Source of the DNA: Bradyrhizobiaceae bacterium
GTDB lineage: Bacteria; Pseudomonadota; Alphaproteobacteria; Rhizobiales; Aestuariivirgaceae
Assembly: GCA_947475225.1 (NCBI GenBank)
Contig: CANJMQ010000001.1
Coordinates: 62,001 to 126,000 of the forward strand
Direction of reading: 5' to 3'
Length of the DNA: 64,000 bases
The notes beneath the pieces are model-generated. The model was given only the letters and a program-made list of their open reading frames with translations, ran no database searches and was not told the origin of the DNA. The stretch's first letter is position 1. Each line of letters starts with the position of its first letter. Positions 1 through 64,000 of this stretch are shown piece after piece. Both the position numbers and the translations under genes were made by a program.

Positions 1-735
1 TTCGACAATCCCGACAGCAAGGCTGCGAGCAGTCTGGCGGCGCCCATCGTGATAGATGGTCTGAAGTCGACCACCAATGCGAATGCAGCAAAGTGCGCGA
101 ATGATACGCCAGCGTCGGCGACGCAGACGACTCTACTCCAGACGGACCAGCCGGGCTCCAATTACGTTTCGCTGTGCGGGGCCAATACGCCCACAGTGAG
201 CTGCCCCCTGCCGCGTGATCGAGACCTGGCGAACCTGGGTGGAAATGCCTGGCAGACCTCTTACAAGGGCACAGGCATGAACAACGCCGACTTGGTGGCC
301 TACTGGAAAAACCACCATGGCGGCGCCAACATTCCCAAGTTCTATGACGCGACCCAAGCCAAGTACGTTGACACCAACACGCGCTGGCAGGTCTTCCAGA
401 TGGAAAGCGACACTACAACCTATCCCGATGCGGCCTTCACCGCCGCCTCGGAAGCACTCGAACCTTCCAAGCCGTTCTGCAGCGCAAGCAATCCCAATGC
501 GGGCATCAAGCGCAGGCTGGTCAACGTTGCCGTCGTCGATTGCGACTACTGGGGCATCAAGGGCGGGTCCAATGACCTGCCGGTGACCACGCTGATGGCC
601 GAATTCTTCATGACGGAACCCGCCGACGCGAATGGCGGCATCTACGGCGAACTGGTGAAGACCTATGTCATCAACGGCTCCGGCAGCAATGGCTCTGGCA
701 GCAATCTCTATCGCATGGTCGAGCTCGTAAATTGA
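1..735 (+). CDS. C-terminal part of a TadG-like/pilus-assembly secreted protein (5' end outside window)
   Basis: Frame continues to the ORF stop at 735; directly followed by two TadE-like ORFs; Cys-rich, secreted-looking C-terminus. Confidence 0.5.
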   Translation, partial: FDNPDSKAASSLAAPIVIDGLKSTTNANAAKCANDTPASATQTTLLQTDQPGSNYVSLCGANTPTVSCPLPRDRDLANLGGNAWQTSYKGTGMNNADLVAYWKNHHGGANIPKFYDATQAKYVDTNTRWQVFQMESDTTTYPDAAFTAASEALEPSKPFCSASNPNAGIKRRLVNVAVVDCDYWGIKGGSNDLPVTTLMAEFFMTEPADANGGIYGELVKTYVINGSGSNGSGSNLYRMVELVN

Positions 736-745
736 CAGGCTTGAA

Positions 746-1243
746 GTGGACGCAGCTGACGCAGGATGGAGCTGGCAGGTGAGGTTACGAACCTGGGCAA
801 GGCGCTTCGTCCGGTGTGACTCCGGCACCTCGATCCTCGAGGCGGCAGTCGTCATTCCGATCATGGTTGTGCTCATGGGCGGGATTTATGATTTCGGCCG
901 GGCCTACGGCGCCATGTCGGCCGGGCAGAAGTCGATGCGGGCCGCTGTGCGCTTCCTCACCCGCCTGCCCGCGGAAACGGTGTGCAAGAGCTGGGCACTG
1001 GACCAGGCCAAGAATATCGCGCTCTATGGCAACACCGCTGGAACCGGCAGTCTTCTGGTCCCCAACTGGACGACGGGCGACATCACCCTGACCACCAAGC
1101 CCAACAATTGCCCCACGACCAGCGTGACGAACATCAACATGAGCGCCAGCGTGCCCTATTCGTCGCTGATGTGGTCGGCGATCGGGTTTGGCGACACCAC
1201 CACCATGCGGGTGGAACATGAGGAAAAGTGGGTTGGCCAGTAG
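746..1243 (+). CDS. TadE-like minor pilin/pseudopilin
   Basis: N-terminal Cys/Gly followed by 'SILEAAVVIPIMVVLMGGIYDFGRAYGAM', typical TadE hydrophobic segment. Confidence 0.75.
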   Translation: MDAADAGWSWQVRLRTWARRFVRCDSGTSILEAAVVIPIMVVLMGGIYDFGRAYGAMSAGQKSMRAAVRFLTRLPAETVCKSWALDQAKNIALYGNTAGTGSLLVPNWTTGDITLTTKPNNCPTTSVTNINMSASVPYSSLMWSAIGFGDTTTMRVEHEEKWVGQ

Positions 1244-1898
1244 ATCTCGCGAGGGTGAGCGTGGAGCGGCCCTGATCGAATTCACGGCTGTGATGTTTGT
1301 CCTGTTCGTGTTCGTGCTTGGCACAGTGGACCTGTGCCTGCTGATGGTGAACTGGGCGAGCTACAACCGGGCGACATACGCAGGCGCACGATTTGCGGTC
1401 GTCACCAACCCGGTGGCCACCAACATCAATGCCACCATCACCGCGAATACCGGCTCTTACGCGGGCGATTCCTGCCTGAATTCCAATACCGGCGCGGCAA
1501 GCGGCAGCTGCGTCATCAAGGCTGCGGCCATCTGCAATGCCACCAACACCGCCGGGTCGGCGGGGAGTTGCACCGGCGGATATACCTTCGATACTGTTGC
1601 GATGCCCCTGATCGTAAGCAAGATGAACAGCGCAGTCATCATCGGGCAGCTGGATGCGCGGCAGGTGACCGTCACCTACACGCCGACCAGCGTTGGCTTC
1701 GTCTCGCGGCCCAACGGGTCGCCAATGAGCGTCACCGTTTCGCTGCGCTGCGTGCAGAACGAGCTGTTTTTCATCAACTATCTGATGCGCTGGGTGCTGC
1801 CCACGCCGGCCGCCTGCAGCGGCTTCACACCACCCAAGGGCCTGCCATTGCCAAGCTTCGCCACCACGCTGCCGAGCGAGGACCTGACCACAAACTGA
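1218..1898 (+). CDS. TadE-like pilus assembly protein
   Basis: 'GERGAALIEFTAVMFVLFVFVLGTVDLCLLMVNWASYNRATYAGAR' TadE/G motif; internal ATG at 1218 preferred over 1188. Confidence 0.75.
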   Translation: MRKSGLASRSREGERGAALIEFTAVMFVLFVFVLGTVDLCLLMVNWASYNRATYAGARFAVVTNPVATNINATITANTGSYAGDSCLNSNTGAASGSCVIKAAAICNATNTAGSAGSCTGGYTFDTVAMPLIVSKMNSAVIIGQLDARQVTVTYTPTSVGFVSRPNGSPMSVTVSLRCVQNELFFINYLMRWVLPTPAACSGFTPPKGLPLPSFATTLPSEDLTTN

Positions 1899-2165
1899 GC
1901 GGAATCGCGATGCCGGCGCCCACGTGCCGGGAGAACGCAGATCCATCGATGGGCGGGCGCTCGGGGCAAGGACTTCTAATTCACGGCTTCTGCGTCCACA
2001 CCAGCGCGTGGATGTGTTCCCTGGCATGGCCCTTGCCATGCGAATGGCCGTTAGCTGGACCCGCACACAGCCTGCAGTTTCAGCACCAACACTACAGGCC
2101 CGCCGTAGCGATGGACGTCAGCTTTCGGGTGGGCAAGGCTCCTCCGGCGGTCTAGTTTCTCAGTG

Positions 2166-3041
2166 ATGGAAAGCACGATCAGCCTGAAGGAAGCAGCCCG
2201 GGACTATGAACTGGTCCGCCAGAACCTCGACTATTTGCGCGAGCACTGGCGCGAGCAGCCCTCTCTCGAGTTGCTGGCGGAACGCAACGGCCTGAGCGCC
2301 GCTCACTTGCAACGCCTGTTCATGCGCTGGGCCGGACTGAGCCCGAAGGCCTTTGTGCAGGCCCTCACCATCGACCGTGCCCGCCAGTTGCTGCGCGACT
2401 CGGCAAGCGTGCTTGATACCAGCTACGAGGTGGGCCTATCCGGTCCGGGGCGGCTTCATGACCTGTTCGTCACCCATGAGGCCATGACGCCCGGCGCCTA
2501 CAAGGCCCGCGGCAAGGGATTGACCATCCGCTATGGTTTCCATGACTGCCCCTTCGGCAAGGTGCTGCTGATGATGACCGGGCAGGGCATTTGCGGCTTG
2601 GCCTTCGCCGATGCAGGTGAGGAGGCGACGAGTTTGATCGATATGCAGGCCCGCTGGCCCGAGGCGGAGTTCGTGGAGGACCGGGCAGCCACCGAGGGGC
2701 CGGTGGTGCGCATCTTCAACCCTGGTCGCTGGAAGGCCGAACAGCCTCTCCGCATCGTGTTCATCGGCACCGAATTCGAGACCCGGGTCTGGGAGACGCT
2801 GCTCAGAATACCGATGGGACGGGCCACGACCTATTCCGATATCGCCGGCCACATCGGCAACCCCAAGGCTTCCCGCGCCGTGGGGGCGGCGGTGGGCAAG
2901 AACCCGATTTCCTTCGTGGTGCCCTGCCACCGCGTGCTTGGCAAGTCCGGCGGGCTCTGCGGCTACCATTGGGGGCTGACGCGCAAGCAGGCGATTCTGG
3001 GGTGGGAAGCGGGTCTTGCGACGGGTGGCAAGGCTGCCTGA
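2166..3041 (+). CDS. AraC-type HTH / methylated-DNA-[protein]-cysteine S-methyltransferase (Ada-like, lacking the N-terminal Zn domain)
   Basis: AraC HTH followed by MGMT domain with 'FVVPCHRVLG' active-site motif. Confidence 0.9.
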   Translation: MESTISLKEAARDYELVRQNLDYLREHWREQPSLELLAERNGLSAAHLQRLFMRWAGLSPKAFVQALTIDRARQLLRDSASVLDTSYEVGLSGPGRLHDLFVTHEAMTPGAYKARGKGLTIRYGFHDCPFGKVLLMMTGQGICGLAFADAGEEATSLIDMQARWPEAEFVEDRAATEGPVVRIFNPGRWKAEQPLRIVFIGTEFETRVWETLLRIPMGRATTYSDIAGHIGNPKASRAVGAAVGKNPISFVVPCHRVLGKSGGLCGYHWGLTRKQAILGWEAGLATGGKAA

Positions 3042-3045
3042 GGGC

Positions 3046-3462
3046 TTAGCCCAGGGTCTTGCGAAGCCGGATGATGATATCGACCCGGTCGATCTCCGTG
3101 CCGGGCGGCAGCGGCGGCAGGCCAAGCACCTCGAGGTCTTCGGTGCCGATATCGACCAGCGAGTCGGTTTCCTCGATGTAGTAGTGGAAATGGTTCGAGG
3201 TATTGGTGTCGAAGAAGGTGCGGTCACCCTCGAAGGCCACTTCGCGCAGAAGCCCCGCCGCCTTGAACTGGTTCAAGGTATTGTAAACCGTGGCAAGCGA
3301 CACATCGATCCGGGCGGCCTGAGCCTGCTGGTGCAGGCTTTCGGCACTCACATGCCGGTCACCGGCACCGAACAGCATGGCGGCCAACGACAGCCGCTGG
3401 CGGGTCGGGCGTAGCCCGGCCAGCCTCAGGCGTTCAGCCAGTTCAGTGTCCTGCAAATCCAT
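3046..3462 (-). CDS. irr: Fur-family iron response regulator Irr
   Basis: 138 aa from MDLQDTELAERLRLAGLRPTRQR; 'HFHYYIEETDSLVDIGTEDLEVLGLPPLPPGTEIDRVDIIIRLRK'; adjacent to fabA-fabB-fabI as in Rhizobiales. Confidence 0.85.
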   Translation of the reverse strand: MDLQDTELAERLRLAGLRPTRQRLSLAAMLFGAGDRHVSAESLHQQAQAARIDVSLATVYNTLNQFKAAGLLREVAFEGDRTFFDTNTSNHFHYYIEETDSLVDIGTEDLEVLGLPPLPPGTEIDRVDIIIRLRKTLG

Positions 3463-3618
3463 GTTGCGTCCCTTATACGCGAAACACCTTAAGCAAGGCA
3501 ATCTTGGCGCCAGTGAGGCCGTGGACCCCCGTCCTAAAGCGGGCTTGGACCAGATATTTCCATGTGATAGGAACGGCGGAACCGGTGCGGGCCGGTGAAG
3601 TTTGGGACCAGAGGCAGA

Positions 3619-4131
3619 ATGAACGAACCGAAGCCGAGCTACGATTACGCGGATCTCCTGGCCTGCGGGCGCGGCGAGCTCTTCGGCCCCGGGAACGCCC
3701 AGCTTCCGCTGCCTCCCATGCTGATGTTTGACCGCATTACCGAAATTTCCAAGGACGGTGGCGCGGCAGGTCTCGGCAAGATTGTCGCCGAATTCGATAT
3801 CAAGCCGGATCTCTGGTTCTTTGGCTGCCATTTCCAGGGTGATCCCGTCATGCCCGGTTGCCTGGGCCTCGACGCGCTCTGGCAGATGACAGGGTTTTTC
3901 CTCGGCTGGCTCGGTGAACCCGGCCGTGGCCGGGCGTTGGGGGTGGGCGAAGTGAAGCTTTCCGGCATGGTCACTCCCACGGTCAGGAAAGTGACGTATG
4001 AAGTCGAGGTCACCCGCCTTATCCTGCGCAAGCTCAAGATGGCGGTTTCGAACGGAACCATGAAGGCCGATGGTGAAACGGTCTATCAGGTTACCGATAT
4101 GAAGGTCGGGCTGTTCCAGCCCACGGCCTGA
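3619..4131 (+). CDS. fabA: 3-hydroxydecanoyl-[ACP] dehydratase
   Basis: '[13 protein letters not shown]...[24 protein letters not shown]' FabA signature. Confidence 0.95.
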
Positions 4132-4145
4132 GAAAGGAAGTCAAC

Positions 4146-5357
4146 ATGCGGCGAGTCGTCGTCACTGGCCTCGGCATCGTGTCGAGCATCGGCAACAATG
4201 TTCAGGAAGTCCTGAACTCCTTGTTCGAGGCGAAGTCCGGAATCGTGAAGGCAGCCGATTACGAGAGGCTCGGCTTCCGCTGTCAGGTCCATGGCGCACC
4301 CACATTCGATCTCGAAAGTGTTGATCGCCGCGTCCGCCGCTTCATGGGCGACGGTGCTGCCTGGAACTATGTTGCCATGCAGCAGGCGATCGTCGATTCC
4401 GGTCTCGAAGAGAGTGACGTCAAGAACGACCGCACCGGTATCATCATGGGGTCCGGCGGCCCGTCGACGCGTTCCATCGTGCAGGCGGCGGATACCACCC
4501 GCGAGAAAGGCCCCAAGCGTGTGGGCCCTTTCGCGGTGCCAGCCGCCATGTCGAGCACCAATTCGGCGACGCTCGCAACGCCCTTCGGAATCCGTGGTGT
4601 GAATTATTCCATCTCCTCGGCCTGTGCCACCTCGGCCCATTGCATCGGCAACGCGGCGGAGATGATTCAGTGGGGCAAGCAGGACGTGATGTTCGCTGGT
4701 GGCGGCGAGGAACTCGACTGGACGCTCTCGGTGCTGTTCGATGCCATGGGGGCCATGTCGTCGAAATACAATGATACGCCTGCCAAGGCCTCGCGCGCCT
4801 ATGACAAGAACCGCGACGGCTTTGTCATCGCGGGCGGTGCCGGAACGGTGGTGCTGGAAGAGCTTGAGCATGCCAAGGCACGTGGCGCCAGGATCTATGG
4901 TGAACTCATCGGTTATGGCGCAACCTCTGACGGCTACGACATGGTTCAGCCCTCGGGCGAAGGCGCCATCCGCTGCATGAAACAGGCCCTGGTCGGTGCC
5001 GGCACCATCGACTACATCAACCCGCACGGCACCTCGACACCGATCGGCGACAAGAAGGAGATCGAGGCGATACGCGCGGTCTTCGGCGACAAGATTCCGC
5101 CGATCTCCAGCACCAAGTCGCTGACCGGACACTCGCTGGGTGCCGTGGGTGCTCAGGAGGCGATCTATGCGATCCTCATGATGAAAAACAACTTTATCTG
5201 CGAGAGTGCCAACATCGAGGAGATCGACCCCGAATTCGCCGATGTGCCAATCGTCCGCAAGCGCATCGACAACGCCAAGATCGATACGGTGATGTCCAAC
5301 AGCTTCGGCTTCGGCGGCACCAACGCAACCCTCGTCTTCCAGCGCTACAACGGCTGA
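4146..5357 (+). CDS. fabB: 3-oxoacyl-[ACP] synthase I
   Basis: '[18 protein letters not shown]', '[14 protein letters not shown]', '[14 protein letters not shown]'. Confidence 0.95.
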
Positions 5358-5364
5358 TTTTCAC

Positions 5365-6168
5365 ATGACCAATTCTTTGATGGCTGGCCGCCGCGGACTC
5401 GTCATGGGTGTCGCGAACGACCACTCGATTGCCTGGGGCATCGCCCAGCAGCTTCACAAGCATGGTGCCGAACTCGCCTTCACCTATCAGGGCGAAGCCT
5501 TCGGCAAGCGTGTGAAGCCGCTGGCCGAATCCGTTGGTTCTTCCATGCTTCTGCCCTGCGATGTCGAGGATGTCGGTACGGTCGATGCGGTGTTTGACGC
5601 GTTGAAACAGAAGTGGGGCAACATTGATTTCGTGGTGCATGCCATCGCCTTCTCCGACAAGAATGAGTTGAAGGGCAAATATGCTGACACGACGCGCGAG
5701 AACTTCATCCGCACCATGGTGATCTCGTGCTTCTCCTTCACCGAGATTGCCAAGCGTGCCGCCGCGCTGATGCCGAACGGCGGTTCGCTGGTGACGCTCA
5801 CCTATGGCGGCTCTGTTCGTGTCATGCCCAACTACAATGTCATGGGCGTCGCCAAGGCGGCGCTCGAGTCCTCGGTGCGTTATCTTGCGGCGGACTATGG
5901 TCCGCAGGGGATTCGGGTGAATGCCATTTCGGCAGGCCCCATGCGGACGCTGGCCGGTGCCGGGATCGGCGATGCGCGTGCCATGTTCAGCTATCAGCAG
6001 GAGCATGCGCCGCTCCGCCGCACCATCACTTTGGACGAAGTCGGCGGCGCTGGTCTCTATCTGTTGTCGCCACTGTCCGGTGGCGTGACTGGCGAAATCC
6101 ACTATGTGGATTCAGGCTATAACATCATCTCGATGCCGCGGCCGGAAGATCTCAAGAACGGCGCATGA
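5365..6168 (+). CDS. fabI: Enoyl-[ACP] reductase
   Basis: 'GRRGLVMGVANDHSIAWGIAQ' and YNVMGVAKAALES. Confidence 0.95.
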   Translation: MTNSLMAGRRGLVMGVANDHSIAWGIAQQLHKHGAELAFTYQGEAFGKRVKPLAESVGSSMLLPCDVEDVGTVDAVFDALKQKWGNIDFVVHAIAFSDKNELKGKYADTTRENFIRTMVISCFSFTEIAKRAAALMPNGGSLVTLTYGGSVRVMPNYNVMGVAKAALESSVRYLAADYGPQGIRVNAISAGPMRTLAGAGIGDARAMFSYQQEHAPLRRTITLDEVGGAGLYLLSPLSGGVTGEIHYVDSGYNIISMPRPEDLKNGA

Positions 6169-6191
6169 GACGCAAACGCGGGCTGATCGAT

Positions 6192-7007
6192 TCAGCGGTC
6201 GATGTAGTTCGATTGCTGGAGTGACGTAATGCTCGGATTGGTTCCTGTCAGCGAGTTGTCGGGGTTCCACGAAAGCTTCGTCTCGTAGAAGCGCGTGGCC
6301 AGCGCATCATACATCAGCAGGCGCCCGGCAAGGCTTTCGCCGATGCCGAGAAGCTCTTTGATGACTTCCATTGCCTGCATGGAGCCGAGGACGCCCGGCA
6401 GTGCGCCAAGGACTCCGGCCTCCTCGCAAGCGGGGAACAGTCCGCGCGGCGGCAATTCGCCCATGAGGCAGCGGTATGTCGGCCATGGCGCTCCGTCGGG
6501 CGAGCGATCATGCGGCTTGAAGGTGGAAAGCTGGCCGTCGAACTGCCCGACTGCTGCCGTCACCAGTGTCTTCTTCGCGAAGAAGCAGGCATCGCTGACC
6601 AGGTAGCGGGTCGGAAAATTGTCGCAGCCATCGGCCACGATGTCATAGTTGGCGATGATCTCAAGAGCATTGCCGGCCGTGATGCGCTGGGAATGTTCAA
6701 TGACATGCACATGCGGATTGAGAGCCTGAATTGTCTCTCTCGCGCTCGATGTCTTGGGAATTCCGATGCGTGCTGTGGTGTGGATGATCTGGCGCTGCAG
6801 GTTGGACAGGCTCACGGTATCATGGTCAATGATGCCGATGGTGCCGATGCCCGCAGCAGCCAGATAATAGAGCAGTGGTGCACCGAGGCCTCCCGCGCCC
6901 ACCACCAGCACTTTCGCTGACTTTAGCCTGTTCTGGCCGGGCCCGCCCACCTCATGCAGTACGAGATGCCGCGCATAGCGTTCGATCTCGTCCGGAGACA
7001 GAGCCAT
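6192..7007 (-). CDS. moeB: MoeB/ThiF-family adenylyltransferase
   Basis: 'VLVVGAGGLGAPLLYYLAAAGIGTIGIIDHDTVSLSNLQRQIIH', 'DGCDNFPTRYLVSDAC'. Confidence 0.9.
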   Translation of the reverse strand: MALSPDEIERYARHLVLHEVGGPGQNRLKSAKVLVVGAGGLGAPLLYYLAAAGIGTIGIIDHDTVSLSNLQRQIIHTTARIGIPKTSSARETIQALNPHVHVIEHSQRITAGNALEIIANYDIVADGCDNFPTRYLVSDACFFAKKTLVTAAVGQFDGQLSTFKPHDRSPDGAPWPTYRCLMGELPPRGLFPACEEAGVLGALPGVLGSMQAMEVIKELLGIGESLAGRLLMYDALATRFYETKLSWNPDNSLTGTNPSITSLQQSNYIDR

Positions 7008-7447
7008 CAGCGGCGCCCCGAGGATCCGAAGCCTGCGGTGCCGCGTGCTGTTTCATCAAGCGCGCTCACCTCCGTCCATGAGATGCGTGTGACGGGCGCG
7101 ATTACCATTTGTGCTATGCGGTCACCACGGGCGATGACGAAGTCGTCGTGGCCGTGGTTGATGAGCGGCACCTTCACCTCTCCGCGATAATCGCAGTCGA
7201 TGGTGCCTGGTGAATTCAGCACCGTCACACCATGCTTGACGGCAAGACCGGAGCGTGGGCGTACCTGCGCTTCGAAGCCTTGCGGCAGGGAGATGGAAAT
7301 ACCGGTGGGAATGAGATGGCGCGCACCGGGCTTCAGCGTGATGGATTCAGCGGCGCGCAGGTCCATGCCGGCAGCGCCCGCCGTCTCATAGGCCGGCAGC
7401 GGAAGATCCTGGTTGTGAGCAAGCCGCTTGATCTCGACGCGGGTCAT
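7007..7447 (-). CDS. dut: dUTP diphosphatase
   Basis: '[15 protein letters not shown]', '[27 protein letters not shown]', C-terminal '[10 protein letters not shown]'. Confidence 0.95.
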
Positions 7448-8703
7448 TCTTCGGTCTTCTGCTGCGGCACCAGCATCTGGGCAAGTCGTTCCATGAGCTT
7501 CTGTGCCACGTCATCCTTGCTCATCTGCGGCCAGTCCTCGACGCCGGTGGCCGAGACGAGGTGAATCGTATTGCGGTCACCGCCGAACACGCCGGCATCT
7601 CTGCTCACGTCATTGGCGACGATCAGGTCGCAGCCTTTCCGCTTGAGCTTCTGGACCGCATGTTCCGTCACATGCTCCGTCTCGGCAGCAAAGCCAACGA
7701 CGATGCGTGGGCGCTTGGCACTGCGCGATATGGTGGCCAGAATGTCCGGATTTTCGGCAAGCATCAGGCTCGGGGGCCCACTGCCGGTCTTCTTGATCTT
7801 CTCGGGTGCTTCTGCAGCGACACGCCAGTCGGCGACGGCGGCGGTGAAGATCGCGATGTCGGCTGGCATCTCACCCTCGCAGATTTCCAGCATCTCCTGT
7901 GCCGTTTCGACCGGCATCAGCTGGACACCAGGAGGAATGGGCAGGGAGACGGGGCCGGACACAAGCACAGTCTCAGCTCCGAGCTCCACGGCGGCCCTGG
8001 CGATAGCGTAGCCCTGCTTGCCCGAGGAGTGGTTGGAGATGAAGCGCACCGGATCAATCGGCTCGCGCGTCGGGCCGGCGGTGATCACCACCTTCCTGCC
8101 GGCGAGCGGTTGTGCCTTCGGCTTCAGCATGTCGACGATGGCGGTGAGGATTTCATTGGGCTCAGCCATGCGGCCTGGCCCGAATTCGCCGCAAGCCATC
8201 TCGCCATCGCTGGGACCGGCGAGGGTGACGCCATCGCGCTGAAGGGTTTCGATGTTCCGCATGGTCGCCGGATGCCGCCACATGCGCACATTCATCGCCG
8301 GGGCAACCAGAATGCGCTTGTCGGTGGCCAGAAGCGCAGTGGAAGCGAGGTCATCGGCAAGGCCATTGGCCATCTTGGCGATCAGGTCCGCCGTCGCGGG
8401 TGCGACCACAAGGAGGTCCGCCGCACGGGAGAGCTGGATGTGGCCCATCTCGACTTCGTCCGTCAGGCTGAACAGCGAGGTGTAGACCTTTTCACCCGAC
8501 AGGGAGGCGAGTGACAGCGGCGTCACGAATTGCTCTGCAGCCCTGGTCAGGATGATGCGCACGGTGGCACCCCTGGTCTTCAGCAGGCGGACGAGTTCAT
8601 GGACCTTGTAGGCCGCGATGCCGCCGCCGACGATGAGGAGAACGGACTTTCCTGCAAGCGATGTCATGGACTCATTATGGCAGCAAAGGCCGTCGCCTGC
8701 CAA
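7444..8703 (-). CDS. coaBC: Phosphopantothenoylcysteine decarboxylase/phosphopantothenate-cysteine ligase
   Basis: 'PAMNVRMW', '[29 protein letters not shown]'; start may be 8667. Confidence 0.95.
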
Positions 8704-8709
8704 CCGCCC

Positions 8710-10272
8710 TTAGCTGATGAGCTTAACGGCTATGGCCGCCAGCGAAATGGCGCCCAAGGCCAGCCAGAAGCGGGTCCACCGGGCATGGCGGGACTGGGCG
8801 GCGGCAAGCTGCTCGGTTGTCTCCTGGTCGAGCCTCAGTCCACCGGCGGCGGCCATGTCCAAAAGCATGGTGGTGGCGCGCCTGGCATCCTCCAGCATGC
8901 CGGGCAGACCAGTAAAAAGCTGGCCGAGCGAACCCGCCGCCTCTTCAAGCTTGCCGGCTGGCCCGAGTTGCCGTTTGATCCAGCCGCTCACCACCGGTTC
9001 CGCTGTTGTCCACATGTTGAGATCCGGGTTCAGCGTCCGGGCGACGCCCTCGACCACCACCATGGTCTTCTGCAACAGCAGAAGCTGCGGCTGGGTCTGC
9101 ATGTCGAACTGGGACGTAATCTCAAAGAGCTGCGTGAGCAGCCGCGCCATGGAGATCTGGTTGGCCGGTCGGTCCATGATCGGCTCGCCGATGGAGCGGA
9201 TCGCCTGGGCGAAGACGGCGGGGTCGTGGTTGCGTGGCACATAGCCAGCTTCGAAATGCACTTCGCTGACACGGAGATAGTTGCGTGTGATGAAGCCATA
9301 GAGGATCTCGGCCAGGAACATGCTCTCCTTGGGTCCCAACCTCCCGACAATGCCAAAGTCCACGGCAACGAGATTGCCCGATCGGTCTATGAACAGGTTG
9401 CCCTGATGCATGTCGGCGTGAAAGAAACCGTCGCGGATCGCATGTCGCAGGAAGCTCTGGATCACCGTGTCGCCGAGCTTCACCAGGTCAAAGCCCTGGG
9501 CGCGCAGTGCCGCCACATCGGCGATCGGCGTTCCGTCGATCCACTCGGTGGTGAGAACGTCACGGCCGGTGCGCTCCCAGTTCACCTTTGGCACACGGAA
9601 GTCCAGGTCATCCCTGGTATTCTGTGCCATCTCCGACAGCGCGGCGGCCTCCATGCGCAGGTCGAGCTCCTGCTTCATGGATTGTTCGAGCATGTTTACG
9701 GCGGCGATTGGCCTCAGTCGGCGGCCCTCCGCGCTGAAGCGCTCCATCAGGCGCGCCGCGAAATAGAAACTGCCGAGATCGGCGGCAAAGCGCTTGCCCA
9801 CGCCGGGGCGCAGCACCTTCACCGCGAGTTCGGGCCCGTCAGGGCACCGTGCCTTGTGCACCTGCGCGATGGAGGCGGCAGCGACAGGCGGGCCGAATTC
9901 GCTGAACAGCATGTCCACCGGCGCGCCGAGAGTGTCGCGGATGATTGCCTTTGCGGTGTCGGTGGGAAATGGCGGAAGTCGGTCCTGCAGTGCCTTCAGT
10001 TCAAAGGCACGGCGCGGACCCACGAGGTCGGGCCGCGTCGCGAGGAATTGACCAAGCTTGATATAGCTGGGCCCGAGCGAAGAGAGTGCTGCTGCAACCG
10101 CCATTTCCCCGCTCTTCTCAGGCTTGCGCGTGCCGAACTTTGCGACCGACAGACCGAGCCGCGCAGCCCATGGCAGCTGCTGGATCTGCTCGGGCGTCAT
10201 TAGCGCGTCATAGGCTGCAAGCGTGCGGCCCGCGCGCAGAAGGGCAAAGCTGTAGCGGATTTCGGAGAACAT
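8710..10272 (-). CDS. ubiB: Ubiquinone biosynthesis regulatory kinase-like protein UbiB
   Basis: ABC1/AarF motifs 'LSSLGPSYIKLGQFLATRPDLVG', 'FFHADMHQGNLF'. Confidence 0.95.
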   Translation of the reverse strand: MFSEIRYSFALLRAGRTLAAYDALMTPEQIQQLPWAARLGLSVAKFGTRKPEKSGEMAVAAALSSLGPSYIKLGQFLATRPDLVGPRRAFELKALQDRLPPFPTDTAKAIIRDTLGAPVDMLFSEFGPPVAAASIAQVHKARCPDGPELAVKVLRPGVGKRFAADLGSFYFAARLMERFSAEGRRLRPIAAVNMLEQSMKQELDLRMEAAALSEMAQNTRDDLDFRVPKVNWERTGRDVLTTEWIDGTPIADVAALRAQGFDLVKLGDTVIQSFLRHAIRDGFFHADMHQGNLFIDRSGNLVAVDFGIVGRLGPKESMFLAEILYGFITRNYLRVSEVHFEAGYVPRNHDPAVFAQAIRSIGEPIMDRPANQISMARLLTQLFEITSQFDMQTQPQLLLLQKTMVVVEGVARTLNPDLNMWTTAEPVVSGWIKRQLGPAGKLEEAAGSLGQLFTGLPGMLEDARRATTMLLDMAAAGGLRLDQETTEQLAAAQSRHARWTRFWLALGAISLAAIAVKLIS

Positions 10273-11039
10273 CAGATGCGCCAGCCGGAGTGAATCGCCA
10301 CCACGCCGCCCGTCAGGTTGCGGTAGCTGACATTGGCGAAGCCCGCATCCTCGATCATCGCCTTGAAATCATCCTGCCTCGGGAAGGTGCGGATCGATTC
10401 GACAAGATAGCGATAGGGATGGCCATCACCCGTCACGACCTTGCCGATGGCGGGGACGACAGCAAAGGAATAGGCATCATAGACCTTGTCCATCAGCGGC
10501 ACGTCGACCTGGCTGAACTCGAGACAGAGGAAGCGTCCCCCGGGCTTCAGCACCCGGTATGCTTCGGCGAGTGCCTTGTCGATATGCGTGACGTTGCGGA
10601 TGCCAAAGGCGATGGAATAGCCGTCAAAGGTCTTGTCCGGAAAGGAAAGCGCCTCGGCATTGCCGACAGTAAAGCTGCAGCGGCCAAGAAGCCCCTCTGC
10701 TTCCGCCCGCTTTCTGCCTTCGCCCACCATCTCGGGCGATATGTCGGCGACCGTCACCCGAACATTGGGACCACCGGCGCGCAGGATACGGAATGCGATG
10801 TCGCCCGTTCCGCCGGCCACGTCGAGGTGGTTGAAACCCGCCTGTCCGCGCGGCGGGTTCAGCATGGCCACGAAATCGTCCTTCCACAACCGGTGCAGAC
10901 CGCCGGACATCAGGTCATTCATCTGGTCATAGCGCTCGGCGACCTTGGAGAAGACCTCGTTCACGAGGCCCTGCTTCTCGCCCTCGCCTACCCGGCGAAA
11001 GCCGAAGGCGACGTCCTGTTCGTTGCTCTTGTCTGTCAT
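10272..11039 (-). CDS. ubiE: Demethylmenaquinone/ubiquinone C-methyltransferase
   Basis: '[21 protein letters not shown]', '[14 protein letters not shown]', '[16 protein letters not shown]'. Confidence 0.95.
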
Positions 11040-11063
11040 GGGAGGAACTCTAGCGGCAAACTC

Positions 11064-12620
11064 TTAGCGTTTCAGCATAGACTTGATTTCACCATACCGC
11101 ATCGCGCCTGACACGTGGGCGAGCAAAAAATAGCTGATGATGCCGCCCGAGACGAGCACCGCAAGCCCCCAGGCGGCCGCCAGGAAGCCTGCGTGTTCTG
11201 CATAATTTCCCTGAAGAACCCAGGCTCCTGCCAGAAGCAATCCCCCCATCCCCAAGCCTGATGCGACAATCCGAGGCAGGCGGTGACGTGAGCGCTCGTC
11301 CAATGTGAATAGTCCACGCCGCGAGAGGGTGACACCCAGCAGTATCGTGTTCGTCCAGGCGGCAAGTGATGTCGCCAGCGCAATCCCGACATGGCCCATG
11401 AAGCGGGAGAGAAGAATACTTCCGACCACATTGACGACCACCGAAATGACCGCGAAACGCATCGGCGTCTTTGTATCCTCGCGGGCGTAGAAGCCGGGTT
11501 GGAAAACCTTGGAGAGCGAGAAGGCCACAAGTCCCGATGCAAACGCGAGCAGTGCCGGCGCCACTGCAAAGGTATCGGCGCGATCAAATGCACCGTGTTC
11601 GAAGACGGTGTGGATGATGGGGTGTGGTATTGCCATCAGAGCGATGGCCGCGGGAATGGTCAAGAACATCGAAAGTTCCAACGCGCGGTTCTGGCTGTTG
11701 AGAGCTCCTGTTTCATCGCCGGCCCGCAGGCGGCGTGACAGGTCTGGCAACAGCACCACGCCGATCGCCACGCCGATGACCCCCAGCGGCAACTGATAAA
11801 GCCGGTCGGCGTAATAGAGGAAGGCGACGGCCCCTGGCAGCGTCGTGGCGATCATGGTCGCCACGACCAGGTTGATTTGCATCACGCCACCCGAGACGAT
11901 ACCGGGAATGGACAGCTTGATGACCCGCTTGACGTCTGGAGTCAGCCGTGGCCAGCGTGGCACAAGACGCATACCTGCGCGGCGGCAGGCAATGGCAAGC
12001 AGCGCGTATTGCGCAATGCCTGAGGCAAATAAGCCCCAGGCGAAGATATAGCCTGTCTCAGGTGTATTACCGGTGGCAAGTATCCATGCCACCACGTTGG
12101 AGGCGATCATCACCACGTTAAGCAGAATGGGCGCCGCTGCAGCGGCAGTAAAGCGATTCAAGCTGTTCAGGACACCCGATTGCAGCGCTGTCAGCGACAT
12201 GAACAGCAGATAAGGAAAACAGATGCGGGTGAGGTCCACCGCCAGCCGAAAGGTTTCTCCGCTCGCCTTGAAGCCGGGAGCGATGACATAGATCACTACC
12301 GGCATGGCAATCATCGCTGCGGCCGAGAACACAATGAGCCAGGCGAGAAGGAAGGAAAAGACCTCGATAGCGAAATCCCGCGCCTTGGCTTCACCCTTAC
12401 CTTCAACGCACTTGGCGAAGAGCGGCACGAAGGCATTATTGAATGCACCTTCTGCAAACAGGGCACGGAACAGGTTCGGAAATCGTTGAGCTACAAAGAA
12501 AGCCTCTGCGACAAAGCTCGTTCCGAGGGCGAAAGCGATCAACTGATCCCGAACGAACCCCAAGACACGGCTGATGAGCGTGAGGCCGCCTACAGTTGCT
12601 GCCGATCTGAGCATCGACAT
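11064..12620 (-). CDS. murJ: Lipid II flippase MurJ
   Basis: MviN family: 'ISRVLGFVRDQLIAFALGTS...FVAQRFPNLFRALFAEGAFNNAFVP'. Confidence 0.95.
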   Translation of the reverse strand: MSMLRSAATVGGLTLISRVLGFVRDQLIAFALGTSFVAEAFFVAQRFPNLFRALFAEGAFNNAFVPLFAKCVEGKGEAKARDFAIEVFSFLLAWLIVFSAAAMIAMPVVIYVIAPGFKASGETFRLAVDLTRICFPYLLFMSLTALQSGVLNSLNRFTAAAAAPILLNVVMIASNVVAWILATGNTPETGYIFAWGLFASGIAQYALLAIACRRAGMRLVPRWPRLTPDVKRVIKLSIPGIVSGGVMQINLVVATMIATTLPGAVAFLYYADRLYQLPLGVIGVAIGVVLLPDLSRRLRAGDETGALNSQNRALELSMFLTIPAAIALMAIPHPIIHTVFEHGAFDRADTFAVAPALLAFASGLVAFSLSKVFQPGFYAREDTKTPMRFAVISVVVNVVGSILLSRFMGHVGIALATSLAAWTNTILLGVTLSRRGLFTLDERSRHRLPRIVASGLGMGGLLLAGAWVLQGNYAEHAGFLAAAWGLAVLVSGGIISYFLLAHVSGAMRYGEIKSMLKR

Positions 12621-12625
12621 AAGGG

Positions 12626-15388
12626 TCAGGCCTTTATCGGCGCTGGCTGCGCTGCTGGTTTGAGGATGTTGGCAAGCGCGTTCTCGATCTGCTTGTGGCG
12701 GGTCGTATTCTCGATCTTGGCACCCGTCAGGTCTGTCACGTAGAACACGTCCACTGCCTTCTCGCCAAATGTCGTAACATGTGCCGAGGCGATGTTGAGG
12801 TTGAGTTTGTAGAGGGCCTCAGTGAGATCATAAAGCAGGCCGATGCGGTCAAGACCGTTGATCTCGATAACCGTGAAGCGGTTTGAGGACTGGTTGTCAA
12901 TGATGACGCGCGGTTCCACCGTGAAGGCCTTGATGCGCTGCTGAGGCTTGTAGGCCTTCGCTACGGCTTCCTTCAGCCACAGTTCACCTCGCAAGGCTTT
13001 GCGCACCAGCTCTGCAATGCGTTCCGCCCGTCGGCGCTCGTCTTCTTCGTCCGGAAATTCACGCTGGATCAGTATGGTATCGAGTGCCATGCCATCCGTC
13101 GTCGTGAAGATCTGAGCGCCGGCGATGTTGGCGCCCGCCGCCGCGCAGGCGCCGGTGATGAGGGCCAGCAGTCTTGGATGGTCCGGGGTGTAGATCGAAA
13201 GTTCGGTGATGGCCGTGAAGGCATCAGTCTCGAAACTTGTGACAACACTTTTGGGAGAGGCTTCAGAGATCATCTCCGCATGTTTTACTTGCTTGTCGGT
13301 CGAGCTGCCGAGCCAGTAGGCGTCATAGTGGCGCGCGGCATAGGCCGTCTTCTGCTCGTCGCTCCAGCTTGGCATGCGCGCGAAGAATGCGCCTTGGGCG
13401 CCATTCACGCGCTCCTTGCGGGAGACGGCCGTGTGTCCGCCTGTCAGCACCGGTTCTGCTTCCGTGTAGAGTGTTCGCAACAACTGGCCCTTCCAGCCAT
13501 TCCACACGCCCGGTCCAACGGCCCGGATATCGGCAACCGTGAGGATGATCAGCAGTTTCAGACGCTCCACGCTCTGCACGACAGCGCAGAAGTCCAGGAT
13601 GGTCTTGAAATCGTTGAGATCGCGCATTTGCGCGGTTTCGCTCATCAGCAGGTGATGGCGGATCAGCCATGCCACGGTTTCCGTCTCGGAGGCCGTGAGC
13701 CCGAGCCGAGGGCAAAGTTCCCGCGCGATGCGTTCGCCAGCGATCGAATGGTCCTCCTTGCGGCCCTTGGCAATGTCATGCAGGAAAACGGCAACATAGA
13801 GGAGACGGCGGCTGGTGATCGTTGGGAAGATGGCCGTCGAGAGCGGATGATCCTCCGAGAGCCTGCCGCGCTCGATTGCCGAGAGGTGACCCACGGCGCG
13901 GATCAGATGCTCGTCCACCGTATAATGATGATACATGTTGAACTGCATCATCGCCACGATGCGGCCGAAGGCCGGGATGAAGCGGCCGAGCACACCCGCT
14001 TCGTTCATCATGCGCAGCACGATGTCTGGATTTTCGCTGGCAGTCAGCAGTTCGAGGAAGATCGCATTGGCTTCGGGATTGTCGAGGATGTTGCGGATGA
14101 GGCCCAGTGACTTGCGCAACAGTTTCAGCGCGTCGGGATGAATTTCCGCGCCGTGCCGACCCGCCACCGCGAAGAGTCGTATGATGTTGACTGGATTCTT
14201 TGTGAACACGTCAGGAGAGCTTGGCACCACGCGGCCGCTCTCGACACGGAAATCCGGAGCATCACGGAGCGTTCCGGATGTCTTCGAGATGAGCCGTCCA
14301 AGGACTCGCCCCAGCCCCGGTGCATCCTTGACCTGCTGGGCCTCGAGGCTGGCGCAGAGAATACGGGTGAGGTCACCCACGTCCTTGGCGACGAGAAAGT
14401 AGTGCTTCATGAAGCGTTCGACGTGCTTCAGCCCGCCATGCGCCTTGTATCCGAGACGCTCGGCAATGTCGGACTGGCGATCGAAGCTCAGCCTGTCGTT
14501 GCCGCGCTTCGAAAGGAAGTGCAGGTGGCAGCGTACTGCCCACAAGAAGCGCTCGCACTTCTTGAAGATGGCGAGTTCTTCATGGCTGAAGGCACCCTTC
14601 TCTGCAAGCTCGTCCGTGGCATTGGTCGCATAGATGAACTTGGCGATCCAGAATAGCGTGTTGAGGTCGCGGAGACCTCCCTTGCCGTCCTTTACGTCTG
14701 GCTCGACGATATAGCGACTCTCGCCTACCTTCAGGTGCCGGCGGTCGCGCTCGCCAAGCTTGTCAGCAATGAAATCCCTCGCACCCTTCGAAACGATCTC
14801 GCGGCGGAATTCGCTGGCAAGGCGCTCGAAAAGTGCTTCGTCACCACAGATGAACCGGGCTTCCAGTATGGCCGTAAGAATGGTGTTATCGGACTTCGCA
14901 AGCCTGATGCATTCATCGATGCTGCGTGTGGCGTGACCGACCTTCTGGCGCGTGTCCCACAGGCAGTAGAGAATGAATTCAACGATGTTCTGCACCCGCT
15001 CGGTCTGGCGCGTTGGGAGCACGAAGAGGAGGTCGATGTCAGAACCTGGCGCCAGCGTCCCGCGGCCGTAGCCACCGACAGCAACGACGGAAATCCGCTC
15101 TTCGGGTCCGTTCGACGGATACAGCGTTGTATTGGCAAGGTCAAAAAGGCTGCGGATGATCTCATCTTCGGTGACGCTCAGTGATTCCGCGCAGCGCGTG
15201 CCATCGCCATCGGCGATCAGCTGAGTTTCCGCCAATGCATGCGACTGTTCCAGAACAGCCTTCAGCACCTTCACAATAGCAGGACGCAAGCCGGCTTTTG
15301 TCGTGCCGTTCTCTGCTACCGCCGAAGCGAGTTCACCGCGTAACTGATCGGGTTTCACGAAGCGTTTCGGAGCAAGTGCGGCCCTCAC
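12626..15388 (-). CDS. glnD: [Protein-PII] uridylyltransferase
   Basis: 'AVGGYGRGTLAPGSDIDLLFV', HD domain 'LHDIAKGRKEDHS', C-terminal ACT domains. Confidence 0.95.
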   Translation of the reverse strand: MRAALAPKRFVKPDQLRGELASAVAENGTTKAGLRPAIVKVLKAVLEQSHALAETQLIADGDGTRCAESLSVTEDEIIRSLFDLANTTLYPSNGPEERISVVAVGGYGRGTLAPGSDIDLLFVLPTRQTERVQNIVEFILYCLWDTRQKVGHATRSIDECIRLAKSDNTILTAILEARFICGDEALFERLASEFRREIVSKGARDFIADKLGERDRRHLKVGESRYIVEPDVKDGKGGLRDLNTLFWIAKFIYATNATDELAEKGAFSHEELAIFKKCERFLWAVRCHLHFLSKRGNDRLSFDRQSDIAERLGYKAHGGLKHVERFMKHYFLVAKDVGDLTRILCASLEAQQVKDAPGLGRVLGRLISKTSGTLRDAPDFRVESGRVVPSSPDVFTKNPVNIIRLFAVAGRHGAEIHPDALKLLRKSLGLIRNILDNPEANAIFLELLTASENPDIVLRMMNEAGVLGRFIPAFGRIVAMMQFNMYHHYTVDEHLIRAVGHLSAIERGRLSEDHPLSTAIFPTITSRRLLYVAVFLHDIAKGRKEDHSIAGERIARELCPRLGLTASETETVAWLIRHHLLMSETAQMRDLNDFKTILDFCAVVQSVERLKLLIILTVADIRAVGPGVWNGWKGQLLRTLYTEAEPVLTGGHTAVSRKERVNGAQGAFFARMPSWSDEQKTAYAARHYDAYWLGSSTDKQVKHAEMISEASPKSVVTSFETDAFTAITELSIYTPDHPRLLALITGACAAAGANIAGAQIFTTTDGMALDTILIQREFPDEEDERRRAERIAELVRKALRGELWLKEAVAKAYKPQQRIKAFTVEPRVIIDNQSSNRFTVIEINGLDRIGLLYDLTEALYKLNLNIASAHVTTFGEKAVDVFYVTDLTGAKIENTTRHKQIENALANILKPAAQPAPIKA

Positions 15389-18099
15389 GATTGCCAGGCT
15401 CCCAGCAAGCTCTTGAGCTCATAGACCAGCGCCAGCGCATCCCGTGGTGTGAGTTCATCGGCGACAACCTGCGCGAGCTTGGTCTCGACGGCGCTTTCCC
15501 GGGGTGCGGGCGGCTGTGGCGCTGCAGCAAACAGCGGCAACTCATCGATGAGGCCTGCCGCGGGGGCCTTCGACCCTTCGCGTTCCAGCTTTTCCAATAC
15601 CTTTCTTGCCCGGCTGATCACCGCGGGTGGAAGCCCCGCGATCTGGGCCACATGAATGCCGTAGGAGCGATCGGCAACGCCTGCCACAACCTCATGCAGG
15701 AAGATGATCTCGTCCTGCCACTCCTTCACCTTCATCGTTGCATTGGCGAGGTGCGAAAGCCTGGACGCGAGCTGTGTCAGCTCGTGGTAGTGGGTGGCGA
15801 AGAGCGCACGGCACTTGTTCACGCCATGCAGATGCTCGAGTGTTGCCCAGGCTATGGAGAGGCCGTCATAGGTGGCGGTTCCACGGCCGATTTCGTCGAG
15901 AATCACGAAGGACTTCTCTGTGGCCTGGTTGAGGATTGCTGCCGTCTCCACCATTTCGACCATGAAGGTGGAGCGCCCGCGCGCCAGGTCGTCAGCAGCA
16001 CCCACACGGCTGAACAACCGGTCCACCGCACCAAGATGTGCATCCGTGGCTGGAATGAAGGATCCCATCTGCGCGAGGATGACAATCAGCGCATTCTGGC
16101 GGAGGTAGGTGGACTTGCCGGCCATGTTGGGGCCAGTGAGAAGGCAGAGACGCCTGGCGTCGCCTGATATCTCGCAGTCATTGGCAACGAACGAACCCGA
16201 TGCCTGGTCCTGCAGCGCGGCCTCGACCACTGGGTGCCGTCCGCCACGCACCGTGAAACAGGTTGAATCGTCGACGCGTGGACGAACGTAACGCCGCCGT
16301 TCAGCGACCTCGGCCAGCGCCGATGCCGCGTCGAGCTGTGCGGATGCATCGGCGATCTTCGAAAGGAGGTCGCGGCGCGCCGTGACGCGGGTACAGAGGG
16401 CGGAGAAGATTTCCTGCTCCAAGGCCAGTGCTCTTTCCGCTGCCGCTGCGATGCTCTGGTCCAGCGAGGCAAGTTCAGTGGTAACGAAGCGCATAGCGCT
16501 TGCGACCGTTTGGCGGTGGATGAACAAACCGGCCTTGTCGGGTGCCTGCAGCGCGGATGCCGAACTGGCTGGCACTTCAATAAAGTAGCCGAGCACATTG
16601 TTATGCTTCACCTTCAGCGACTTGACACCTGAAACTTCGCAATAGCGCGTCTGCAGGCCGGCGATCACATGGCGTGTTTCGTCACGAAGCGAGCGGTTCT
16701 CGTCAAGATCGACGGAATAACCTTTCTTCACGAAGCCACCGTCGCGCGCGAAGTTGGGCAGGTCTACGTCAAGTGCGGCATCGAGTTCACGTGCCAGGTC
16801 GAGATCGCTCCAACTCAGTGTCTCGCAGAGCGAGTCAAGGTTTTCGGGCAGACCGCCGATGGTTGCGCTGGCTGCCAGTCGGTGCGCAAGGTGGCCGGCG
16901 ATCATAAGTCCGTCACGTATTCCGGCAAGATCGCGCGGGCCACCGCGTCCGATGGTGACACGACCCAGGGCGCGCTCAAGATCAGGCATGGAGGTGAGTA
17001 GCTTGCGAGTGTCCTCACGAAGTGCGGCATCGGCGACGAAATGCGCCACATCGTCCAGCCGGCGGGCGATGGCGTAGGGGTCACATTGCGGGTTTGACAG
17101 CCTGGTCGCGATGCAGCGGGATCCCGCTGCCGTAACCGTCAGGTCGATCACGGAAAGGAGGCTGCCGCGCCGCTCGCCCGCCAGCGTGCGGGTAAGTTCG
17201 AGATTGGCGCGCGTCGCAGGGTCGATGAGCATGACCGAGGAAGCAACCTCGCGACGGGGCGGGCGAAGGTATGGCAGTTTACCGGCCTGGGTGATGACAA
17301 TATATTCGAGTAATCCGCCGAGTGCGGACACTTCGGCGCGCGAAAAATTGCCAAAGCCGTCCAGCGCCTTGACGTCAAACTGCTCCTTGAGCCGCCGCTC
17401 GGAGGCCAGAGAATCAAAGCGGACGGAAGGAAGTGGCGTTACCGGTGCACCAGCCCGGTCCAGCAAGCTGGTGAATTCGGGGTCGGCGAGCAGAGCGTCA
17501 GCGGCGATGATCTCACGGGGATCGAGCCGGGTGAGATCAGCGGACAGCCGTGTGGAGGCAGTCTGCATGACCGCCAGCTCACCTGAGCTGATGTCGGCCC
17601 AGGCAATGGCCATCTCGCCCGTTGCCTTGCTGCGGGTGACGCTCGCGAGGAAATTGTGGCTGCGGGAATCCAGCAGATTGTCCTCGGTCAGCGTGCCGGG
17701 GGTGACCAGGCGAACGACGTCGCGCTTCACCACTGACTTGGAGCCGCGTTTCCTTGCCTCGGCCGGGTCTTCAAGTTGCTCGCAGACGGCCACGCGGTGG
17801 CCCATGCGGATCAGTTTCTGGAGATAAGCGTCTGCGGCGTGAGCGGGTACGCCGCACATGGGGATGTCCTCGCCCAAATGCTTGCCGCGTCTGGTCAGCG
17901 TAATGCCGAGGGCAGTGGCTGCAATCTCCGCGTCTTCGAAGAAAAGCTCGTAGAAATCGCCCATGCGGAAGAACAGCAGGCTGCCCGGGTTCGCCTGTTT
18001 CAGAACCAGGAACTGTGCCATGACGGGCGTTGCGCGGCTGGAGGTCTCCTCCCCCGCTCCCTCGCCCATATGGTCCATCTCGGTCACGGTGCCTTCCAT
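15385..18099 (-). CDS. mutS: DNA mismatch repair protein MutS
   Basis: 'LLTGPNMAGKSTYLRQNALIVILAQMGSFIPA', 'DEIGRGTATYDGLSIAWA'. Confidence 0.97.
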   Translation of the reverse strand: MEGTVTEMDHMGEGAGEETSSRATPVMAQFLVLKQANPGSLLFFRMGDFYELFFEDAEIAATALGITLTRRGKHLGEDIPMCGVPAHAADAYLQKLIRMGHRVAVCEQLEDPAEARKRGSKSVVKRDVVRLVTPGTLTEDNLLDSRSHNFLASVTRSKATGEMAIAWADISSGELAVMQTASTRLSADLTRLDPREIIAADALLADPEFTSLLDRAGAPVTPLPSVRFDSLASERRLKEQFDVKALDGFGNFSRAEVSALGGLLEYIVITQAGKLPYLRPPRREVASSVMLIDPATRANLELTRTLAGERRGSLLSVIDLTVTAAGSRCIATRLSNPQCDPYAIARRLDDVAHFVADAALREDTRKLLTSMPDLERALGRVTIGRGGPRDLAGIRDGLMIAGHLAHRLAASATIGGLPENLDSLCETLSWSDLDLARELDAALDVDLPNFARDGGFVKKGYSVDLDENRSLRDETRHVIAGLQTRYCEVSGVKSLKVKHNNVLGYFIEVPASSASALQAPDKAGLFIHRQTVASAMRFVTTELASLDQSIAAAAERALALEQEIFSALCTRVTARRDLLSKIADASAQLDAASALAEVAERRRYVRPRVDDSTCFTVRGGRHPVVEAALQDQASGSFVANDCEISGDARRLCLLTGPNMAGKSTYLRQNALIVILAQMGSFIPATDAHLGAVDRLFSRVGAADDLARGRSTFMVEMVETAAILNQATEKSFVILDEIGRGTATYDGLSIAWATLEHLHGVNKCRALFATHYHELTQLASRLSHLANATMKVKEWQDEIIFLHEVVAGVADRSYGIHVAQIAGLPPAVISRARKVLEKLEREGSKAPAAGLIDELPLFAAAPQPPAPRESAVETKLAQVVADELTPRDALALVYELKSLLGAWQS

Positions 18100-18212
18100 A
18101 GCAGGAATCGACCAAAGAGGTACAAGCGAGGTTTTCGGAACGCTTGAGTGTCGTCCCCGGCCTCTCTAGTCTGGCTGCCAGACACTGGATAATTGTTATT
18201 TGGGGCAAAGAC

Positions 18213-20483
18213 ATGGACCAGAAGCCGCGCCGTCCGACCATCACCGACGAGGAGGCTCTCGAATTCCACCAGCGCGGCAAGCCCGGAAAGCTTGAAATCA
18301 CGCCCACCAAGCCCATGGCCACCCAGCGTGACCTGTCACTTGCCTACAGCCCGGGCGTTGCCGTTCCGGTCCGCAGGATCGCTGAAAATCCAGAATTGGC
18401 ATACGATTACACCGCAAAGGGCAATCTCGTGGCCGTGATTTCCAACGGCACTGCCATTCTTGGCCTCGGCGACCTCGGCGCATTGGCCTCAAAGCCGGTG
18501 ATGGAAGGCAAGGCCGTCTTGTTCAAGCGCTTTGCCGACGTCGATTCGATCGATCTTGAGGTCGATACCAAGGATGTCGAGCAGTTCATCAATGCGGTGC
18601 GCTATCTCGGCCCCTCCTTCGGCGGCATCAACCTCGAGGATATAAAGGCACCGGACTGCTTCATCATCGAGCAGCGCCTGCGCGAGATGATGGATATCCC
18701 CGTCTTCCATGACGACCAGCACGGCACCGCGATCATCGCCACGGCTGGCCTCATCAACGCTCTGCACCTCACGAAGCGTGACCTCAGGACCGCTAAAATC
18801 GTGTGCAATGGTGCAGGTGCTGCTGCGATTGCCTGCGTCGAGCTCATCAAGTCGCTGGGCGTCCCGAATGCCAACGTGATCCTCGCGGACTCCAAGGGTG
18901 TCGTCTACAAGGGCCGCACCGAAGGCATGAACCAGTGGAAATCGGCGCATGCCGTCGAAACCAAGGCACGGTCGCTGGCCGATGCCATGGATGGAGCGGA
19001 TGTATTCTTCGGCCTTTCAGTAGCCGGCGCCCTGACGCCCGCAATGGTAAAGAGCATGGCGGCGAACCCAATCATCTTCGCCATGGCAAACCCCGATCCT
19101 GAGATCACCCCCGAGGACGTGCTGCAGGTGCGGGAGGATGCGATCATGGCGACCGGGCGCTCCGACTACCCGAACCAGGTCAACAACGTACTCGGTTTTC
19201 CCTATATCTTCCGTGGTGCGCTGGATGTGCGTGCGCGAACCATCAATGACGAGATGAAGATCGCTGCTGCCCATGCCCTAGCGGGTCTCGCCCGCGAGGA
19301 TGTTCCCGATGAGGTGGCGGCCGCCTATCATGGACCCCGTCCGTCATTTGGCCGTGACTATCTTATTCCAGTGCCGTTTGATCCGCGGCTTATTTCAACC
19401 ATTCCGGTGGCGGTTGCCAAGGCAGCGATGGAAAGCGGCGTTGCACGCCGGCATATTGCTGATCTTGACGAGTACAGGCAGTCGCTCTCCGCCCGCCTTG
19501 ATCCTATCGCCGGCACGCTGCAGAGCGTATTTGGCAAGGTGCGCGTGGCGCCAAAGCGGGTGGTCTTCGCGGAAGGCGAGGAAGACCGCATGATTCGTGC
19601 CGCCAACAGCTATGCCAGCGCCGGATTGGGCCGTGCCATCCTCATCGGGCGTGAGGAGAAGATCCAGGAAACCATGGCAAGCAGTGGACTCGAACTCAAC
19701 GAGAATGTCGAGGTCTCCAATGCCCGGATCTCCGAGCGCAACGTCGACTATGCGAATTTCCTTTATGAGCGTCTGCAACGCAATGGCTTCCTTCTGCGCG
19801 ACTGCCAGCGCATGGTGAATCAGGACCGCAACGTCTTCGCCGCCTGCATGGTGGCGATGGGAGATGCCGATGCCATGGTGACCGGCCTCACCCGTAACTT
19901 CTCCGTCGCCCTCGATAATGTTCGGCAGGCCATCGACAACCGTCCAGGCCACCGCCCGATCGGAGTCTCCATGGCGCTTGTACGCGGGCGGACCGTGTTC
20001 ATTGCCGATACATCGATTCATGAACTGCCCTCACCCGAGGAGCTTGCCGATATCGCGCAGGAAGCCGCCGGTGTCGCACGGCGATTCGGCTACGAGCCGC
20101 GTGTGGCCTTCCTGTCGTACTCGACCTTTGGCTATCCGCGTGGTGAGCGTGCTGCCTATGTGCGCGATGCCGTGGGTGTCCTCGATCGTCGCAATGTCGA
20201 TTTCGAATATGATGGCGAAATGGGAGCTGACGTCGCGCTATCGCGCGAGGCGATGGCGCTCTATCCCTTCTGCCGCCTTACCGGTCCTGCCAATGTGCTG
20301 GTGATGCCGGCCGCACATTCGGCGTCAATCTCGACCAAGATGCTCCAGCAGTTAGGAGGCGTTACCGTTGTAGGCCCGCTGCTCACCGGCCTTGACCGTC
20401 CCGTCCAGATCGCGGCGATGTCGGCCACGACATCGGAAATTCTCAACCTGGCGGCCATCGCTGCCTATGACATCAACCGTTAG
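18213..20483 (+). CDS. maeB: NADP-dependent malic enzyme with C-terminal phosphotransacetylase-like domain
   Basis: '[22 protein letters not shown]' plus C-terminal PTA-like domain. Confidence 0.93.
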
Positions 20484-21243
20484 GCGCTCCGAAATGCACG
20501 AAATAGCGCGCATTTATGGTGGAAACGGGAAGGATGATCAGCACGTCAATGGTATTGAACTGGAGGTCGATCACCGCCCCGTCCCCTATATAGCATCCGA
20601 GCCTCAAGTACCCCTTGATCAGCGGCGGCAGGAGTTTGAGCGCCTGCCTCTGGTCGATCTTCTCCCGGGCGATGCGTCGCATATCGATACGATGTTCGGG
20701 TAGCGCGCGGACATTCCACTCTGGCGGTGCTGACGCTTCGGCAAGAAAACTCAGTGACAGAGCATGGCGATGTGGATCGATTCCCTCCAGACTTGCGCAG
20801 CCGAGCATCACATGCATGTCGTGGGCGCGAACGTAGTTCCAGATGCCTTGCCAGAGAAGCTCTACCACTGGTTTGGTGCGGTAGGGTTTCAGAACACAGG
20901 AGCGGCCAAGTTCGAGAAAACGCAGGTCAGGATGCGCTGCGATTACCGGCGCAATGTCAAATTCGGCCTGCGTATAGAAGCCCCCGCTGGCAACAGCGAC
21001 CTCCTGCCGCAGCAGGCGGTAGGTTCCGATCAATTCGCCATCCTGAAGGAGAATAGTATCGCCCTCGGCCATTGCGCCCCGCCGCACGACCACGAGATGA
21101 TCGCAGATCGCATCAAATCTGTCGCCATCCAAACGGCGCCCTGCCATCTCGGGCGTCGGGATGGCGCCCAGCTCTTCGTAGAAAACCCTGTAGCGAAGCT
21201 GTTGGCATGCTGCGATCTCGTCAAGCCCGCTGGCTTGACGCAA
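20473..21243 (-). CDS. OlsB-like/hemolysin-type N-acyltransferase; annotated start uncertain
   Basis: 'LRYRVFYEELGA...DGDRFDAICDHLVVV...GTYRLLRQ...FLELGRSCVLKPYRTKPVVELLW'. Confidence 0.8.
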   Translation of the reverse strand: MRQASGLDEIAACQQLRYRVFYEELGAIPTPEMAGRRLDGDRFDAICDHLVVVRRGAMAEGDTILLQDGELIGTYRLLRQEVAVASGGFYTQAEFDIAPVIAAHPDLRFLELGRSCVLKPYRTKPVVELLWQGIWNYVRAHDMHVMLGCASLEGIDPHRHALSLSFLAEASAPPEWNVRALPEHRIDMRRIAREKIDQRQALKLLPPLIKGYLRLGCYIGDGAVIDLQFNTIDVLIILPVSTINARYFVHFGAPNG

Positions 21244-21353
21244 AAGCAGTTCGCCTTTTTCGGCGCGTATGTTCGTAGATGTCTGCAGCGTAAATCACTC
21301 CCGGAGGAGTGTTTGCCACAGACAACCGCGCCGTGAAAGTTTCCTGAAGACCC

Positions 21354-23240
21354 TCAGGCGACAACCTGCCGCTTCATGAGACGGTTGATCGCCTCATCCA
21401 GCGCATCGCGATCAAAGGGCTTTGAGAGGTAGCCGTCCATCCCGGCGTCAAGGCAGGCATTGATGTCCTCCCGCTGAACGTTGGCGGTAAGTGCGAGGAT
21501 GGGAAGCCGCGGCAAGGATCGGTCGGCCTCGTTGCGGCGTATGCAACGGGTTGCCTCGAGCCCATCCAGTACGGGCATCTCGACGTCCATGATGATGAGG
21601 TCCGGGCGCTTGCCCGTTGAAAGGGACTCCAGTACTTCGTCACCGTTCTTCGCGTTTGCCACGCTGTAGCCCTCGCGTCGGAGCAGGGTGCTGGCCAGCA
21701 GGATGTTTACCGGATTGTCTTCGGCGAGCAGGACATGCAACTGGCGCTTCGCCTGAAGTGATATCACGTTGCGTAGGGGTTGGAGCGCGGTCACCGGGAA
21801 TGCTGCCTCGTCACGCAGCGTGACCAGGCGCAAAAGCGAATGGCGGCGGAACGGCTTCAGTAGATAGCCTGAGAAGTTCTTGGCCAGAAGATCAGCGAAC
21901 TGGCGCCGTTCCTCGCTGCGCAGCATGAGATAGACGCGCTGCTTTTGAACGTTGCCCCTCTGGGGCCATGAGTTGTGCAGGATTTCTGCAAATTCACTGT
22001 CGCACAGAACGGCGGTGCAGGGAATGGCGTCGGCATCTCCAAGCAGGCGAAGAAGTTCATGCGGGTAATGCATCATCTGCACCGACGCGCCGCTGTCCTC
22101 CAGCGTCTCTCGGATGTGGTCTGCGGTGATGGAGGGCGATGCTGCCAGAATGAAACTACGACGCCGCAACAGTTCATGGGATCCCGGCTGCACCGCATCC
22201 GTCAGCGGCAAGACGACATTGAACGCTGAACCTTCTCCCGGAGCGGAGCGCACAGAGATTGTTCCGTCCATCGCCTCGACGAGGCGGCGGGAGATTGTCA
22301 GTCCAAGGCCAGTACCACCGAACAGTTGCCGTGTCTCATCATTTGCCTGCGTGAACTCTTCGAAGATGCACTGCTGCTCATCCTCGGACATGCCGATCCC
22401 GGAATCACTGACAGTTATGGAGAGTTTGCCGTCGTCATGCAGTCGAGCGCTGATACCTACGCCACCCGAAGGTGTAAACTTGATGGCATTGCCGCAGAGG
22501 TTTAGCAGAACTTGGCGCAGCCGCCGCTCGTCGCCGCGTATCTGTGAGGGAATGCGCATCGAGATGAAACTTGAGATTTCGATGCCCTTGGCATGGGCTC
22601 GTGGAGCAAGAAGTTCAGTGACAGATTCGATCAGGGCCGCGAGGTCATAAGGCTCTTCCGAAACTTCCATCCCCTGGCGTTCAGCGATGGATGCATCGAG
22701 AAGTTCGTCAACGATCGATAACAGGGCGCGTGCGGAAGAGTCAGCCGTTCGCGCGTAGTTTCGCTGTTCAAGTGTCAGTGGGGTTTCCATCAGAAGGCCG
22801 ATCATGCCAAGAATGCCGTTCATCGGCGTGCGGATTTCATGGCTGGTGATGGCGAGGAAGCGTGACTTTGCGACGTTGGAGGCTTCAGCGCGGCGATTGG
22901 CTTCGTGGAGTGCTTCTGCGGCCGTCACAAGTTCCACAAGCCGGCGGTCTGTGCCTCTGCGCCAAATGACCTGAGCCAGGACCAATGCAGCAGATAGAAG
23001 AAAACCCGCTCCAGCCATCACGAGGGTCGCAAGCGGTGGCACTGAGGGCAGGACCCCCACCGCACCGATTCCTGCAAAGAGCAGCATCAGTGCAATCGTT
23101 GCAATCAGTCCACCGAGGTTGCCGGCACCAGCTTCGGCGGGGGCGGGCATGATTTTTGAGATCCCAGGATCGGCGTGGTGCTTCTTGTACATGGATGAAA
23201 CCATGACACGCGCTGCTTTCAAAAGTTTTACGAGCGGCAA
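21354..23240 (-). CDS. Hybrid sensor histidine kinase/response regulator
   Basis: HisKA 'FLAITSHEIRTPMNGILGMIGLL', HATPase, C-terminal REC 'DLIIMDVEMPVLDGLEATRCIR'; two N-terminal TM segments. Confidence 0.93.
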   Translation of the reverse strand: MPLVKLLKAARVMVSSMYKKHHADPGISKIMPAPAEAGAGNLGGLIATIALMLLFAGIGAVGVLPSVPPLATLVMAGAGFLLSAALVLAQVIWRRGTDRRLVELVTAAEALHEANRRAEASNVAKSRFLAITSHEIRTPMNGILGMIGLLMETPLTLEQRNYARTADSSARALLSIVDELLDASIAERQGMEVSEEPYDLAALIESVTELLAPRAHAKGIEISSFISMRIPSQIRGDERRLRQVLLNLCGNAIKFTPSGGVGISARLHDDGKLSITVSDSGIGMSEDEQQCIFEEFTQANDETRQLFGGTGLGLTISRRLVEAMDGTISVRSAPGEGSAFNVVLPLTDAVQPGSHELLRRRSFILAASPSITADHIRETLEDSGASVQMMHYPHELLRLLGDADAIPCTAVLCDSEFAEILHNSWPQRGNVQKQRVYLMLRSEERRQFADLLAKNFSGYLLKPFRRHSLLRLVTLRDEAAFPVTALQPLRNVISLQAKRQLHVLLAEDNPVNILLASTLLRREGYSVANAKNGDEVLESLSTGKRPDLIIMDVEMPVLDGLEATRCIRRNEADRSLPRLPILALTANVQREDINACLDAGMDGYLSKPFDRDALDEAINRLMKRQVVA

Positions 23241-23269
23241 GACATGGTGAAGAATGCGTTAATATTCTC

Positions 23270-24161
23270 TCACGCCACAGCGACGAAGGCCGAAAGCTTT
23301 TGCCTGTAGCTCAGTGCTTCGGCGATGTGGATGCGCGCCACCTGTTCTTGGCGTTCGAGATCTGCAAGTGTGCGGGCCACCCGGAGCACGCGGTGATAGC
23401 CACGCGCCGAAAGCTTCATGGCATCCGCCGCCTCGCGCAGCAGGCTGAGGCCGGGTGGGTCGGGTCTGGCGATTTCTTCCAATAAGGCTCCGTCGGCTTC
23501 GGCATTGGTACGAAGTCCGGGTTTTCCGAGGCTGGCGAAGCGCTTCGCCTGCATCTGCCGGGCGGCCAGCACGCGCTGCGCCACGTCCCGGCTTGCTTCC
23601 TTCGGCGGGGGTAGCGTGAGGTCGGATGCCTTCACGGCGGCCAGTTCGATCTGGATGTCCATACGGTCGAGAAGTGGCCCCGAGATGCGAGCCTGGTAGT
23701 CCGCCGCACAGCGTGGTCCGTTGCGGCAGATATGGCCCGGCTGCCCTGCGAATCCGCATTTGCAGGGGTTCATGGCAGCGATCAGCTGGAACCGGGCGGG
23801 ATAGGTGATGTGATAATTGACCCGTGCCACCACCGTCTCGCCGGTCTCCATCGGCTGGCGAAGGGACTCGAGAACGCGCGGCTGGAATTCGGGAAGCTCG
23901 TCGAGGAACAGCACGCCGTGGTGCGCCAGCGCCATCTCGCCTGGCTTGGCACGCAGGCCCCCGCCGACCAGTGCCGGCATGGACGCCGAGTGGTGGGGTG
24001 CGCGGAACGGACGCCGCCTGGACAATTGGCCATTGGACAGTTCTCCCGCCAGCGAGGCGACCATGCTGATATCCAGCATCTCGCGCGAGTCCATCGGTGG
24101 CAGGATGGACGGCAGGCGCTGCGCCAGCATGGATTTTCCCGCACCAGGCGGTCCCACCATC
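23270..24161 (-). pseudogene. comM: 3' (AAA+ ATPase) part of comM/yifB, separated from its 5' part by the integrative element
   Basis: Starts 'MVGPPGAGKSMLAQRLPSILPPM', ends 'YRQKLSAFVAVA'; in frame with 31484-32122 after removal of the insert. Confidence 0.93.
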
Positions 24162-24186
24162 AGAAAGTGAAGACACTTAAGACCCT
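24152..24186. other. attL (left junction, core AG at 24162-24163)
   Basis: tcccaccatcAGaaagtgaagacacttaagaccct: comM sequence up to AG, element sequence after it. Confidence 0.85.
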
Positions 24187-24194
24187 TAAGACCC
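24177..24194. repeat. Tandem 9-bp direct repeat (TTAAGACCC)x2 at element left end
   Basis: ttaagacccttaagaccc read directly; first copy lies in the attP half-site. Confidence 0.8.
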
Positions 24195-24580
24195 TACAAT
24201 AGTCCCCGCAGCCGCCACGGCATTGTGTACCGGCCTGTTGCAGCTCATCTGCATTTAGGTTTCCACCATCTCAAATTTCAGCCTGATCGAACCATAGATT
24301 CGCTGGCTATATTTCTGCTTCTGCCTGTCAACGAACCGCCTCGGGCTAAATCTTGCGTCTCTAATTGTGGCGGCGGTTATGAAGGTGACCAAGATGTTAC
24401 ACACCAGTGTAGTCAGGTTGCTGAATAGCTGAAGGATGGTATCGTGAATCAGCGTTCCAATCCGGCGGCACCTGCCTTCCTAAGTGTTTCCCCGGATTGC
24501 CGAACTCCTGCCGTCACTTAGAAGTTGTTACCCAGATGGGATGCGGACCTTGATAACAAGGGCGATTCTGTGGGGGAACG

Positions 24581-26542
24581 ATGAAACTCTTGAAGCGCAG
24601 CCTTGTCCTGTCGTGCGGCGTGTCCGCGTCTGCCCTTGTTCTGGCGATCAATGCCGGGGCGAATGACTTTCCAATCACCACCGGCAATTCGCCGGTAACC
24701 GTCACCCAGACACTCACCACGGGCGAGGTGGGGACGGTGCAAGAAGGTGGCGTGATCGACGTCACTTCTGGCAACGGCATCGAAGCCACTGCCGCTGGCG
24801 TCACGGTGAACAACGCGGGGTCAGTGACGAGCGGCGATAAAAATGGGATTTTAGTACTGGGTGAAAGCACAGTCACCAACACGGGGACGGTGACTGGCGG
24901 CGGCGAAAACGGCATCGCAGCCTTTGGCAACGGCAACACGATCACCAACTCGGGCACGTTGACGGGTTTTTACAAGGGCATCTTCGCCCAAGGCTCCAAC
25001 CTCAAGATCACCAACTCGGGGACAGTGGCGGGCGGGTCCGCGGGCGGGAGCGCGGACATCGGCATCTACGCCCAAGGCGACAACAACACGATCACCAACT
25101 CGGGGACGGCGGCCGGCAACGGCGGCATCATAGCCGTTGGCTCCAACACCACGATCACCAACTCGGGGACGATGACGGGCGGCAACATAGGCGTCTTTGC
25201 CATTGTCAACGACAGCACGATCACCAACTCGGGCACGGTGACAGGCGGCAACGGCGGCATCCTCGCCTATGGCAACGGTAACACGATCACCAACTCGGGC
25301 AAGATCATCGGTGGCGGGGCTGCGGTTTCTTTTGGTGGCAGCGACAACACCCTGACGCTTCTGTCCGGCAGCAACGTGCAGGGGATGCTGGATCTAGCCG
25401 GAACGGGTGGCAACACGCTGGTGATCGGGCGCGGTCTCAGCACGGTCTTCACCTATACGGGCGGTGATAGCGTCATCATCGACACCAACGGTATGCCTTT
25501 TGTGTCTTCCAAAGGCGTTCTGGCGGTGGTCGATCCCACCCTGTTCTCGGCTGAGGGCGACATGCTGAACGACCTGACGCGCTCGCTGGCCGACGTGGTC
25601 GATGCGCGGCTTGGGTCAGCCCGCTCCGGCCACGGCGCTGCCAACATGGTGGCAGCAGCACCCACCGGCATCGTGCCGACGGCGGATGTGCCGGATGCGG
25701 CTGAGCCTCAGTCCGTGGTCTGGGCGGCGGGTATCGGCAACTACCGCAGTCAGGATTCCAACGGCATCTATGACGGCTTCGACTCAACCCTCGGCGGCTT
25801 TGCAATTGGTGCCGATGGCGTGTTGTCATCGGGCACCCGGCTGGGTGGCTTCGCGGGCGCCAGCTTCGCCAGCCTCAACACCGATGCGGGAACGCAGGAA
25901 ATTGATGCCAACAGCTACTATGCTGGCCTTTACGCTGGCTTCACCATGTCGGAGGCCTTCCTGAACCTCGCGCTGACGGGCGGCTACACCAGCCAGTCCA
26001 CCAGCCGCGACGTGCTGAACAACATGGTTGTGGGCGGTGTTGAACAGGCCAAGGGCGACCCGAACGGCATCTTCATCAGCCCATCGGCGACGATTGGAAC
26101 GGATATTGAAACCGGCGGCATGATCTTCACGCCAAGCCTCAGGGCACGGTATGCGGGCCTGTTCATGGACAGCTATGACGAGAACGGCTCGACGGCTGAC
26201 CTCTCGGTTGACTCACGCTCGATCAACCTCTTCGACCTGCGCGGTCAGGTTGCCTTCGCGATTGCGCCGATGCAGACCAATGGCGGGCATTTCGATGCCG
26301 CCCTGCGTCTGGGTGCCGATGCCACCTACACCAACAGCGAAGATGTCAACGCCACGCTGCTGGGCCAGTCGCTGAACTTCAACGTCAACGATGACGACAC
26401 CACGGTGCGCGGCTTCGCCGGTCTCGACCTTGCCTACGAGACGGACAGCGGCGCCAACTTCACCCTCACCGGCGAAGCGGGCTATGACACCAGCGACGCG
26501 CTCACCCTCACGGGCACCGCCGGTCTCGCCTGGGCGTTCTGA
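24581..26542 (+). CDS. Type V autotransporter with 22-aa repeat passenger and C-terminal beta-barrel
   Basis: Signal peptide MKLLKRSLVLSCGVSASALVLAINAGA; repeated 'TITNSGTVTGGNGGI.A.GNGN'; autotransporter-like barrel ending '...AGLAWAF'. Confidence 0.85.
   Translation: MKLLKRSLVLSCGVSASALVLAINAGANDFPITTGNSPVTVTQTLTTGEVGTVQEGGVIDVTSGNGIEATAAGVTVNNAGSVTSGDKNGILVLGESTVTNTGTVTGGGENGIAAFGNGNTITNSGTLTGFYKGIFAQGSNLKITNSGTVAGGSAGGSADIGIYAQGDNNTITNSGTAAGNGGIIAVGSNTTITNSGTMTGGNIGVFAIVNDSTITNSGTVTGGNGGILAYGNGNTITNSGKIIGGGAAVSFGGSDNTLTLLSGSNVQGMLDLAGTGGNTLVIGRGLSTVFTYTGGDSVIIDTNGMPFVSSKGVLAVVDPTLFSAEGDMLNDLTRSLADVVDARLGSARSGHGAANMVAAAPTGIVPTADVPDAAEPQSVVWAAGIGNYRSQDSNGIYDGFDSTLGGFAIGADGVLSSGTRLGGFAGASFASLNTDAGTQEIDANSYYAGLYAGFTMSEAFLNLALTGGYTSQSTSRDVLNNMVVGGVEQAKGDPNGIFISPSATIGTDIETGGMIFTPSLRARYAGLFMDSYDENGSTADLSVDSRSINLFDLRGQVAFAIAPMQTNGGHFDAALRLGADATYTNSEDVNATLLGQSLNFNVNDDDTTVRGFAGLDLAYETDSGANFTLTGEAGYDTSDALTLTGTAGLAWAF
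24870..25310 (+). repeat. In-frame tandem coding repeats (63-84 bp, mostly 66 bp)
   Basis: 'atcaccaactcggg' starts at 24941, 25007, 25091, 25154, 25220, 25286. Confidence 0.9.
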
Positions 26543-26689
26543 CGACGGATTGGAACCGCCCGGAGTTAGAACTGCAAGCCAATTGCGGCCATTCGCAGCA
26601 CCCGCTGCTTCGATGGTGATGAAGGGTACTTCCTTAGACTAGGATGTGCAGCTACTTCAAACCCTGTATCTTCTCAGTCGTTTAATCCG

Positions 26690-27013
26690 TTAGTGGCCCT
26701 TGTTGGCGTCCGCCTCAGCCAGCAAGGCCTGAAGCTCGGCAAGGTCTTCGGCCTTCCGCTTAGCTTCCTGTGCAGCCTTGTCGGCCTCGGCCTTTGCATT
26801 ACGCAACAGCCTATCCCGATGCTTCTGTCGCTGTGCTTCCTCGTCCTTGGCCTTCAGCTTGAAGAACGTCTTGCCCCGGTTCCTCCGTTCCGCCGTCTGC
26901 TGGCTAACGAGCCGCAGCGCGTTGGTCCTCGCCTCGGCATCTTCGTCAGTCGCAGCACCCATAGCCACCTTGCGGAAGCTACGGCTCAGTCCCTTGATTA
27001 GTCCGAAGCTCAT
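26690..27013 (-). CDS. Small charged, probably coiled-coil protein
   Basis: 107 aa rich in A/E/K/R; ATGA overlap with upstream ORF. Confidence 0.65.
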   Translation of the reverse strand: MSFGLIKGLSRSFRKVAMGAATDEDAEARTNALRLVSQQTAERRNRGKTFFKLKAKDEEAQRQKHRDRLLRNAKAEADKAAQEAKRKAEDLAELQALLAEADANKGH

Positions 27014-27852
27014 GCTTGATCCTCGTCATCAAGGTCCTCGTCACCCTGCCAGTAGTCTTGCATCGCTGGCGGTAGCCTATCCGAGATCAGCTCCACCGCC
27101 CGTGCAAACCGCTCCGGGTTGGCGATGATCTGCTGACTGCCTACCGCCCGGGTCACGCTCATCGCCATCATCACGGCTGCACGTTCCTCTGCGGTGTCGC
27201 TAACTTCGACGATCTTCTGTCCGTTCTGCAACATCCTCGTCTGACGCCAAGTGTACATCGACGGATTTAGTCCGTTGTCCCAGTCATCTTGCATTGCTGA
27301 TACAGCCTTGATGGCCTTCCTCATGTTGATGATCGTTGATTTCTTGATCGTGGTTGCATCGACAATCTCAGGGATCGTGTACTGCCCTGTGAGCGTCATC
27401 CGCCAAGCCGCCTCAAGCTTGTCTTCCTTGTTCATCACCAGCTTGTCCTTGGAGTTGGCAGTGTTGGCCGCAGCGATGGCCGCGTAGACGTCACCGTCAA
27501 GAACGGTCACATCCACGTAGGCATCAACCTTGTCCTTGTTCGCCTCGTTCAGTGCCTTCACCGTGGCCCACAGGCGGTGGTGTCCATCGATCACGTACCA
27601 AGTCTTACCGCTCCACCACACCAGCAGCGGGGGCATCTTCGCACCGTTCTCGATGTGCTTCTGAAGCTCCTTGATGTGGTCCTCACGATTGGCCTTGGCC
27701 GTCACCCGTGGCTGGAAGGCACCAGTAGCGAACCTGATGTCCTTCGCTGGTAATCTTGAGGGAATCCCTGGCGCTGGCTTACCGCTGGATCGTTCTTCCA
27801 GAAGCTTCGCCAAACTACTGTCGAAGCCTACTGCGGCGTTAGGTACGTTCAT
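27010..27852 (-). CDS. ParB/Srx-like nuclease-fold domain protein
   Basis: 'HIENGAKMPPLLVWWSGKTWYVIDGHHRLWATVKALNE' resembles ParB N-terminal 'xDGHHR' motif; HTH-like region 'YTIPEIVDATTIKKSTIINMRKAIK'. Confidence 0.75.
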   Translation of the reverse strand: MNVPNAAVGFDSSLAKLLEERSSGKPAPGIPSRLPAKDIRFATGAFQPRVTAKANREDHIKELQKHIENGAKMPPLLVWWSGKTWYVIDGHHRLWATVKALNEANKDKVDAYVDVTVLDGDVYAAIAAANTANSKDKLVMNKEDKLEAAWRMTLTGQYTIPEIVDATTIKKSTIINMRKAIKAVSAMQDDWDNGLNPSMYTWRQTRMLQNGQKIVEVSDTAEERAAVMMAMSVTRAVGSQQIIANPERFARAVELISDRLPPAMQDYWQGDEDLDDEDQA

Positions 27853-28499
27853 GCGGCTTCTCCCTTGGTGATCGTCTGCATTATGTTGTGTTTCAGTTCC
27901 GTCTTCTCGACCTCACGCTCCCGCCAAGTCTTAGCCATTGCGTATCCAAAGCTGACCAGTGTCGGCACAAGTGTCGATCCGAGATGCCGCAAAGCTGAAG
28001 CCTTCAGGTACCGCTTGCTAACGTCGATGGCTCCCGTCTTCCGCAGTGTCCGAACGGTTCCCTTGTGCAAGCTCCACCGCAACGCTCTTGCACTGGCGAT
28101 GGCGATACTCTCTTGGTTTGGGAACCGCTTGTCGTTGAGCTGGATGTACCAGCCAAGGCACAACAGATCGACAAGCACCTGATCAGTGCCGTCACCTGTC
28201 GCATCCACGAAATCGATGGCAGCGTAGTACCTGTCCAGCATTCCGACCCCGGTGGCGTTCATATCGTCCACGATGGCTTGCTGTTCTTCCTTCATCTTGG
28301 CGAAGTAGGCGTCGATGTCCTTCTTCACTCCCGTCCTGTTCATCTCTTGTCGAACAACATCCGCGAAGGGTCTGACTTCTCGGCGGTCTATCGGCGTCAC
28401 CGTAGGGTGGCCGTGCTTGCTTCTACGGTCTGCATGTGTCCGGCACAGCGTACCGAACAAGGCGTTGGTGCTGCATCCGGCAGCGATACAATGCGTCAT
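27849..28499 (-). CDS. Hypothetical protein with N-terminal Zn-finger-like motif
   Basis: 'CIAAGCSTNALFGTLCRTHADRRSKHGHPT' (CxxH...HGHP) followed by unrecognised domain; ATGA overlap with downstream ORF. Confidence 0.65.
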   Translation of the reverse strand: MTHCIAAGCSTNALFGTLCRTHADRRSKHGHPTVTPIDRREVRPFADVVRQEMNRTGVKKDIDAYFAKMKEEQQAIVDDMNATGVGMLDRYYAAIDFVDATGDGTDQVLVDLLCLGWYIQLNDKRFPNQESIAIASARALRWSLHKGTVRTLRKTGAIDVSKRYLKASALRHLGSTLVPTLVSFGYAMAKTWREREVEKTELKHNIMQTITKGEAA

Positions 28500-28796
28500 A
28501 TCTAAATCCTTCTATGTTTGTGGGCTGACACCTAGCAGGACACAGACGCCCAATAAATCTGTACCCGATGTAGTTACATTAATGAACCGCTGCGACAGGG
28601 CCTCCTTGGGCCTCGCCTCACGGTTCCTGTTCACAATGTCAGTCAGCGGCTGAAACCACGCACCCGTGGCAGGGTCTAAACTCGGCTCAGTTTCAAGTGT
28701 TGTGACCACCAGCGAAAGGGATGGCACAACATTGGAACAATAGCAAGTTTCGGACCCTAAGGCTGCGCAGAAGCGACCATATATGTGCCGGAAGCG

Positions 28797-29342
28797 TCAA
28801 GTTTCCTTGGTCTTGAGATACACCGCTTGGCGGCTGATGCCGTACATCTTGCCGATCTCGGTGGCACCCAAGCCTTCAGCCAGCAGGGCCTTGACGGTGG
28901 CAGCGCCGACCTTGGGCTTGCGACCCTTGTATGCCCCGGCGACCTTGGCCTTGGCAATGCCAGCCGCTTGCCGCTCTCTGAGGAAGTTCCTTTCCATCTC
29001 GGCCACCAGCCCAAGTACCGTCATCATGATCTTGCCTTCGATGCCGCCTGTGCTGATGGCGGGGTTGAGTACCCGCAAGGTTGCGCCCTTCTGTTCGATC
29101 TCGAACACCACATTGAGGACATCGCGGGTATCTCGTCCAAGCCTGTCCAGCCGCTGCACGACAAGCTCGTCACCCGGACGGAGGAACTCCAGCACGGTGG
29201 CAAGCTCTGTCCGTCCGTCCCGGCTCTTGCCGCTGATCTTCTCGCCCCTGATGATTGTGCAACCAGCGTCCCGCAGGGCTTGTTCCTGAATGCCGTAGTC
29301 CTGTTGAACCGTGGATACTCTCGCGTAGCCGATGCTTGTCAT
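28797..29342 (-). CDS. Small serine recombinase (resolvase/invertase family)
   Basis: 'IGYARVSTVQQDYGIQEQAL', 'GDELVVQRLDRLGRDTRDVL', C-terminal HTH 'GLGATEIGKMYGISRQAVY'. Confidence 0.95.
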   Translation of the reverse strand: MTSIGYARVSTVQQDYGIQEQALRDAGCTIIRGEKISGKSRDGRTELATVLEFLRPGDELVVQRLDRLGRDTRDVLNVVFEIEQKGATLRVLNPAISTGGIEGKIMMTVLGLVAEMERNFLRERQAAGIAKAKVAGAYKGRKPKVGAATVKALLAEGLGATEIGKMYGISRQAVYLKTKET

Positions 29343-29357
29343 GTCTGTTCTCCTTGG

Positions 29358-29476
29358 TGACAAGTTAGCATCTAAAGCTTGCTTGGCGCTCTGTCAAGTA
29401 TTGTCTTATGGACCCTAAATTGTCGTTGAAACCGTCAAGCTGGAACCGACACGTTAGCGAGTACCGTAACTTGTCA
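29358..29476. promoter_or_regulatory. Putative res site upstream of resolvase
   Basis: 10-bp perfect inverted repeat TGACAAGTTA (29358-29367)/TAACTTGTCA (29467-29476) with further GACAA/TTGTC/TGTC motifs between; abuts resolvase start. Confidence 0.5.
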
Positions 29477-29520
29477 GAGGACAGGGCGCTGGCTGCTGTA
29501 CGTCCCTCATCGCTAGCAAT

Positions 29521-29616
29521 CTGGTAGGTTACATTACTGGTATTTCATACAACCTCAAGTACATACCACCGTGGTAGCCACCTACCAGAAACCTGTATCA
29601 GGTGTGGTAGGTACCA
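29521..29616. repeat. Cluster of short palindromes based on TGGTA/TACCA and ACCT/AGGT
   Basis: CTGGTAGGT/ACCTACCAG (29521-29529/29580-29588), TACCACcGTGGTA (29564-29576), ACCTGtatCAGGT (29591-29603), TGGTAggTACCA (29605-29616). Confidence 0.75.
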
Positions 29617-29650
29617 TGTCCCTCAAGCCCACATCAGTTGCCATCAGTGT

Positions 29651-29830
29651 CCCTGCGGTGGCTGTGCGGGCGGCTGGATCAATACCCTGCGGTGGCTGGA
29701 TAGTAAGGGCCTGGAGTAGGCCTGGAGTGCTGGCATCGGCGTTAGCGGACCCGCCCTGCGGTGGCTGGATCAATTCCCTGCGATGGCCGTGATGTCCTCT
29801 TGAGATGAACGGTAGCTGCCCTGCGGTGGA
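29651..29830 (+). repeat. Five degenerate direct repeats of CCCTGCGGTGGCTGGATCAAT
   Basis: Copies begin at 29651, 29685, 29754, 29776, 29819. Confidence 0.8.
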
Positions 29831-29932
29831 GTAATCCGTCCGGGGTAGCGGGGGAGTTTGCGCCCTCGTCTATGTATTGATGGCCTTCCAAACTATTGCG
29901 TCAGGAAATCCGGCCCCCGTCTTCTGATGGAT

Positions 29933-31399
29933 CTATTCCTTGGGCCACCTGAACATGCCCGCAGTACTGCCCCCGGTCTTCCAGTGGGCCACGACCTCGC
30001 CCTCATCGAACAGTACCTCCACCCGATCCACCACGCCCTTCAGCGCAGCGTTGGCCGCGACCACATCGAACGGCACCGCAGCAAGCGCATCCACCGCCCG
30101 ATCCATCCTTGCCCTAACCAGTGCCGGGGCGTTGGCTTCGATCTCGTCATCGATTGCATCAAGTTCCTGTTCCATCCTGACCAAGTCAGCGTCCAACTCG
30201 GCCAACGCTTCACGGCCACCACGGCTCTTAAGCCCTTCGCCTATGTGGTCCCTCAGTGCGTCGATCTCTGTCACGATGGATGCCCTGCGGCTGGTGAGTG
30301 CGTCATCATCGGTGAGGTCCATGTCAACCATCGGGTTTAGTCTCCGAACGGCAAGTTCCACATCTCCGTAGCGCACCGCCTCGTACCGACAACCAGCACC
30401 CACACGGGCCTTGCTGCACACAAGGTACACATCGCGCTGGTTCTTCCCAATCCTGACCATCGTGCCACCACAGCGGCCACAGACGCCCACACCGGACAGC
30501 ACATTGCGAAGCACGACAGAGCCGCCGCCCTTGGCCTTATGCGTCCGTGTGGCTTGCCATAGTTCTTCACTGACGATGCGCGGGTAGTAGCCTTCGATTG
30601 GCTCCAGCGGCAGCCTTGTCTTCTTGCCGTTCTCGTTGGTGACCACATCATGCGGCACGTAGGTTCCCCTGACGCTGTCCGAGTTCAGCAGTTTGGTCAC
30701 CACGCCTTTGCCCCACATCTCACCCGTCTTGAGTGTCGGCACCTGTTCCTGATTTAGCATCTTCGCAATGGAGTGCTGACCATGACCATGTGCTGCTAGC
30801 TCAAACACCTTCAGCACCGCGCTGGCCTTGTCTTCGATCACCTCAAACCGATCTTCACTGACCTTTAACCATGTGGGGATGCGCTTGGTCACGATCTTGC
30901 CCGTGGTCCTCGCGTCGATCTTCTTCTTCCCCCACGCCGCCCGCACCCGCAGCGACTTGACCTTGCTCTCGTCGTTCGATCTGATCGTCATCGCTATGAT
31001 CATGAAGATCAAGTACGGCTCCTTGACCAGCCGCTCCTTGCTGTATCGCTGCTGATCCTTCAAGGTCACGACATCGATGTCCATCAGCAGAATGTCTTCC
31101 AGCAAACGCCGTGCCTTCATTGGGTCCATGCGCGTCAGACGATCAAGGTCTTCCATGATCAGTACGCTGCCCTTGTCGATCACGCCGAGCTTCACGGCAT
31201 CGATGAACTCAGCCAACTCGCCCCGGTCAGCGTTGGCACCGTGGAAGCCGCTCACACCCAAGTCATTGAAGCTGACATCCTGCAGGGTGATGCCATGCCT
31301 ATTGCAATACTCCGTCACGCCTTTCTGCTGACGTTCTAGCCCGTGGCCCTTGCGCTGTTCGACAGTGCTTAGGCGGCTGTAGAGATAGCCCTTGGTCAT
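29933..31399 (-). CDS. Large serine recombinase (site-specific integrase)
   Basis: 'KGYLYSRLSTVEQRKGHGLERQ' catalytic N-terminus, Recombinase domain, zinc ribbon 'CGRCGGTMVRIGKNQRDVYLVCSKARVGAGC', C-terminal coiled-coil region. Confidence 0.95.
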   Translation of the reverse strand: MTKGYLYSRLSTVEQRKGHGLERQQKGVTEYCNRHGITLQDVSFNDLGVSGFHGANADRGELAEFIDAVKLGVIDKGSVLIMEDLDRLTRMDPMKARRLLEDILLMDIDVVTLKDQQRYSKERLVKEPYLIFMIIAMTIRSNDESKVKSLRVRAAWGKKKIDARTTGKIVTKRIPTWLKVSEDRFEVIEDKASAVLKVFELAAHGHGQHSIAKMLNQEQVPTLKTGEMWGKGVVTKLLNSDSVRGTYVPHDVVTNENGKKTRLPLEPIEGYYPRIVSEELWQATRTHKAKGGGSVVLRNVLSGVGVCGRCGGTMVRIGKNQRDVYLVCSKARVGAGCRYEAVRYGDVELAVRRLNPMVDMDLTDDDALTSRRASIVTEIDALRDHIGEGLKSRGGREALAELDADLVRMEQELDAIDDEIEANAPALVRARMDRAVDALAAVPFDVVAANAALKGVVDRVEVLFDEGEVVAHWKTGGSTAGMFRWPKE

Positions 31400-31444
31400 T
31401 TGCGGTGGCCCCTGTAGCGGCACCCTTGCGGCACCGAACCTTCG

Positions 31445-32122
31445 CTATAAACGAATACAGGGTCTGGAGCAATCACACTTGAGGAAGTGGTGACCACCGG
31501 CGGCGGTGACTTCCAGCGCACGTTTTCCGGTTTCCTGCCCCTTGATGTCCCTGAGGTCGGGGAGTTGCTCCGTCTCGGTGGCGATGGCGGGCCTCGGGCG
31601 CGTCAGCACTTGTGTGCCCCGCACGTGATTGATCAACTGGATGAGGTTTTCTGGTGCCAGTATGTCAGCGTCTTCCGCTGCCCATGCGGCTTCCGGTCCG
31701 GAGACCTTGGGACAGATCAGTCCCATGTCTCGTGCATTCGCTGCGATGGCAGCGGGCAGCACGCCGGAAACTCCGATAAGTGCCCCGTCGAGGGCCAGTT
31801 CACCCATGGCCACGTAGCGCGTCAGGAAATCCTGGGCAATGATGCCCAGGGCGGCTAGCACCGCCAGCGTGATCGGAAGATCGAAGTGGCTGCCCTCCTT
31901 TGGCAGGTCGGCTGGCGAGAGGTTGACGACCAGCCGCTTGCCAGGAAGCGCGAGGCCGATGGCATGAAGCGCCGCCCGCACCCGTTCCCGGCTTTCGGCC
32001 ACGGCCTTGTCGCCGAGCCCCACGACGTTGAATGCCACCATGCCGGACAGGAACTGCGCCTGAACATCGACGGGGACTGCCTCGATGCCCTGGAATGCCA
32101 CCGTTGCCGCCCGAGACGTCAT
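31445..32122 (-). pseudogene. comM: 5' part of comM/yifB, now ending in element-derived 'KCDCSRPCIRL'
   Basis: 'MTSRAATVAFQGIEAVPVDVQAQFLSGMVAFNVVGLGDKAVAESRERVRAAL...VTAAGGHHFL' is YifB/ComM N-terminal domain. Confidence 0.93.
31459..31496. other. attR (right junction, core AG at 31482-31483)
   Basis: agggtctggagcaatcacacttgAGgaagtggtgaccac: element sequence up to AG, comM sequence after. Confidence 0.85.
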
Positions 32123-32182
32123 CCACTCACCTCCTGAGCCTGATGTTACAGGAGGTTGTAAAATTCGTCAAAAATTTCGTGT

Positions 32183-33205
32183 TCAGTCTGACGAATTGTC
32201 AGCTGTTGGTTCAGAATTCGGCTGGTTGACGTTTTGAGCGTTGATCCGCACTCGCTTCACGCGGCGCGGATCGGAGTCGAGAATCTCGAACTCGAGGCCG
32301 CTTTCGTGGCGGATGATTTCGCCACGCGCCGGAACGCGCCCGGCGATCTTGAAGATAAGGCCTGCGAGCGTATCCGCCTCTTCCTCCTCGTCCTCCGGAA
32401 GAAGGTCTACCGCAAGCAATGCTTCGAGCTTCGCCAAGTCGACACGCCCATCGGCGAGGTAGACGCCTTCTTCCACCGGCTTGACCTCAAGGCCCTCCTC
32501 GGTGTCGTGCTCGTCCGCGATATCGCCGACGATGACTTCGACGAGGTCCTCAATGGAGACGAGACCTTCGGTGCCGCCATATTCATCGATGACGATGGCC
32601 AGATGCGTTCGGCTTGCCTGCATCCGCACCAGCAGATCGGTTGCAGGCATGGAGGGCGGCACGAACAGCACCTCGCGGTTAAGGCCTGCCTGCTTGACGC
32701 TCGTCGACAGGGCAGTGGCCGCGATGTTGAGACCCGGCGGGGGCACCTTTTCGGTCTTCTCCGGCTTTTCGGTCTTCGTTGCCCGGCGTTTGCGCGCACC
32801 GCGCGCCGCCATCCAGCGCAGAAAGTCCTTCACGTGGATCATGCCGGTAATGCCATCCAGCGTTTCGCGATAGACCGGCATTCGCGAATGATTGGCGTCG
32901 ATGAACTTGGCCAGCAGCTCCTGCATGCTGTCCGCTTCGTCCACCGCAACGATATCGACGCGTGGTACCATCACGTCATCGACCCGGAGACCTGAGAACT
33001 CAATGATGTTAAGCATCATCGATTTTGCTTCTTCGCCCACCGTCTCGCCGGGATTCTGGGCTTCGTGGCTTTCGATGGCGCCTTCCAGGCTCTCGCGCAG
33101 GCCAACGTCCCGGTTGCGGCCAAATCGACTTCTCAGGCGCTGCCAGAGGCTCTCCCGGGTCGCTTCGGCGGGCGAGGTGCCGCCTATATTGTCAGGGTCG
33201 CTCAT
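32183..33205 (-). CDS. CBS-domain/CorC-HlyC-family transporter-associated protein
   Basis: 'MVPRVDIVAVDE', 'HSRMPVYRETLDGITGMIHVKDFLR', C-terminal CorC domain; next to ybeY. Confidence 0.9.
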   Translation of the reverse strand: MSDPDNIGGTSPAEATRESLWQRLRSRFGRNRDVGLRESLEGAIESHEAQNPGETVGEEAKSMMLNIIEFSGLRVDDVMVPRVDIVAVDEADSMQELLAKFIDANHSRMPVYRETLDGITGMIHVKDFLRWMAARGARKRRATKTEKPEKTEKVPPPGLNIAATALSTSVKQAGLNREVLFVPPSMPATDLLVRMQASRTHLAIVIDEYGGTEGLVSIEDLVEVIVGDIADEHDTEEGLEVKPVEEGVYLADGRVDLAKLEALLAVDLLPEDEEEEADTLAGLIFKIAGRVPARGEIIRHESGLEFEILDSDPRRVKRVRINAQNVNQPNSEPTADNSSD

Positions 33206-33665
33206 AGGGATCGGAAATGCCCAGGCCTTTCAGAATGCGCCTCTCGAGCGCTTCCATCTCCTCGGCCTCGTTATCGGTTTCGTGGTCATAGCCCAGAAGA
33301 TGCAATGTGCCGTGGACAATAAGGTGGGTGGTGTGGTCATGCAATGTCTTGCTCTGCTCCAAGGCCTCGCGGGCGATCACACCATGAGCCAGCACGATAT
33401 CACCCAGCGGGCGCGGCTCGCCGTCCGGCACGGGCAAGTCGACGGGCGTCGGGAAGGAAAGGACATTGGTCGGCTTGCCCTTGCCACGCCATTCGGCGTT
33501 GATGGTGGTGATCGAGTCGTCGTCGGTGAAGAGCACGGCAACCTCGCAGTCAGTGCCCGCGATCTCTGCGCCTGCCAGAGCCGCTTCGATGGCGGCATGC
33601 GCAAGTGCGTCGAGGCCGGAAAGCGCCAGCCACGCCTGGTCCTCGACCTCGATGGAAACCGTCAT
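33192..33665 (-). CDS. ybeY: Endoribonuclease YbeY
   Basis: 'NAEWRGKGKPTNVLSFP', 'HGTLHLLGYDHE'. Confidence 0.95.
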   Translation of the reverse strand: MTVSIEVEDQAWLALSGLDALAHAAIEAALAGAEIAGTDCEVAVLFTDDDSITTINAEWRGKGKPTNVLSFPTPVDLPVPDGEPRPLGDIVLAHGVIAREALEQSKTLHDHTTHLIVHGTLHLLGYDHETDNEAEEMEALERRILKGLGISDPYERP

Positions 33666-34669
33666 TTTTTCGGCTTTGGTGCCTTCTTGTCGTAGGCTGC
33701 AACGATGCGGCCTACCAGCGCATGGCGCACGATGTCGGCATTCTTGAAGCCGACCGAAGCAACGCCCGGGACCCCCTGCAGCACCGCCACCGCGTCCGCG
33801 AGACCCGACGAGATACCGGAGGGCAGGTCGACCTGTGTGGGGTCTCCCGTCACCACCATGCGGCTTCCTTCACCCAGGCGGGTCAGGAACATCTTCATCT
33901 GCTGTGGTGTCGTATTCTGCGCCTCATCGAGGATGATGAAGGCGGAGGACAGTGTGCGGCCGCGCATGAAGGCGAGCGGCGCGATCTCGATCTGGTTCTC
34001 CGCAATGCCCTTTGCGACGAGGCTCGCCGGCATCATGTCATAGAGTGCGTCGTAAAGCGGGCGGAGGTAGGGATCGACTTTCTCCTTCATGTCCCCGGGC
34101 AGGAAGCCCAGGCGTTCGCCGGCTTCGACAGCCGGGCGAGACAGGACGATGCGGTCCACCTCGCCGTTCATCAGCGCTTCCGCCGCGCAGGCGACAGCGA
34201 GATAAGTCTTGCCGGTGCCGGCCGGGCCGACGCCGAAGACCAGTTCATGCTTGCGGATTGCCTCGATATAGGTGCCCTGGGTGAGCGTGCGGGGCATCAC
34301 TAGCTTGCGGCGGGTGCGGATAGCGCCGCCAGGCACATTGGTTTCCTGCGCTTCACGCATTCGAATGGCCCCTTCGACCTCGCCCTTGGTGATGTCGAGA
34401 CCTCGTCTGGCACGGTTGTAGAGCGCCATCAGAACGTCGCGTGCCGCGTTTCGTCCCGAATCAGTGCCGCGAACGGCGAGGCGGTTGCCGCGCGGCGTGA
34501 TGTCGACGCTGAGCCGGTGCTCAAGTACGGCAAGATTCTCATCATGCTCACCACAGAGCAATGATAACAACCGGTTATCGTCAAATGAGAGGGTGAGAAT
34601 ATCCGAGTCTTCTTGCCGGGAGCCGGGGGTGTGGCTGCCGATCTGGGCCGCAGTGACGGGCGGATTCAA
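33662..34669 (-). CDS. PhoH-family ATPase
   Basis: 'VFGVGPAGTGKTYLAVACAAEAL', 'FIILDEAQNTTPQQMKMFLTRLG'. Confidence 0.95.
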   Translation of the reverse strand: MNPPVTAAQIGSHTPGSRQEDSDILTLSFDDNRLLSLLCGEHDENLAVLEHRLSVDITPRGNRLAVRGTDSGRNAARDVLMALYNRARRGLDITKGEVEGAIRMREAQETNVPGGAIRTRRKLVMPRTLTQGTYIEAIRKHELVFGVGPAGTGKTYLAVACAAEALMNGEVDRIVLSRPAVEAGERLGFLPGDMKEKVDPYLRPLYDALYDMMPASLVAKGIAENQIEIAPLAFMRGRTLSSAFIILDEAQNTTPQQMKMFLTRLGEGSRMVVTGDPTQVDLPSGISSGLADAVAVLQGVPGVASVGFKNADIVRHALVGRIVAAYDKKAPKPKK

Positions 34670-34687
34670 GGACTCGATTCTCCGTGT

Positions 34688-36040
34688 TTAGACTGCCCGG
34701 GCATAATGACCCGAAAGGCTGTTGGTTCCAACACCTGTTATGTGGGTATCCACGATCGTTCCGATAAGGGTGGGATCGGCCTGGACATGGACGGATTGAA
34801 GATAGGGCGATCGTCCGACCAGCTGCCCTGGATCCCTGCCCGGCTTCTCGAGCAGAACGGGTACGGTGCGCCCCACCATCGCGGCGTTGAAGGCCGTCTG
34901 CTGGGCGTGGATGAGCGTCTGGAGCTCATGCAGCCTCGCCGACATTTCGCCATCGGGAACCTGCCTGTCGCTTTCGGCGGCGGGCGTGCCTGGCCTGGGC
35001 GAGTACTTGAAGGAAAAGGCGCTGGCATAGCCAACATCGCGGACAAGACTTAGTGTCGACTCGAAATCTCTGTCGGTCTCTCCCGGGAATCCGACGATGA
35101 AATCGCCAGATATTGCCATATCTGGCTTCGCCGACCGGACCCTTTCGATGACCCGCAGATAACTGTCCGCGGTGTGGCCACGATTCATGGCTTTGAGTAT
35201 CGAGTCGCTCCCAGACTGCACTGGTAAATGCAGGTAGGGCATCAGCCTCGGATTCTCGGCATGGGCGGCGATAAGGTCTTCCGTCATGTCGCGCGGGTGG
35301 CTCGTGGTGTATCGCAACCTTTCGATACCCTCGATGCGTGACAATTCGCCCACGAGCCCGGCAAGACCGATGCTGAGGCCCCTTGCGTCCAACCCGTGAT
35401 AGGCGTTGACGTTCTGCCCGAGCAGCGTGACCTCCTTCACGCCCTGAGCTGCCATGCGCCGCGCCTCGGTCAGCACCTGCTCTATGGGCCGCGAGAATTC
35501 CGACCCCCTTGTATAGGGCACCACGCAGAAGCTGCAGAACTTGTCGCAGCCTTCCTGGACCGTGAGGAAGGCGGCCACACCCTTGCGCGGCAGCGCCTTG
35601 GCATCCAACCCCTCGAACTTGTCCTCTGCCGGAAATTCAGTTTCGACAACCGCCCTCCCTGCCGCGCGCCGCCGCGCCAGCAACTGTGGCAGCCGGTGGT
35701 ACGTCTGTGGGCCGAAGACGAGGTCCACGGCGGGCGCCCGCCTCACAATCTCCTCGCCCTCCGCCTGGGCCACGCAGCCGGCCACCGCGATCAGCATCTC
35801 GGCCCCCTGCTCTGCACGAACCCGCTTCATGCGGCGGATCTTGCCGAGTTCGGAGTAGACCTTCTCGGCCGCCTTCTCGCGGATATGGCATGTGTTCAGG
35901 ATGATGAGGTCCGCCTCCTCCGGCGTTACGGTCTCGGCATAGCCCAGGGGGGCGAGCACATCGCGCATGCGTTCGCTGTCATAGACATTCATCTGGCAGC
36001 CATAGGTCTTGACGAAGACCTTCTTCGGGGCGTTGTCCAT
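34688..36040 (-). CDS. miaB: tRNA-2-methylthio-N6-dimethylallyladenosine synthase
   Basis: '[16 protein letters not shown]', '[24 protein letters not shown]'. Confidence 0.96.
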
Positions 36041-36052
36041 GGGCCGAGGCCT

Positions 36053-36829
36053 CTAGCGGATTTTGGCGGGATGGTGAAGCGCCAGAACGAGACCGCGTCG
36101 CACCTCCTCTTCGGCGTGGTGTGCCAGAGCCTTTCGGCTCAGTCCGCCAGACAAGGGGAGCGGCGCGTGGCAGATGACGGTTACCTCGATCGGTCCGGCA
36201 CGCAGCGCACCCAGCAGGTGCGGTGCCAGATCCATGTCGCCATACCAGGCATAGGAGGGCAGAAGGCGACGGTTCATTGGCAGGTTGCGGTGGCTGCGAT
36301 AGGCCAAGGTCACAGGTTGAACCAGTACACCGGGGATCTCCGCTGCCCCGAAGAACGCGCTCTTGAAAGGCAGTACGCTCCGCCCGTCGCCCGAGGTTCC
36401 CTCCGCAAACAGCACGACGATGTCGTCCGCCTTCAGCCGCTCCTGCATTTCATCGCGCGCGTCGCCCGTCGCGTGGCGGCGGTCACGATCGACGAAGACT
36501 GTACGCTGCAGCCGCGCCAGGCTGCCGAAAAAAGGCCACCTTGCCACTTCCCTCTTGGCCACGAAGGAAACGGGCGCCACCGAACTCAGCACCACGATAT
36601 CGAGCCAGCTGACATGGTTGCTGGCCATGAGCAGGGGCCCTCGCTCGGGCGCCGTGCCGATCACCTCCACCTTCACGCCGAGGATGCGGCACACCAGGCG
36701 GTGGTAGTGCATCGGGAAGACCCGTGCCATGCGCGGCCAGAACCACACGAAGCACTGCTGCAGCGGCATCAGGGGTAGCGTGAGTGCCGTGAACAGCAGA
36801 AGCGCCCACCACGCCCGCAGCCTGTTCAT
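36053..36829 (-). CDS. plsC: 1-acyl-sn-glycerol-3-phosphate acyltransferase
   Basis: 'LLMASNHVSWLDIVVL', 'VLFAEGTSGDGRSVLPFKSAFF'. Confidence 0.93.
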   Translation of the reverse strand: MNRLRAWWALLLFTALTLPLMPLQQCFVWFWPRMARVFPMHYHRLVCRILGVKVEVIGTAPERGPLLMASNHVSWLDIVVLSSVAPVSFVAKREVARWPFFGSLARLQRTVFVDRDRRHATGDARDEMQERLKADDIVVLFAEGTSGDGRSVLPFKSAFFGAAEIPGVLVQPVTLAYRSHRNLPMNRRLLPSYAWYGDMDLAPHLLGALRAGPIEVTVICHAPLPLSGGLSRKALAHHAEEEVRRGLVLALHHPAKIR

Positions 36830-37935
36830 GGAGCCAGTTCGCGGCGCATGACGATGGCATCCTCTTTGCCCTCGCGGCGCTGGTAGTAGCCCTTGCGGCG
36901 TCCGGCCTCGGTGAAGCCAAGCGATGAATAGAGACCCCGCGCAGCCGTGTTGGATGCGGCCACCTCGAGGAACAGCTGCCGCAGACCCTTGTCGGCAAGC
37001 GCAGCGATATGTTGTGTCAGAAGTTGCCGTGCCACGCCCCTTCTCTGCACGGAGGGACGGGTTCCAATGGCGATGATCTCTGCCTCGTCCGCTGCGCTGC
37101 GGGTGAGAAGAAAGCCGAGAGGCTCGCCGCGTTCGAGGGCAATGATTGCTTCAGCGCCCGGCGTTCTCAGCAAGTCCGTGAAGGCGTCAGCACTCCAGCC
37201 CTCGTCGAAGACTTCGTGATGAAGCTCCGACAGGATGGATGACGCGGAAGCATCCGCAGTCTCGATGTTCAGCTCACCGATCTTCCGGAGCGCCGTCTGC
37301 TGGGGCTTGGCATCCGGCGCACGCAGGTAGAGCGGCGATGGCATTGCACCCGGGATCAAGCCTGCCGCAATGGCCCCAAATTGCGCTGCCACCGGCAAAT
37401 GGCTGGCGGCTGACAGGACGAGATCCTTGCGGCCGCTTGCCGCTACAACGGCTTGCGCCGCAGTGCCCAGTACGATCGCTCCAGCTGCCGCTTCCACACC
37501 AGCTCTTTCTGCGGTTGCGACATATGGGGCGGCGATCTGCTGTCCGCCCGCATCGAAGCTGGCGGCATAGATCTCGTCGTTGCGTGCGTCGGACACAACG
37601 AGCAGAGGACCCAAGGAAGGTTCATTCGCGGCAATCGCCGAAAGGCTGTCGATCCCGATCACCGCAATGCCGCGGGCCAGCCCGAGCCCACGTGCAAAGG
37701 CGAGGCCGATGCGTACTCCGGTGAAGGTGCCCGGACCCGTGGTGACGGCGATGCGGTCGATCTCCGAGAAGCCGAGGCCGGAGGCTCTCATGACCTCGGC
37801 CACCATGGGCGGCAGCGCTTCGGCATGACCACGCTCCATCGGCAGGAAGGCCGCGGCAAGGGACCGGGCACTCTCCGTGTCGACAACGGCGACCGAGCAG
37901 GCCGCCATTGCCGTGTCGAGGCTGAGGATCTTCAT
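36826..37935 (-). CDS. Fused TsaB (t6A biosynthesis) - RimI-like N-acetyltransferase
   Basis: TsaB N-terminus 'MKILSLDTAMAACSVAV...TTGPGTFTGVRIGLAFARGL' followed in frame by GNAT 'EIIAIGTRPSVQRRGVARQLL...FLEVAASNTAARGLYSSLGF'. Confidence 0.92.
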   Translation of the reverse strand: MKILSLDTAMAACSVAVVDTESARSLAAAFLPMERGHAEALPPMVAEVMRASGLGFSEIDRIAVTTGPGTFTGVRIGLAFARGLGLARGIAVIGIDSLSAIAANEPSLGPLLVVSDARNDEIYAASFDAGGQQIAAPYVATAERAGVEAAAGAIVLGTAAQAVVAASGRKDLVLSAASHLPVAAQFGAIAAGLIPGAMPSPLYLRAPDAKPQQTALRKIGELNIETADASASSILSELHHEVFDEGWSADAFTDLLRTPGAEAIIALERGEPLGFLLTRSAADEAEIIAIGTRPSVQRRGVARQLLTQHIAALADKGLRQLFLEVAASNTAARGLYSSLGFTEAGRRKGYYQRREGKEDAIVMRRELAP

Positions 37936-37969
37936 GGGGTGGCGTGATAGGCCGCCGCAGGGCGCCGCG

Positions 37970-38530
37970 TCAAACGGCGCGGACTTCGCTCACTTCCGGA
38001 ACGAAATGGCGGAGCAGATTCTCGATGCCGTGCTTCAGCGTGGCGGTGGAGGAGGGGCATCCCGCACAGGAACCCTTCATGTTGAGAAACACAACGCCCT
38101 CGCGAAAGCCATGGAAGGTGATGTCGCCGCCATCCTGCGCCACGGCGGGCCGCACGCGGGTGTCGAGCAGCTGCTTGATGGTATTCACGATCTCGACGTC
38201 GCCTGCTTCGAAAAACTCCTCGCCAGCGGCTTCCGGTGCGGGTTTCTCGCCCAGCAACACCGGCGCGCCAGACAGGTAATGGTCCATGATCAGGCCGAGG
38301 ATGGCCGGCTTCATGTGCTGCCATTCGGCGCCCGAGCGGGTGACGGTGATGAAATCCTGGCCGAGGAACACGCCCGAGACGCCATTGACCGAAAAGAGCT
38401 TCTGGGCCAGCGGCGATTCTGCGGCGGCTTCGGCATCACGGTAATCTCGCGTGCCGCCCGGCAGCACCGGCTTGCCTGGCAGGAACTTCAGCGTGGCGGG
38501 ATTGGGAGTGGCTTCCGTCTGGATGAACAT
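37970..38530 (-). CDS. NifU C-terminal-domain Fe-S scaffold protein
   Basis: 'MFIQTEATPNPATLKFLPG', 'CAGCPSSTATLKHGIENLLRHF'. Confidence 0.95.
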   Translation of the reverse strand: MFIQTEATPNPATLKFLPGKPVLPGGTRDYRDAEAAAESPLAQKLFSVNGVSGVFLGQDFITVTRSGAEWQHMKPAILGLIMDHYLSGAPVLLGEKPAPEAAGEEFFEAGDVEIVNTIKQLLDTRVRPAVAQDGGDITFHGFREGVVFLNMKGSCAGCPSSTATLKHGIENLLRHFVPEVSEVRAV

Positions 38531-38543
38531 GTCCGATTCCTAT

Positions 38544-38583
38544 ACTCGGGAATTATATAGCCCGAGTTTAGAATCATTTCAAA
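38544..38583 (-). promoter_or_regulatory. Candidate iron/Fe-S responsive promoter elements upstream of the NifU-like gene
   Basis: ACTCGGG-N10-CCCGAGT (38544-38567) overlapping TTTAGAAtcaTTTCAAA (38567-38583), 12/14 to the TTTAGAA-N3-TTCTAAA Irr box. Confidence 0.5.
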
Positions 38584-38615
38584 CTGTTCCAGCGTGTCAA
38601 GCCGTTCCAGCCGCC

Positions 38616-39656
38616 CTAGGAAACGATGAAGCCCACGATTTCCCGTGCCGTGCGCATGATCGGGGCGGCAATTGCCCGAGCCCGGTCGGACCCGTCCTTC
38701 AGCACGCTCTCCACGTAAGGGCGGTCAGCCTGAAGACGCTTTGTTTCCTCGCCCACGGGGCTGAGCTTCGTCACCGCCAGGTCGGCGAGCGCATTCTTGA
38801 ATACCGAGAACTGGCCGCCGCCATACTGGCCCAGTACTTTGTCCACGCTCTCTCCCGACAGCGCGGCATAGATGCCGGTCAGATTGTCGGCCTCGGGGCG
38901 TCCCTTCAGACCGTCCTTTTCGGTGGGCAGTGGCTCGGTGTCGGTCTTGGCCTTGCGGATCTTCTTGGCGATGGTGTCGGCGTCATCCGTCAGGTTGAGG
39001 CGGGAAAGGTCGGAAGGGTCGGACTTCGACATCTTCTTGGTGCCGTCCCGCAGGCTCATCACCCGGGTGGCGGGCCCGGTGATGTAGGGTTCTGGCGGCA
39101 CGAAGAACACGCCGTCCTCGAAACCCGCTGCCTTGATGGTATCCTGGTAATCGATGTTGAACTTGTTGGCGATGTCGCGGGCCAGTTCGAGATGCTGCTT
39201 CTGGTCCTCGCCGACCGGCACATGGGTGGCTTGATAGCCGAGGATATCGGCCGCCATCAGCACGGGGTAGGTGTAGAGGCCAACGGATGCCGCCTCCTTG
39301 TCCTTGCCGGCCTTTTCCTTGAACTGCGTCATGCGGTTCAGCCAGCCGATGCGGCCTGTGCAGCCGAGGATCCAGGCCAGTTCTGCATGCTCCGCCACCT
39401 GTGACTGGTTGAAGATGATGCTCTTCCGGGGGTCAAGGCCGCAGGCGAGATAGGCGGCCGTCACATCGACGATGGCCCGCTTCAGTTCCTTGGGATCCTG
39501 CCACACTGTGATGGCATGCATATCCACCACGCAGTAGATGCATTCATGCGTGTCCTGCATGTGGATCCAGTTCAGCATGGCGCCCAGGTAATTGCCGAGA
39601 TGCAGGTTGCCGGTCGGCTGCATGCCTGAAAACACGCGCGGGACGAACTTGGACAT
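38616..39656 (-). CDS. trpS: Tryptophan-tRNA ligase
   Basis: '[20 protein letters not shown]', '[10 protein letters not shown]'. Confidence 0.97.
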
Positions 39657-39767
39657 GAGGAACCCTCTTGATCGGAAGCGGGCCGCTTATGCCCGCAAAA
39701 GAGGGTTCTGAAAAGAGCCTCGCACATGGCTTGCCTTCGCTGCCCCGACACGGTCTAAACGGGTATC

Positions 39768-40652
39768 ATGCCAGAGCTTCCGGAAGTCGAAACCGTCATG
39801 CGGGGCTTGAGGCCCGTGCTGGAAGGCTGCCGTATCGAGGGCGTAACCCTTCGGCGTGCCGGGCTGCGCTTCCCTTTTCCGGAGCGCTTCGCCGAAAGGC
39901 TCGCTGGAAGCCGTGTCACCACCCTGCGGCGGCGGGCCAAATACATTCTCGCCGGGCTCGATTCCGGCGAAGTTCTGCTCATCCACCTCGGCATGACAGG
40001 GCGGTTCACCGTCTTTTCAGGGCAGGGCGCCCAGAATCTTGGCGAATTCTATTTCGAGACGGCGGCGGGCGAAGCGGGGCAGGGGCCACACGACCATGTG
40101 GTGCTGGCACTGGAGGGTGGAGCCCGCGTCGTCTACACCGACCCTCGTCGCTTCGGCATCATGGACCTGTTCCCTGAGGTGTCGCTCGCTTCCCACAAGC
40201 TCCTGGGTGGAATTGGGGTCGAGCCGCTTGGCAATGAATTCAGTGCCGATTATCTGGCGGAGCGTTTCCGCGGCAAGGCCGCACCCCTGAAGGCCGCACT
40301 CCTTGACCAGCACATCATTGCCGGGCTGGGCAACATCTATGTCTGTGAGGCACTGCACCGTGCTGGCCTGTCGCCCCGCCGCAAGTCGAGGACACTGGTG
40401 AAGAAGAAAAGCGTCGATCCGCGCCTCTCCGAACTCGCGCGCCACATCCGCGACGTGCTGTCGGAGGCCATCACGGCAGGCGGTTCGACCTTGCAGGATT
40501 TCGCGCATACCGACGGCGCATCGGGTGCCTTCCAGCAACGCTTTCTCGTTTATGATCGCGAGGGTGAGCCCTGCATGAAGTGTGGAGCACCCATCCTGAG
40601 GCTTGTGCAATCAGGCCGATCGACCTTCTATTGCCGCCATTGCCAGACATAG
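39768..40652 (+). CDS. mutM: Formamidopyrimidine-DNA glycosylase
   Basis: '[14 protein letters not shown]', C-terminal zinc finger '[26 protein letters not shown]'. Confidence 0.97.
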
Positions 40653-40662
40653 GACTTAACCC

Positions 40663-41436
40663 ATGGCCTACCAAAACATCATCGTCGAAACCCGCAGCAA
40701 GGTTGGCCTGGTCACGCTCAACCGGCCGCAGGCGTTGAACGCGCTCAACGAGGCGCTGATCGCCGAGCTCAATGAGGCACTCAGCGGTTTCGAATCGAAT
40801 CCGGAGATTGGCTGCACCGTCATCACTGGCAGTGAGAAGGCCTTTGCGGCCGGCGCCGACGTGAAGGAGATGGCGGAGAAAACTTATGTCGAGTCCTACC
40901 TCGGCAAGTTCCTCGACGGCTGGACCCGCATTGCAGAAACCCGGAAGCCGGTCATCGCGGCGGTATCGGGCTTTTGTCTGGGCGGCGGCCTGGAGCTCGC
41001 CATGATGTGCGACATCATCATCGCTTCGGAAACGTCCCGCTTCGCATTGCCTGAAATCACTCTTGGTATCATGCCCGGTGCCGGTGGCACGCAGCGCCTG
41101 CCACGCTTCATCGGTAAGGCCAAGGCCATGGACCTCATCCTCACCGGCCGGATGATGGACGCGTCGGAGGCCGAGCGGTGTGGTCTCGTTGCCCGGGTCG
41201 TGGCGCCGGACAAGATGCTGGACGCGGCCCTGGCAGCAGCTGCCAAGATCGCCTCTTACTCCCAGCCCATCGTCATGATGGCCAAGGAAACCGTCAACCG
41301 CGCCCAGGAAACCCCGCTTTCCGAGGGCGCGCGTTTCGAGCGCCGTGTGTTCCTCTCAATGTTTGCCACCGAGGACCAGAAAGAAGGCATGCAGGCTTTC
41401 ATCGAGAAGAGAAAACCGGCTTTCCGGAACCGCTGA
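40663..41436 (+). CDS. Enoyl-CoA hydratase
   Basis: Crotonase motifs 'AFAAGADVKEMAE', 'AAVSGFCLGGGLELAMMCDIIIAS', 'PEITLGIMPGAGGTQRLPR'. Confidence 0.95.
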   Translation: MAYQNIIVETRSKVGLVTLNRPQALNALNEALIAELNEALSGFESNPEIGCTVITGSEKAFAAGADVKEMAEKTYVESYLGKFLDGWTRIAETRKPVIAAVSGFCLGGGLELAMMCDIIIASETSRFALPEITLGIMPGAGGTQRLPRFIGKAKAMDLILTGRMMDASEAERCGLVARVVAPDKMLDAALAAAAKIASYSQPIVMMAKETVNRAQETPLSEGARFERRVFLSMFATEDQKEGMQAFIEKRKPAFRNR

Positions 41437-41591
41437 ACGCAGGTTTTTCGATAAAAGTTGACGTAGTGAAATTCGTCAAAAATTTTCCAGCCGCCCACAT
41501 CCCTACATAAGTGCTGTTCGATAATTTCTGTATTAATTTACACTTTAACCTTGTATAATTATCCGAATATGATACCACTATTGATTGTAGA

Positions 41592-43073
41592 TTGTATGTA
41601 TTAGTCGGGGGGCACATGTACTCAACGCTTACACCACAGGAAAGGGCGCGCGTCGCCTTGATGAGATTTGGGCTTGGTCCCAATGTCAACGGGAAGAAGA
41701 ACCTCTCTGCTTCACCACACGCTGCCCGGCAGGCTTTGCTGGATGAAATTGCGGCAGGTCCCGCGAGGATCTCTGAGGCCGAGATCAAGGTGCCTTCCAC
41801 CGACCAGAATGACCAGAAAGTTTCATTCACATTTCCACAAACCTGCCGTTACGGCATGAACCTCAGGACGAAGCCTGTCCCAGCGTCGTCAACAACAGAA
41901 GTGCCCACGGAGGGTGTGCATAATTATGTTCGCCCGACACCGTGGGACTTCCAGTCCGCTGAGCGCGCGCTTCGCCTGGTGAAGTATCAGGAACCTGAAG
42001 TTGGATTTGTGGAAAGGTTGGTGCTCTTCTGGGTCAATCATTTCTCCATACTCTCCAGCAAGCATGGGATCATTGCTGCTACGGCCGGCCATCTCGAGCG
42101 CACCGTAATACGGCAGCACGTCCTTGGAAATTTCGCGGACATGCTCAAGGGCGTGATCAAGCACCCAGCCATGATCACCTACCTTGACAATCATGTCTCC
42201 TACGGTCCGACATCGACGCTCGGAAGACGCTGGAAGGCCACCTACAACGAAAATCTTGCGCGCGAGATTTTGGAACTGCACACTGTCGGTGTCTATGGTG
42301 GCTACAGCCAGAATGACGTCATCGGTCTTGCAAAGATCATTACCGGATGGACGATCTACCCATACAACAATGGCAATGCAGGTCAGTTCTACTTCAACAA
42401 AGATCTTCACGAGCCTGGCGCCTTTACCGTCATAGGCAAGGAATTTGCGCAGGCCGGCGAGGCTCAGGGAACTGCGGCATTGGAGCATCTCGCGATCCAC
42501 CCTGCCACTGCTCAACATATTGCCAGGAAACTTCTCCGACACTTCGTCACGGATAATCCCACTGAAAAGATGATTCAGGAACTGGCAGATGCGTTCGTGG
42601 TGTCGAACGGCAACCTCAAGGCAGTATCCACGGCGCTCGTGAATTTGGATAGCGCGTGGATCAAGCCCGGCACAGGCATCCGCCGTCCCTATGAATGGAT
42701 GGTCTCCATCGTCCGGGGCGTCGGTTTCTCCGGTGCCAATGCCATGGCGCTCGAACCTGCATTCGACATCATCAATACAAATATGTCCAACCAGATCTGG
42801 AAGCACATGACACCGGATGGATATCCTGACGACAACTACGTCTGGGAGACACCCGATGCCGTTCGTGTCCGCAAGGACGCTGCAGGCCACCTTCTCGCCA
42901 CCGGTGCCGTCTGGAAAGACCCGAAATGGAAATCTCAAAAGCCATCCGAATTGGCGAAAACACTCGTGCCTCACCTCTCGATGGCTGCGGCTTCGGCAAT
43001 CCAGAAGTTGGATCGCGATCCGATGCAGGCGCTTAACCTGCTGTTTGTAACCCCTGAATATCTGCGTAGGTGA
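41592..43073 (+). CDS. DUF1800 domain-containing protein
   Basis: 'LVLFWVNHFSI', 'YNENLAREILELHTVGVYGGYSQNDVIGLAKIITGW'; paired with DUF1501. Confidence 0.85.
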   Translation: MYVLVGGHMYSTLTPQERARVALMRFGLGPNVNGKKNLSASPHAARQALLDEIAAGPARISEAEIKVPSTDQNDQKVSFTFPQTCRYGMNLRTKPVPASSTTEVPTEGVHNYVRPTPWDFQSAERALRLVKYQEPEVGFVERLVLFWVNHFSILSSKHGIIAATAGHLERTVIRQHVLGNFADMLKGVIKHPAMITYLDNHVSYGPTSTLGRRWKATYNENLAREILELHTVGVYGGYSQNDVIGLAKIITGWTIYPYNNGNAGQFYFNKDLHEPGAFTVIGKEFAQAGEAQGTAALEHLAIHPATAQHIARKLLRHFVTDNPTEKMIQELADAFVVSNGNLKAVSTALVNLDSAWIKPGTGIRRPYEWMVSIVRGVGFSGANAMALEPAFDIINTNMSNQIWKHMTPDGYPDDNYVWETPDAVRVRKDAAGHLLATGAVWKDPKWKSQKPSELAKTLVPHLSMAAASAIQKLDRDPMQALNLLFVTPEYLRR

Positions 43074-43077
43074 ACTC

Positions 43078-44340
43078 ATGTCAGCCCATGACCATGACCT
43101 GACCCAGCTCGATTCCCGGATCGTAGCTTCTGCTGCCGAAGGCTGCGAGGAGTCAAAGCTCCTGCTCAGTCGCCGTGCTGCTCTCGGCCTCTCGGCGGGC
43201 TTTTTCACCTGGGCCTTCACGCCGCATCTGGCGGAGGCGAGTTCCTCGGACCCGCGTCTCCTCATCGTCTTGCTCCGTGGTGGCATGGACGGATTGAACG
43301 TGGCTGTACCGATCGGAGATCCGCAGTATGCCAAACTGCGCGGAAGGCTCGCGCTGGTGAAGGAGAACCTTCTTCCCCTCAATAGCTATTTTTACCTGCA
43401 TCCCTCCTTGGCCTTCTTCAAGACGCTCTATAACGCCGGTCAGGCCACCATTGTTCATGCCGTTGCACCGCCAATGAAGAACCGGTCGCACTTCGAATGC
43501 CAACGTAATCTGGAAAATGGAACGCCTGGGGACAAGGAGGACCGCACGACAGGTGGCTGGTTGAACCGCCTGCTCTCCAAACTCACCCCAGCGGACAGGG
43601 TGAAAGCGGGTGCGCTTCAGATCGGCCCAACACCTCTCATACTGCAGGGAACCGAAAAGGTCTTGTCATGGAGCCCCACCCTGTGGCCGAGGCCGGCAGG
43701 TTTCGACACCTCGCTTCTGAACCTCTACAAATCAACGGACTCTGCGCTCTATGATCTGCTGTTGAAGGGTATCACTGCCAACAGCCTGGCAACTTCGACC
43801 TCGGGTCCAGCGCTTTCACCGGACGCCTCAAGCCTGCAGCTGTCTTTCAGGGGTGCAGCAAAGCTGTTGGGAGCGCCAAGCGGAGCCCCGCGCATCGCCG
43901 TGCTCAACGTCGAGGGATGGGACACCCATGTTGGGCAGCCGCAGGCACTGGCTGCCAACCTGAACAATCTCGATAAGTCCCTGTCGGACTTCACCGCAAT
44001 CGCCAAGAACTCCGGCTACTGGAACGACACCGTGGTGCTCTGCGTCACGGAGTTTGGTCGAACAGCAAAGGGCAACAGCGACAATGGTACGGACCACGGC
44101 GTGGGTACTGTCGCGATGCTTGCCGGCGGAGCGGTGAAAGGCGGCAAAGTCGTCGCGAATTGGCCCGGGCTGAGCAATCTCTACGATGGGCGTGACCTGC
44201 GGCCGACATATGATCTTCGCCAAGTTTTCAAGAGCGTCATCAGATCTCACCTCGGCGTACAAGACAAGAAGATCCTCGATGAAGTTGTTTTCCCCGGCAG
44301 TTCGTTGATATCCGCCCTGCCCGAACTCATCAGGACTTAG
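43078..44340 (+). CDS. DUF1501 domain-containing protein with Tat-like signal
   Basis: 'LLLSRRAALGLSAGFFTWAFTPHLAEA', 'LLIVLLRGGMDGLNVAVPIGDPQY', 'GWDTHVGQ', 'VLCVTEFGRTAKGN...GTDHGVGTVAMLAGG'. Confidence 0.88.
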   Translation: MSAHDHDLTQLDSRIVASAAEGCEESKLLLSRRAALGLSAGFFTWAFTPHLAEASSSDPRLLIVLLRGGMDGLNVAVPIGDPQYAKLRGRLALVKENLLPLNSYFYLHPSLAFFKTLYNAGQATIVHAVAPPMKNRSHFECQRNLENGTPGDKEDRTTGGWLNRLLSKLTPADRVKAGALQIGPTPLILQGTEKVLSWSPTLWPRPAGFDTSLLNLYKSTDSALYDLLLKGITANSLATSTSGPALSPDASSLQLSFRGAAKLLGAPSGAPRIAVLNVEGWDTHVGQPQALAANLNNLDKSLSDFTAIAKNSGYWNDTVVLCVTEFGRTAKGNSDNGTDHGVGTVAMLAGGAVKGGKVVANWPGLSNLYDGRDLRPTYDLRQVFKSVIRSHLGVQDKKILDEVVFPGSSLISALPELIRT

Positions 44341-44426
44341 TCCCGGCGAGTCGCGGAAAATGGATCCGTCGTCTGGTGTGGCTTGCTGAAGGCGATGAGC
44401 ACGCGGCCTGAGCAAGCTGCGCATGC

Positions 44427-44858
44427 TCAGGCTGGGTAAATGACACCCTTCTTGACGACAATGTTGCCATAGAGCCTCGGCTCGCTTGAGGCCACGATGG
44501 CGAAGCAGGCCCTCACCTTGTTGTAGAAGGCGTCACCCACCAACGGCACGATCTTCTGCCTGGGCTCATGCTTCAGGAGGATCGTGGTGAAGTCCTCGAA
44601 CACCGGTTCCATGCACTTGGGGTCCATGTGGGCGGCGGGCCGCCACACGGCTTCCGGCACCATGTCATCGACCGGCATCACCGAGAGGATGGCATCGAGG
44701 ATGCGCGGCGCGCCATGCCCGTCCAGCCTCACGACGCGCTTGCCATGCTCCTCGGCCGGATAATTGCCGTCGACGATGGCGATCTCGTCGCCATGTCCCA
44801 TGGCCCGTAACACGCGCAGGAGATCGGGGCTCAGAAGCGGATCAATACCCTTGAGCAT
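44427..44858 (-). CDS. fucU: RbsD/FucU-family sugar mutarotase
   Basis: 'MLKGIDPLLSPDLLRVLRAMGHGDEIAIVDGNYPAE'. Confidence 0.9.
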   Translation of the reverse strand: MLKGIDPLLSPDLLRVLRAMGHGDEIAIVDGNYPAEEHGKRVVRLDGHGAPRILDAILSVMPVDDMVPEAVWRPAAHMDPKCMEPVFEDFTTILLKHEPRQKIVPLVGDAFYNKVRACFAIVASSEPRLYGNIVVKKGVIYPA

Positions 44859-46084
44859 CAGGCCTTCTCCTTGAACAAGACATTCCGGTTGATGATGAAA
44901 TTGTCGAACAGGGGCAGGCTCGCGGCACCAAGCGCGCGTGCATCCGCCCCGATGGTGCCCTCGAGGATGGGGAAGTCCGCAAGTCCCTGGCGGTCGACGT
45001 GCGCAAGAGCCTGCTGAACTTCTTCTACGAAGCGGGCCCGTACCTGTAACGGCACGGCGCCATCGATGATGATCGCCGAACAATCGAGAACGGCCATCAC
45101 GCCTGATGCAGCCGTCGCAACGTTGATGGCGGCACGGGTGAGCCAGCGGTCGAGCGCCGGTCCCGCACCACGCCACTCGTTGAGATCCCGCCACAGCAGT
45201 TCCGGATCACCGCCCTCGCGCTGGATGTCGCGCTCAAGCGAAGCGAGCGAAGTCGAATGCACCAATTGTTCGGATCGCCGTTGTTCCGAAGTCACCGGGA
45301 ACGAGGCCAGGGCGCCGGCATTGCCATGGCGGCCCAGATACAGGCTGCCGTTCAGCACAACCCCGCCACCGATGAAGTAACCGAGATAGAAATAGGCGAA
45401 ATCCTGCAGGTCACGGCCGCGCCCGAACAGCAGTTCGGCCGCGCATGCTGCAGACGCATCGTTGCAGAAATGAATGGGCCAGGTGAAACGCGTGGCAATT
45501 TCCGCCTGCAGGTCGAAGTCCTTCCAGGCCATCAGCACGTCGGCGGATGCGCCCACATCCTCCGCCCAGTTCCAGAGCTGGAAGGGCGCAGCAATTCCCA
45601 TGCCGCTGATCCGCCCGCGCTGCTCGGAGGTAAGCCCCGAGACAAGCTCCTCCACCCCCGACGTCACAAACCCAATCATCTCTGCAGGGGATGGAAAGGT
45701 GTAGGGCCGGTGGATGGTGTGGCGCACATGGCCGGCAAGGTCGACCAGCATCAGGTCGCCCGAGCGCCGCCCCACCTTCAGCCCGATCGAGAAGGCGCCG
45801 TTGGGATCGAGTTCGAAAGGGACCAGCGGCTGGCCCACCTTGCCGCGTTGCGGGGTGCGCCGCTTCAACAGCCCGTCCGCCTCAAGCTGGCGCACAATCA
45901 CCGAAACAGTCTGCGCCGACAGGCCAGTGAGCCGCGCCATCTCGGCCTTCGGCAGCTGGCCGTGAAGCCGCACGAGGGACAGGATGAGGCGCTCATTGTA
46001 GAGCCGGACCCCCGTCTGCGTGGTGCCGCGCGAAAGCTCGGGGTAACTGTCCCCGCGCGTGCCGCTGGCCCATTCGATCGACAT
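44858..46084 (-). CDS. ROK-family transcriptional regulator
   Basis: N-terminal HTH 'LPKAEMARLTGLSAQTVSVIVRQLEADGLL' and ROK kinase-like domain. Confidence 0.9.
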   Translation of the reverse strand: MSIEWASGTRGDSYPELSRGTTQTGVRLYNERLILSLVRLHGQLPKAEMARLTGLSAQTVSVIVRQLEADGLLKRRTPQRGKVGQPLVPFELDPNGAFSIGLKVGRRSGDLMLVDLAGHVRHTIHRPYTFPSPAEMIGFVTSGVEELVSGLTSEQRGRISGMGIAAPFQLWNWAEDVGASADVLMAWKDFDLQAEIATRFTWPIHFCNDASAACAAELLFGRGRDLQDFAYFYLGYFIGGGVVLNGSLYLGRHGNAGALASFPVTSEQRRSEQLVHSTSLASLERDIQREGGDPELLWRDLNEWRGAGPALDRWLTRAAINVATAASGVMAVLDCSAIIIDGAVPLQVRARFVEEVQQALAHVDRQGLADFPILEGTIGADARALGAASLPLFDNFIINRNVLFKEKA

Positions 46085-46144
46085 TGCAGCCCCGTTCCCT
46101 ATGCAGTCGGAGCACAGATTTCCAGCAGCCCGGGAGACTGTCAA

Positions 46145-46173
46145 TCAATAAATCATTCCGGTTTACTTATTGA
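46145..46173. promoter_or_regulatory. Inverted repeat TCAATAA-N15-TTATTGA in the ROK/ABC divergent promoter
   Basis: Arms 46145-46151 and 46167-46173. Confidence 0.5.
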
Positions 46174-46305
46174 CAGATGTCAATTTTTGAGTTGAGAATG
46201 GCCTCATGTGCAGGAGTGTGGACACACATTCCCCTCCCGCACCACTCGTAGCGTAACGTCACCTAACCCCTTGATTGGGCTAAAACAAACTGATGGGAGG
46301 CCTAT

Positions 46306-47325
46306 GTGAAGACCCTTTTCAAAGCTGCTCTGCTCGGCGCTGCGGCGACCGTTGCCTTCGCCGTCACCCCCGCTTTCGCGGCTGATGGCGTCTGCCTGAT
46401 CACCAAGAACAACACCAACCCCTTCTTCGTGAAGATGAAGGAAGGTGCGGAAGCCAAGGCCAAGGAACTCGGCCTTGAATTCCAGGCCTTCGCCGGCGTG
46501 GTTGACGGCGATGCCGGCCCGCAGATCGAAGCCATCGAAAACTGCGTCGCCTCGGGCGCCAAGGGCATCCTGATCACCGCGTCGAACGACTCGGTCATCC
46601 CCGCCCTCAAGGAAGCCCGCGGCAAGGGCCTGCTCGTCATCGCCCTCGACACGCCGATCGGTGATGCCGACGCCGCCGACTCGACCTTCGCCACCGACAA
46701 CTTCGAGGCCGGCGTGCTCATCGGCAAGTGGGCCAAGGCCCAGCTCGGCGACAAGGCCGCCACCGCAAAGATCGGCATGCTGGACATCAACAAGGACAAC
46801 ATCTCGGTCGATGTGCTCCGTGACACCGGCTTCCTCACCGGCTTCGGCATCGAGGTTCCGGACGGCAAGGTGCTCGGCTCCGAGAAGGACGCCCGCGTGA
46901 TCGGCCACGAAACCTCGAACGCCAATCCTGAAGGCGGCCTCAAGGCAGCAGAAAACCTGCTCGCCAAGGACCCGGACATGAACGTGATCTACACGATCAA
47001 CGAGCCGGCCGCCGAAGGCGCCTACCAGGCCATGAAGGCCGCGGGCAAGGAAAACCAGGCGCTCATCGTGTCGGTCGACGGCGGCTGCCCCGGCGTGCAG
47101 AACGTCAAGGGCGGCGTGATCGGCGCCACCTCCATGCAGTTCCCGCTGCTCATGGCGTCCAAGGGTGTCGAAGCCGTTGCCGCCTTCGCCAAGGACGGCT
47201 CCAAGCCGAAGAACTCTGACGGCCTGACCTTCTTCAACACGGGCGTGCAGCTCATCACCGACAAGCCGGTTGATGGCCTCGATGCCAAGACCTCGGAAGA
47301 GGGCCTGAAGATCTGCTGGGGTTGA
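46306..47325 (+). CDS. Sugar ABC transporter substrate-binding protein (FrcB/RbsB-like)
   Basis: Signal peptide; 'VCLITKNNTNPFFVKMKEGAEAKAKELGLEFQAFAG'. Confidence 0.93.
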   Translation: MKTLFKAALLGAAATVAFAVTPAFAADGVCLITKNNTNPFFVKMKEGAEAKAKELGLEFQAFAGVVDGDAGPQIEAIENCVASGAKGILITASNDSVIPALKEARGKGLLVIALDTPIGDADAADSTFATDNFEAGVLIGKWAKAQLGDKAATAKIGMLDINKDNISVDVLRDTGFLTGFGIEVPDGKVLGSEKDARVIGHETSNANPEGGLKAAENLLAKDPDMNVIYTINEPAAEGAYQAMKAAGKENQALIVSVDGGCPGVQNVKGGVIGATSMQFPLLMASKGVEAVAAFAKDGSKPKNSDGLTFFNTGVQLITDKPVDGLDAKTSEEGLKICWG

Positions 47326-47355
47326 TCCCACACGGATTTTGTGAGTTGAACAACG

Positions 47356-47383
47356 TGAGGGGCGGCCGTAACGTCGCCCCTCA
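47356..47383 (+). promoter_or_regulatory. Intercistronic stem-loop between binding-protein and permease genes
   Basis: TGAGGGGCG-N10-CGCCCCTCA perfect 9-bp stem. Confidence 0.7.
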
Positions 47384-47430
47384 TACAAGATGCGGGGCTC
47401 GCACCCGTGCGCTATCACCGGGGCAGAAAC

Positions 47431-48516
47431 ATGAGCGACAGCGGTCAGCCGACCAAGACCCTTTCTGATTACGAGGCGACGCTCACCAAGGCTGACAGTT
47501 CTGTGGCCTCATTCGAGCACGAGCACCTCAGCGGCTTGCAGAAGCTTCGCATTTTCCTGCAGGCCTACCCCGTGGCGGTTCCAGTCTTCGTTCTCATCCT
47601 GTCGATCTTCCTCTTCGGGTTTACCACGGATGGAAAGATCCTGCAGCCCGGCAATCTCTCCACCATCCTGAAGCAGATCACGCCGATCGGCATCGTCGCC
47701 ATCGCGCAGACCATCATCATCCTCACCGCTGGCATCGATCTTTCGATCGGCGCCATCATGGTGCTGTCTTCGATCATCATGGGCAAACTCGCGGTCCAGA
47801 CGGGCGTTCCCGCCCCCGCAGCAATTGCCATCGGCTGCTTCGCCGGCGGCGTCATGGGCTATTTCAATGGATTCCTTGTTACCAGACTGCGGCTGCCGCC
47901 GTTCATCGTGACGCTGGGCACACTCTACATCTTCCAGGCCTTGAAGCTTTGGTATTCAGGATCGGAATCGATCCGCAACGTCGATACCGAGGCGACTGCA
48001 CCGCTCTTGATCTGGTTCGGCAAGGTCATGTCCGTGGCCGGTTTCCAGATTCTCTATGGTACCGTTGCCTTCCTGCTGCTCGCCTGGCTGATGAGCTATG
48101 TGCTCCGCCACACCGCCTGGGGCAGGCATGTCTATGCGGTCGGCGACGACCTGAATGGCGCCATGCTGTCGGGCGTCCAGACCGACAAGGTGCTGCGCTC
48201 CGTCTACTCCGTGGCGGGCGTCATCGCCGCTTTCGCCGGCCTCGTTCTCATTGGCCGCGTCGGCGGCACGGTCACGCCGCTTGCGGGTGAAACTGCCAAT
48301 CTCGACTCCATCACTGCCGTGGTGATCGGCGGCACCTCGCTCTTTGGTGGCCGCGGCACCATCGTAGGCTCGGTGCTGGGTGCCATCATCGTCGGTGTGT
48401 TCCGCTTTGGCCTGTCGCTGTCACGTGTTGACGTGCTCTGGCAGGACTTCACGGTCGGTATCCTGATCATCGCCGCCGTCGCCATCGACCAGTGGATCCG
48501 CAAGGCTTCGGCCTGA
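47431..48516 (+). CDS. Sugar ABC transporter permease (FrcC/RbsC-like)
   Basis: 'ITPIGIVAIAQTIIILTAGIDLSIGAIMVLSSI', 'GGTSLFGGRGTIVGSVLGAIIVGVFRFGL'. Confidence 0.93.
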   Translation: MSDSGQPTKTLSDYEATLTKADSSVASFEHEHLSGLQKLRIFLQAYPVAVPVFVLILSIFLFGFTTDGKILQPGNLSTILKQITPIGIVAIAQTIIILTAGIDLSIGAIMVLSSIIMGKLAVQTGVPAPAAIAIGCFAGGVMGYFNGFLVTRLRLPPFIVTLGTLYIFQALKLWYSGSESIRNVDTEATAPLLIWFGKVMSVAGFQILYGTVAFLLLAWLMSYVLRHTAWGRHVYAVGDDLNGAMLSGVQTDKVLRSVYSVAGVIAAFAGLVLIGRVGGTVTPLAGETANLDSITAVVIGGTSLFGGRGTIVGSVLGAIIVGVFRFGLSLSRVDVLWQDFTVGILIIAAVAIDQWIRKASA

Positions 48517-48556
48517 GACTTCCAACACGTCAACGCTTCAACCACGGGCACCCGCC

Positions 48557-49345
48557 ATGACCACCACCGTCGAACCAATCCTCACGACGCGCAACCTGGT
48601 GAAGCGCTATGGCCGAGTCACTGCACTCGATCACTGCGACTTCGACCTGTATCCCGGCGAAATTCTCGCGGTGATCGGCGACAACGGGGCGGGCAAGTCC
48701 ACTCTCATCAAGGCCATCTGCGGCGCGGTAACGCCGGACGAGGGTGAGATCACGCTGGACGGCAAGCCCGTTCACTTCCGCTCTCCCCTCGAGGCGCGCA
48801 ATGCCGGAATCGAGACCGTCTATCAGAACCTCGCGCTGTCGCCCGCCCTGTCGATTGCCGACAACATGTTCATGGGCCGTGAAATCCGCAAACCGGGCTT
48901 TCTCGGCAGCGTGCTGAAGAAACTCGATCACAAGGCGATGGAGAAGATGGCTCGTGACAAGCTCACCGAACTGGGCCTCATGACCATCCAGAATATCAGC
49001 CAGGCCGTTGAAACCCTGTCCGGCGGTCAGCGCCAGGGCGTGGCCGTGGCACGTGCCGCCGCCTTCGGCTCCAAGGTCGTCATCATGGACGAGCCGACGG
49101 CTGCATTGGGTGTCAAGGAATCGCGCCGCGTGCTGGAACTGATCCTCGACGTGAAGCGCCGTGGCCTGCCCATTGTTCTGATCTCGCACAACATGCCGCA
49201 TGTCTTTGAAGTGGCGGATCGCATCCACATCCACCGCCTCGGCAAGCGCCTGTGCGTGATCAATCCCAAGGATTTCACCATGTCGGATGCCGTCGCCTTC
49301 ATGACCGGCGCCAAGACGCCGCCGCCGGAATTGATGGCGGCTTGA
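48557..49345 (+). CDS. Sugar ABC transporter ATP-binding protein (FrcA-like)
   Basis: Walker A 'GDNGAGKSTLIKAI', signature 'LSGGQRQGVAVARAAAF', Walker B 'VVIMDEPTAAL'. Confidence 0.95.
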   Translation: MTTTVEPILTTRNLVKRYGRVTALDHCDFDLYPGEILAVIGDNGAGKSTLIKAICGAVTPDEGEITLDGKPVHFRSPLEARNAGIETVYQNLALSPALSIADNMFMGREIRKPGFLGSVLKKLDHKAMEKMARDKLTELGLMTIQNISQAVETLSGGQRQGVAVARAAAFGSKVVIMDEPTAALGVKESRRVLELILDVKRRGLPIVLISHNMPHVFEVADRIHIHRLGKRLCVINPKDFTMSDAVAFMTGAKTPPPELMAA

Positions 49346-49354
49346 TCGACCAGC

Positions 49355-49380
49355 AAATGCCGCCTCAGCGCGGCGTTTTC
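49355..49380 (+). terminator. Rho-independent terminator-like hairpin after the ABC operon
   Basis: aaatGCCGCctcagcGCGGCgttttcttttc. Confidence 0.55.
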
Positions 49381-50303
49381 TTTTCCTGGCTTCGCTTGTG
49401 CGCGGCGAGTGCCATCAATCGCCTGTCACGCCACGCGGTGGCGTCTGCCAGCTTGTTCCTTGGCACAACTGCCCGGCGCTCCACGTCAAGCGTGGTACCA
49501 ACAGAGTCTGGCCAAGGTGCTGACGCCGACTGGGTGTCGACGACGCCGCGGATGGTCTGGCTGTAACGCTGGAGATAGTCGGCAACTCCCTGCGGGGCGT
49601 TGAGGTCAATGGTCTCGATCGGTCCCATGAAACTCCAGCGCAATGCCAAGCCGTCCTTGATGGTCTTGTCGAGGTCTTCCGCCGTCACGAAGCCGCCGGC
49701 AATCAGGCGGAAGGCTTCATTCAGCAGGGCAAATTGTAGCCGATTGAGTATGAAGCCTTCAATTTCGCGCTTCACGGTGATAGGGGACATGCCGCAACTC
49801 ATCATGAAATCGCGGGTCCTCGCAACCACGTCGGGAGACGTGAATGCAGCGCCACACAACTCGACAATTGGTGCCAGATGCGGCGGGTTCAGCGGATGCG
49901 AGACGACACAGCGCTGACGCGACCCGAGCGCCGCAAAGATCACAGACGGCATGATCGCCGAGGTGGAACTGGAGATGATGGCATCGGCTGGCGCTAGCCG
50001 TTCCACCTCCGCGAAAAGCTGCTGTTTCGGCTCGGCGCGCTCGACGATGTTTTCCTGAATGAAGGCAACGCCTGACACGGCTTCAGCCAGTGTCGCTGCC
50101 CCCGTGATGCGGCTGCCAACCTCTGCGGCAGCGTCAATAAGTCCGGCCTCCTCCATCTCCGGCAGGGTTTTCGCGATGTGTGCCAGCGCCTTGTCGACCT
50201 GAGCGGAATCCTGGTCCCACAGCACCACGTCGTGGCCACCGCGGGCAAAAACCATTGCCCAGGACCGGCCGATCAATCCCGAGCCGAGGATTGCGGTCTT
50301 CAC
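49365..50303 (-). CDS. 3-hydroxyacyl-CoA dehydrogenase-family (lambda-crystallin/carnitine dehydrogenase-like) oxidoreductase
   Basis: 'AILGSGLIGRSWAMVFARGGHDVVLWD', 'SHPLNPPHLAPIVELC', 'FILNRLQFALLNEAFRL'. Confidence 0.85.
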   Translation of the reverse strand: MKTAILGSGLIGRSWAMVFARGGHDVVLWDQDSAQVDKALAHIAKTLPEMEEAGLIDAAAEVGSRITGAATLAEAVSGVAFIQENIVERAEPKQQLFAEVERLAPADAIISSSTSAIMPSVIFAALGSRQRCVVSHPLNPPHLAPIVELCGAAFTSPDVVARTRDFMMSCGMSPITVKREIEGFILNRLQFALLNEAFRLIAGGFVTAEDLDKTIKDGLALRWSFMGPIETIDLNAPQGVADYLQRYSQTIRGVVDTQSASAPWPDSVGTTLDVERRAVVPRNKLADATAWRDRRLMALAAHKRSQEKKTPR

Positions 50304-51325
50304 CGCGGCACCGGGGCGTCGTTATGCAACAGGCCTGCGACCTTGAGGTCCTTCCACAGCGCCTTCGGAATCTTGGCATCAAGGGTCGCTACGTTGAGCA
50401 CCACCTCCTTGGGGCTCACGCCGCCGGGTATGACACTCACCACATTCTTGTGATGCATCGGGAAGCGCAGGGCTGCCTGTGCCAGCTTCACCTTGTGCTT
50501 CTTGCAGATTGCCTCGATCTTCGCCACGCGTTCGAGGATGGCCTTGGGCGCCGGATCATAATTGTACCACGCACCAGGCTTGGGGCCGGTTGCAAGGATG
50601 CCGGAGTTGTAGGGGCCGCCCAGAACGATGCCGATGCCGCGGTCCTCGCACAGCGGCAGGAAGGAGTTGAGTGATTCCTGTTCAAGCAGAGTGTAGCGGC
50701 CAGCCAGCAGGAAGATGTCGATATCGGCGTTCTTTGCCAGAATCTCGCAAACCTCCCATTCATTGACGCCAGCGCCATAGGCCTTGATCACCTTTTCGCT
50801 GCGCAGCTTTTCCAGCGCCTTGATGCCGCTTTTGAGAATGGTCTTCACATGCGCGTCACGTGCCGCCACTGTCTTGTGGTTGAAGACGTCGACATCGTGG
50901 ATGAAGATCACGTCGATCGAGTCGACGCCGAGACGCTCGAGTGAAAACTCGATCGAGCGCATGAATCCGTCATAGCTGTAATCATAGATTTCCCGGCGCG
51001 ATGGCGTGTCGAAGAACTTGCCGATGCCGGTGCGCTGCTTCGGGTCGCAGACTTCGAGCAGGCGGCCCACCTTGGTGGAGAGTACGTAATCCTTCCGCTT
51101 CTTGCCGAACAGGAAGCGGTTCAGCCGCGTTTCAGAGAGCCCGAGGCCATAGAGCGGTGCGGTGTCGTAATAGCGGATGCCCCCCGTCCACGCTGCTTCC
51201 AGAGTCTCCTGTGCCTCTTCAGGATCAGTTGCCCTGTAGAGGTTGCCGAGTGGTGCCGTGCCGAAACCCAGTTCGGTGAAGGAAATGGTTTCTCCCGACG
51301 GCGCCTTGAAATTGCGCTTCTTCAT
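50300..51325 (-). CDS. Aldo/keto reductase (aldose 1-dehydrogenase-like)
   Basis: 'GFGTAPLGNLYRATDPEEAQETLEAAWTGGIRYYDTAPLYGLGLSETRLNRFL'. Confidence 0.9.
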   Translation of the reverse strand: MKKRNFKAPSGETISFTELGFGTAPLGNLYRATDPEEAQETLEAAWTGGIRYYDTAPLYGLGLSETRLNRFLFGKKRKDYVLSTKVGRLLEVCDPKQRTGIGKFFDTPSRREIYDYSYDGFMRSIEFSLERLGVDSIDVIFIHDVDVFNHKTVAARDAHVKTILKSGIKALEKLRSEKVIKAYGAGVNEWEVCEILAKNADIDIFLLAGRYTLLEQESLNSFLPLCEDRGIGIVLGGPYNSGILATGPKPGAWYNYDPAPKAILERVAKIEAICKKHKVKLAQAALRFPMHHKNVVSVIPGGVSPKEVVLNVATLDAKIPKALWKDLKVAGLLHNDAPVPR

Positions 51326-52053
51326 GTCTCAGGTCCTCCGGTGGTATTGAGATCAGCGAAAAGCTCCGGCCTTTCGCGTGCGAATGTTTCGAGTTCCGCC
51401 ATCACTGCCTCGAGGTGACCATACATTGCCCTTGCCGCTGAATCGCCGTCATGCGCTTCGAGGGCCGCCACGATCGCCTTGTGTTCGGACAGCGTCAATT
51501 CAAGGCGGCGGCGGCTGTTGAGCAGCTGCCGCACCCGGTCGAGGCCGAGGCGTGCGGTTTCCGTGGCATTCCGCACCCTCTCAAAGCCGAGGTGGTCCTG
51601 CAGCAGGGCATGGAACGCGAGGTCGAAGCCGTGGAAGCCCTTCAGGTCTTGAGCGTCAATGGCGGCCTTCTGGTAGCGCAGGCTGCTGGCGAGCTTGTCA
51701 ACAAGCTCCGCGGATGCAGTCGCCGCCAGCCTGCGCACCGTCTCCACTTCAAGGGCGCGGCGCAGGAACATGTTCTCGCGGGTGTCGGAAATCTTGATGA
51801 GTGCCACGCGCGAGCCGCTCTGCGGAATGATGTCGACCAGGCCCTCGGCGGCCAGCCGGTTCATCGCCTCGCCGACCGGAAAGCGTGACACGCCCATGCG
51901 GGCGGCGATGGCCTGCTTGTCGAGGAACTCACCCGGTTTCAGGTCCAACTGCACGATGGCTTCGCGCAGAGCAGCGTGAACGCGGGCGGTGGCGCCCGTG
52001 GCCGCAGATCGGCCCGGACTCAAGAAATCATAGGTGACGGCAGCCACTGGCAT
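51322..52053 (-). CDS. GntR-family (FadR subfamily) transcriptional regulator
   Basis: wHTH 'LREAIVQLDLKPGEFLDKQAIAARMGVSRFPVGEAMNRLAAEGLV' and FCD domain. Confidence 0.92.
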   Translation of the reverse strand: MPVAAVTYDFLSPGRSAATGATARVHAALREAIVQLDLKPGEFLDKQAIAARMGVSRFPVGEAMNRLAAEGLVDIIPQSGSRVALIKISDTRENMFLRRALEVETVRRLAATASAELVDKLASSLRYQKAAIDAQDLKGFHGFDLAFHALLQDHLGFERVRNATETARLGLDRVRQLLNSRRRLELTLSEHKAIVAALEAHDGDSAARAMYGHLEAVMAELETFARERPELFADLNTTGGPET

Positions 52054-52067
52054 GCTAACATGTTAGC
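52054..52067. promoter_or_regulatory. Perfect 14-bp palindrome GCTAACATGTTAGC, candidate GntR operator
   Basis: Immediately abuts the GntR start codon (52051-52053). Confidence 0.7.
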
Positions 52068-52115
52068 GATATTCATAGGGTGGGCAAGCCCCGCAGCAGA
52101 GAAGCGAGCATTCAG

Positions 52116-53651
52116 ATGATTGCAGCAATACCGAAAACACCCCGCATGCTCCGTCTCTCTGGCGCCGACAATGTTCTCGTCGCCATCGATACTGTCGACA
52201 AGGGCGCGCAAGCCCCCGAGGACATCACGGCGCTCGATCGTATCGGCAAGGGCCACAAGATGGCCTCCGTGGCGATCAAGGCCGGCGAGCCAGTGCGCAA
52301 GTTTGGCCAGATCATCGGCTTTGCCAAGCAGGATATTCCCAAGGGGACCTGGGTGCATGAGCATAACACCGGCGTGCAGGATTTCGACCGCGACTACGCT
52401 TTCGCGCAGGATGCGAAGCCCGAAGACATCCTGCCCGTTGACAAGCAGGCGACATTCCAGGGCATCCGCCGCGCCAATGGCAAGGTTGGCACACGAAACT
52501 ACATCGGTGTCCTCACCTCGGTGAACTGCTCGGCCACCGTGGCGGGCTTCATCGCCGAGGAGGTCAAGCGGTCCGGCATGCTGGACGCCTATCCCAACAT
52601 CGATGGCATCGTGGCGCTGAAGATGGACAATGGCTGCGTGGTCGACTACCGCGGCGTGATTTTCGACATCCTGAAGCGTACCGCCTGGGGCTACGCCACC
52701 AATCCCAACATGGGCGGCGTGCTGATGGTGGGCTTGGGCTGTGAAGGTTTTCAGATCCCGCGCTTCAAGGAAGCCTATGGCGTGGTCGAGAACGAAACCT
52801 TTCGCACCATGACCATCCAGGAGACGGGCGGCACCAAAAAAACGGTTGCAGCGGGTGTTGCGGCCGTCAGGGAGATGCTGCCGCACGTCAACAACGTGAA
52901 GCGTGAAACCTGCCATGCCTCGGAGCTGATCGTTGCCCTGCAATGCGGCGGTTCCGATGGCTATTCCGGCATCACGGCGAACCCCGCGCTGGGTGCGGCG
53001 GTCGACATTCTGGTCAGGCACGGCGGCACCGGCATCCTGTCGGAAACGCCTGAAATCTATGGTGCCGAGCACCTTCTTACCCGGCGTGCGGCCAACCGCG
53101 AGGTGGGCGAGAAACTCGTCGACATCATCAAGTGGTGGGAAGACTATACCAAGCGTAACAATATGGAAATGAACAACAATCCGTCTCCGGGCAACAAGCT
53201 GGGCGGGCTCACCACCATCCTCGAGAAGTCATTGGGCGCGGCCGCCAAGGGCGGCACCACCACGCTCCGTCACGTCTACCGCTATGCCGAACCGGTGACC
53301 GGCAAGGGCTTCGTCTTCATGGACACGCCGGGCTATGATCCGGTGGCTGCGACGGGCCAGGTGGCGGGCGGTGCAAACCTTCTTTGCTTCACCACCGGTC
53401 GCGGTTCGGCCTATGGCTGCAAGCCGGTGCCGTCGATCAAGCTGGCAACGAACACCGACATTTACAACCGCATGATCGACGACATGGATATCAACTGCGG
53501 TGACATCCTCGACGGTGTGTCGATCGAGGACAAAGGTCAGCAGATCTTCGAGCTCATGCTGAAGGTCGCCTCCGGGCACAAGACCAGGTCGGAGGAGCTC
53601 GGCTATGGCGACAACGAGTATGTGCCATGGCATGTCGGCGCGATGATGTAG
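52116..53651 (+). CDS. UxaA-family (altronate dehydratase-like) hydrolyase with N-terminal SAF domain
   Basis: 'GYARANGKVGTRNYIGVLTSVNCSATVA'-type motif, 'MDNGCVVDY...', 'FTTGRGSAYGCKPVPSIKLATN'. Confidence 0.9.
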   Translation: MIAAIPKTPRMLRLSGADNVLVAIDTVDKGAQAPEDITALDRIGKGHKMASVAIKAGEPVRKFGQIIGFAKQDIPKGTWVHEHNTGVQDFDRDYAFAQDAKPEDILPVDKQATFQGIRRANGKVGTRNYIGVLTSVNCSATVAGFIAEEVKRSGMLDAYPNIDGIVALKMDNGCVVDYRGVIFDILKRTAWGYATNPNMGGVLMVGLGCEGFQIPRFKEAYGVVENETFRTMTIQETGGTKKTVAAGVAAVREMLPHVNNVKRETCHASELIVALQCGGSDGYSGITANPALGAAVDILVRHGGTGILSETPEIYGAEHLLTRRAANREVGEKLVDIIKWWEDYTKRNNMEMNNNPSPGNKLGGLTTILEKSLGAAAKGGTTTLRHVYRYAEPVTGKGFVFMDTPGYDPVAATGQVAGGANLLCFTTGRGSAYGCKPVPSIKLATNTDIYNRMIDDMDINCGDILDGVSIEDKGQQIFELMLKVASGHKTRSEELGYGDNEYVPWHVGAMM

Positions 53652-53653
53652 AT

Positions 53654-53682
53654 GCATTCCGGTGTTGCTGCCGGATGCTTTT
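53654..53682 (+). terminator. Rho-independent terminator-like hairpin after uxaA-like gene
   Basis: GCATtCCGG...CCGGATGC followed by TTTT. Confidence 0.55.
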
Positions 53683-53806
53683 CGGTAGCTGCCCGAGCCA
53701 TCATTGCACCATGATTGCGGAACAATGGTCTGCCCCTGCGGGAGACCTTCACGGCGCGTAAAGCGAGCCGCGACTAGGCTCGGCCCGCATCCGGAGTTCC
53801 GGGGGA

Positions 53807-55930
53807 GTGATGGGTCGGTCGGGAAAGAAAGGTCAGGGACGGCAGCGGGAGGAACCGCAGCTGTTCAGCGGCAAGGGCAAGGCCAGGAGCCGAAGTAGCG
53901 GCTCGCCACCTGCCCGCGCGCCGCGTGCCCGCCGCCGCAGGTCCTTCCTGTGGCCTGTCATCCGCTTCGGAATCACCCTCGCCATAATCGGCTGTATCGG
54001 CTTGGCCGGCCTGTTCGGCTATGTCTGGATGACCCTGGACAAGCAGGGGCTGCTCAAGATTCCGGACCGCGACCCGGGTATCATGATGCTCGCCAATGAC
54101 GGGTCGATACTTGCCGAGCAGGGATCTTTCAACGGCGACGAGGTGCGGATCGCCGATCTGCCGGACTACGTTCCCAATGCCTTCATCGCCATCGAGGACC
54201 GGCGCTTCCGCAGCCATTACGGTGTCGACCCGATTGGTCTGCTGCGGGCCATCTACACGAACTACCGCTCAGGCCGCGTGGTTCAGGGTGGTTCGACACT
54301 GACCCAGCAGCTGGCCAAGAACCTGTTCCTGTCGCCCGACCGCACATTGCAGCGCAAGCTGCAGGAGGTGGTTCTCGCACTGTGGCTGGAGAAGCACTAC
54401 TCGAAGGACGACATCCTGCAGCTCTACCTCAACCGCGTCTATTTCGGCTCCGGCGCCACGGGGATCGAGAAGGCAGCGCAGGTCTATTACAAGAAGTCCG
54501 CCTCTGAGCTGTCTCTCGCGGAGTCGGCAACACTGGCGGGCGTCGTGAAGGCGCCAAGTGCCAACAACCCGATCTCCGACCCTGAGGCCGCAGCGGAGCG
54601 TGCCGGCCTCGTTCTGCAAAGCATGGCGGACGCGGGATTCATTACCCAGGACGAAGCCACCGAGGCCATCAACAATCCGGCAGCTGCAAAGACCGACAGC
54701 TACATGTCGGCCAAGAATTTCGTCATCGACTGGATCGGCGAGCAATTGCCGGAATTCGTGAAGGACTACCAGCAGTCGCTCGTCGTCGAGACAACAATCG
54801 ATCCTGCGATCCAGAACAGCGCCGAACTCGCGGTGGCGAAGGAACTGGGCGCACAAGGCCAGAAGCTCAAGGTATCCCAGGGTGCCATGGTGGTGATGGA
54901 TGGCTCCGGCGCGGTGCTCGCCATGGTGGGGGGCCGATCCTACAAGAAGAGCCAGTTCAACCGCGCCACCAAGGCGAAGCGCCAGCCGGGCTCGTCGTTC
55001 AAGCCCTTCGTCTACCTCGCCGCCCTCGAGCATGGCTTCACGCCGGATTCGGTGGAGGTCGACGAGCCGATCCGCGTCGGCAACTGGACGCCGGAGAACT
55101 ATCGCAAGAAATATCTGGGCCCCGTGGCGCTGGAGACAGCACTTGCGCTGTCGCTCAACACCATTTCGGTGAAGCTGGTGCTGCAGGTCGGGGCGGAAGC
55201 GGTGGCCGCTGTGGCACACCGCCTCGGCATCGTCTCGCCGCTCACCACTGATGCCTCGATTGCGCTCGGCACCTCCGAGGTCACACCCCTCGAACTCACC
55301 TCCGCCTTCGTGCCCTTCTCCAATGGCGGCTATCCGGTGACGGCCTATGCGGTGACGCGCATCAAGACGCGCGACGGCAAGGTGATCTACGAGCGCAACG
55401 GCTCCGGCTTCCCGAAGGCCATCAGCGAAAATGATCTCTATGGCATGAACCGCATGATGCGGTTGGTGGTGACCGATGGCACCGGTACGCGCGCTGCCTT
55501 CCCCGGCTTCGACATCGCAGGCAAGACCGGCACCAGCCAGGATTACCGCGACGCCTGGTTCATTGGCTACACCAGCGAACTCATCGCCGGCGTATGGGTT
55601 GGCAACGACGACAACACGCCCACCAACAAGGTGACGGGCGGCCTGATCCCCGCACTGATCTGGCGTGAGGTGATGGAACCGGCGCACCGCGGCCTCACGC
55701 CTCGTCCGCTGCCGGGCACGCCACAGGTGGCGCTGAGCGGACCTGCGACGGTGACCGACCAGCAGTATGACCAGGGTGCTGCGGAAGAGCCCGCCCCACC
55801 ACCTGAAATCAGTGCCGGAAACTTCCTTGAGCGGCTGTTTGGTGGTGGTCGCCACAGCAGCCAGAAGGCCCAGAAGAAGCACCCCAGCGCGCGTGAGCGT
55901 GCGCTGCGCGACAAGGTGGACGAACCTTAG
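53807..55930 (+). CDS. Penicillin-binding protein 1A-family transglycosylase/transpeptidase
   Basis: 'AFIAIEDRRFRSHYGVD', 'GGSTLTQQLAKNLFL', 'RQPGSSFKPFVYLAALE', 'IAGKTGTSQDYRDAWFIGYT'. Confidence 0.95.
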   Translation: MMGRSGKKGQGRQREEPQLFSGKGKARSRSSGSPPARAPRARRRRSFLWPVIRFGITLAIIGCIGLAGLFGYVWMTLDKQGLLKIPDRDPGIMMLANDGSILAEQGSFNGDEVRIADLPDYVPNAFIAIEDRRFRSHYGVDPIGLLRAIYTNYRSGRVVQGGSTLTQQLAKNLFLSPDRTLQRKLQEVVLALWLEKHYSKDDILQLYLNRVYFGSGATGIEKAAQVYYKKSASELSLAESATLAGVVKAPSANNPISDPEAAAERAGLVLQSMADAGFITQDEATEAINNPAAAKTDSYMSAKNFVIDWIGEQLPEFVKDYQQSLVVETTIDPAIQNSAELAVAKELGAQGQKLKVSQGAMVVMDGSGAVLAMVGGRSYKKSQFNRATKAKRQPGSSFKPFVYLAALEHGFTPDSVEVDEPIRVGNWTPENYRKKYLGPVALETALALSLNTISVKLVLQVGAEAVAAVAHRLGIVSPLTTDASIALGTSEVTPLELTSAFVPFSNGGYPVTAYAVTRIKTRDGKVIYERNGSGFPKAISENDLYGMNRMMRLVVTDGTGTRAAFPGFDIAGKTGTSQDYRDAWFIGYTSELIAGVWVGNDDNTPTNKVTGGLIPALIWREVMEPAHRGLTPRPLPGTPQVALSGPATVTDQQYDQGAAEEPAPPPEISAGNFLERLFGGGRHSSQKAQKKHPSARERALRDKVDEP

Positions 55931-56050
55931 GGATTACGCCAACCGTGTTTCATCATGCGCGCGTTCGTGTCTGGTCCCGCCTCTTCAGCGGGAGCGGACG
56001 ATGGCCACAATCAATGACCCTAAACCACCGCGTGCGCGTCAGACCGCGCT

Positions 56051-57205
56051 TCAGTCGAGCCCACGCGGGATGCGTTTTTCGGGATCATAGAACGGCAGGT
56101 CGATGATCTCACAGTCGAGCACACCTTTCTCCGCTGTCCTGACCTGAAGTTCTCTGCCTGCCCATGGCCCCGGCACATCGAAACGCACATAGCCGATGCC
56201 CAATGCGAGGAAGGGTGACCATGTCCCAGCCGTGACATGGCCGACGGGCCGCGTGTCCTCCATGATCACTTCACGATAGCCCGGAATGCCGCTGCGACAT
56301 TTGAGGCCGAAGAGTCGCTTTCCCTGCTGGTCAGCCGTGAGAAGCGCCGCCCGCCCGATGAAATCCGACTTGTCGAGGTCGACGAAACGGCCGAGTCCGG
56401 CCTCGAAGGGCGTCATGGTCAGGTCGAAGTCGGTGCCGTTGTCGAGGATGCCCGCCTCGATGCGGCGCATCTCCATTGACGAGATGCTGCCGAAGATCAT
56501 GCCGTGCGGCTGGCCCACCGCCATAAGGCGATCCCACAACCGGTCGCAGTCGGTGGCGGCACCCTGAGTATAGACCTCATAGCCCATCTCGCCGGTCCAG
56601 CCGGTGCGCGAGACATAGACCCGTTGGCCGGCGATGGTGAAGAAGCCCGCATGGAAGTAACCCATGTCTTCGGTGATGGCACCATCGGTTGCTGCCGACA
56701 TGATGGCGAGCGATGCCGGGCCCTGAATCTGCAACACGCGGGACAGGGGATCGGTAACCGTTATGTCGAAGCCCGCGCTATTGGCGAGTAGCCAGGTCTC
56801 CAGTGCACCATCGGGCTGGACATACCAGAAGCGATTGTGCCCCAGCCTGAAAAGTACACCGTCCATGAAGACATGGCCCCGGTGATCGCAGGCGATGGCA
56901 TAGCGGCCACGCCCTTCCTTCAGCGTGGTGATGCGGCGGGAGAAGGTATGTTCGAGGAACCGTTCGGCATCCGGACCTGAGATTTCGACAGGCCGTTCCG
57001 GCACGTCATAAAGCACGGCTTTGCGCCTGAGCGTCCAGTAGCCGTTCTCGACGTCTTCCCCGTTGAAGACGCTGTAGTAGCGCCCGGCGTAGACGCCCAT
57101 CACCGTATCGGGGCCGAGCCATTTCCCTTCGAACGGTGAGCGCTCGAACCGGCGGGCGCTGACCTGGACCGTCCGCATTCGATCGGAATGGATAGAATTG
57201 CTCAT
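56051..57205 (-). CDS. Glycine cleavage T/aminomethyltransferase-family protein
   Basis: 'VFNGEDVENGYWTLRRKAVLYDVPERPVEISGPDAERFLEHTFSR', 'RTGWTGEMGYEVY'. Confidence 0.88.
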   Translation of the reverse strand: MSNSIHSDRMRTVQVSARRFERSPFEGKWLGPDTVMGVYAGRYYSVFNGEDVENGYWTLRRKAVLYDVPERPVEISGPDAERFLEHTFSRRITTLKEGRGRYAIACDHRGHVFMDGVLFRLGHNRFWYVQPDGALETWLLANSAGFDITVTDPLSRVLQIQGPASLAIMSAATDGAITEDMGYFHAGFFTIAGQRVYVSRTGWTGEMGYEVYTQGAATDCDRLWDRLMAVGQPHGMIFGSISSMEMRRIEAGILDNGTDFDLTMTPFEAGLGRFVDLDKSDFIGRAALLTADQQGKRLFGLKCRSGIPGYREVIMEDTRPVGHVTAGTWSPFLALGIGYVRFDVPGPWAGRELQVRTAEKGVLDCEIIDLPFYDPEKRIPRGLD

Positions 57206-57263
57206 GGCACCCTCCAGCGGATTTGATCAGGAGATTTGAAAATATTGATTTTAAACCAGACAA

Positions 57264-57321
57264 CCAGTCATTTGATCTGAGTTTAAAGGTAAGTTAAACT
57301 AAAGATCAAATGGCTGACTGG
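57264..57321 (+). promoter_or_regulatory. Long nested inverted repeat covering the LysR start codon
   Basis: CCAGTC/GACTGG, CATTTGATCT/AGATCAAATG, AGTTTAA/TTAAACT arms around AGGTAAG. Confidence 0.75.
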
Positions 57322-58233
57322 CTTCCCTCTCTCAACGCGCTCCGGGCCTTCGAGGCTGTCTGCCGGCATCTCAACTATGCGCACGCGGCCACGGAACTCC
57401 GCGTCACGCCCGCAGCCGTTAAGCAGCTGGTCCAGAAGCTCGAGGCTGCCCTCGGCACGGCGCTGGTAAAGCGCAGTGGGCGCGGGCTGGCCTTGACGCG
57501 CGAAGGCCGCGCCGGGTTTGAAGGATTGTCAGGAGGCTTCGCACAGATCAGCATGGCGGTGGGCCACATGCGCGCTCAGAGCAGGCGGCAGCGCCTGATC
57601 GTGTCAGCTGAACCATCCTTCGCGACGGCCTGGCTGGTTCCCCGGCTCAACCGCTTCCGCCAGGCGCATGAGGAGATCGACGTGCTGCTTGATTCCTCGC
57701 TGCGCATCGTCGACCTCGGGAGTGGCGAAGCCGATGTGGCCATCCGCTTCGGCGCCGCACCCGACCGCCGGCTGGTCACACGGCGGCTGTTCGATGAAAG
57801 GATCTGCGCGCTGTGCAGCCCGGCCCTGGTTTCAGGAGCGCCCCATCTCCGCAGGCTCGATGACCTGCGACGCGCCACGCTCTTGCATTGGGATACCTCC
57901 GGCCTGACATGGGCCTCCGCCACAAGGGACTGGATGGACTGGCAGTCATGGTTCGCGAGGGCAGGCATCGCAGACGTCTCGCTGGAGCGGCAGATCGTGT
58001 TCGGCGATTACAATCTCGCGCTGCAGGCGGCCATCGCTGGCCATGGTGTTGTGCTTGGCAGCCATCCGATCCTGCGCGACGTCATCGCGGCCGGGCTGCT
58101 TGTTGAGCCCTTCGGCATGATAATCGATGCAAGTATCGGTTACGACGTCGTCATGACACCAGAGGCACTGGAACGGCCGCAGGTTCGAAACTTCACCGAC
58201 TGGATTGCATCGGAGACCGGCCAAGCGGCGTGA
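57310..58233 (+). CDS. LysR-family (GcvA-like) transcriptional regulator
   Basis: 'LNALRAFEAVCRHLNYAHAATELRVTPAAVKQLVQKLEAALGTALVKRSGRGLALT'. Confidence 0.93.
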   Translation: MADWLPSLNALRAFEAVCRHLNYAHAATELRVTPAAVKQLVQKLEAALGTALVKRSGRGLALTREGRAGFEGLSGGFAQISMAVGHMRAQSRRQRLIVSAEPSFATAWLVPRLNRFRQAHEEIDVLLDSSLRIVDLGSGEADVAIRFGAAPDRRLVTRRLFDERICALCSPALVSGAPHLRRLDDLRRATLLHWDTSGLTWASATRDWMDWQSWFARAGIADVSLERQIVFGDYNLALQAAIAGHGVVLGSHPILRDVIAAGLLVEPFGMIIDASIGYDVVMTPEALERPQVRNFTDWIASETGQAA

Positions 58234-58240
58234 GGATCGC

Positions 58241-58990
58241 TCACACCACCACGCGGTGGACGTCCTGCCCATGCGTGCGCAGCCAGTTCTTGGCGCGGGC
58301 GGCGTTGGGGCAATGGCTGAGCACCAGGCGCCAGAAGCGGGGGCTGTGGTCGAGGTGGCGGAGATGCGCCACCTCATGGGCCGCCACGTAGTCGAGCACA
58401 TAGTCGGGCGCGAGGATGAGCCGCCAGGAATAGGAGAGATCGCCGCCCGCCGAGCACGAGCCCCAGCGGCTGCGCTGGTCACGGATGGTGATGCGGCGAC
58501 ATTTCACGCCCATCAGGGCTGCGTATTTCGCGGTCGCCCTGCCGAGGTCGGCGCGCGCCTCTGCCTTGAGGAAGTCCAGCACGCGGCGCGGCAGATGCGC
58601 CGGGTCGCCCGGCACGTTGATGTAGTAGCGGTCGCGGTCGGCCGTCACCACGCCGCGGCGGCCGGGGATGTGCTGGATGTCATGCTCGATGCCGCGCAGC
58701 GGCAGCGCGCTGCCATGCGCGAGATGGATGAGGCCGCCACGCGCCAGCACGCGGTCCTCGATCCAGCTACGTGACCGTTCGGTGAATTCCAGCGCCCGGG
58801 CGCGTGACACCCCCTTCGGCACGGTCACCAGCACGCCGGTTCCGGTGGCATTCAGTCTGAGGACAAGGCGGCGCGCCTGCGCATGGCGGCGGAAGACGAC
58901 CTCCAGCACCTCGTCACCGACGAGGAGCCGGGACGGCTCAAGCGGTTTTGGCGCGACCGTTCGCTGCAGGCTTCTGAGAAGTCCGATCAT
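58241..58990 (-). CDS. YgjP/SprT-like M48-type metallopeptidase (DUF45)
   Basis: 'RWGSCSAGGDLSYSWRLILAPDYVLDYVAAHEVAHLRHLDHSPRFW' with HExxH; overlaps 3' end of phaZ, start may be internal. Confidence 0.9.
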   Translation of the reverse strand: MIGLLRSLQRTVAPKPLEPSRLLVGDEVLEVVFRRHAQARRLVLRLNATGTGVLVTVPKGVSRARALEFTERSRSWIEDRVLARGGLIHLAHGSALPLRGIEHDIQHIPGRRGVVTADRDRYYINVPGDPAHLPRRVLDFLKAEARADLGRATAKYAALMGVKCRRITIRDQRSRWGSCSAGGDLSYSWRLILAPDYVLDYVAAHEVAHLRHLDHSPRFWRLVLSHCPNAARAKNWLRTHGQDVHRVVV

Positions 58991-60212
58991 CAGCGTTCTT
59001 ATTCACGAACGCGACGATTCGCGGAACGATTTCCTTGCGGAACCGCGAACCGTTGAAAACACCGTAATGGCCCACGCCTGGCTGCAGGTGGTGGAGTTTC
59101 TGTTCCGGCGCCAGGTTCGTGCACAGGTCCTGTGCGGCTTCTGTCTGGCCAACGCCCGAAATGTCATCACGCTCGCCCTCGATGGTCATCAGCGCAGTAC
59201 GGGTGATCCTGGAAGGGTCGACGCGCGAATTGCGATGCGTCAGCGTGCCCTTGGGAAGGTCATGGTTGATGAAGACCTTCTCCACCGTCTGCAGGTAGAA
59301 CTCGGCGGTCAGGTCCATCACCGACATGTATTCATCGTAGAAGTCGCGGTGCTTCTCGGCGGAGTCGCCATCGCCGTCGACGAGGTGCCAGAACAGCTCG
59401 CGGTGGGCGTCGAGATGGCGGTCGAGGTTCATGGTCATGAAGCCGCCGAGCTGCAGGAAGCCCGGATAGACATCACGCATCATGCCGGCGTGCGGAGCCG
59501 GCACCTTCATGATGACATTCTTGCGGAACCACTCCACGCCCTTTTCCTGGGCGAGGTTGTTCACCGCCGTGGGATTGCGCCGCGTGTCGATGGGGCCGCC
59601 CATGAGGATCATGGTCTTGGGGGCTGCCGGGTCTTTCGCGGCATTCATCAGCGCAACCGCCGCCATCACCGGCACGGAGGGCTGGCAAACGGCCATCACA
59701 CTGGTATCGGGGCCAAGGAACTGCAGGAACTCGGTGACGTAGTCGACATAGTCATCCATGTCGAAGCCGCCCTGGGCCATGGGCACGCCACGGGCGTCAA
59801 CCCAGTCGGTGATGTAGGTGTCGTAATGGGGGAGCATCGATTCCACCGTGCCGCGCAAGAGCGTGGCATAGTGGCCCGACATGGGCGCGACGATCAGCAG
59901 CTTGTGCTGCTTGTTCGGCTTGTTCCACTGCTTCTCGAAGTTGAGCAGCGTGCAGAAGGGCTTGGTGAGGACGGTGCGCTCCTCGACGGCGACGATGTCG
60001 TCATCGATGATAACATCGTGGATCTCGAAGGGCGGCTTGCCGTAGCGGCGCGTGGTGCGCTCGAACATTTCGAGCGAGGCGGCGAGCGAGCGGCCGAACT
60101 GCGTTTCTGCGAAGGGGTTGGCGGGGCTGCGCCAGAAGTTGAGGCCCGCATCGGCCGCCGCACGCCAAGGTGCAAGGGCCGCGTGATTCATCTCGTACAG
60201 ATAATACAGCAC
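58938..60212 (-). CDS. phaZ: Intracellular polyhydroxyalkanoate depolymerase
   Basis: 'LIVAPMSGHYATLLRGTVESMLPHYDTYITDWVDARGVPMAQGGFDMDDYVDYV'. Confidence 0.93.
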   Translation of the reverse strand: MLYYLYEMNHAALAPWRAAADAGLNFWRSPANPFAETQFGRSLAASLEMFERTTRRYGKPPFEIHDVIIDDDIVAVEERTVLTKPFCTLLNFEKQWNKPNKQHKLLIVAPMSGHYATLLRGTVESMLPHYDTYITDWVDARGVPMAQGGFDMDDYVDYVTEFLQFLGPDTSVMAVCQPSVPVMAAVALMNAAKDPAAPKTMILMGGPIDTRRNPTAVNNLAQEKGVEWFRKNVIMKVPAPHAGMMRDVYPGFLQLGGFMTMNLDRHLDAHRELFWHLVDGDGDSAEKHRDFYDEYMSVMDLTAEFYLQTVEKVFINHDLPKGTLTHRNSRVDPSRITRTALMTIEGERDDISGVGQTEAAQDLCTNLAPEQKLHHLQPGVGHYGVFNGSRFRKEIVPRIVAFVNKNADDRTSQKPAANGRAKTA

Positions 60213-60285
60213 AACCAGGAAACCCCTCGTTAACGCTCGACGCTAGCAACTCCCCTGAATCGGGGCAACTCGTCATTTCTGGACC

Positions 60286-60894
60286 TTAGGGAGAAGTTCT
60301 AAGTATTTCCTTGAGTTCCGTGGCGAGTTTCGCGGCATCCGTGGTGTAGGCCATGTGCGTCACGAAGCGGCCGTCGGGGCCCATCAGGTAGATGATGCTG
60401 GAGTGGTCCATCAGATAGTCCGTGGACGAACTGCCGTTACCTGCCTTTGCGTAATAGACACGGTAGGCCTTGGCGATGGCGGCAACGTCCTCAGGCGTTC
60501 CGGTGAGGCCGACGAGCCGGGTACCGAAATTCGCGACATAGGCCTTGAGCACATCTGGCGTGTCGCGCGCCGGGTCGATCGACACGAAGACCGGCTGGAT
60601 GCGGTTGGCCTCCGGCCCCAGCTGGTCAAGTGCGGCGCTCATCACCTGCAGTTCGGTGGGGCAGACGTCGGGGCAATAGGTGTAACCGAAGAAGACCAGC
60701 ATGTATTTGCCGAGGAAATCCTTGTCGGTGACGCGCACGCCATCCTGGTTGACGAGCGAGAAGGGACCGCCGACGAGGGCGACACCCGAACCCAGCGGGC
60801 GGTGCGCCATGCCGGTCAGCAGCGCAAAGCTGCCGAGGCCCGCGGCGATCAGCAGGACGACGGCAGCGAGGACGAGGATCGGGCGGCGCGGCAT
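60286..60894 (-). CDS. SCO1/SenC-family copper chaperone protein
   Basis: 'GKYMLVFFGYTYCPDVCPTELQVM' CxxxC motif. Confidence 0.93.
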   Translation of the reverse strand: MPRRPILVLAAVVLLIAAGLGSFALLTGMAHRPLGSGVALVGGPFSLVNQDGVRVTDKDFLGKYMLVFFGYTYCPDVCPTELQVMSAALDQLGPEANRIQPVFVSIDPARDTPDVLKAYVANFGTRLVGLTGTPEDVAAIAKAYRVYYAKAGNGSSSTDYLMDHSSIIYLMGPDGRFVTHMAYTTDAAKLATELKEILRTSP

Positions 60895-60960
60895 CAGTCT
60901 TCTTCCTTCAATCCATCTGCACATATGTCTAGACTGCGCCGGACTCAACCGTAACCCACC

Positions 60961-62325
60961 GTGACCCGAAAGCGCATGGCACAGGACCCCCTGATCGACC
61001 CGAGGCCGGCTTCAAGCGGTACCGAGATCGGCATGCTGCGCCTCAGAACCCTGGTGCGCCTGCGCTGGCTCGCCATCGTGGGCCAGGCGGGCGCCGTGCT
61101 GGGCGTGCATTTCGTGCTGGGTTTTCCGCTGCCGCTGGGCTTCTGCCTCGCCGCGATTGCACTCAGCGCCTGGCTGAACATCTTCCTCACCATCCGCTGG
61201 CGCAAGAGTGTGAGGCTGCATGAACGATATGCCGGCCTGCTGCTGGTCTATGACGTGATGCAGCTTGCCGTGCTGCTGTTCCTGACCGGCGGTCTGGAAA
61301 ATCCCTTCTCGTTCCTGTTCCTCGTGCCGGTGACGATCTCCGCCACGTCTCTGCCCAACCGCTGGACGCTGTGGCTGGGGCTTCTCGCCTTTGCCTGCGC
61401 CACCTTCCTCGCCTTCCGGCATTTCCCGCTGCCATGGCCGCCGGGCGAAAAATTCGAGCTGCCGCACATTTACATCGGTGGCATGTGGGTGGCGATCATG
61501 TGTGGGGTGGTGTTCTCGGCGATCTATGCCCGGCGCATCGCCGACGAGGCACGGCAGATGTCGGCGGCGTTGTCTGCCACCGAAATGGTGCTGGCGCGCG
61601 AGCAGCGGCTCTCGGCGCTTGATGGCATGGCGGCAGCCGCGGCCCATGAGCTGGGAACGCCGCTCGCCACCATCGTTCTGGTGGCCAAGGAGCTGAAGCG
61701 CGAGATGCCGCAAGACGCTCCGTATGCCGAGGATATAGACCTCCTCATCAGCCAGACGGCGCGCTGCCGGGAGATTCTCGCCAGGCTGTCGAGCCGCGAG
61801 GCGCAGACCGACGAGATGTACCAGCGGACCGCCATCCTCCCCATGATCGAGGACCTGGTGGCGCCGTTGCGCGGCTCGGACGCCGTCATCGCGGTGACCA
61901 GCTCCGCCGATCTCGACGACAAGGTTCTGGGCAGCGAGCCGGTGTTCCGGCGCAACCCTGCCATTACCTATGGGCTTGGCAACCTTCTGGAGAATGCCGT
62001 CGATTTTGCCGCGACACGCGTGGAGGTCGACGCCCGCTGGACGCCCGCGCAGGTTTCAATCACCGTGCGCGACGATGGGCCGGGCTTCCACGAGAATGTC
62101 TTCGACCGGCTGGGTGACCCCTTTGTGACCACGCGGCCCGGCTATGGCGAAGATACTGGCGAGGCCGGCCAGCACGAGGGCATGGGACTCGGCTTCTTCA
62201 TCGCCAAGACGCTGCTGGAACGCTCCGGTGCCACGGTTTCCCTCGCCAACCGGCCCACGCCCCAACATGGTGCGGTGGTGCATGTTGTCTGGCCGCGCAG
62301 CGTGGTTGATCTCGGTCGCTCCTGA
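60961..62325 (+). CDS. regB: Redox-sensing histidine kinase (RegB/PrrB/ActS)
   Basis: 'ALDGMAAAAAHELGTPLATIVLVAKELKREM', six TM segments, 'TGGLENPFSFLFLVPVTISA' RegB quinone-site region. Confidence 0.93.
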   Translation: MTRKRMAQDPLIDPRPASSGTEIGMLRLRTLVRLRWLAIVGQAGAVLGVHFVLGFPLPLGFCLAAIALSAWLNIFLTIRWRKSVRLHERYAGLLLVYDVMQLAVLLFLTGGLENPFSFLFLVPVTISATSLPNRWTLWLGLLAFACATFLAFRHFPLPWPPGEKFELPHIYIGGMWVAIMCGVVFSAIYARRIADEARQMSAALSATEMVLAREQRLSALDGMAAAAAHELGTPLATIVLVAKELKREMPQDAPYAEDIDLLISQTARCREILARLSSREAQTDEMYQRTAILPMIEDLVAPLRGSDAVIAVTSSADLDDKVLGSEPVFRRNPAITYGLGNLLENAVDFAATRVEVDARWTPAQVSITVRDDGPGFHENVFDRLGDPFVTTRPGYGEDTGEAGQHEGMGLGFFIAKTLLERSGATVSLANRPTPQHGAVVHVVWPRSVVDLGRS

Positions 62326-62412
62326 TTGCGTAATGGTAAGTGTTTGAACCCTCGCCCTCGAGGGCCTAGAGAGCGCCCAGTATCCCGTGTAACAAAGATA
62401 GGTCGCGCCTGA

Positions 62413-62958
62413 ATGACCACCACCATGATTCCAGCCGAAAAGACCCTGCTGCTCGTCGATGACGACAAGCCCTTCCTGACGCGGCTCGCCCGCGCCATGG
62501 AAACCCGGGGTTTCGAGGTGCTGATGGCGGAATCGGTGGCCGAAGGGGTGGCGCATGTGAAGCGCTCGGCCCCCTCCTTCGCGGTGGTCGACCTGCGTCT
62601 TGCGGACGGCAACGGCCTCGACGTGATCGAGGCGCTGCACCAGGCGCGCCCCGAGGCGCGCGCCGTGGTGCTGACGGGCTATGGCAACATCGCCACGGCG
62701 GTGACGGCGGTGAAGCTCGGCGCCATCGACTATCTCGCAAAGCCTGCCGATGCCGATGCCGTCTATGGCGCGCTGGTGGGCGACACCGATACACGCACGG
62801 CCCTCCCTGACAACCCGATGTCGGCGGACCGCGTGCGCTGGGAGCACATCCAGCGCGTCTATGAGCTGTGCAGTCGCAATGTCTCGGAGACGGCGCGCCG
62901 CCTCAACATGCACCGCCGCACCCTGCAGCGCATCCTCGCCAAGCGCGCGCCCAAGTAA
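62413..62958 (+). CDS. regA: Response regulator (RegA/PrrA/ActR)
   Basis: 'LLLVDDDKPFLTRLARAMETRGFEV', C-terminal Fis HTH 'NVSETARRLNMHRRTLQRILAKRAPK'. Confidence 0.95.
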   Translation: MTTTMIPAEKTLLLVDDDKPFLTRLARAMETRGFEVLMAESVAEGVAHVKRSAPSFAVVDLRLADGNGLDVIEALHQARPEARAVVLTGYGNIATAVTAVKLGAIDYLAKPADADAVYGALVGDTDTRTALPDNPMSADRVRWEHIQRVYELCSRNVSETARRLNMHRRTLQRILAKRAPK

Positions 62959-63480
62959 TCAGAACGAGTCGGCCAAGGGGTCATGGAGCCCGTGGAGCCG
63001 CAGCGCCGCGGCCCGCGCGAAGGCCAGCGTCACCGCCTTGCGGCGTGACGCGTGAAGGCCCGAAGCATCGATGTGGCGGACGATATCCGCGCCCCAGCTG
63101 TCGGCGATGATCAGGCCGGCCTCGGCAGGCATGATGTCTGGCTCCATCTCGGTCGAGATGGCGAAGAACAGCCGGTCGCACCAGTCGCGGTATTCCGGCC
63201 ACTTGGCATCGCTGCGGAAATCCTCCGGCGAGGACTTGATCTCGACGATCCAGATCTCGCCCGCGTCGGAAACCGCCATGATGTCCGCTCGGCGCCCGGA
63301 CGCCAGCGTGAATTCCGGCAGCACCGCGAAGTTCGCGGCGCGCAGCAACCGGCCCACGCCGCGCTGGATCATCAGCGCGGTGGCAGACTGGCGGCCATCT
63401 GGCCTGGGCTGGGGTCGATCCATGATGTTCCACGGGTAAGAGCCTTGCACCGAATTCACGGGCGGCAAGCTCGGTTCCAT
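62959..63480 (-). CDS. MmcB-family DNA repair-associated nuclease-like protein
   Basis: 'GVGRLLRAANFAVLPEFTLASGRRADIMAVSDAGEIWIVEIKSSPEDFRSDAKWPEYRDWCDRLFFAI'; start may be 63421. Confidence 0.82.
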   Translation of the reverse strand: MEPSLPPVNSVQGSYPWNIMDRPQPRPDGRQSATALMIQRGVGRLLRAANFAVLPEFTLASGRRADIMAVSDAGEIWIVEIKSSPEDFRSDAKWPEYRDWCDRLFFAISTEMEPDIMPAEAGLIIADSWGADIVRHIDASGLHASRRKAVTLAFARAAALRLHGLHDPLADSF

Positions 63481-63544
63481 TCTATGATTGAAGTATCATG
63501 AAAGAAAACGTCCCGGCAACGGGACACGGCGAAATGGGAGCCTG

Positions 63545-64000
63545 ATGATGCGGCACATGCGCACCGAACGTGATTCGATTGGCGAAATGGACATCCCGGC
63601 GGAGGCCGACTACGGCATCCACACGGCCCGCGCGGTGGAGAACTTCCCGATCACCGGCATCACGCTGTCGAGCTTTCCCGAACTCATCGAATCGCTCGCC
63701 ATGGTCAAGAAGGCGGCGGCACTCGCCAACCGTGATTTCGGTCGGCTGACGCCGGAGATCGCCCAGGCCATCGTCTCCGCCTGCGACCTCGTCATCGCCG
63801 GCGACGAGCGCCATGACTTCGTGGTCGACATGCTGCAGGGCGGCGCCGGCACCTCCACCAACATGAATGCCAACGAGGTGATCGCCAATCTCGCCCTCAA
63901 GCTGCTCGGCAAGCCGCGCGGTGAGTACTCGATCGTCAATCCCAACGACCATGTGAACCTGTCGCAGTCGACGAACGACGTCTACCCCACGGCCGTGCGC
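63545..64000 (+). CDS. aspA: Aspartate ammonia-lyase (5' part; continues beyond window)
   Basis: 'RTERDSIGEMDIPAEADYGIHTARAVENFPI', 'GGAGTSTNMNANEVIAN', 'NDHVNLSQSTNDVYPTAVR'. Confidence 0.92.
   Translation, partial: MMRHMRTERDSIGEMDIPAEADYGIHTARAVENFPITGITLSSFPELIESLAMVKKAAALANRDFGRLTPEIAQAIVSACDLVIAGDERHDFVVDMLQGGAGTSTNMNANEVIANLALKLLGKPRGEYSIVNPNDHVNLSQSTNDVYPTAVR

Follow-up and report, generated by a model that had tools for sequence, protein, structure and literature searches.

The analysed stretch of 64,000 nt (the window) contains three minus-strand ORFs that had been read as a translationally coupled operon. The ORFs were recovered as described, and both joints are 4 nt ATGA overlaps (Table 1). 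The operon is no stand-alone module of chromosome or plasmid. In a context that this reading had missed, it belongs to an integrative element which also encodes a large serine recombinase (the integrase) and a small serine resolvase, both located just upstream of the operon. The integrase gene adjoins one end of the element and probably starts with the ATG near 31399. In total the element carries six genes including the three ORFs, and no relaxase or transfer genes are present among those that can be recognised. No Rfam family was detected in the region 24000-32200, and a scan for sigma-70 promoters gave none.

Table 1. Features of the integrative element and its target gene. Positions refer to the window.
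Feature	Position	Strand	Remarks
comM C-terminal half, target gene	23270..24160	-	Pfam Mg_chelatase 2.9e-77
Integrative element, ~7.3 kb, inserted in comM/yifB	24160..31480	.	Split comM halves and junction sequences
Autotransporter with ITNSGT-type repeats, element cargo	24581..26542	+	Pfam Autotransporter 1.2e-32; repeats D1-D7
ORF3, charged, coiled-coil-like, 107 aa	26690..27013	-	Private to the window element; no relatives
ORF2, orphan ParB-like protein, 280 aa	27010..27852	-	Predicted NTPase-type N-domain with DGHHR, HTH, C-terminal domain
ORF1, zinc-knuckle and helical protein, 216 aa	27849..28499	-	Undescribed family of integrative elements
Small serine resolvase, ~181 aa from ATG at 29342	28797..29342	-	Pfam Resolvase 3e-35, HTH_7 1e-6
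CCACCGCAGGG, five copies, irregular spacing, one with mismatch	29651..29829	-	Candidate protein-binding sites
Large serine recombinase (integrase), 496 aa	29933..31423	-	Pfam Resolvase 5e-17, Recombinase 1.5e-13, Zn_ribbon_recom 1e-9
comM N-terminal half, target gene	31445..32122	-	Pfam ChlI 1.9e-35

According to the junction sequences the insertion point in comM lies between ...GGHHFL and MVGPPGAGKS. Of 37 genomes in the genus, 26 match the bridging comM query continuously, and one more shows an almost full, continuous match. In the window genome and in two further genomes (G010 and G017) comM is split at identical codons. It is probably split at this place in G018 as well, where the halves are located on two contigs, while for G020 the C-terminal half alone was found, at a contig end. 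The integrases of the three comM elements are related with 38-47% identity (window versus G017 46%, window versus G010 38%), and the resolvase of the window is 61% identical to that of the G017 element. With an encoded integrase, a defined site and intact empty sites in relatives, the window element has the anatomy of an integrative mobile element. comM is a recurrent integration site in this genus, interrupted by related elements in no fewer than three species and probably in a fourth. Insertion sites of related elements vary and include, apart from comM, positions beside tRNA-Glu (L008, L009 and L010) and beside tRNA-Thr (L011). The autotransporter gene, which harbours 63-84 nt repeats (ITNSGT... 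passenger), is encoded on the strand opposite to the remaining element.

Five of the seven CCACCGCAGGG matches in the window are found within 180 bp between the integrase and the resolvase gene. These copies are direct repeats and non-palindromic. A comparable array is no general trait of ORF2 relatives. A general iteron or parS motif was not found near ParB genes, arrays being no more frequent there than at a distance. Upstream of the resolvase gene (29520-29620) a ACCTACCA-type repeat occurs three times, with both orientations represented, and could form the res site of the resolvase.

Co-conservation of the three genes, named as a test in the sequence-only reading, was found for ORF1 and ORF2, which overlap in the window and in the loci L046 and L069 and are close to each other in L088; it does not extend to ORF3, which occurs in the window only. 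ORF3 is charged and helix-like, in agreement with the coiled-coil assigned before, and relatives were found neither in any locus retrieved nor in the 36 further genomes examined within the genus. For ORF1 and ORF2, by contrast, relatives matching over the full length exist in other genera and in other orders. Profiles built from non-genus members only score 60 bits for ORF1 and 209 bits for ORF2 of the window, while 200 shuffles of ORF1 reached 5 bits at most. Hence the observation of both proteins goes beyond chance.

ORF1 carries the expected zinc-binding arrangement (C4-x4-C9, C19-x2-H22 and KHGHP). The family is not covered by Pfam, NCBIfam or PHROGs. Of 398 genomes surveyed in the order, 29 encode a relative. 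It is spread across the Hyphomicrobiales and Rhodospira and is often located behind a resolvase. Outside the zinc motif ORF1 of the window is divergent: a non-genus profile lacking the zinc part scores 16.7 bits for it and 36-60 bits for its genus mates. Compared with the shuffles these values indicate that the family reaches beyond the zinc motif. The diversity of the alignment was too great for a pattern scan. A structure model based on six sequences (pLDDT 85) consists of an N-terminal zinc knuckle, helices, a hairpin of low confidence and a C-terminal helix of 49 residues. The helical part is unmatched in PDB and BFVD, in line with the C-terminal domain which the sequence-only reading was unable to assign. 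The first ~40 residues weakly resemble known HNH-type zinc motifs, as they occur in the N-terminal zinc knuckle of phage HNH endonucleases, and the matches to these phage proteins are short. In contrast to those enzymes, the rest of ORF1 is helical and the knuckle alone matches, without any match to an HNH domain. An HNH nuclease was thus rejected. In plasmid records ORF1 of L069 has one match, on a Microvirga plasmid; ORF1 of the window has none there, and neither has ORF1 of L069 in phage records.

For ORF2 both the ParB-type segment IDGHHRLWATV and the HTH noted before were recovered. The protein matches phrog_1033 (3.7e-16), as do all 12 members of the first family alignment. The family profile aligns to ParB, Spo0J and Noc chains of known structure, and these alignments run through the HTH (E ~1e-5 to 1e-3). 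An AlphaFold model (mean pLDDT 87) compared to the PDB by Foldseek gives ParB, Noc and Spo0J as best matches followed by KorB, whereby the superposition is domain-wise only with TM-scores of 0.24-0.39 by query length. Judged from profile and predicted fold, ORF2 is an orphan ParB-family protein with N-domain and HTH. Its phosphate-binding motif reads DGHHR in 47 of 54 members.

These matches bear on the idea that the operon is cargo for defence, counter-defence or nucleolytic attack, with ORF2 as a ParB/Srx-fold nuclease or a GmrSD-like effector. Weak matches to GmrSD_N (0.0013) and ParBc_2 (0.086) point in this direction, and type I restriction genes adjoin 11 of 45 ORF2 relatives. However, the family profile aligns to ParB through the HTH and not to nucleases, PADLOC defence families yielded no match for ORF1, ORF2 or ORF3, and ORF1-ORF2 follow the resolvase in the element backbone without the variation typical for cargo. 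Since profile and fold favour a ParB protein with HTH over the weak matches, the nuclease assignment was dropped and we consider a defence role very improbable.

The absence of ParA stated earlier was confirmed: none of 54 ORF2-family genes has a ParA-type Walker motif (KGGxGK[ST]) within 7 kb. ORF2 of the window also lacks the N-terminal motif for ParA binding, and among the 54 members only two internal, probably chance, matches were seen. A resolvase together with a ParB-like protein is a typical stability pair. ORF2 could hence be a true partition protein which borrows a ParA of the host or of a helper to stabilise the excised circle, as its ParB architecture would allow. SGI1, which uses the parABS of its helper plasmid, is a precedent for such hijacking (PMC10954446). 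Yet the window protein and nearly all relatives lack the ParA-binding motif, there is no ParA-type motif in the vicinity, and the exchange with helicases described below is left unexplained. ParA-less partition is therefore quite improbable in our view.

Among 61 near genomes, 5 encode an ORF2 relative, and these 5 belong without exception to the source genus. At E 0.001, 42 of 398 genomes from the order give a match, in some cases a weak one. Named carriers of relatives include Mesorhizobium, Bradyrhizobium, Aquibium, Methylobacterium and Cohaesibacter, and also Maricaulis, Rhodospira, Marinomonas, Aromatoleum and others. Neither plasmid nor phage records contain a match to ORF2 of the window; the same holds for ORF2 of L046 in plasmid records and ORF2 of L047 in phage records. 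Against viral contigs the window protein as single query returned nothing, and a 20-row alignment gave short matches in the DGHHR region only. In one locus (L074) the ParB-like gene is separated from a divergent ORF1 by a gene (8930-9400) whose product resembles, by eye, a phage internal virion protein, which suggests that some ORF2 relatives may belong to prophages.

The neighbourhood of ORF2 was evaluated for 45 distinct loci with good matches after removal of duplicates. Loci of the Desulfobulbus type (L091-L097) and L090, matching around DGHHR alone, were excluded from the tallies. With the exception of L061, where a recombinase is absent nearby, all loci (44/45) have a site-specific recombinase within 7 kb. 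A small resolvase is present in ~37, a few of which are possibly fragments of large ones, and an integrase in 33 (24 tyrosine integrases, 9 large serine recombinases). RNase H genes occur in 6 loci. The background amounts to ~79 resolvase-domain matches in 31 whole genomes of ~1.4-5.6 Mb, hence the association of ORF2 with resolvases is far above chance. Taken together, ORF2 relatives are a hallmark of integrative elements with site-specific recombinases. An ORF1 relative is found in 14 of the 45 loci. As 31 of the ParB-like elements do without, the ORF1-ORF2 pair is not obligatory.

In the ORF1 family a resolvase often lies upstream and the next gene is close or overlapping, whatever its class. 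Where a ParB-like gene follows, the junction is ATGA in the window and a GTGA or TGATG overlap in L046 and L069; in L088 (Rhodospira) the pair is either directly adjacent or overlapping, and in L007 and L010 a short gap separates the two genes. Further ORF1-partner junctions read TGATG in G017, TAATG in G005 and ATGA in G027.

Several other classes of protein take the place of ORF2. The strongest case of exchange is L145, the comM element of G017: its integrase and resolvase are those 46% and 61% identical to the proteins of the window, and ORF1 is present, with an SF2-helicase-like ATPase replacing the ParB-like protein. In L150 and L153 an AAA_25 protein follows ORF1 together with RNase H. 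This partner matches RSF1010 RepA (1.2e-4) and phage primase/helicase profiles (2e-19). A phrog_4756 protein is located behind ORF1 in L152 (8704-10107), L127, L128, L132 and L133. From these sequence comparisons the gene coupled to ORF1 is exchangeable, being ParB-like, RepA-like helicase, SF2-helicase-like ATPase or polymerase-like.

Some further observations concern these partners. SF2-helicase-like ATPases of ~630-650 aa are encoded behind ORF1 in L145 (4966-6867), L149 (10881-12788) and L154 (9100-11046); the family hardly matches Pfam and two members share the motif QALGRPxSRK. The motifs LDYRxxFxRLAY, RxGIKxxxNxxLF and LHDAVLVA of the phrog_4756 partner resemble, by eye, the palm of A-family polymerases, with no sequence match in the PDB that would support this likeness. 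In L152 the ORF1 module is followed by large, uncharacterised genes (10756-17000) that look like candidate defence cargo.

We favour the view that the operon serves the replication or maintenance of a small integrative element, with ORF1 constant and the ParB-like protein one among several interchangeable partners (probability roughly one half). The element would excise, and the resulting circle would be copied and/or kept. The resolvase would split dimers of this circle. ORF1, a zinc-containing and putatively DNA-binding protein, would act with the product of the coupled next gene. Because its helical domain has no known structural match, this role of ORF1 is a guess. In the window the partner would be a protein of predicted ParB fold which binds DNA of the element, perhaps at the candidate repeats at 29.65-29.83 kb, and may be switched by NTP. 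Sister elements would employ a RepA-type helicase, an SF2-helicase-like ATPase or a polymerase-like protein in place of ORF2. The partner classes would thus be alternative means to one job, presumably the copying or keeping of the excised circle. This reading is favoured since resolvases split dimers of circular DNA and since the genes that stand in for ParB encode proteins of replication type and come with RNase H. An integrative precedent is given by SCCmec (PMC7581432).

The main rival assigns a regulatory role to ORF2. ORF1-ORF2 would then control transcription of the integrase or excision functions and of the cargo, in the manner of a KorB-like repressor or activator, and would have no part in replication or maintenance. 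The structural matches of ORF2 include KorB (8qa9), a repressor with ParB fold, ORF2 has an HTH, and the repeats at 29.65-29.83 kb are flanked by the integrase and resolvase genes. Moreover, the nucleotide-switched, DNA-binding fold of the ParB family serves many roles (PMC12704722). However, the equivalents of ORF2 in sister elements are helicases and polymerase-like enzymes and not other regulators. A purely regulatory operon is thus possible, if rather unlikely. Within the replication/maintenance reading, the constant ORF1 might bring unrelated partners to an origin of the element, with a ParB-fold clamp replacing a helicase, e.g. as initiator or loader. This specific mechanism is speculative and we regard it as unlikely.

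Mobile elements commonly carry orphan ParB-like proteins, for most of which an explanation is lacking. Behind ORF1, ParB-like genes and genes of helicase or polymerase type replace each other, once in one and the same comM site of the genus. This natural experiment allows a definite, testable statement on the role of at least one class of orphan ParB proteins. It suggests an exchangeable set of genes by which small mobile elements are copied or kept. Independent of this, ORF1 as an unannotated family can serve as a marker for small relaxase-less integrative elements, which are otherwise overlooked.

The literature and family databases searched describe neither the ORF1 family nor the arrangement resolvase-ORF1-exchangeable partner, in keeping with the novelty claimed before; given partial coverage of the literature this is weak evidence. 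None of the three ORFs belongs to a Pfam, NCBIfam or PHROG Rep family, which agrees with the earlier statement that a recognisable Rep is missing. Orphan proteins with a ParB fold have been described from mobile elements as a class (PMC12704722), to which ORF2 belongs in general terms. The words 'integrase' and 'resolvase' are absent from the text of that survey, which also states that the nucleotide used by a ParB fold cannot be predicted from sequence. With canonical ParABS, Noc and KorB proteins ORF2 shares the ParB-type N-domain, HTH and C-terminal domain according to structural and profile matches. It differs by DGHHR instead of the usual GERR-type motif, by the lack of a ParA gene and of the ParA-binding motif, and by weak similarity to TIGR00180, which matches weakly in 2 of 20 family members. 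The hexameric helicase RepA of RSF1010 is of the type that follows ORF1 in L150 and L153, and is absent from the window element. The experimentally supported replication module of SCCmec, CCPol-MP-Cch2 (PMC7581432), offers a framework for our reading by its organisation. SCCmec and the window element are both integrative and possess large serine recombinases and a replication-type operon, the latter being predicted in our case. The SCCmec operon includes a helicase and a polymerase, whereas the copy in the window has a ParB-like protein instead.
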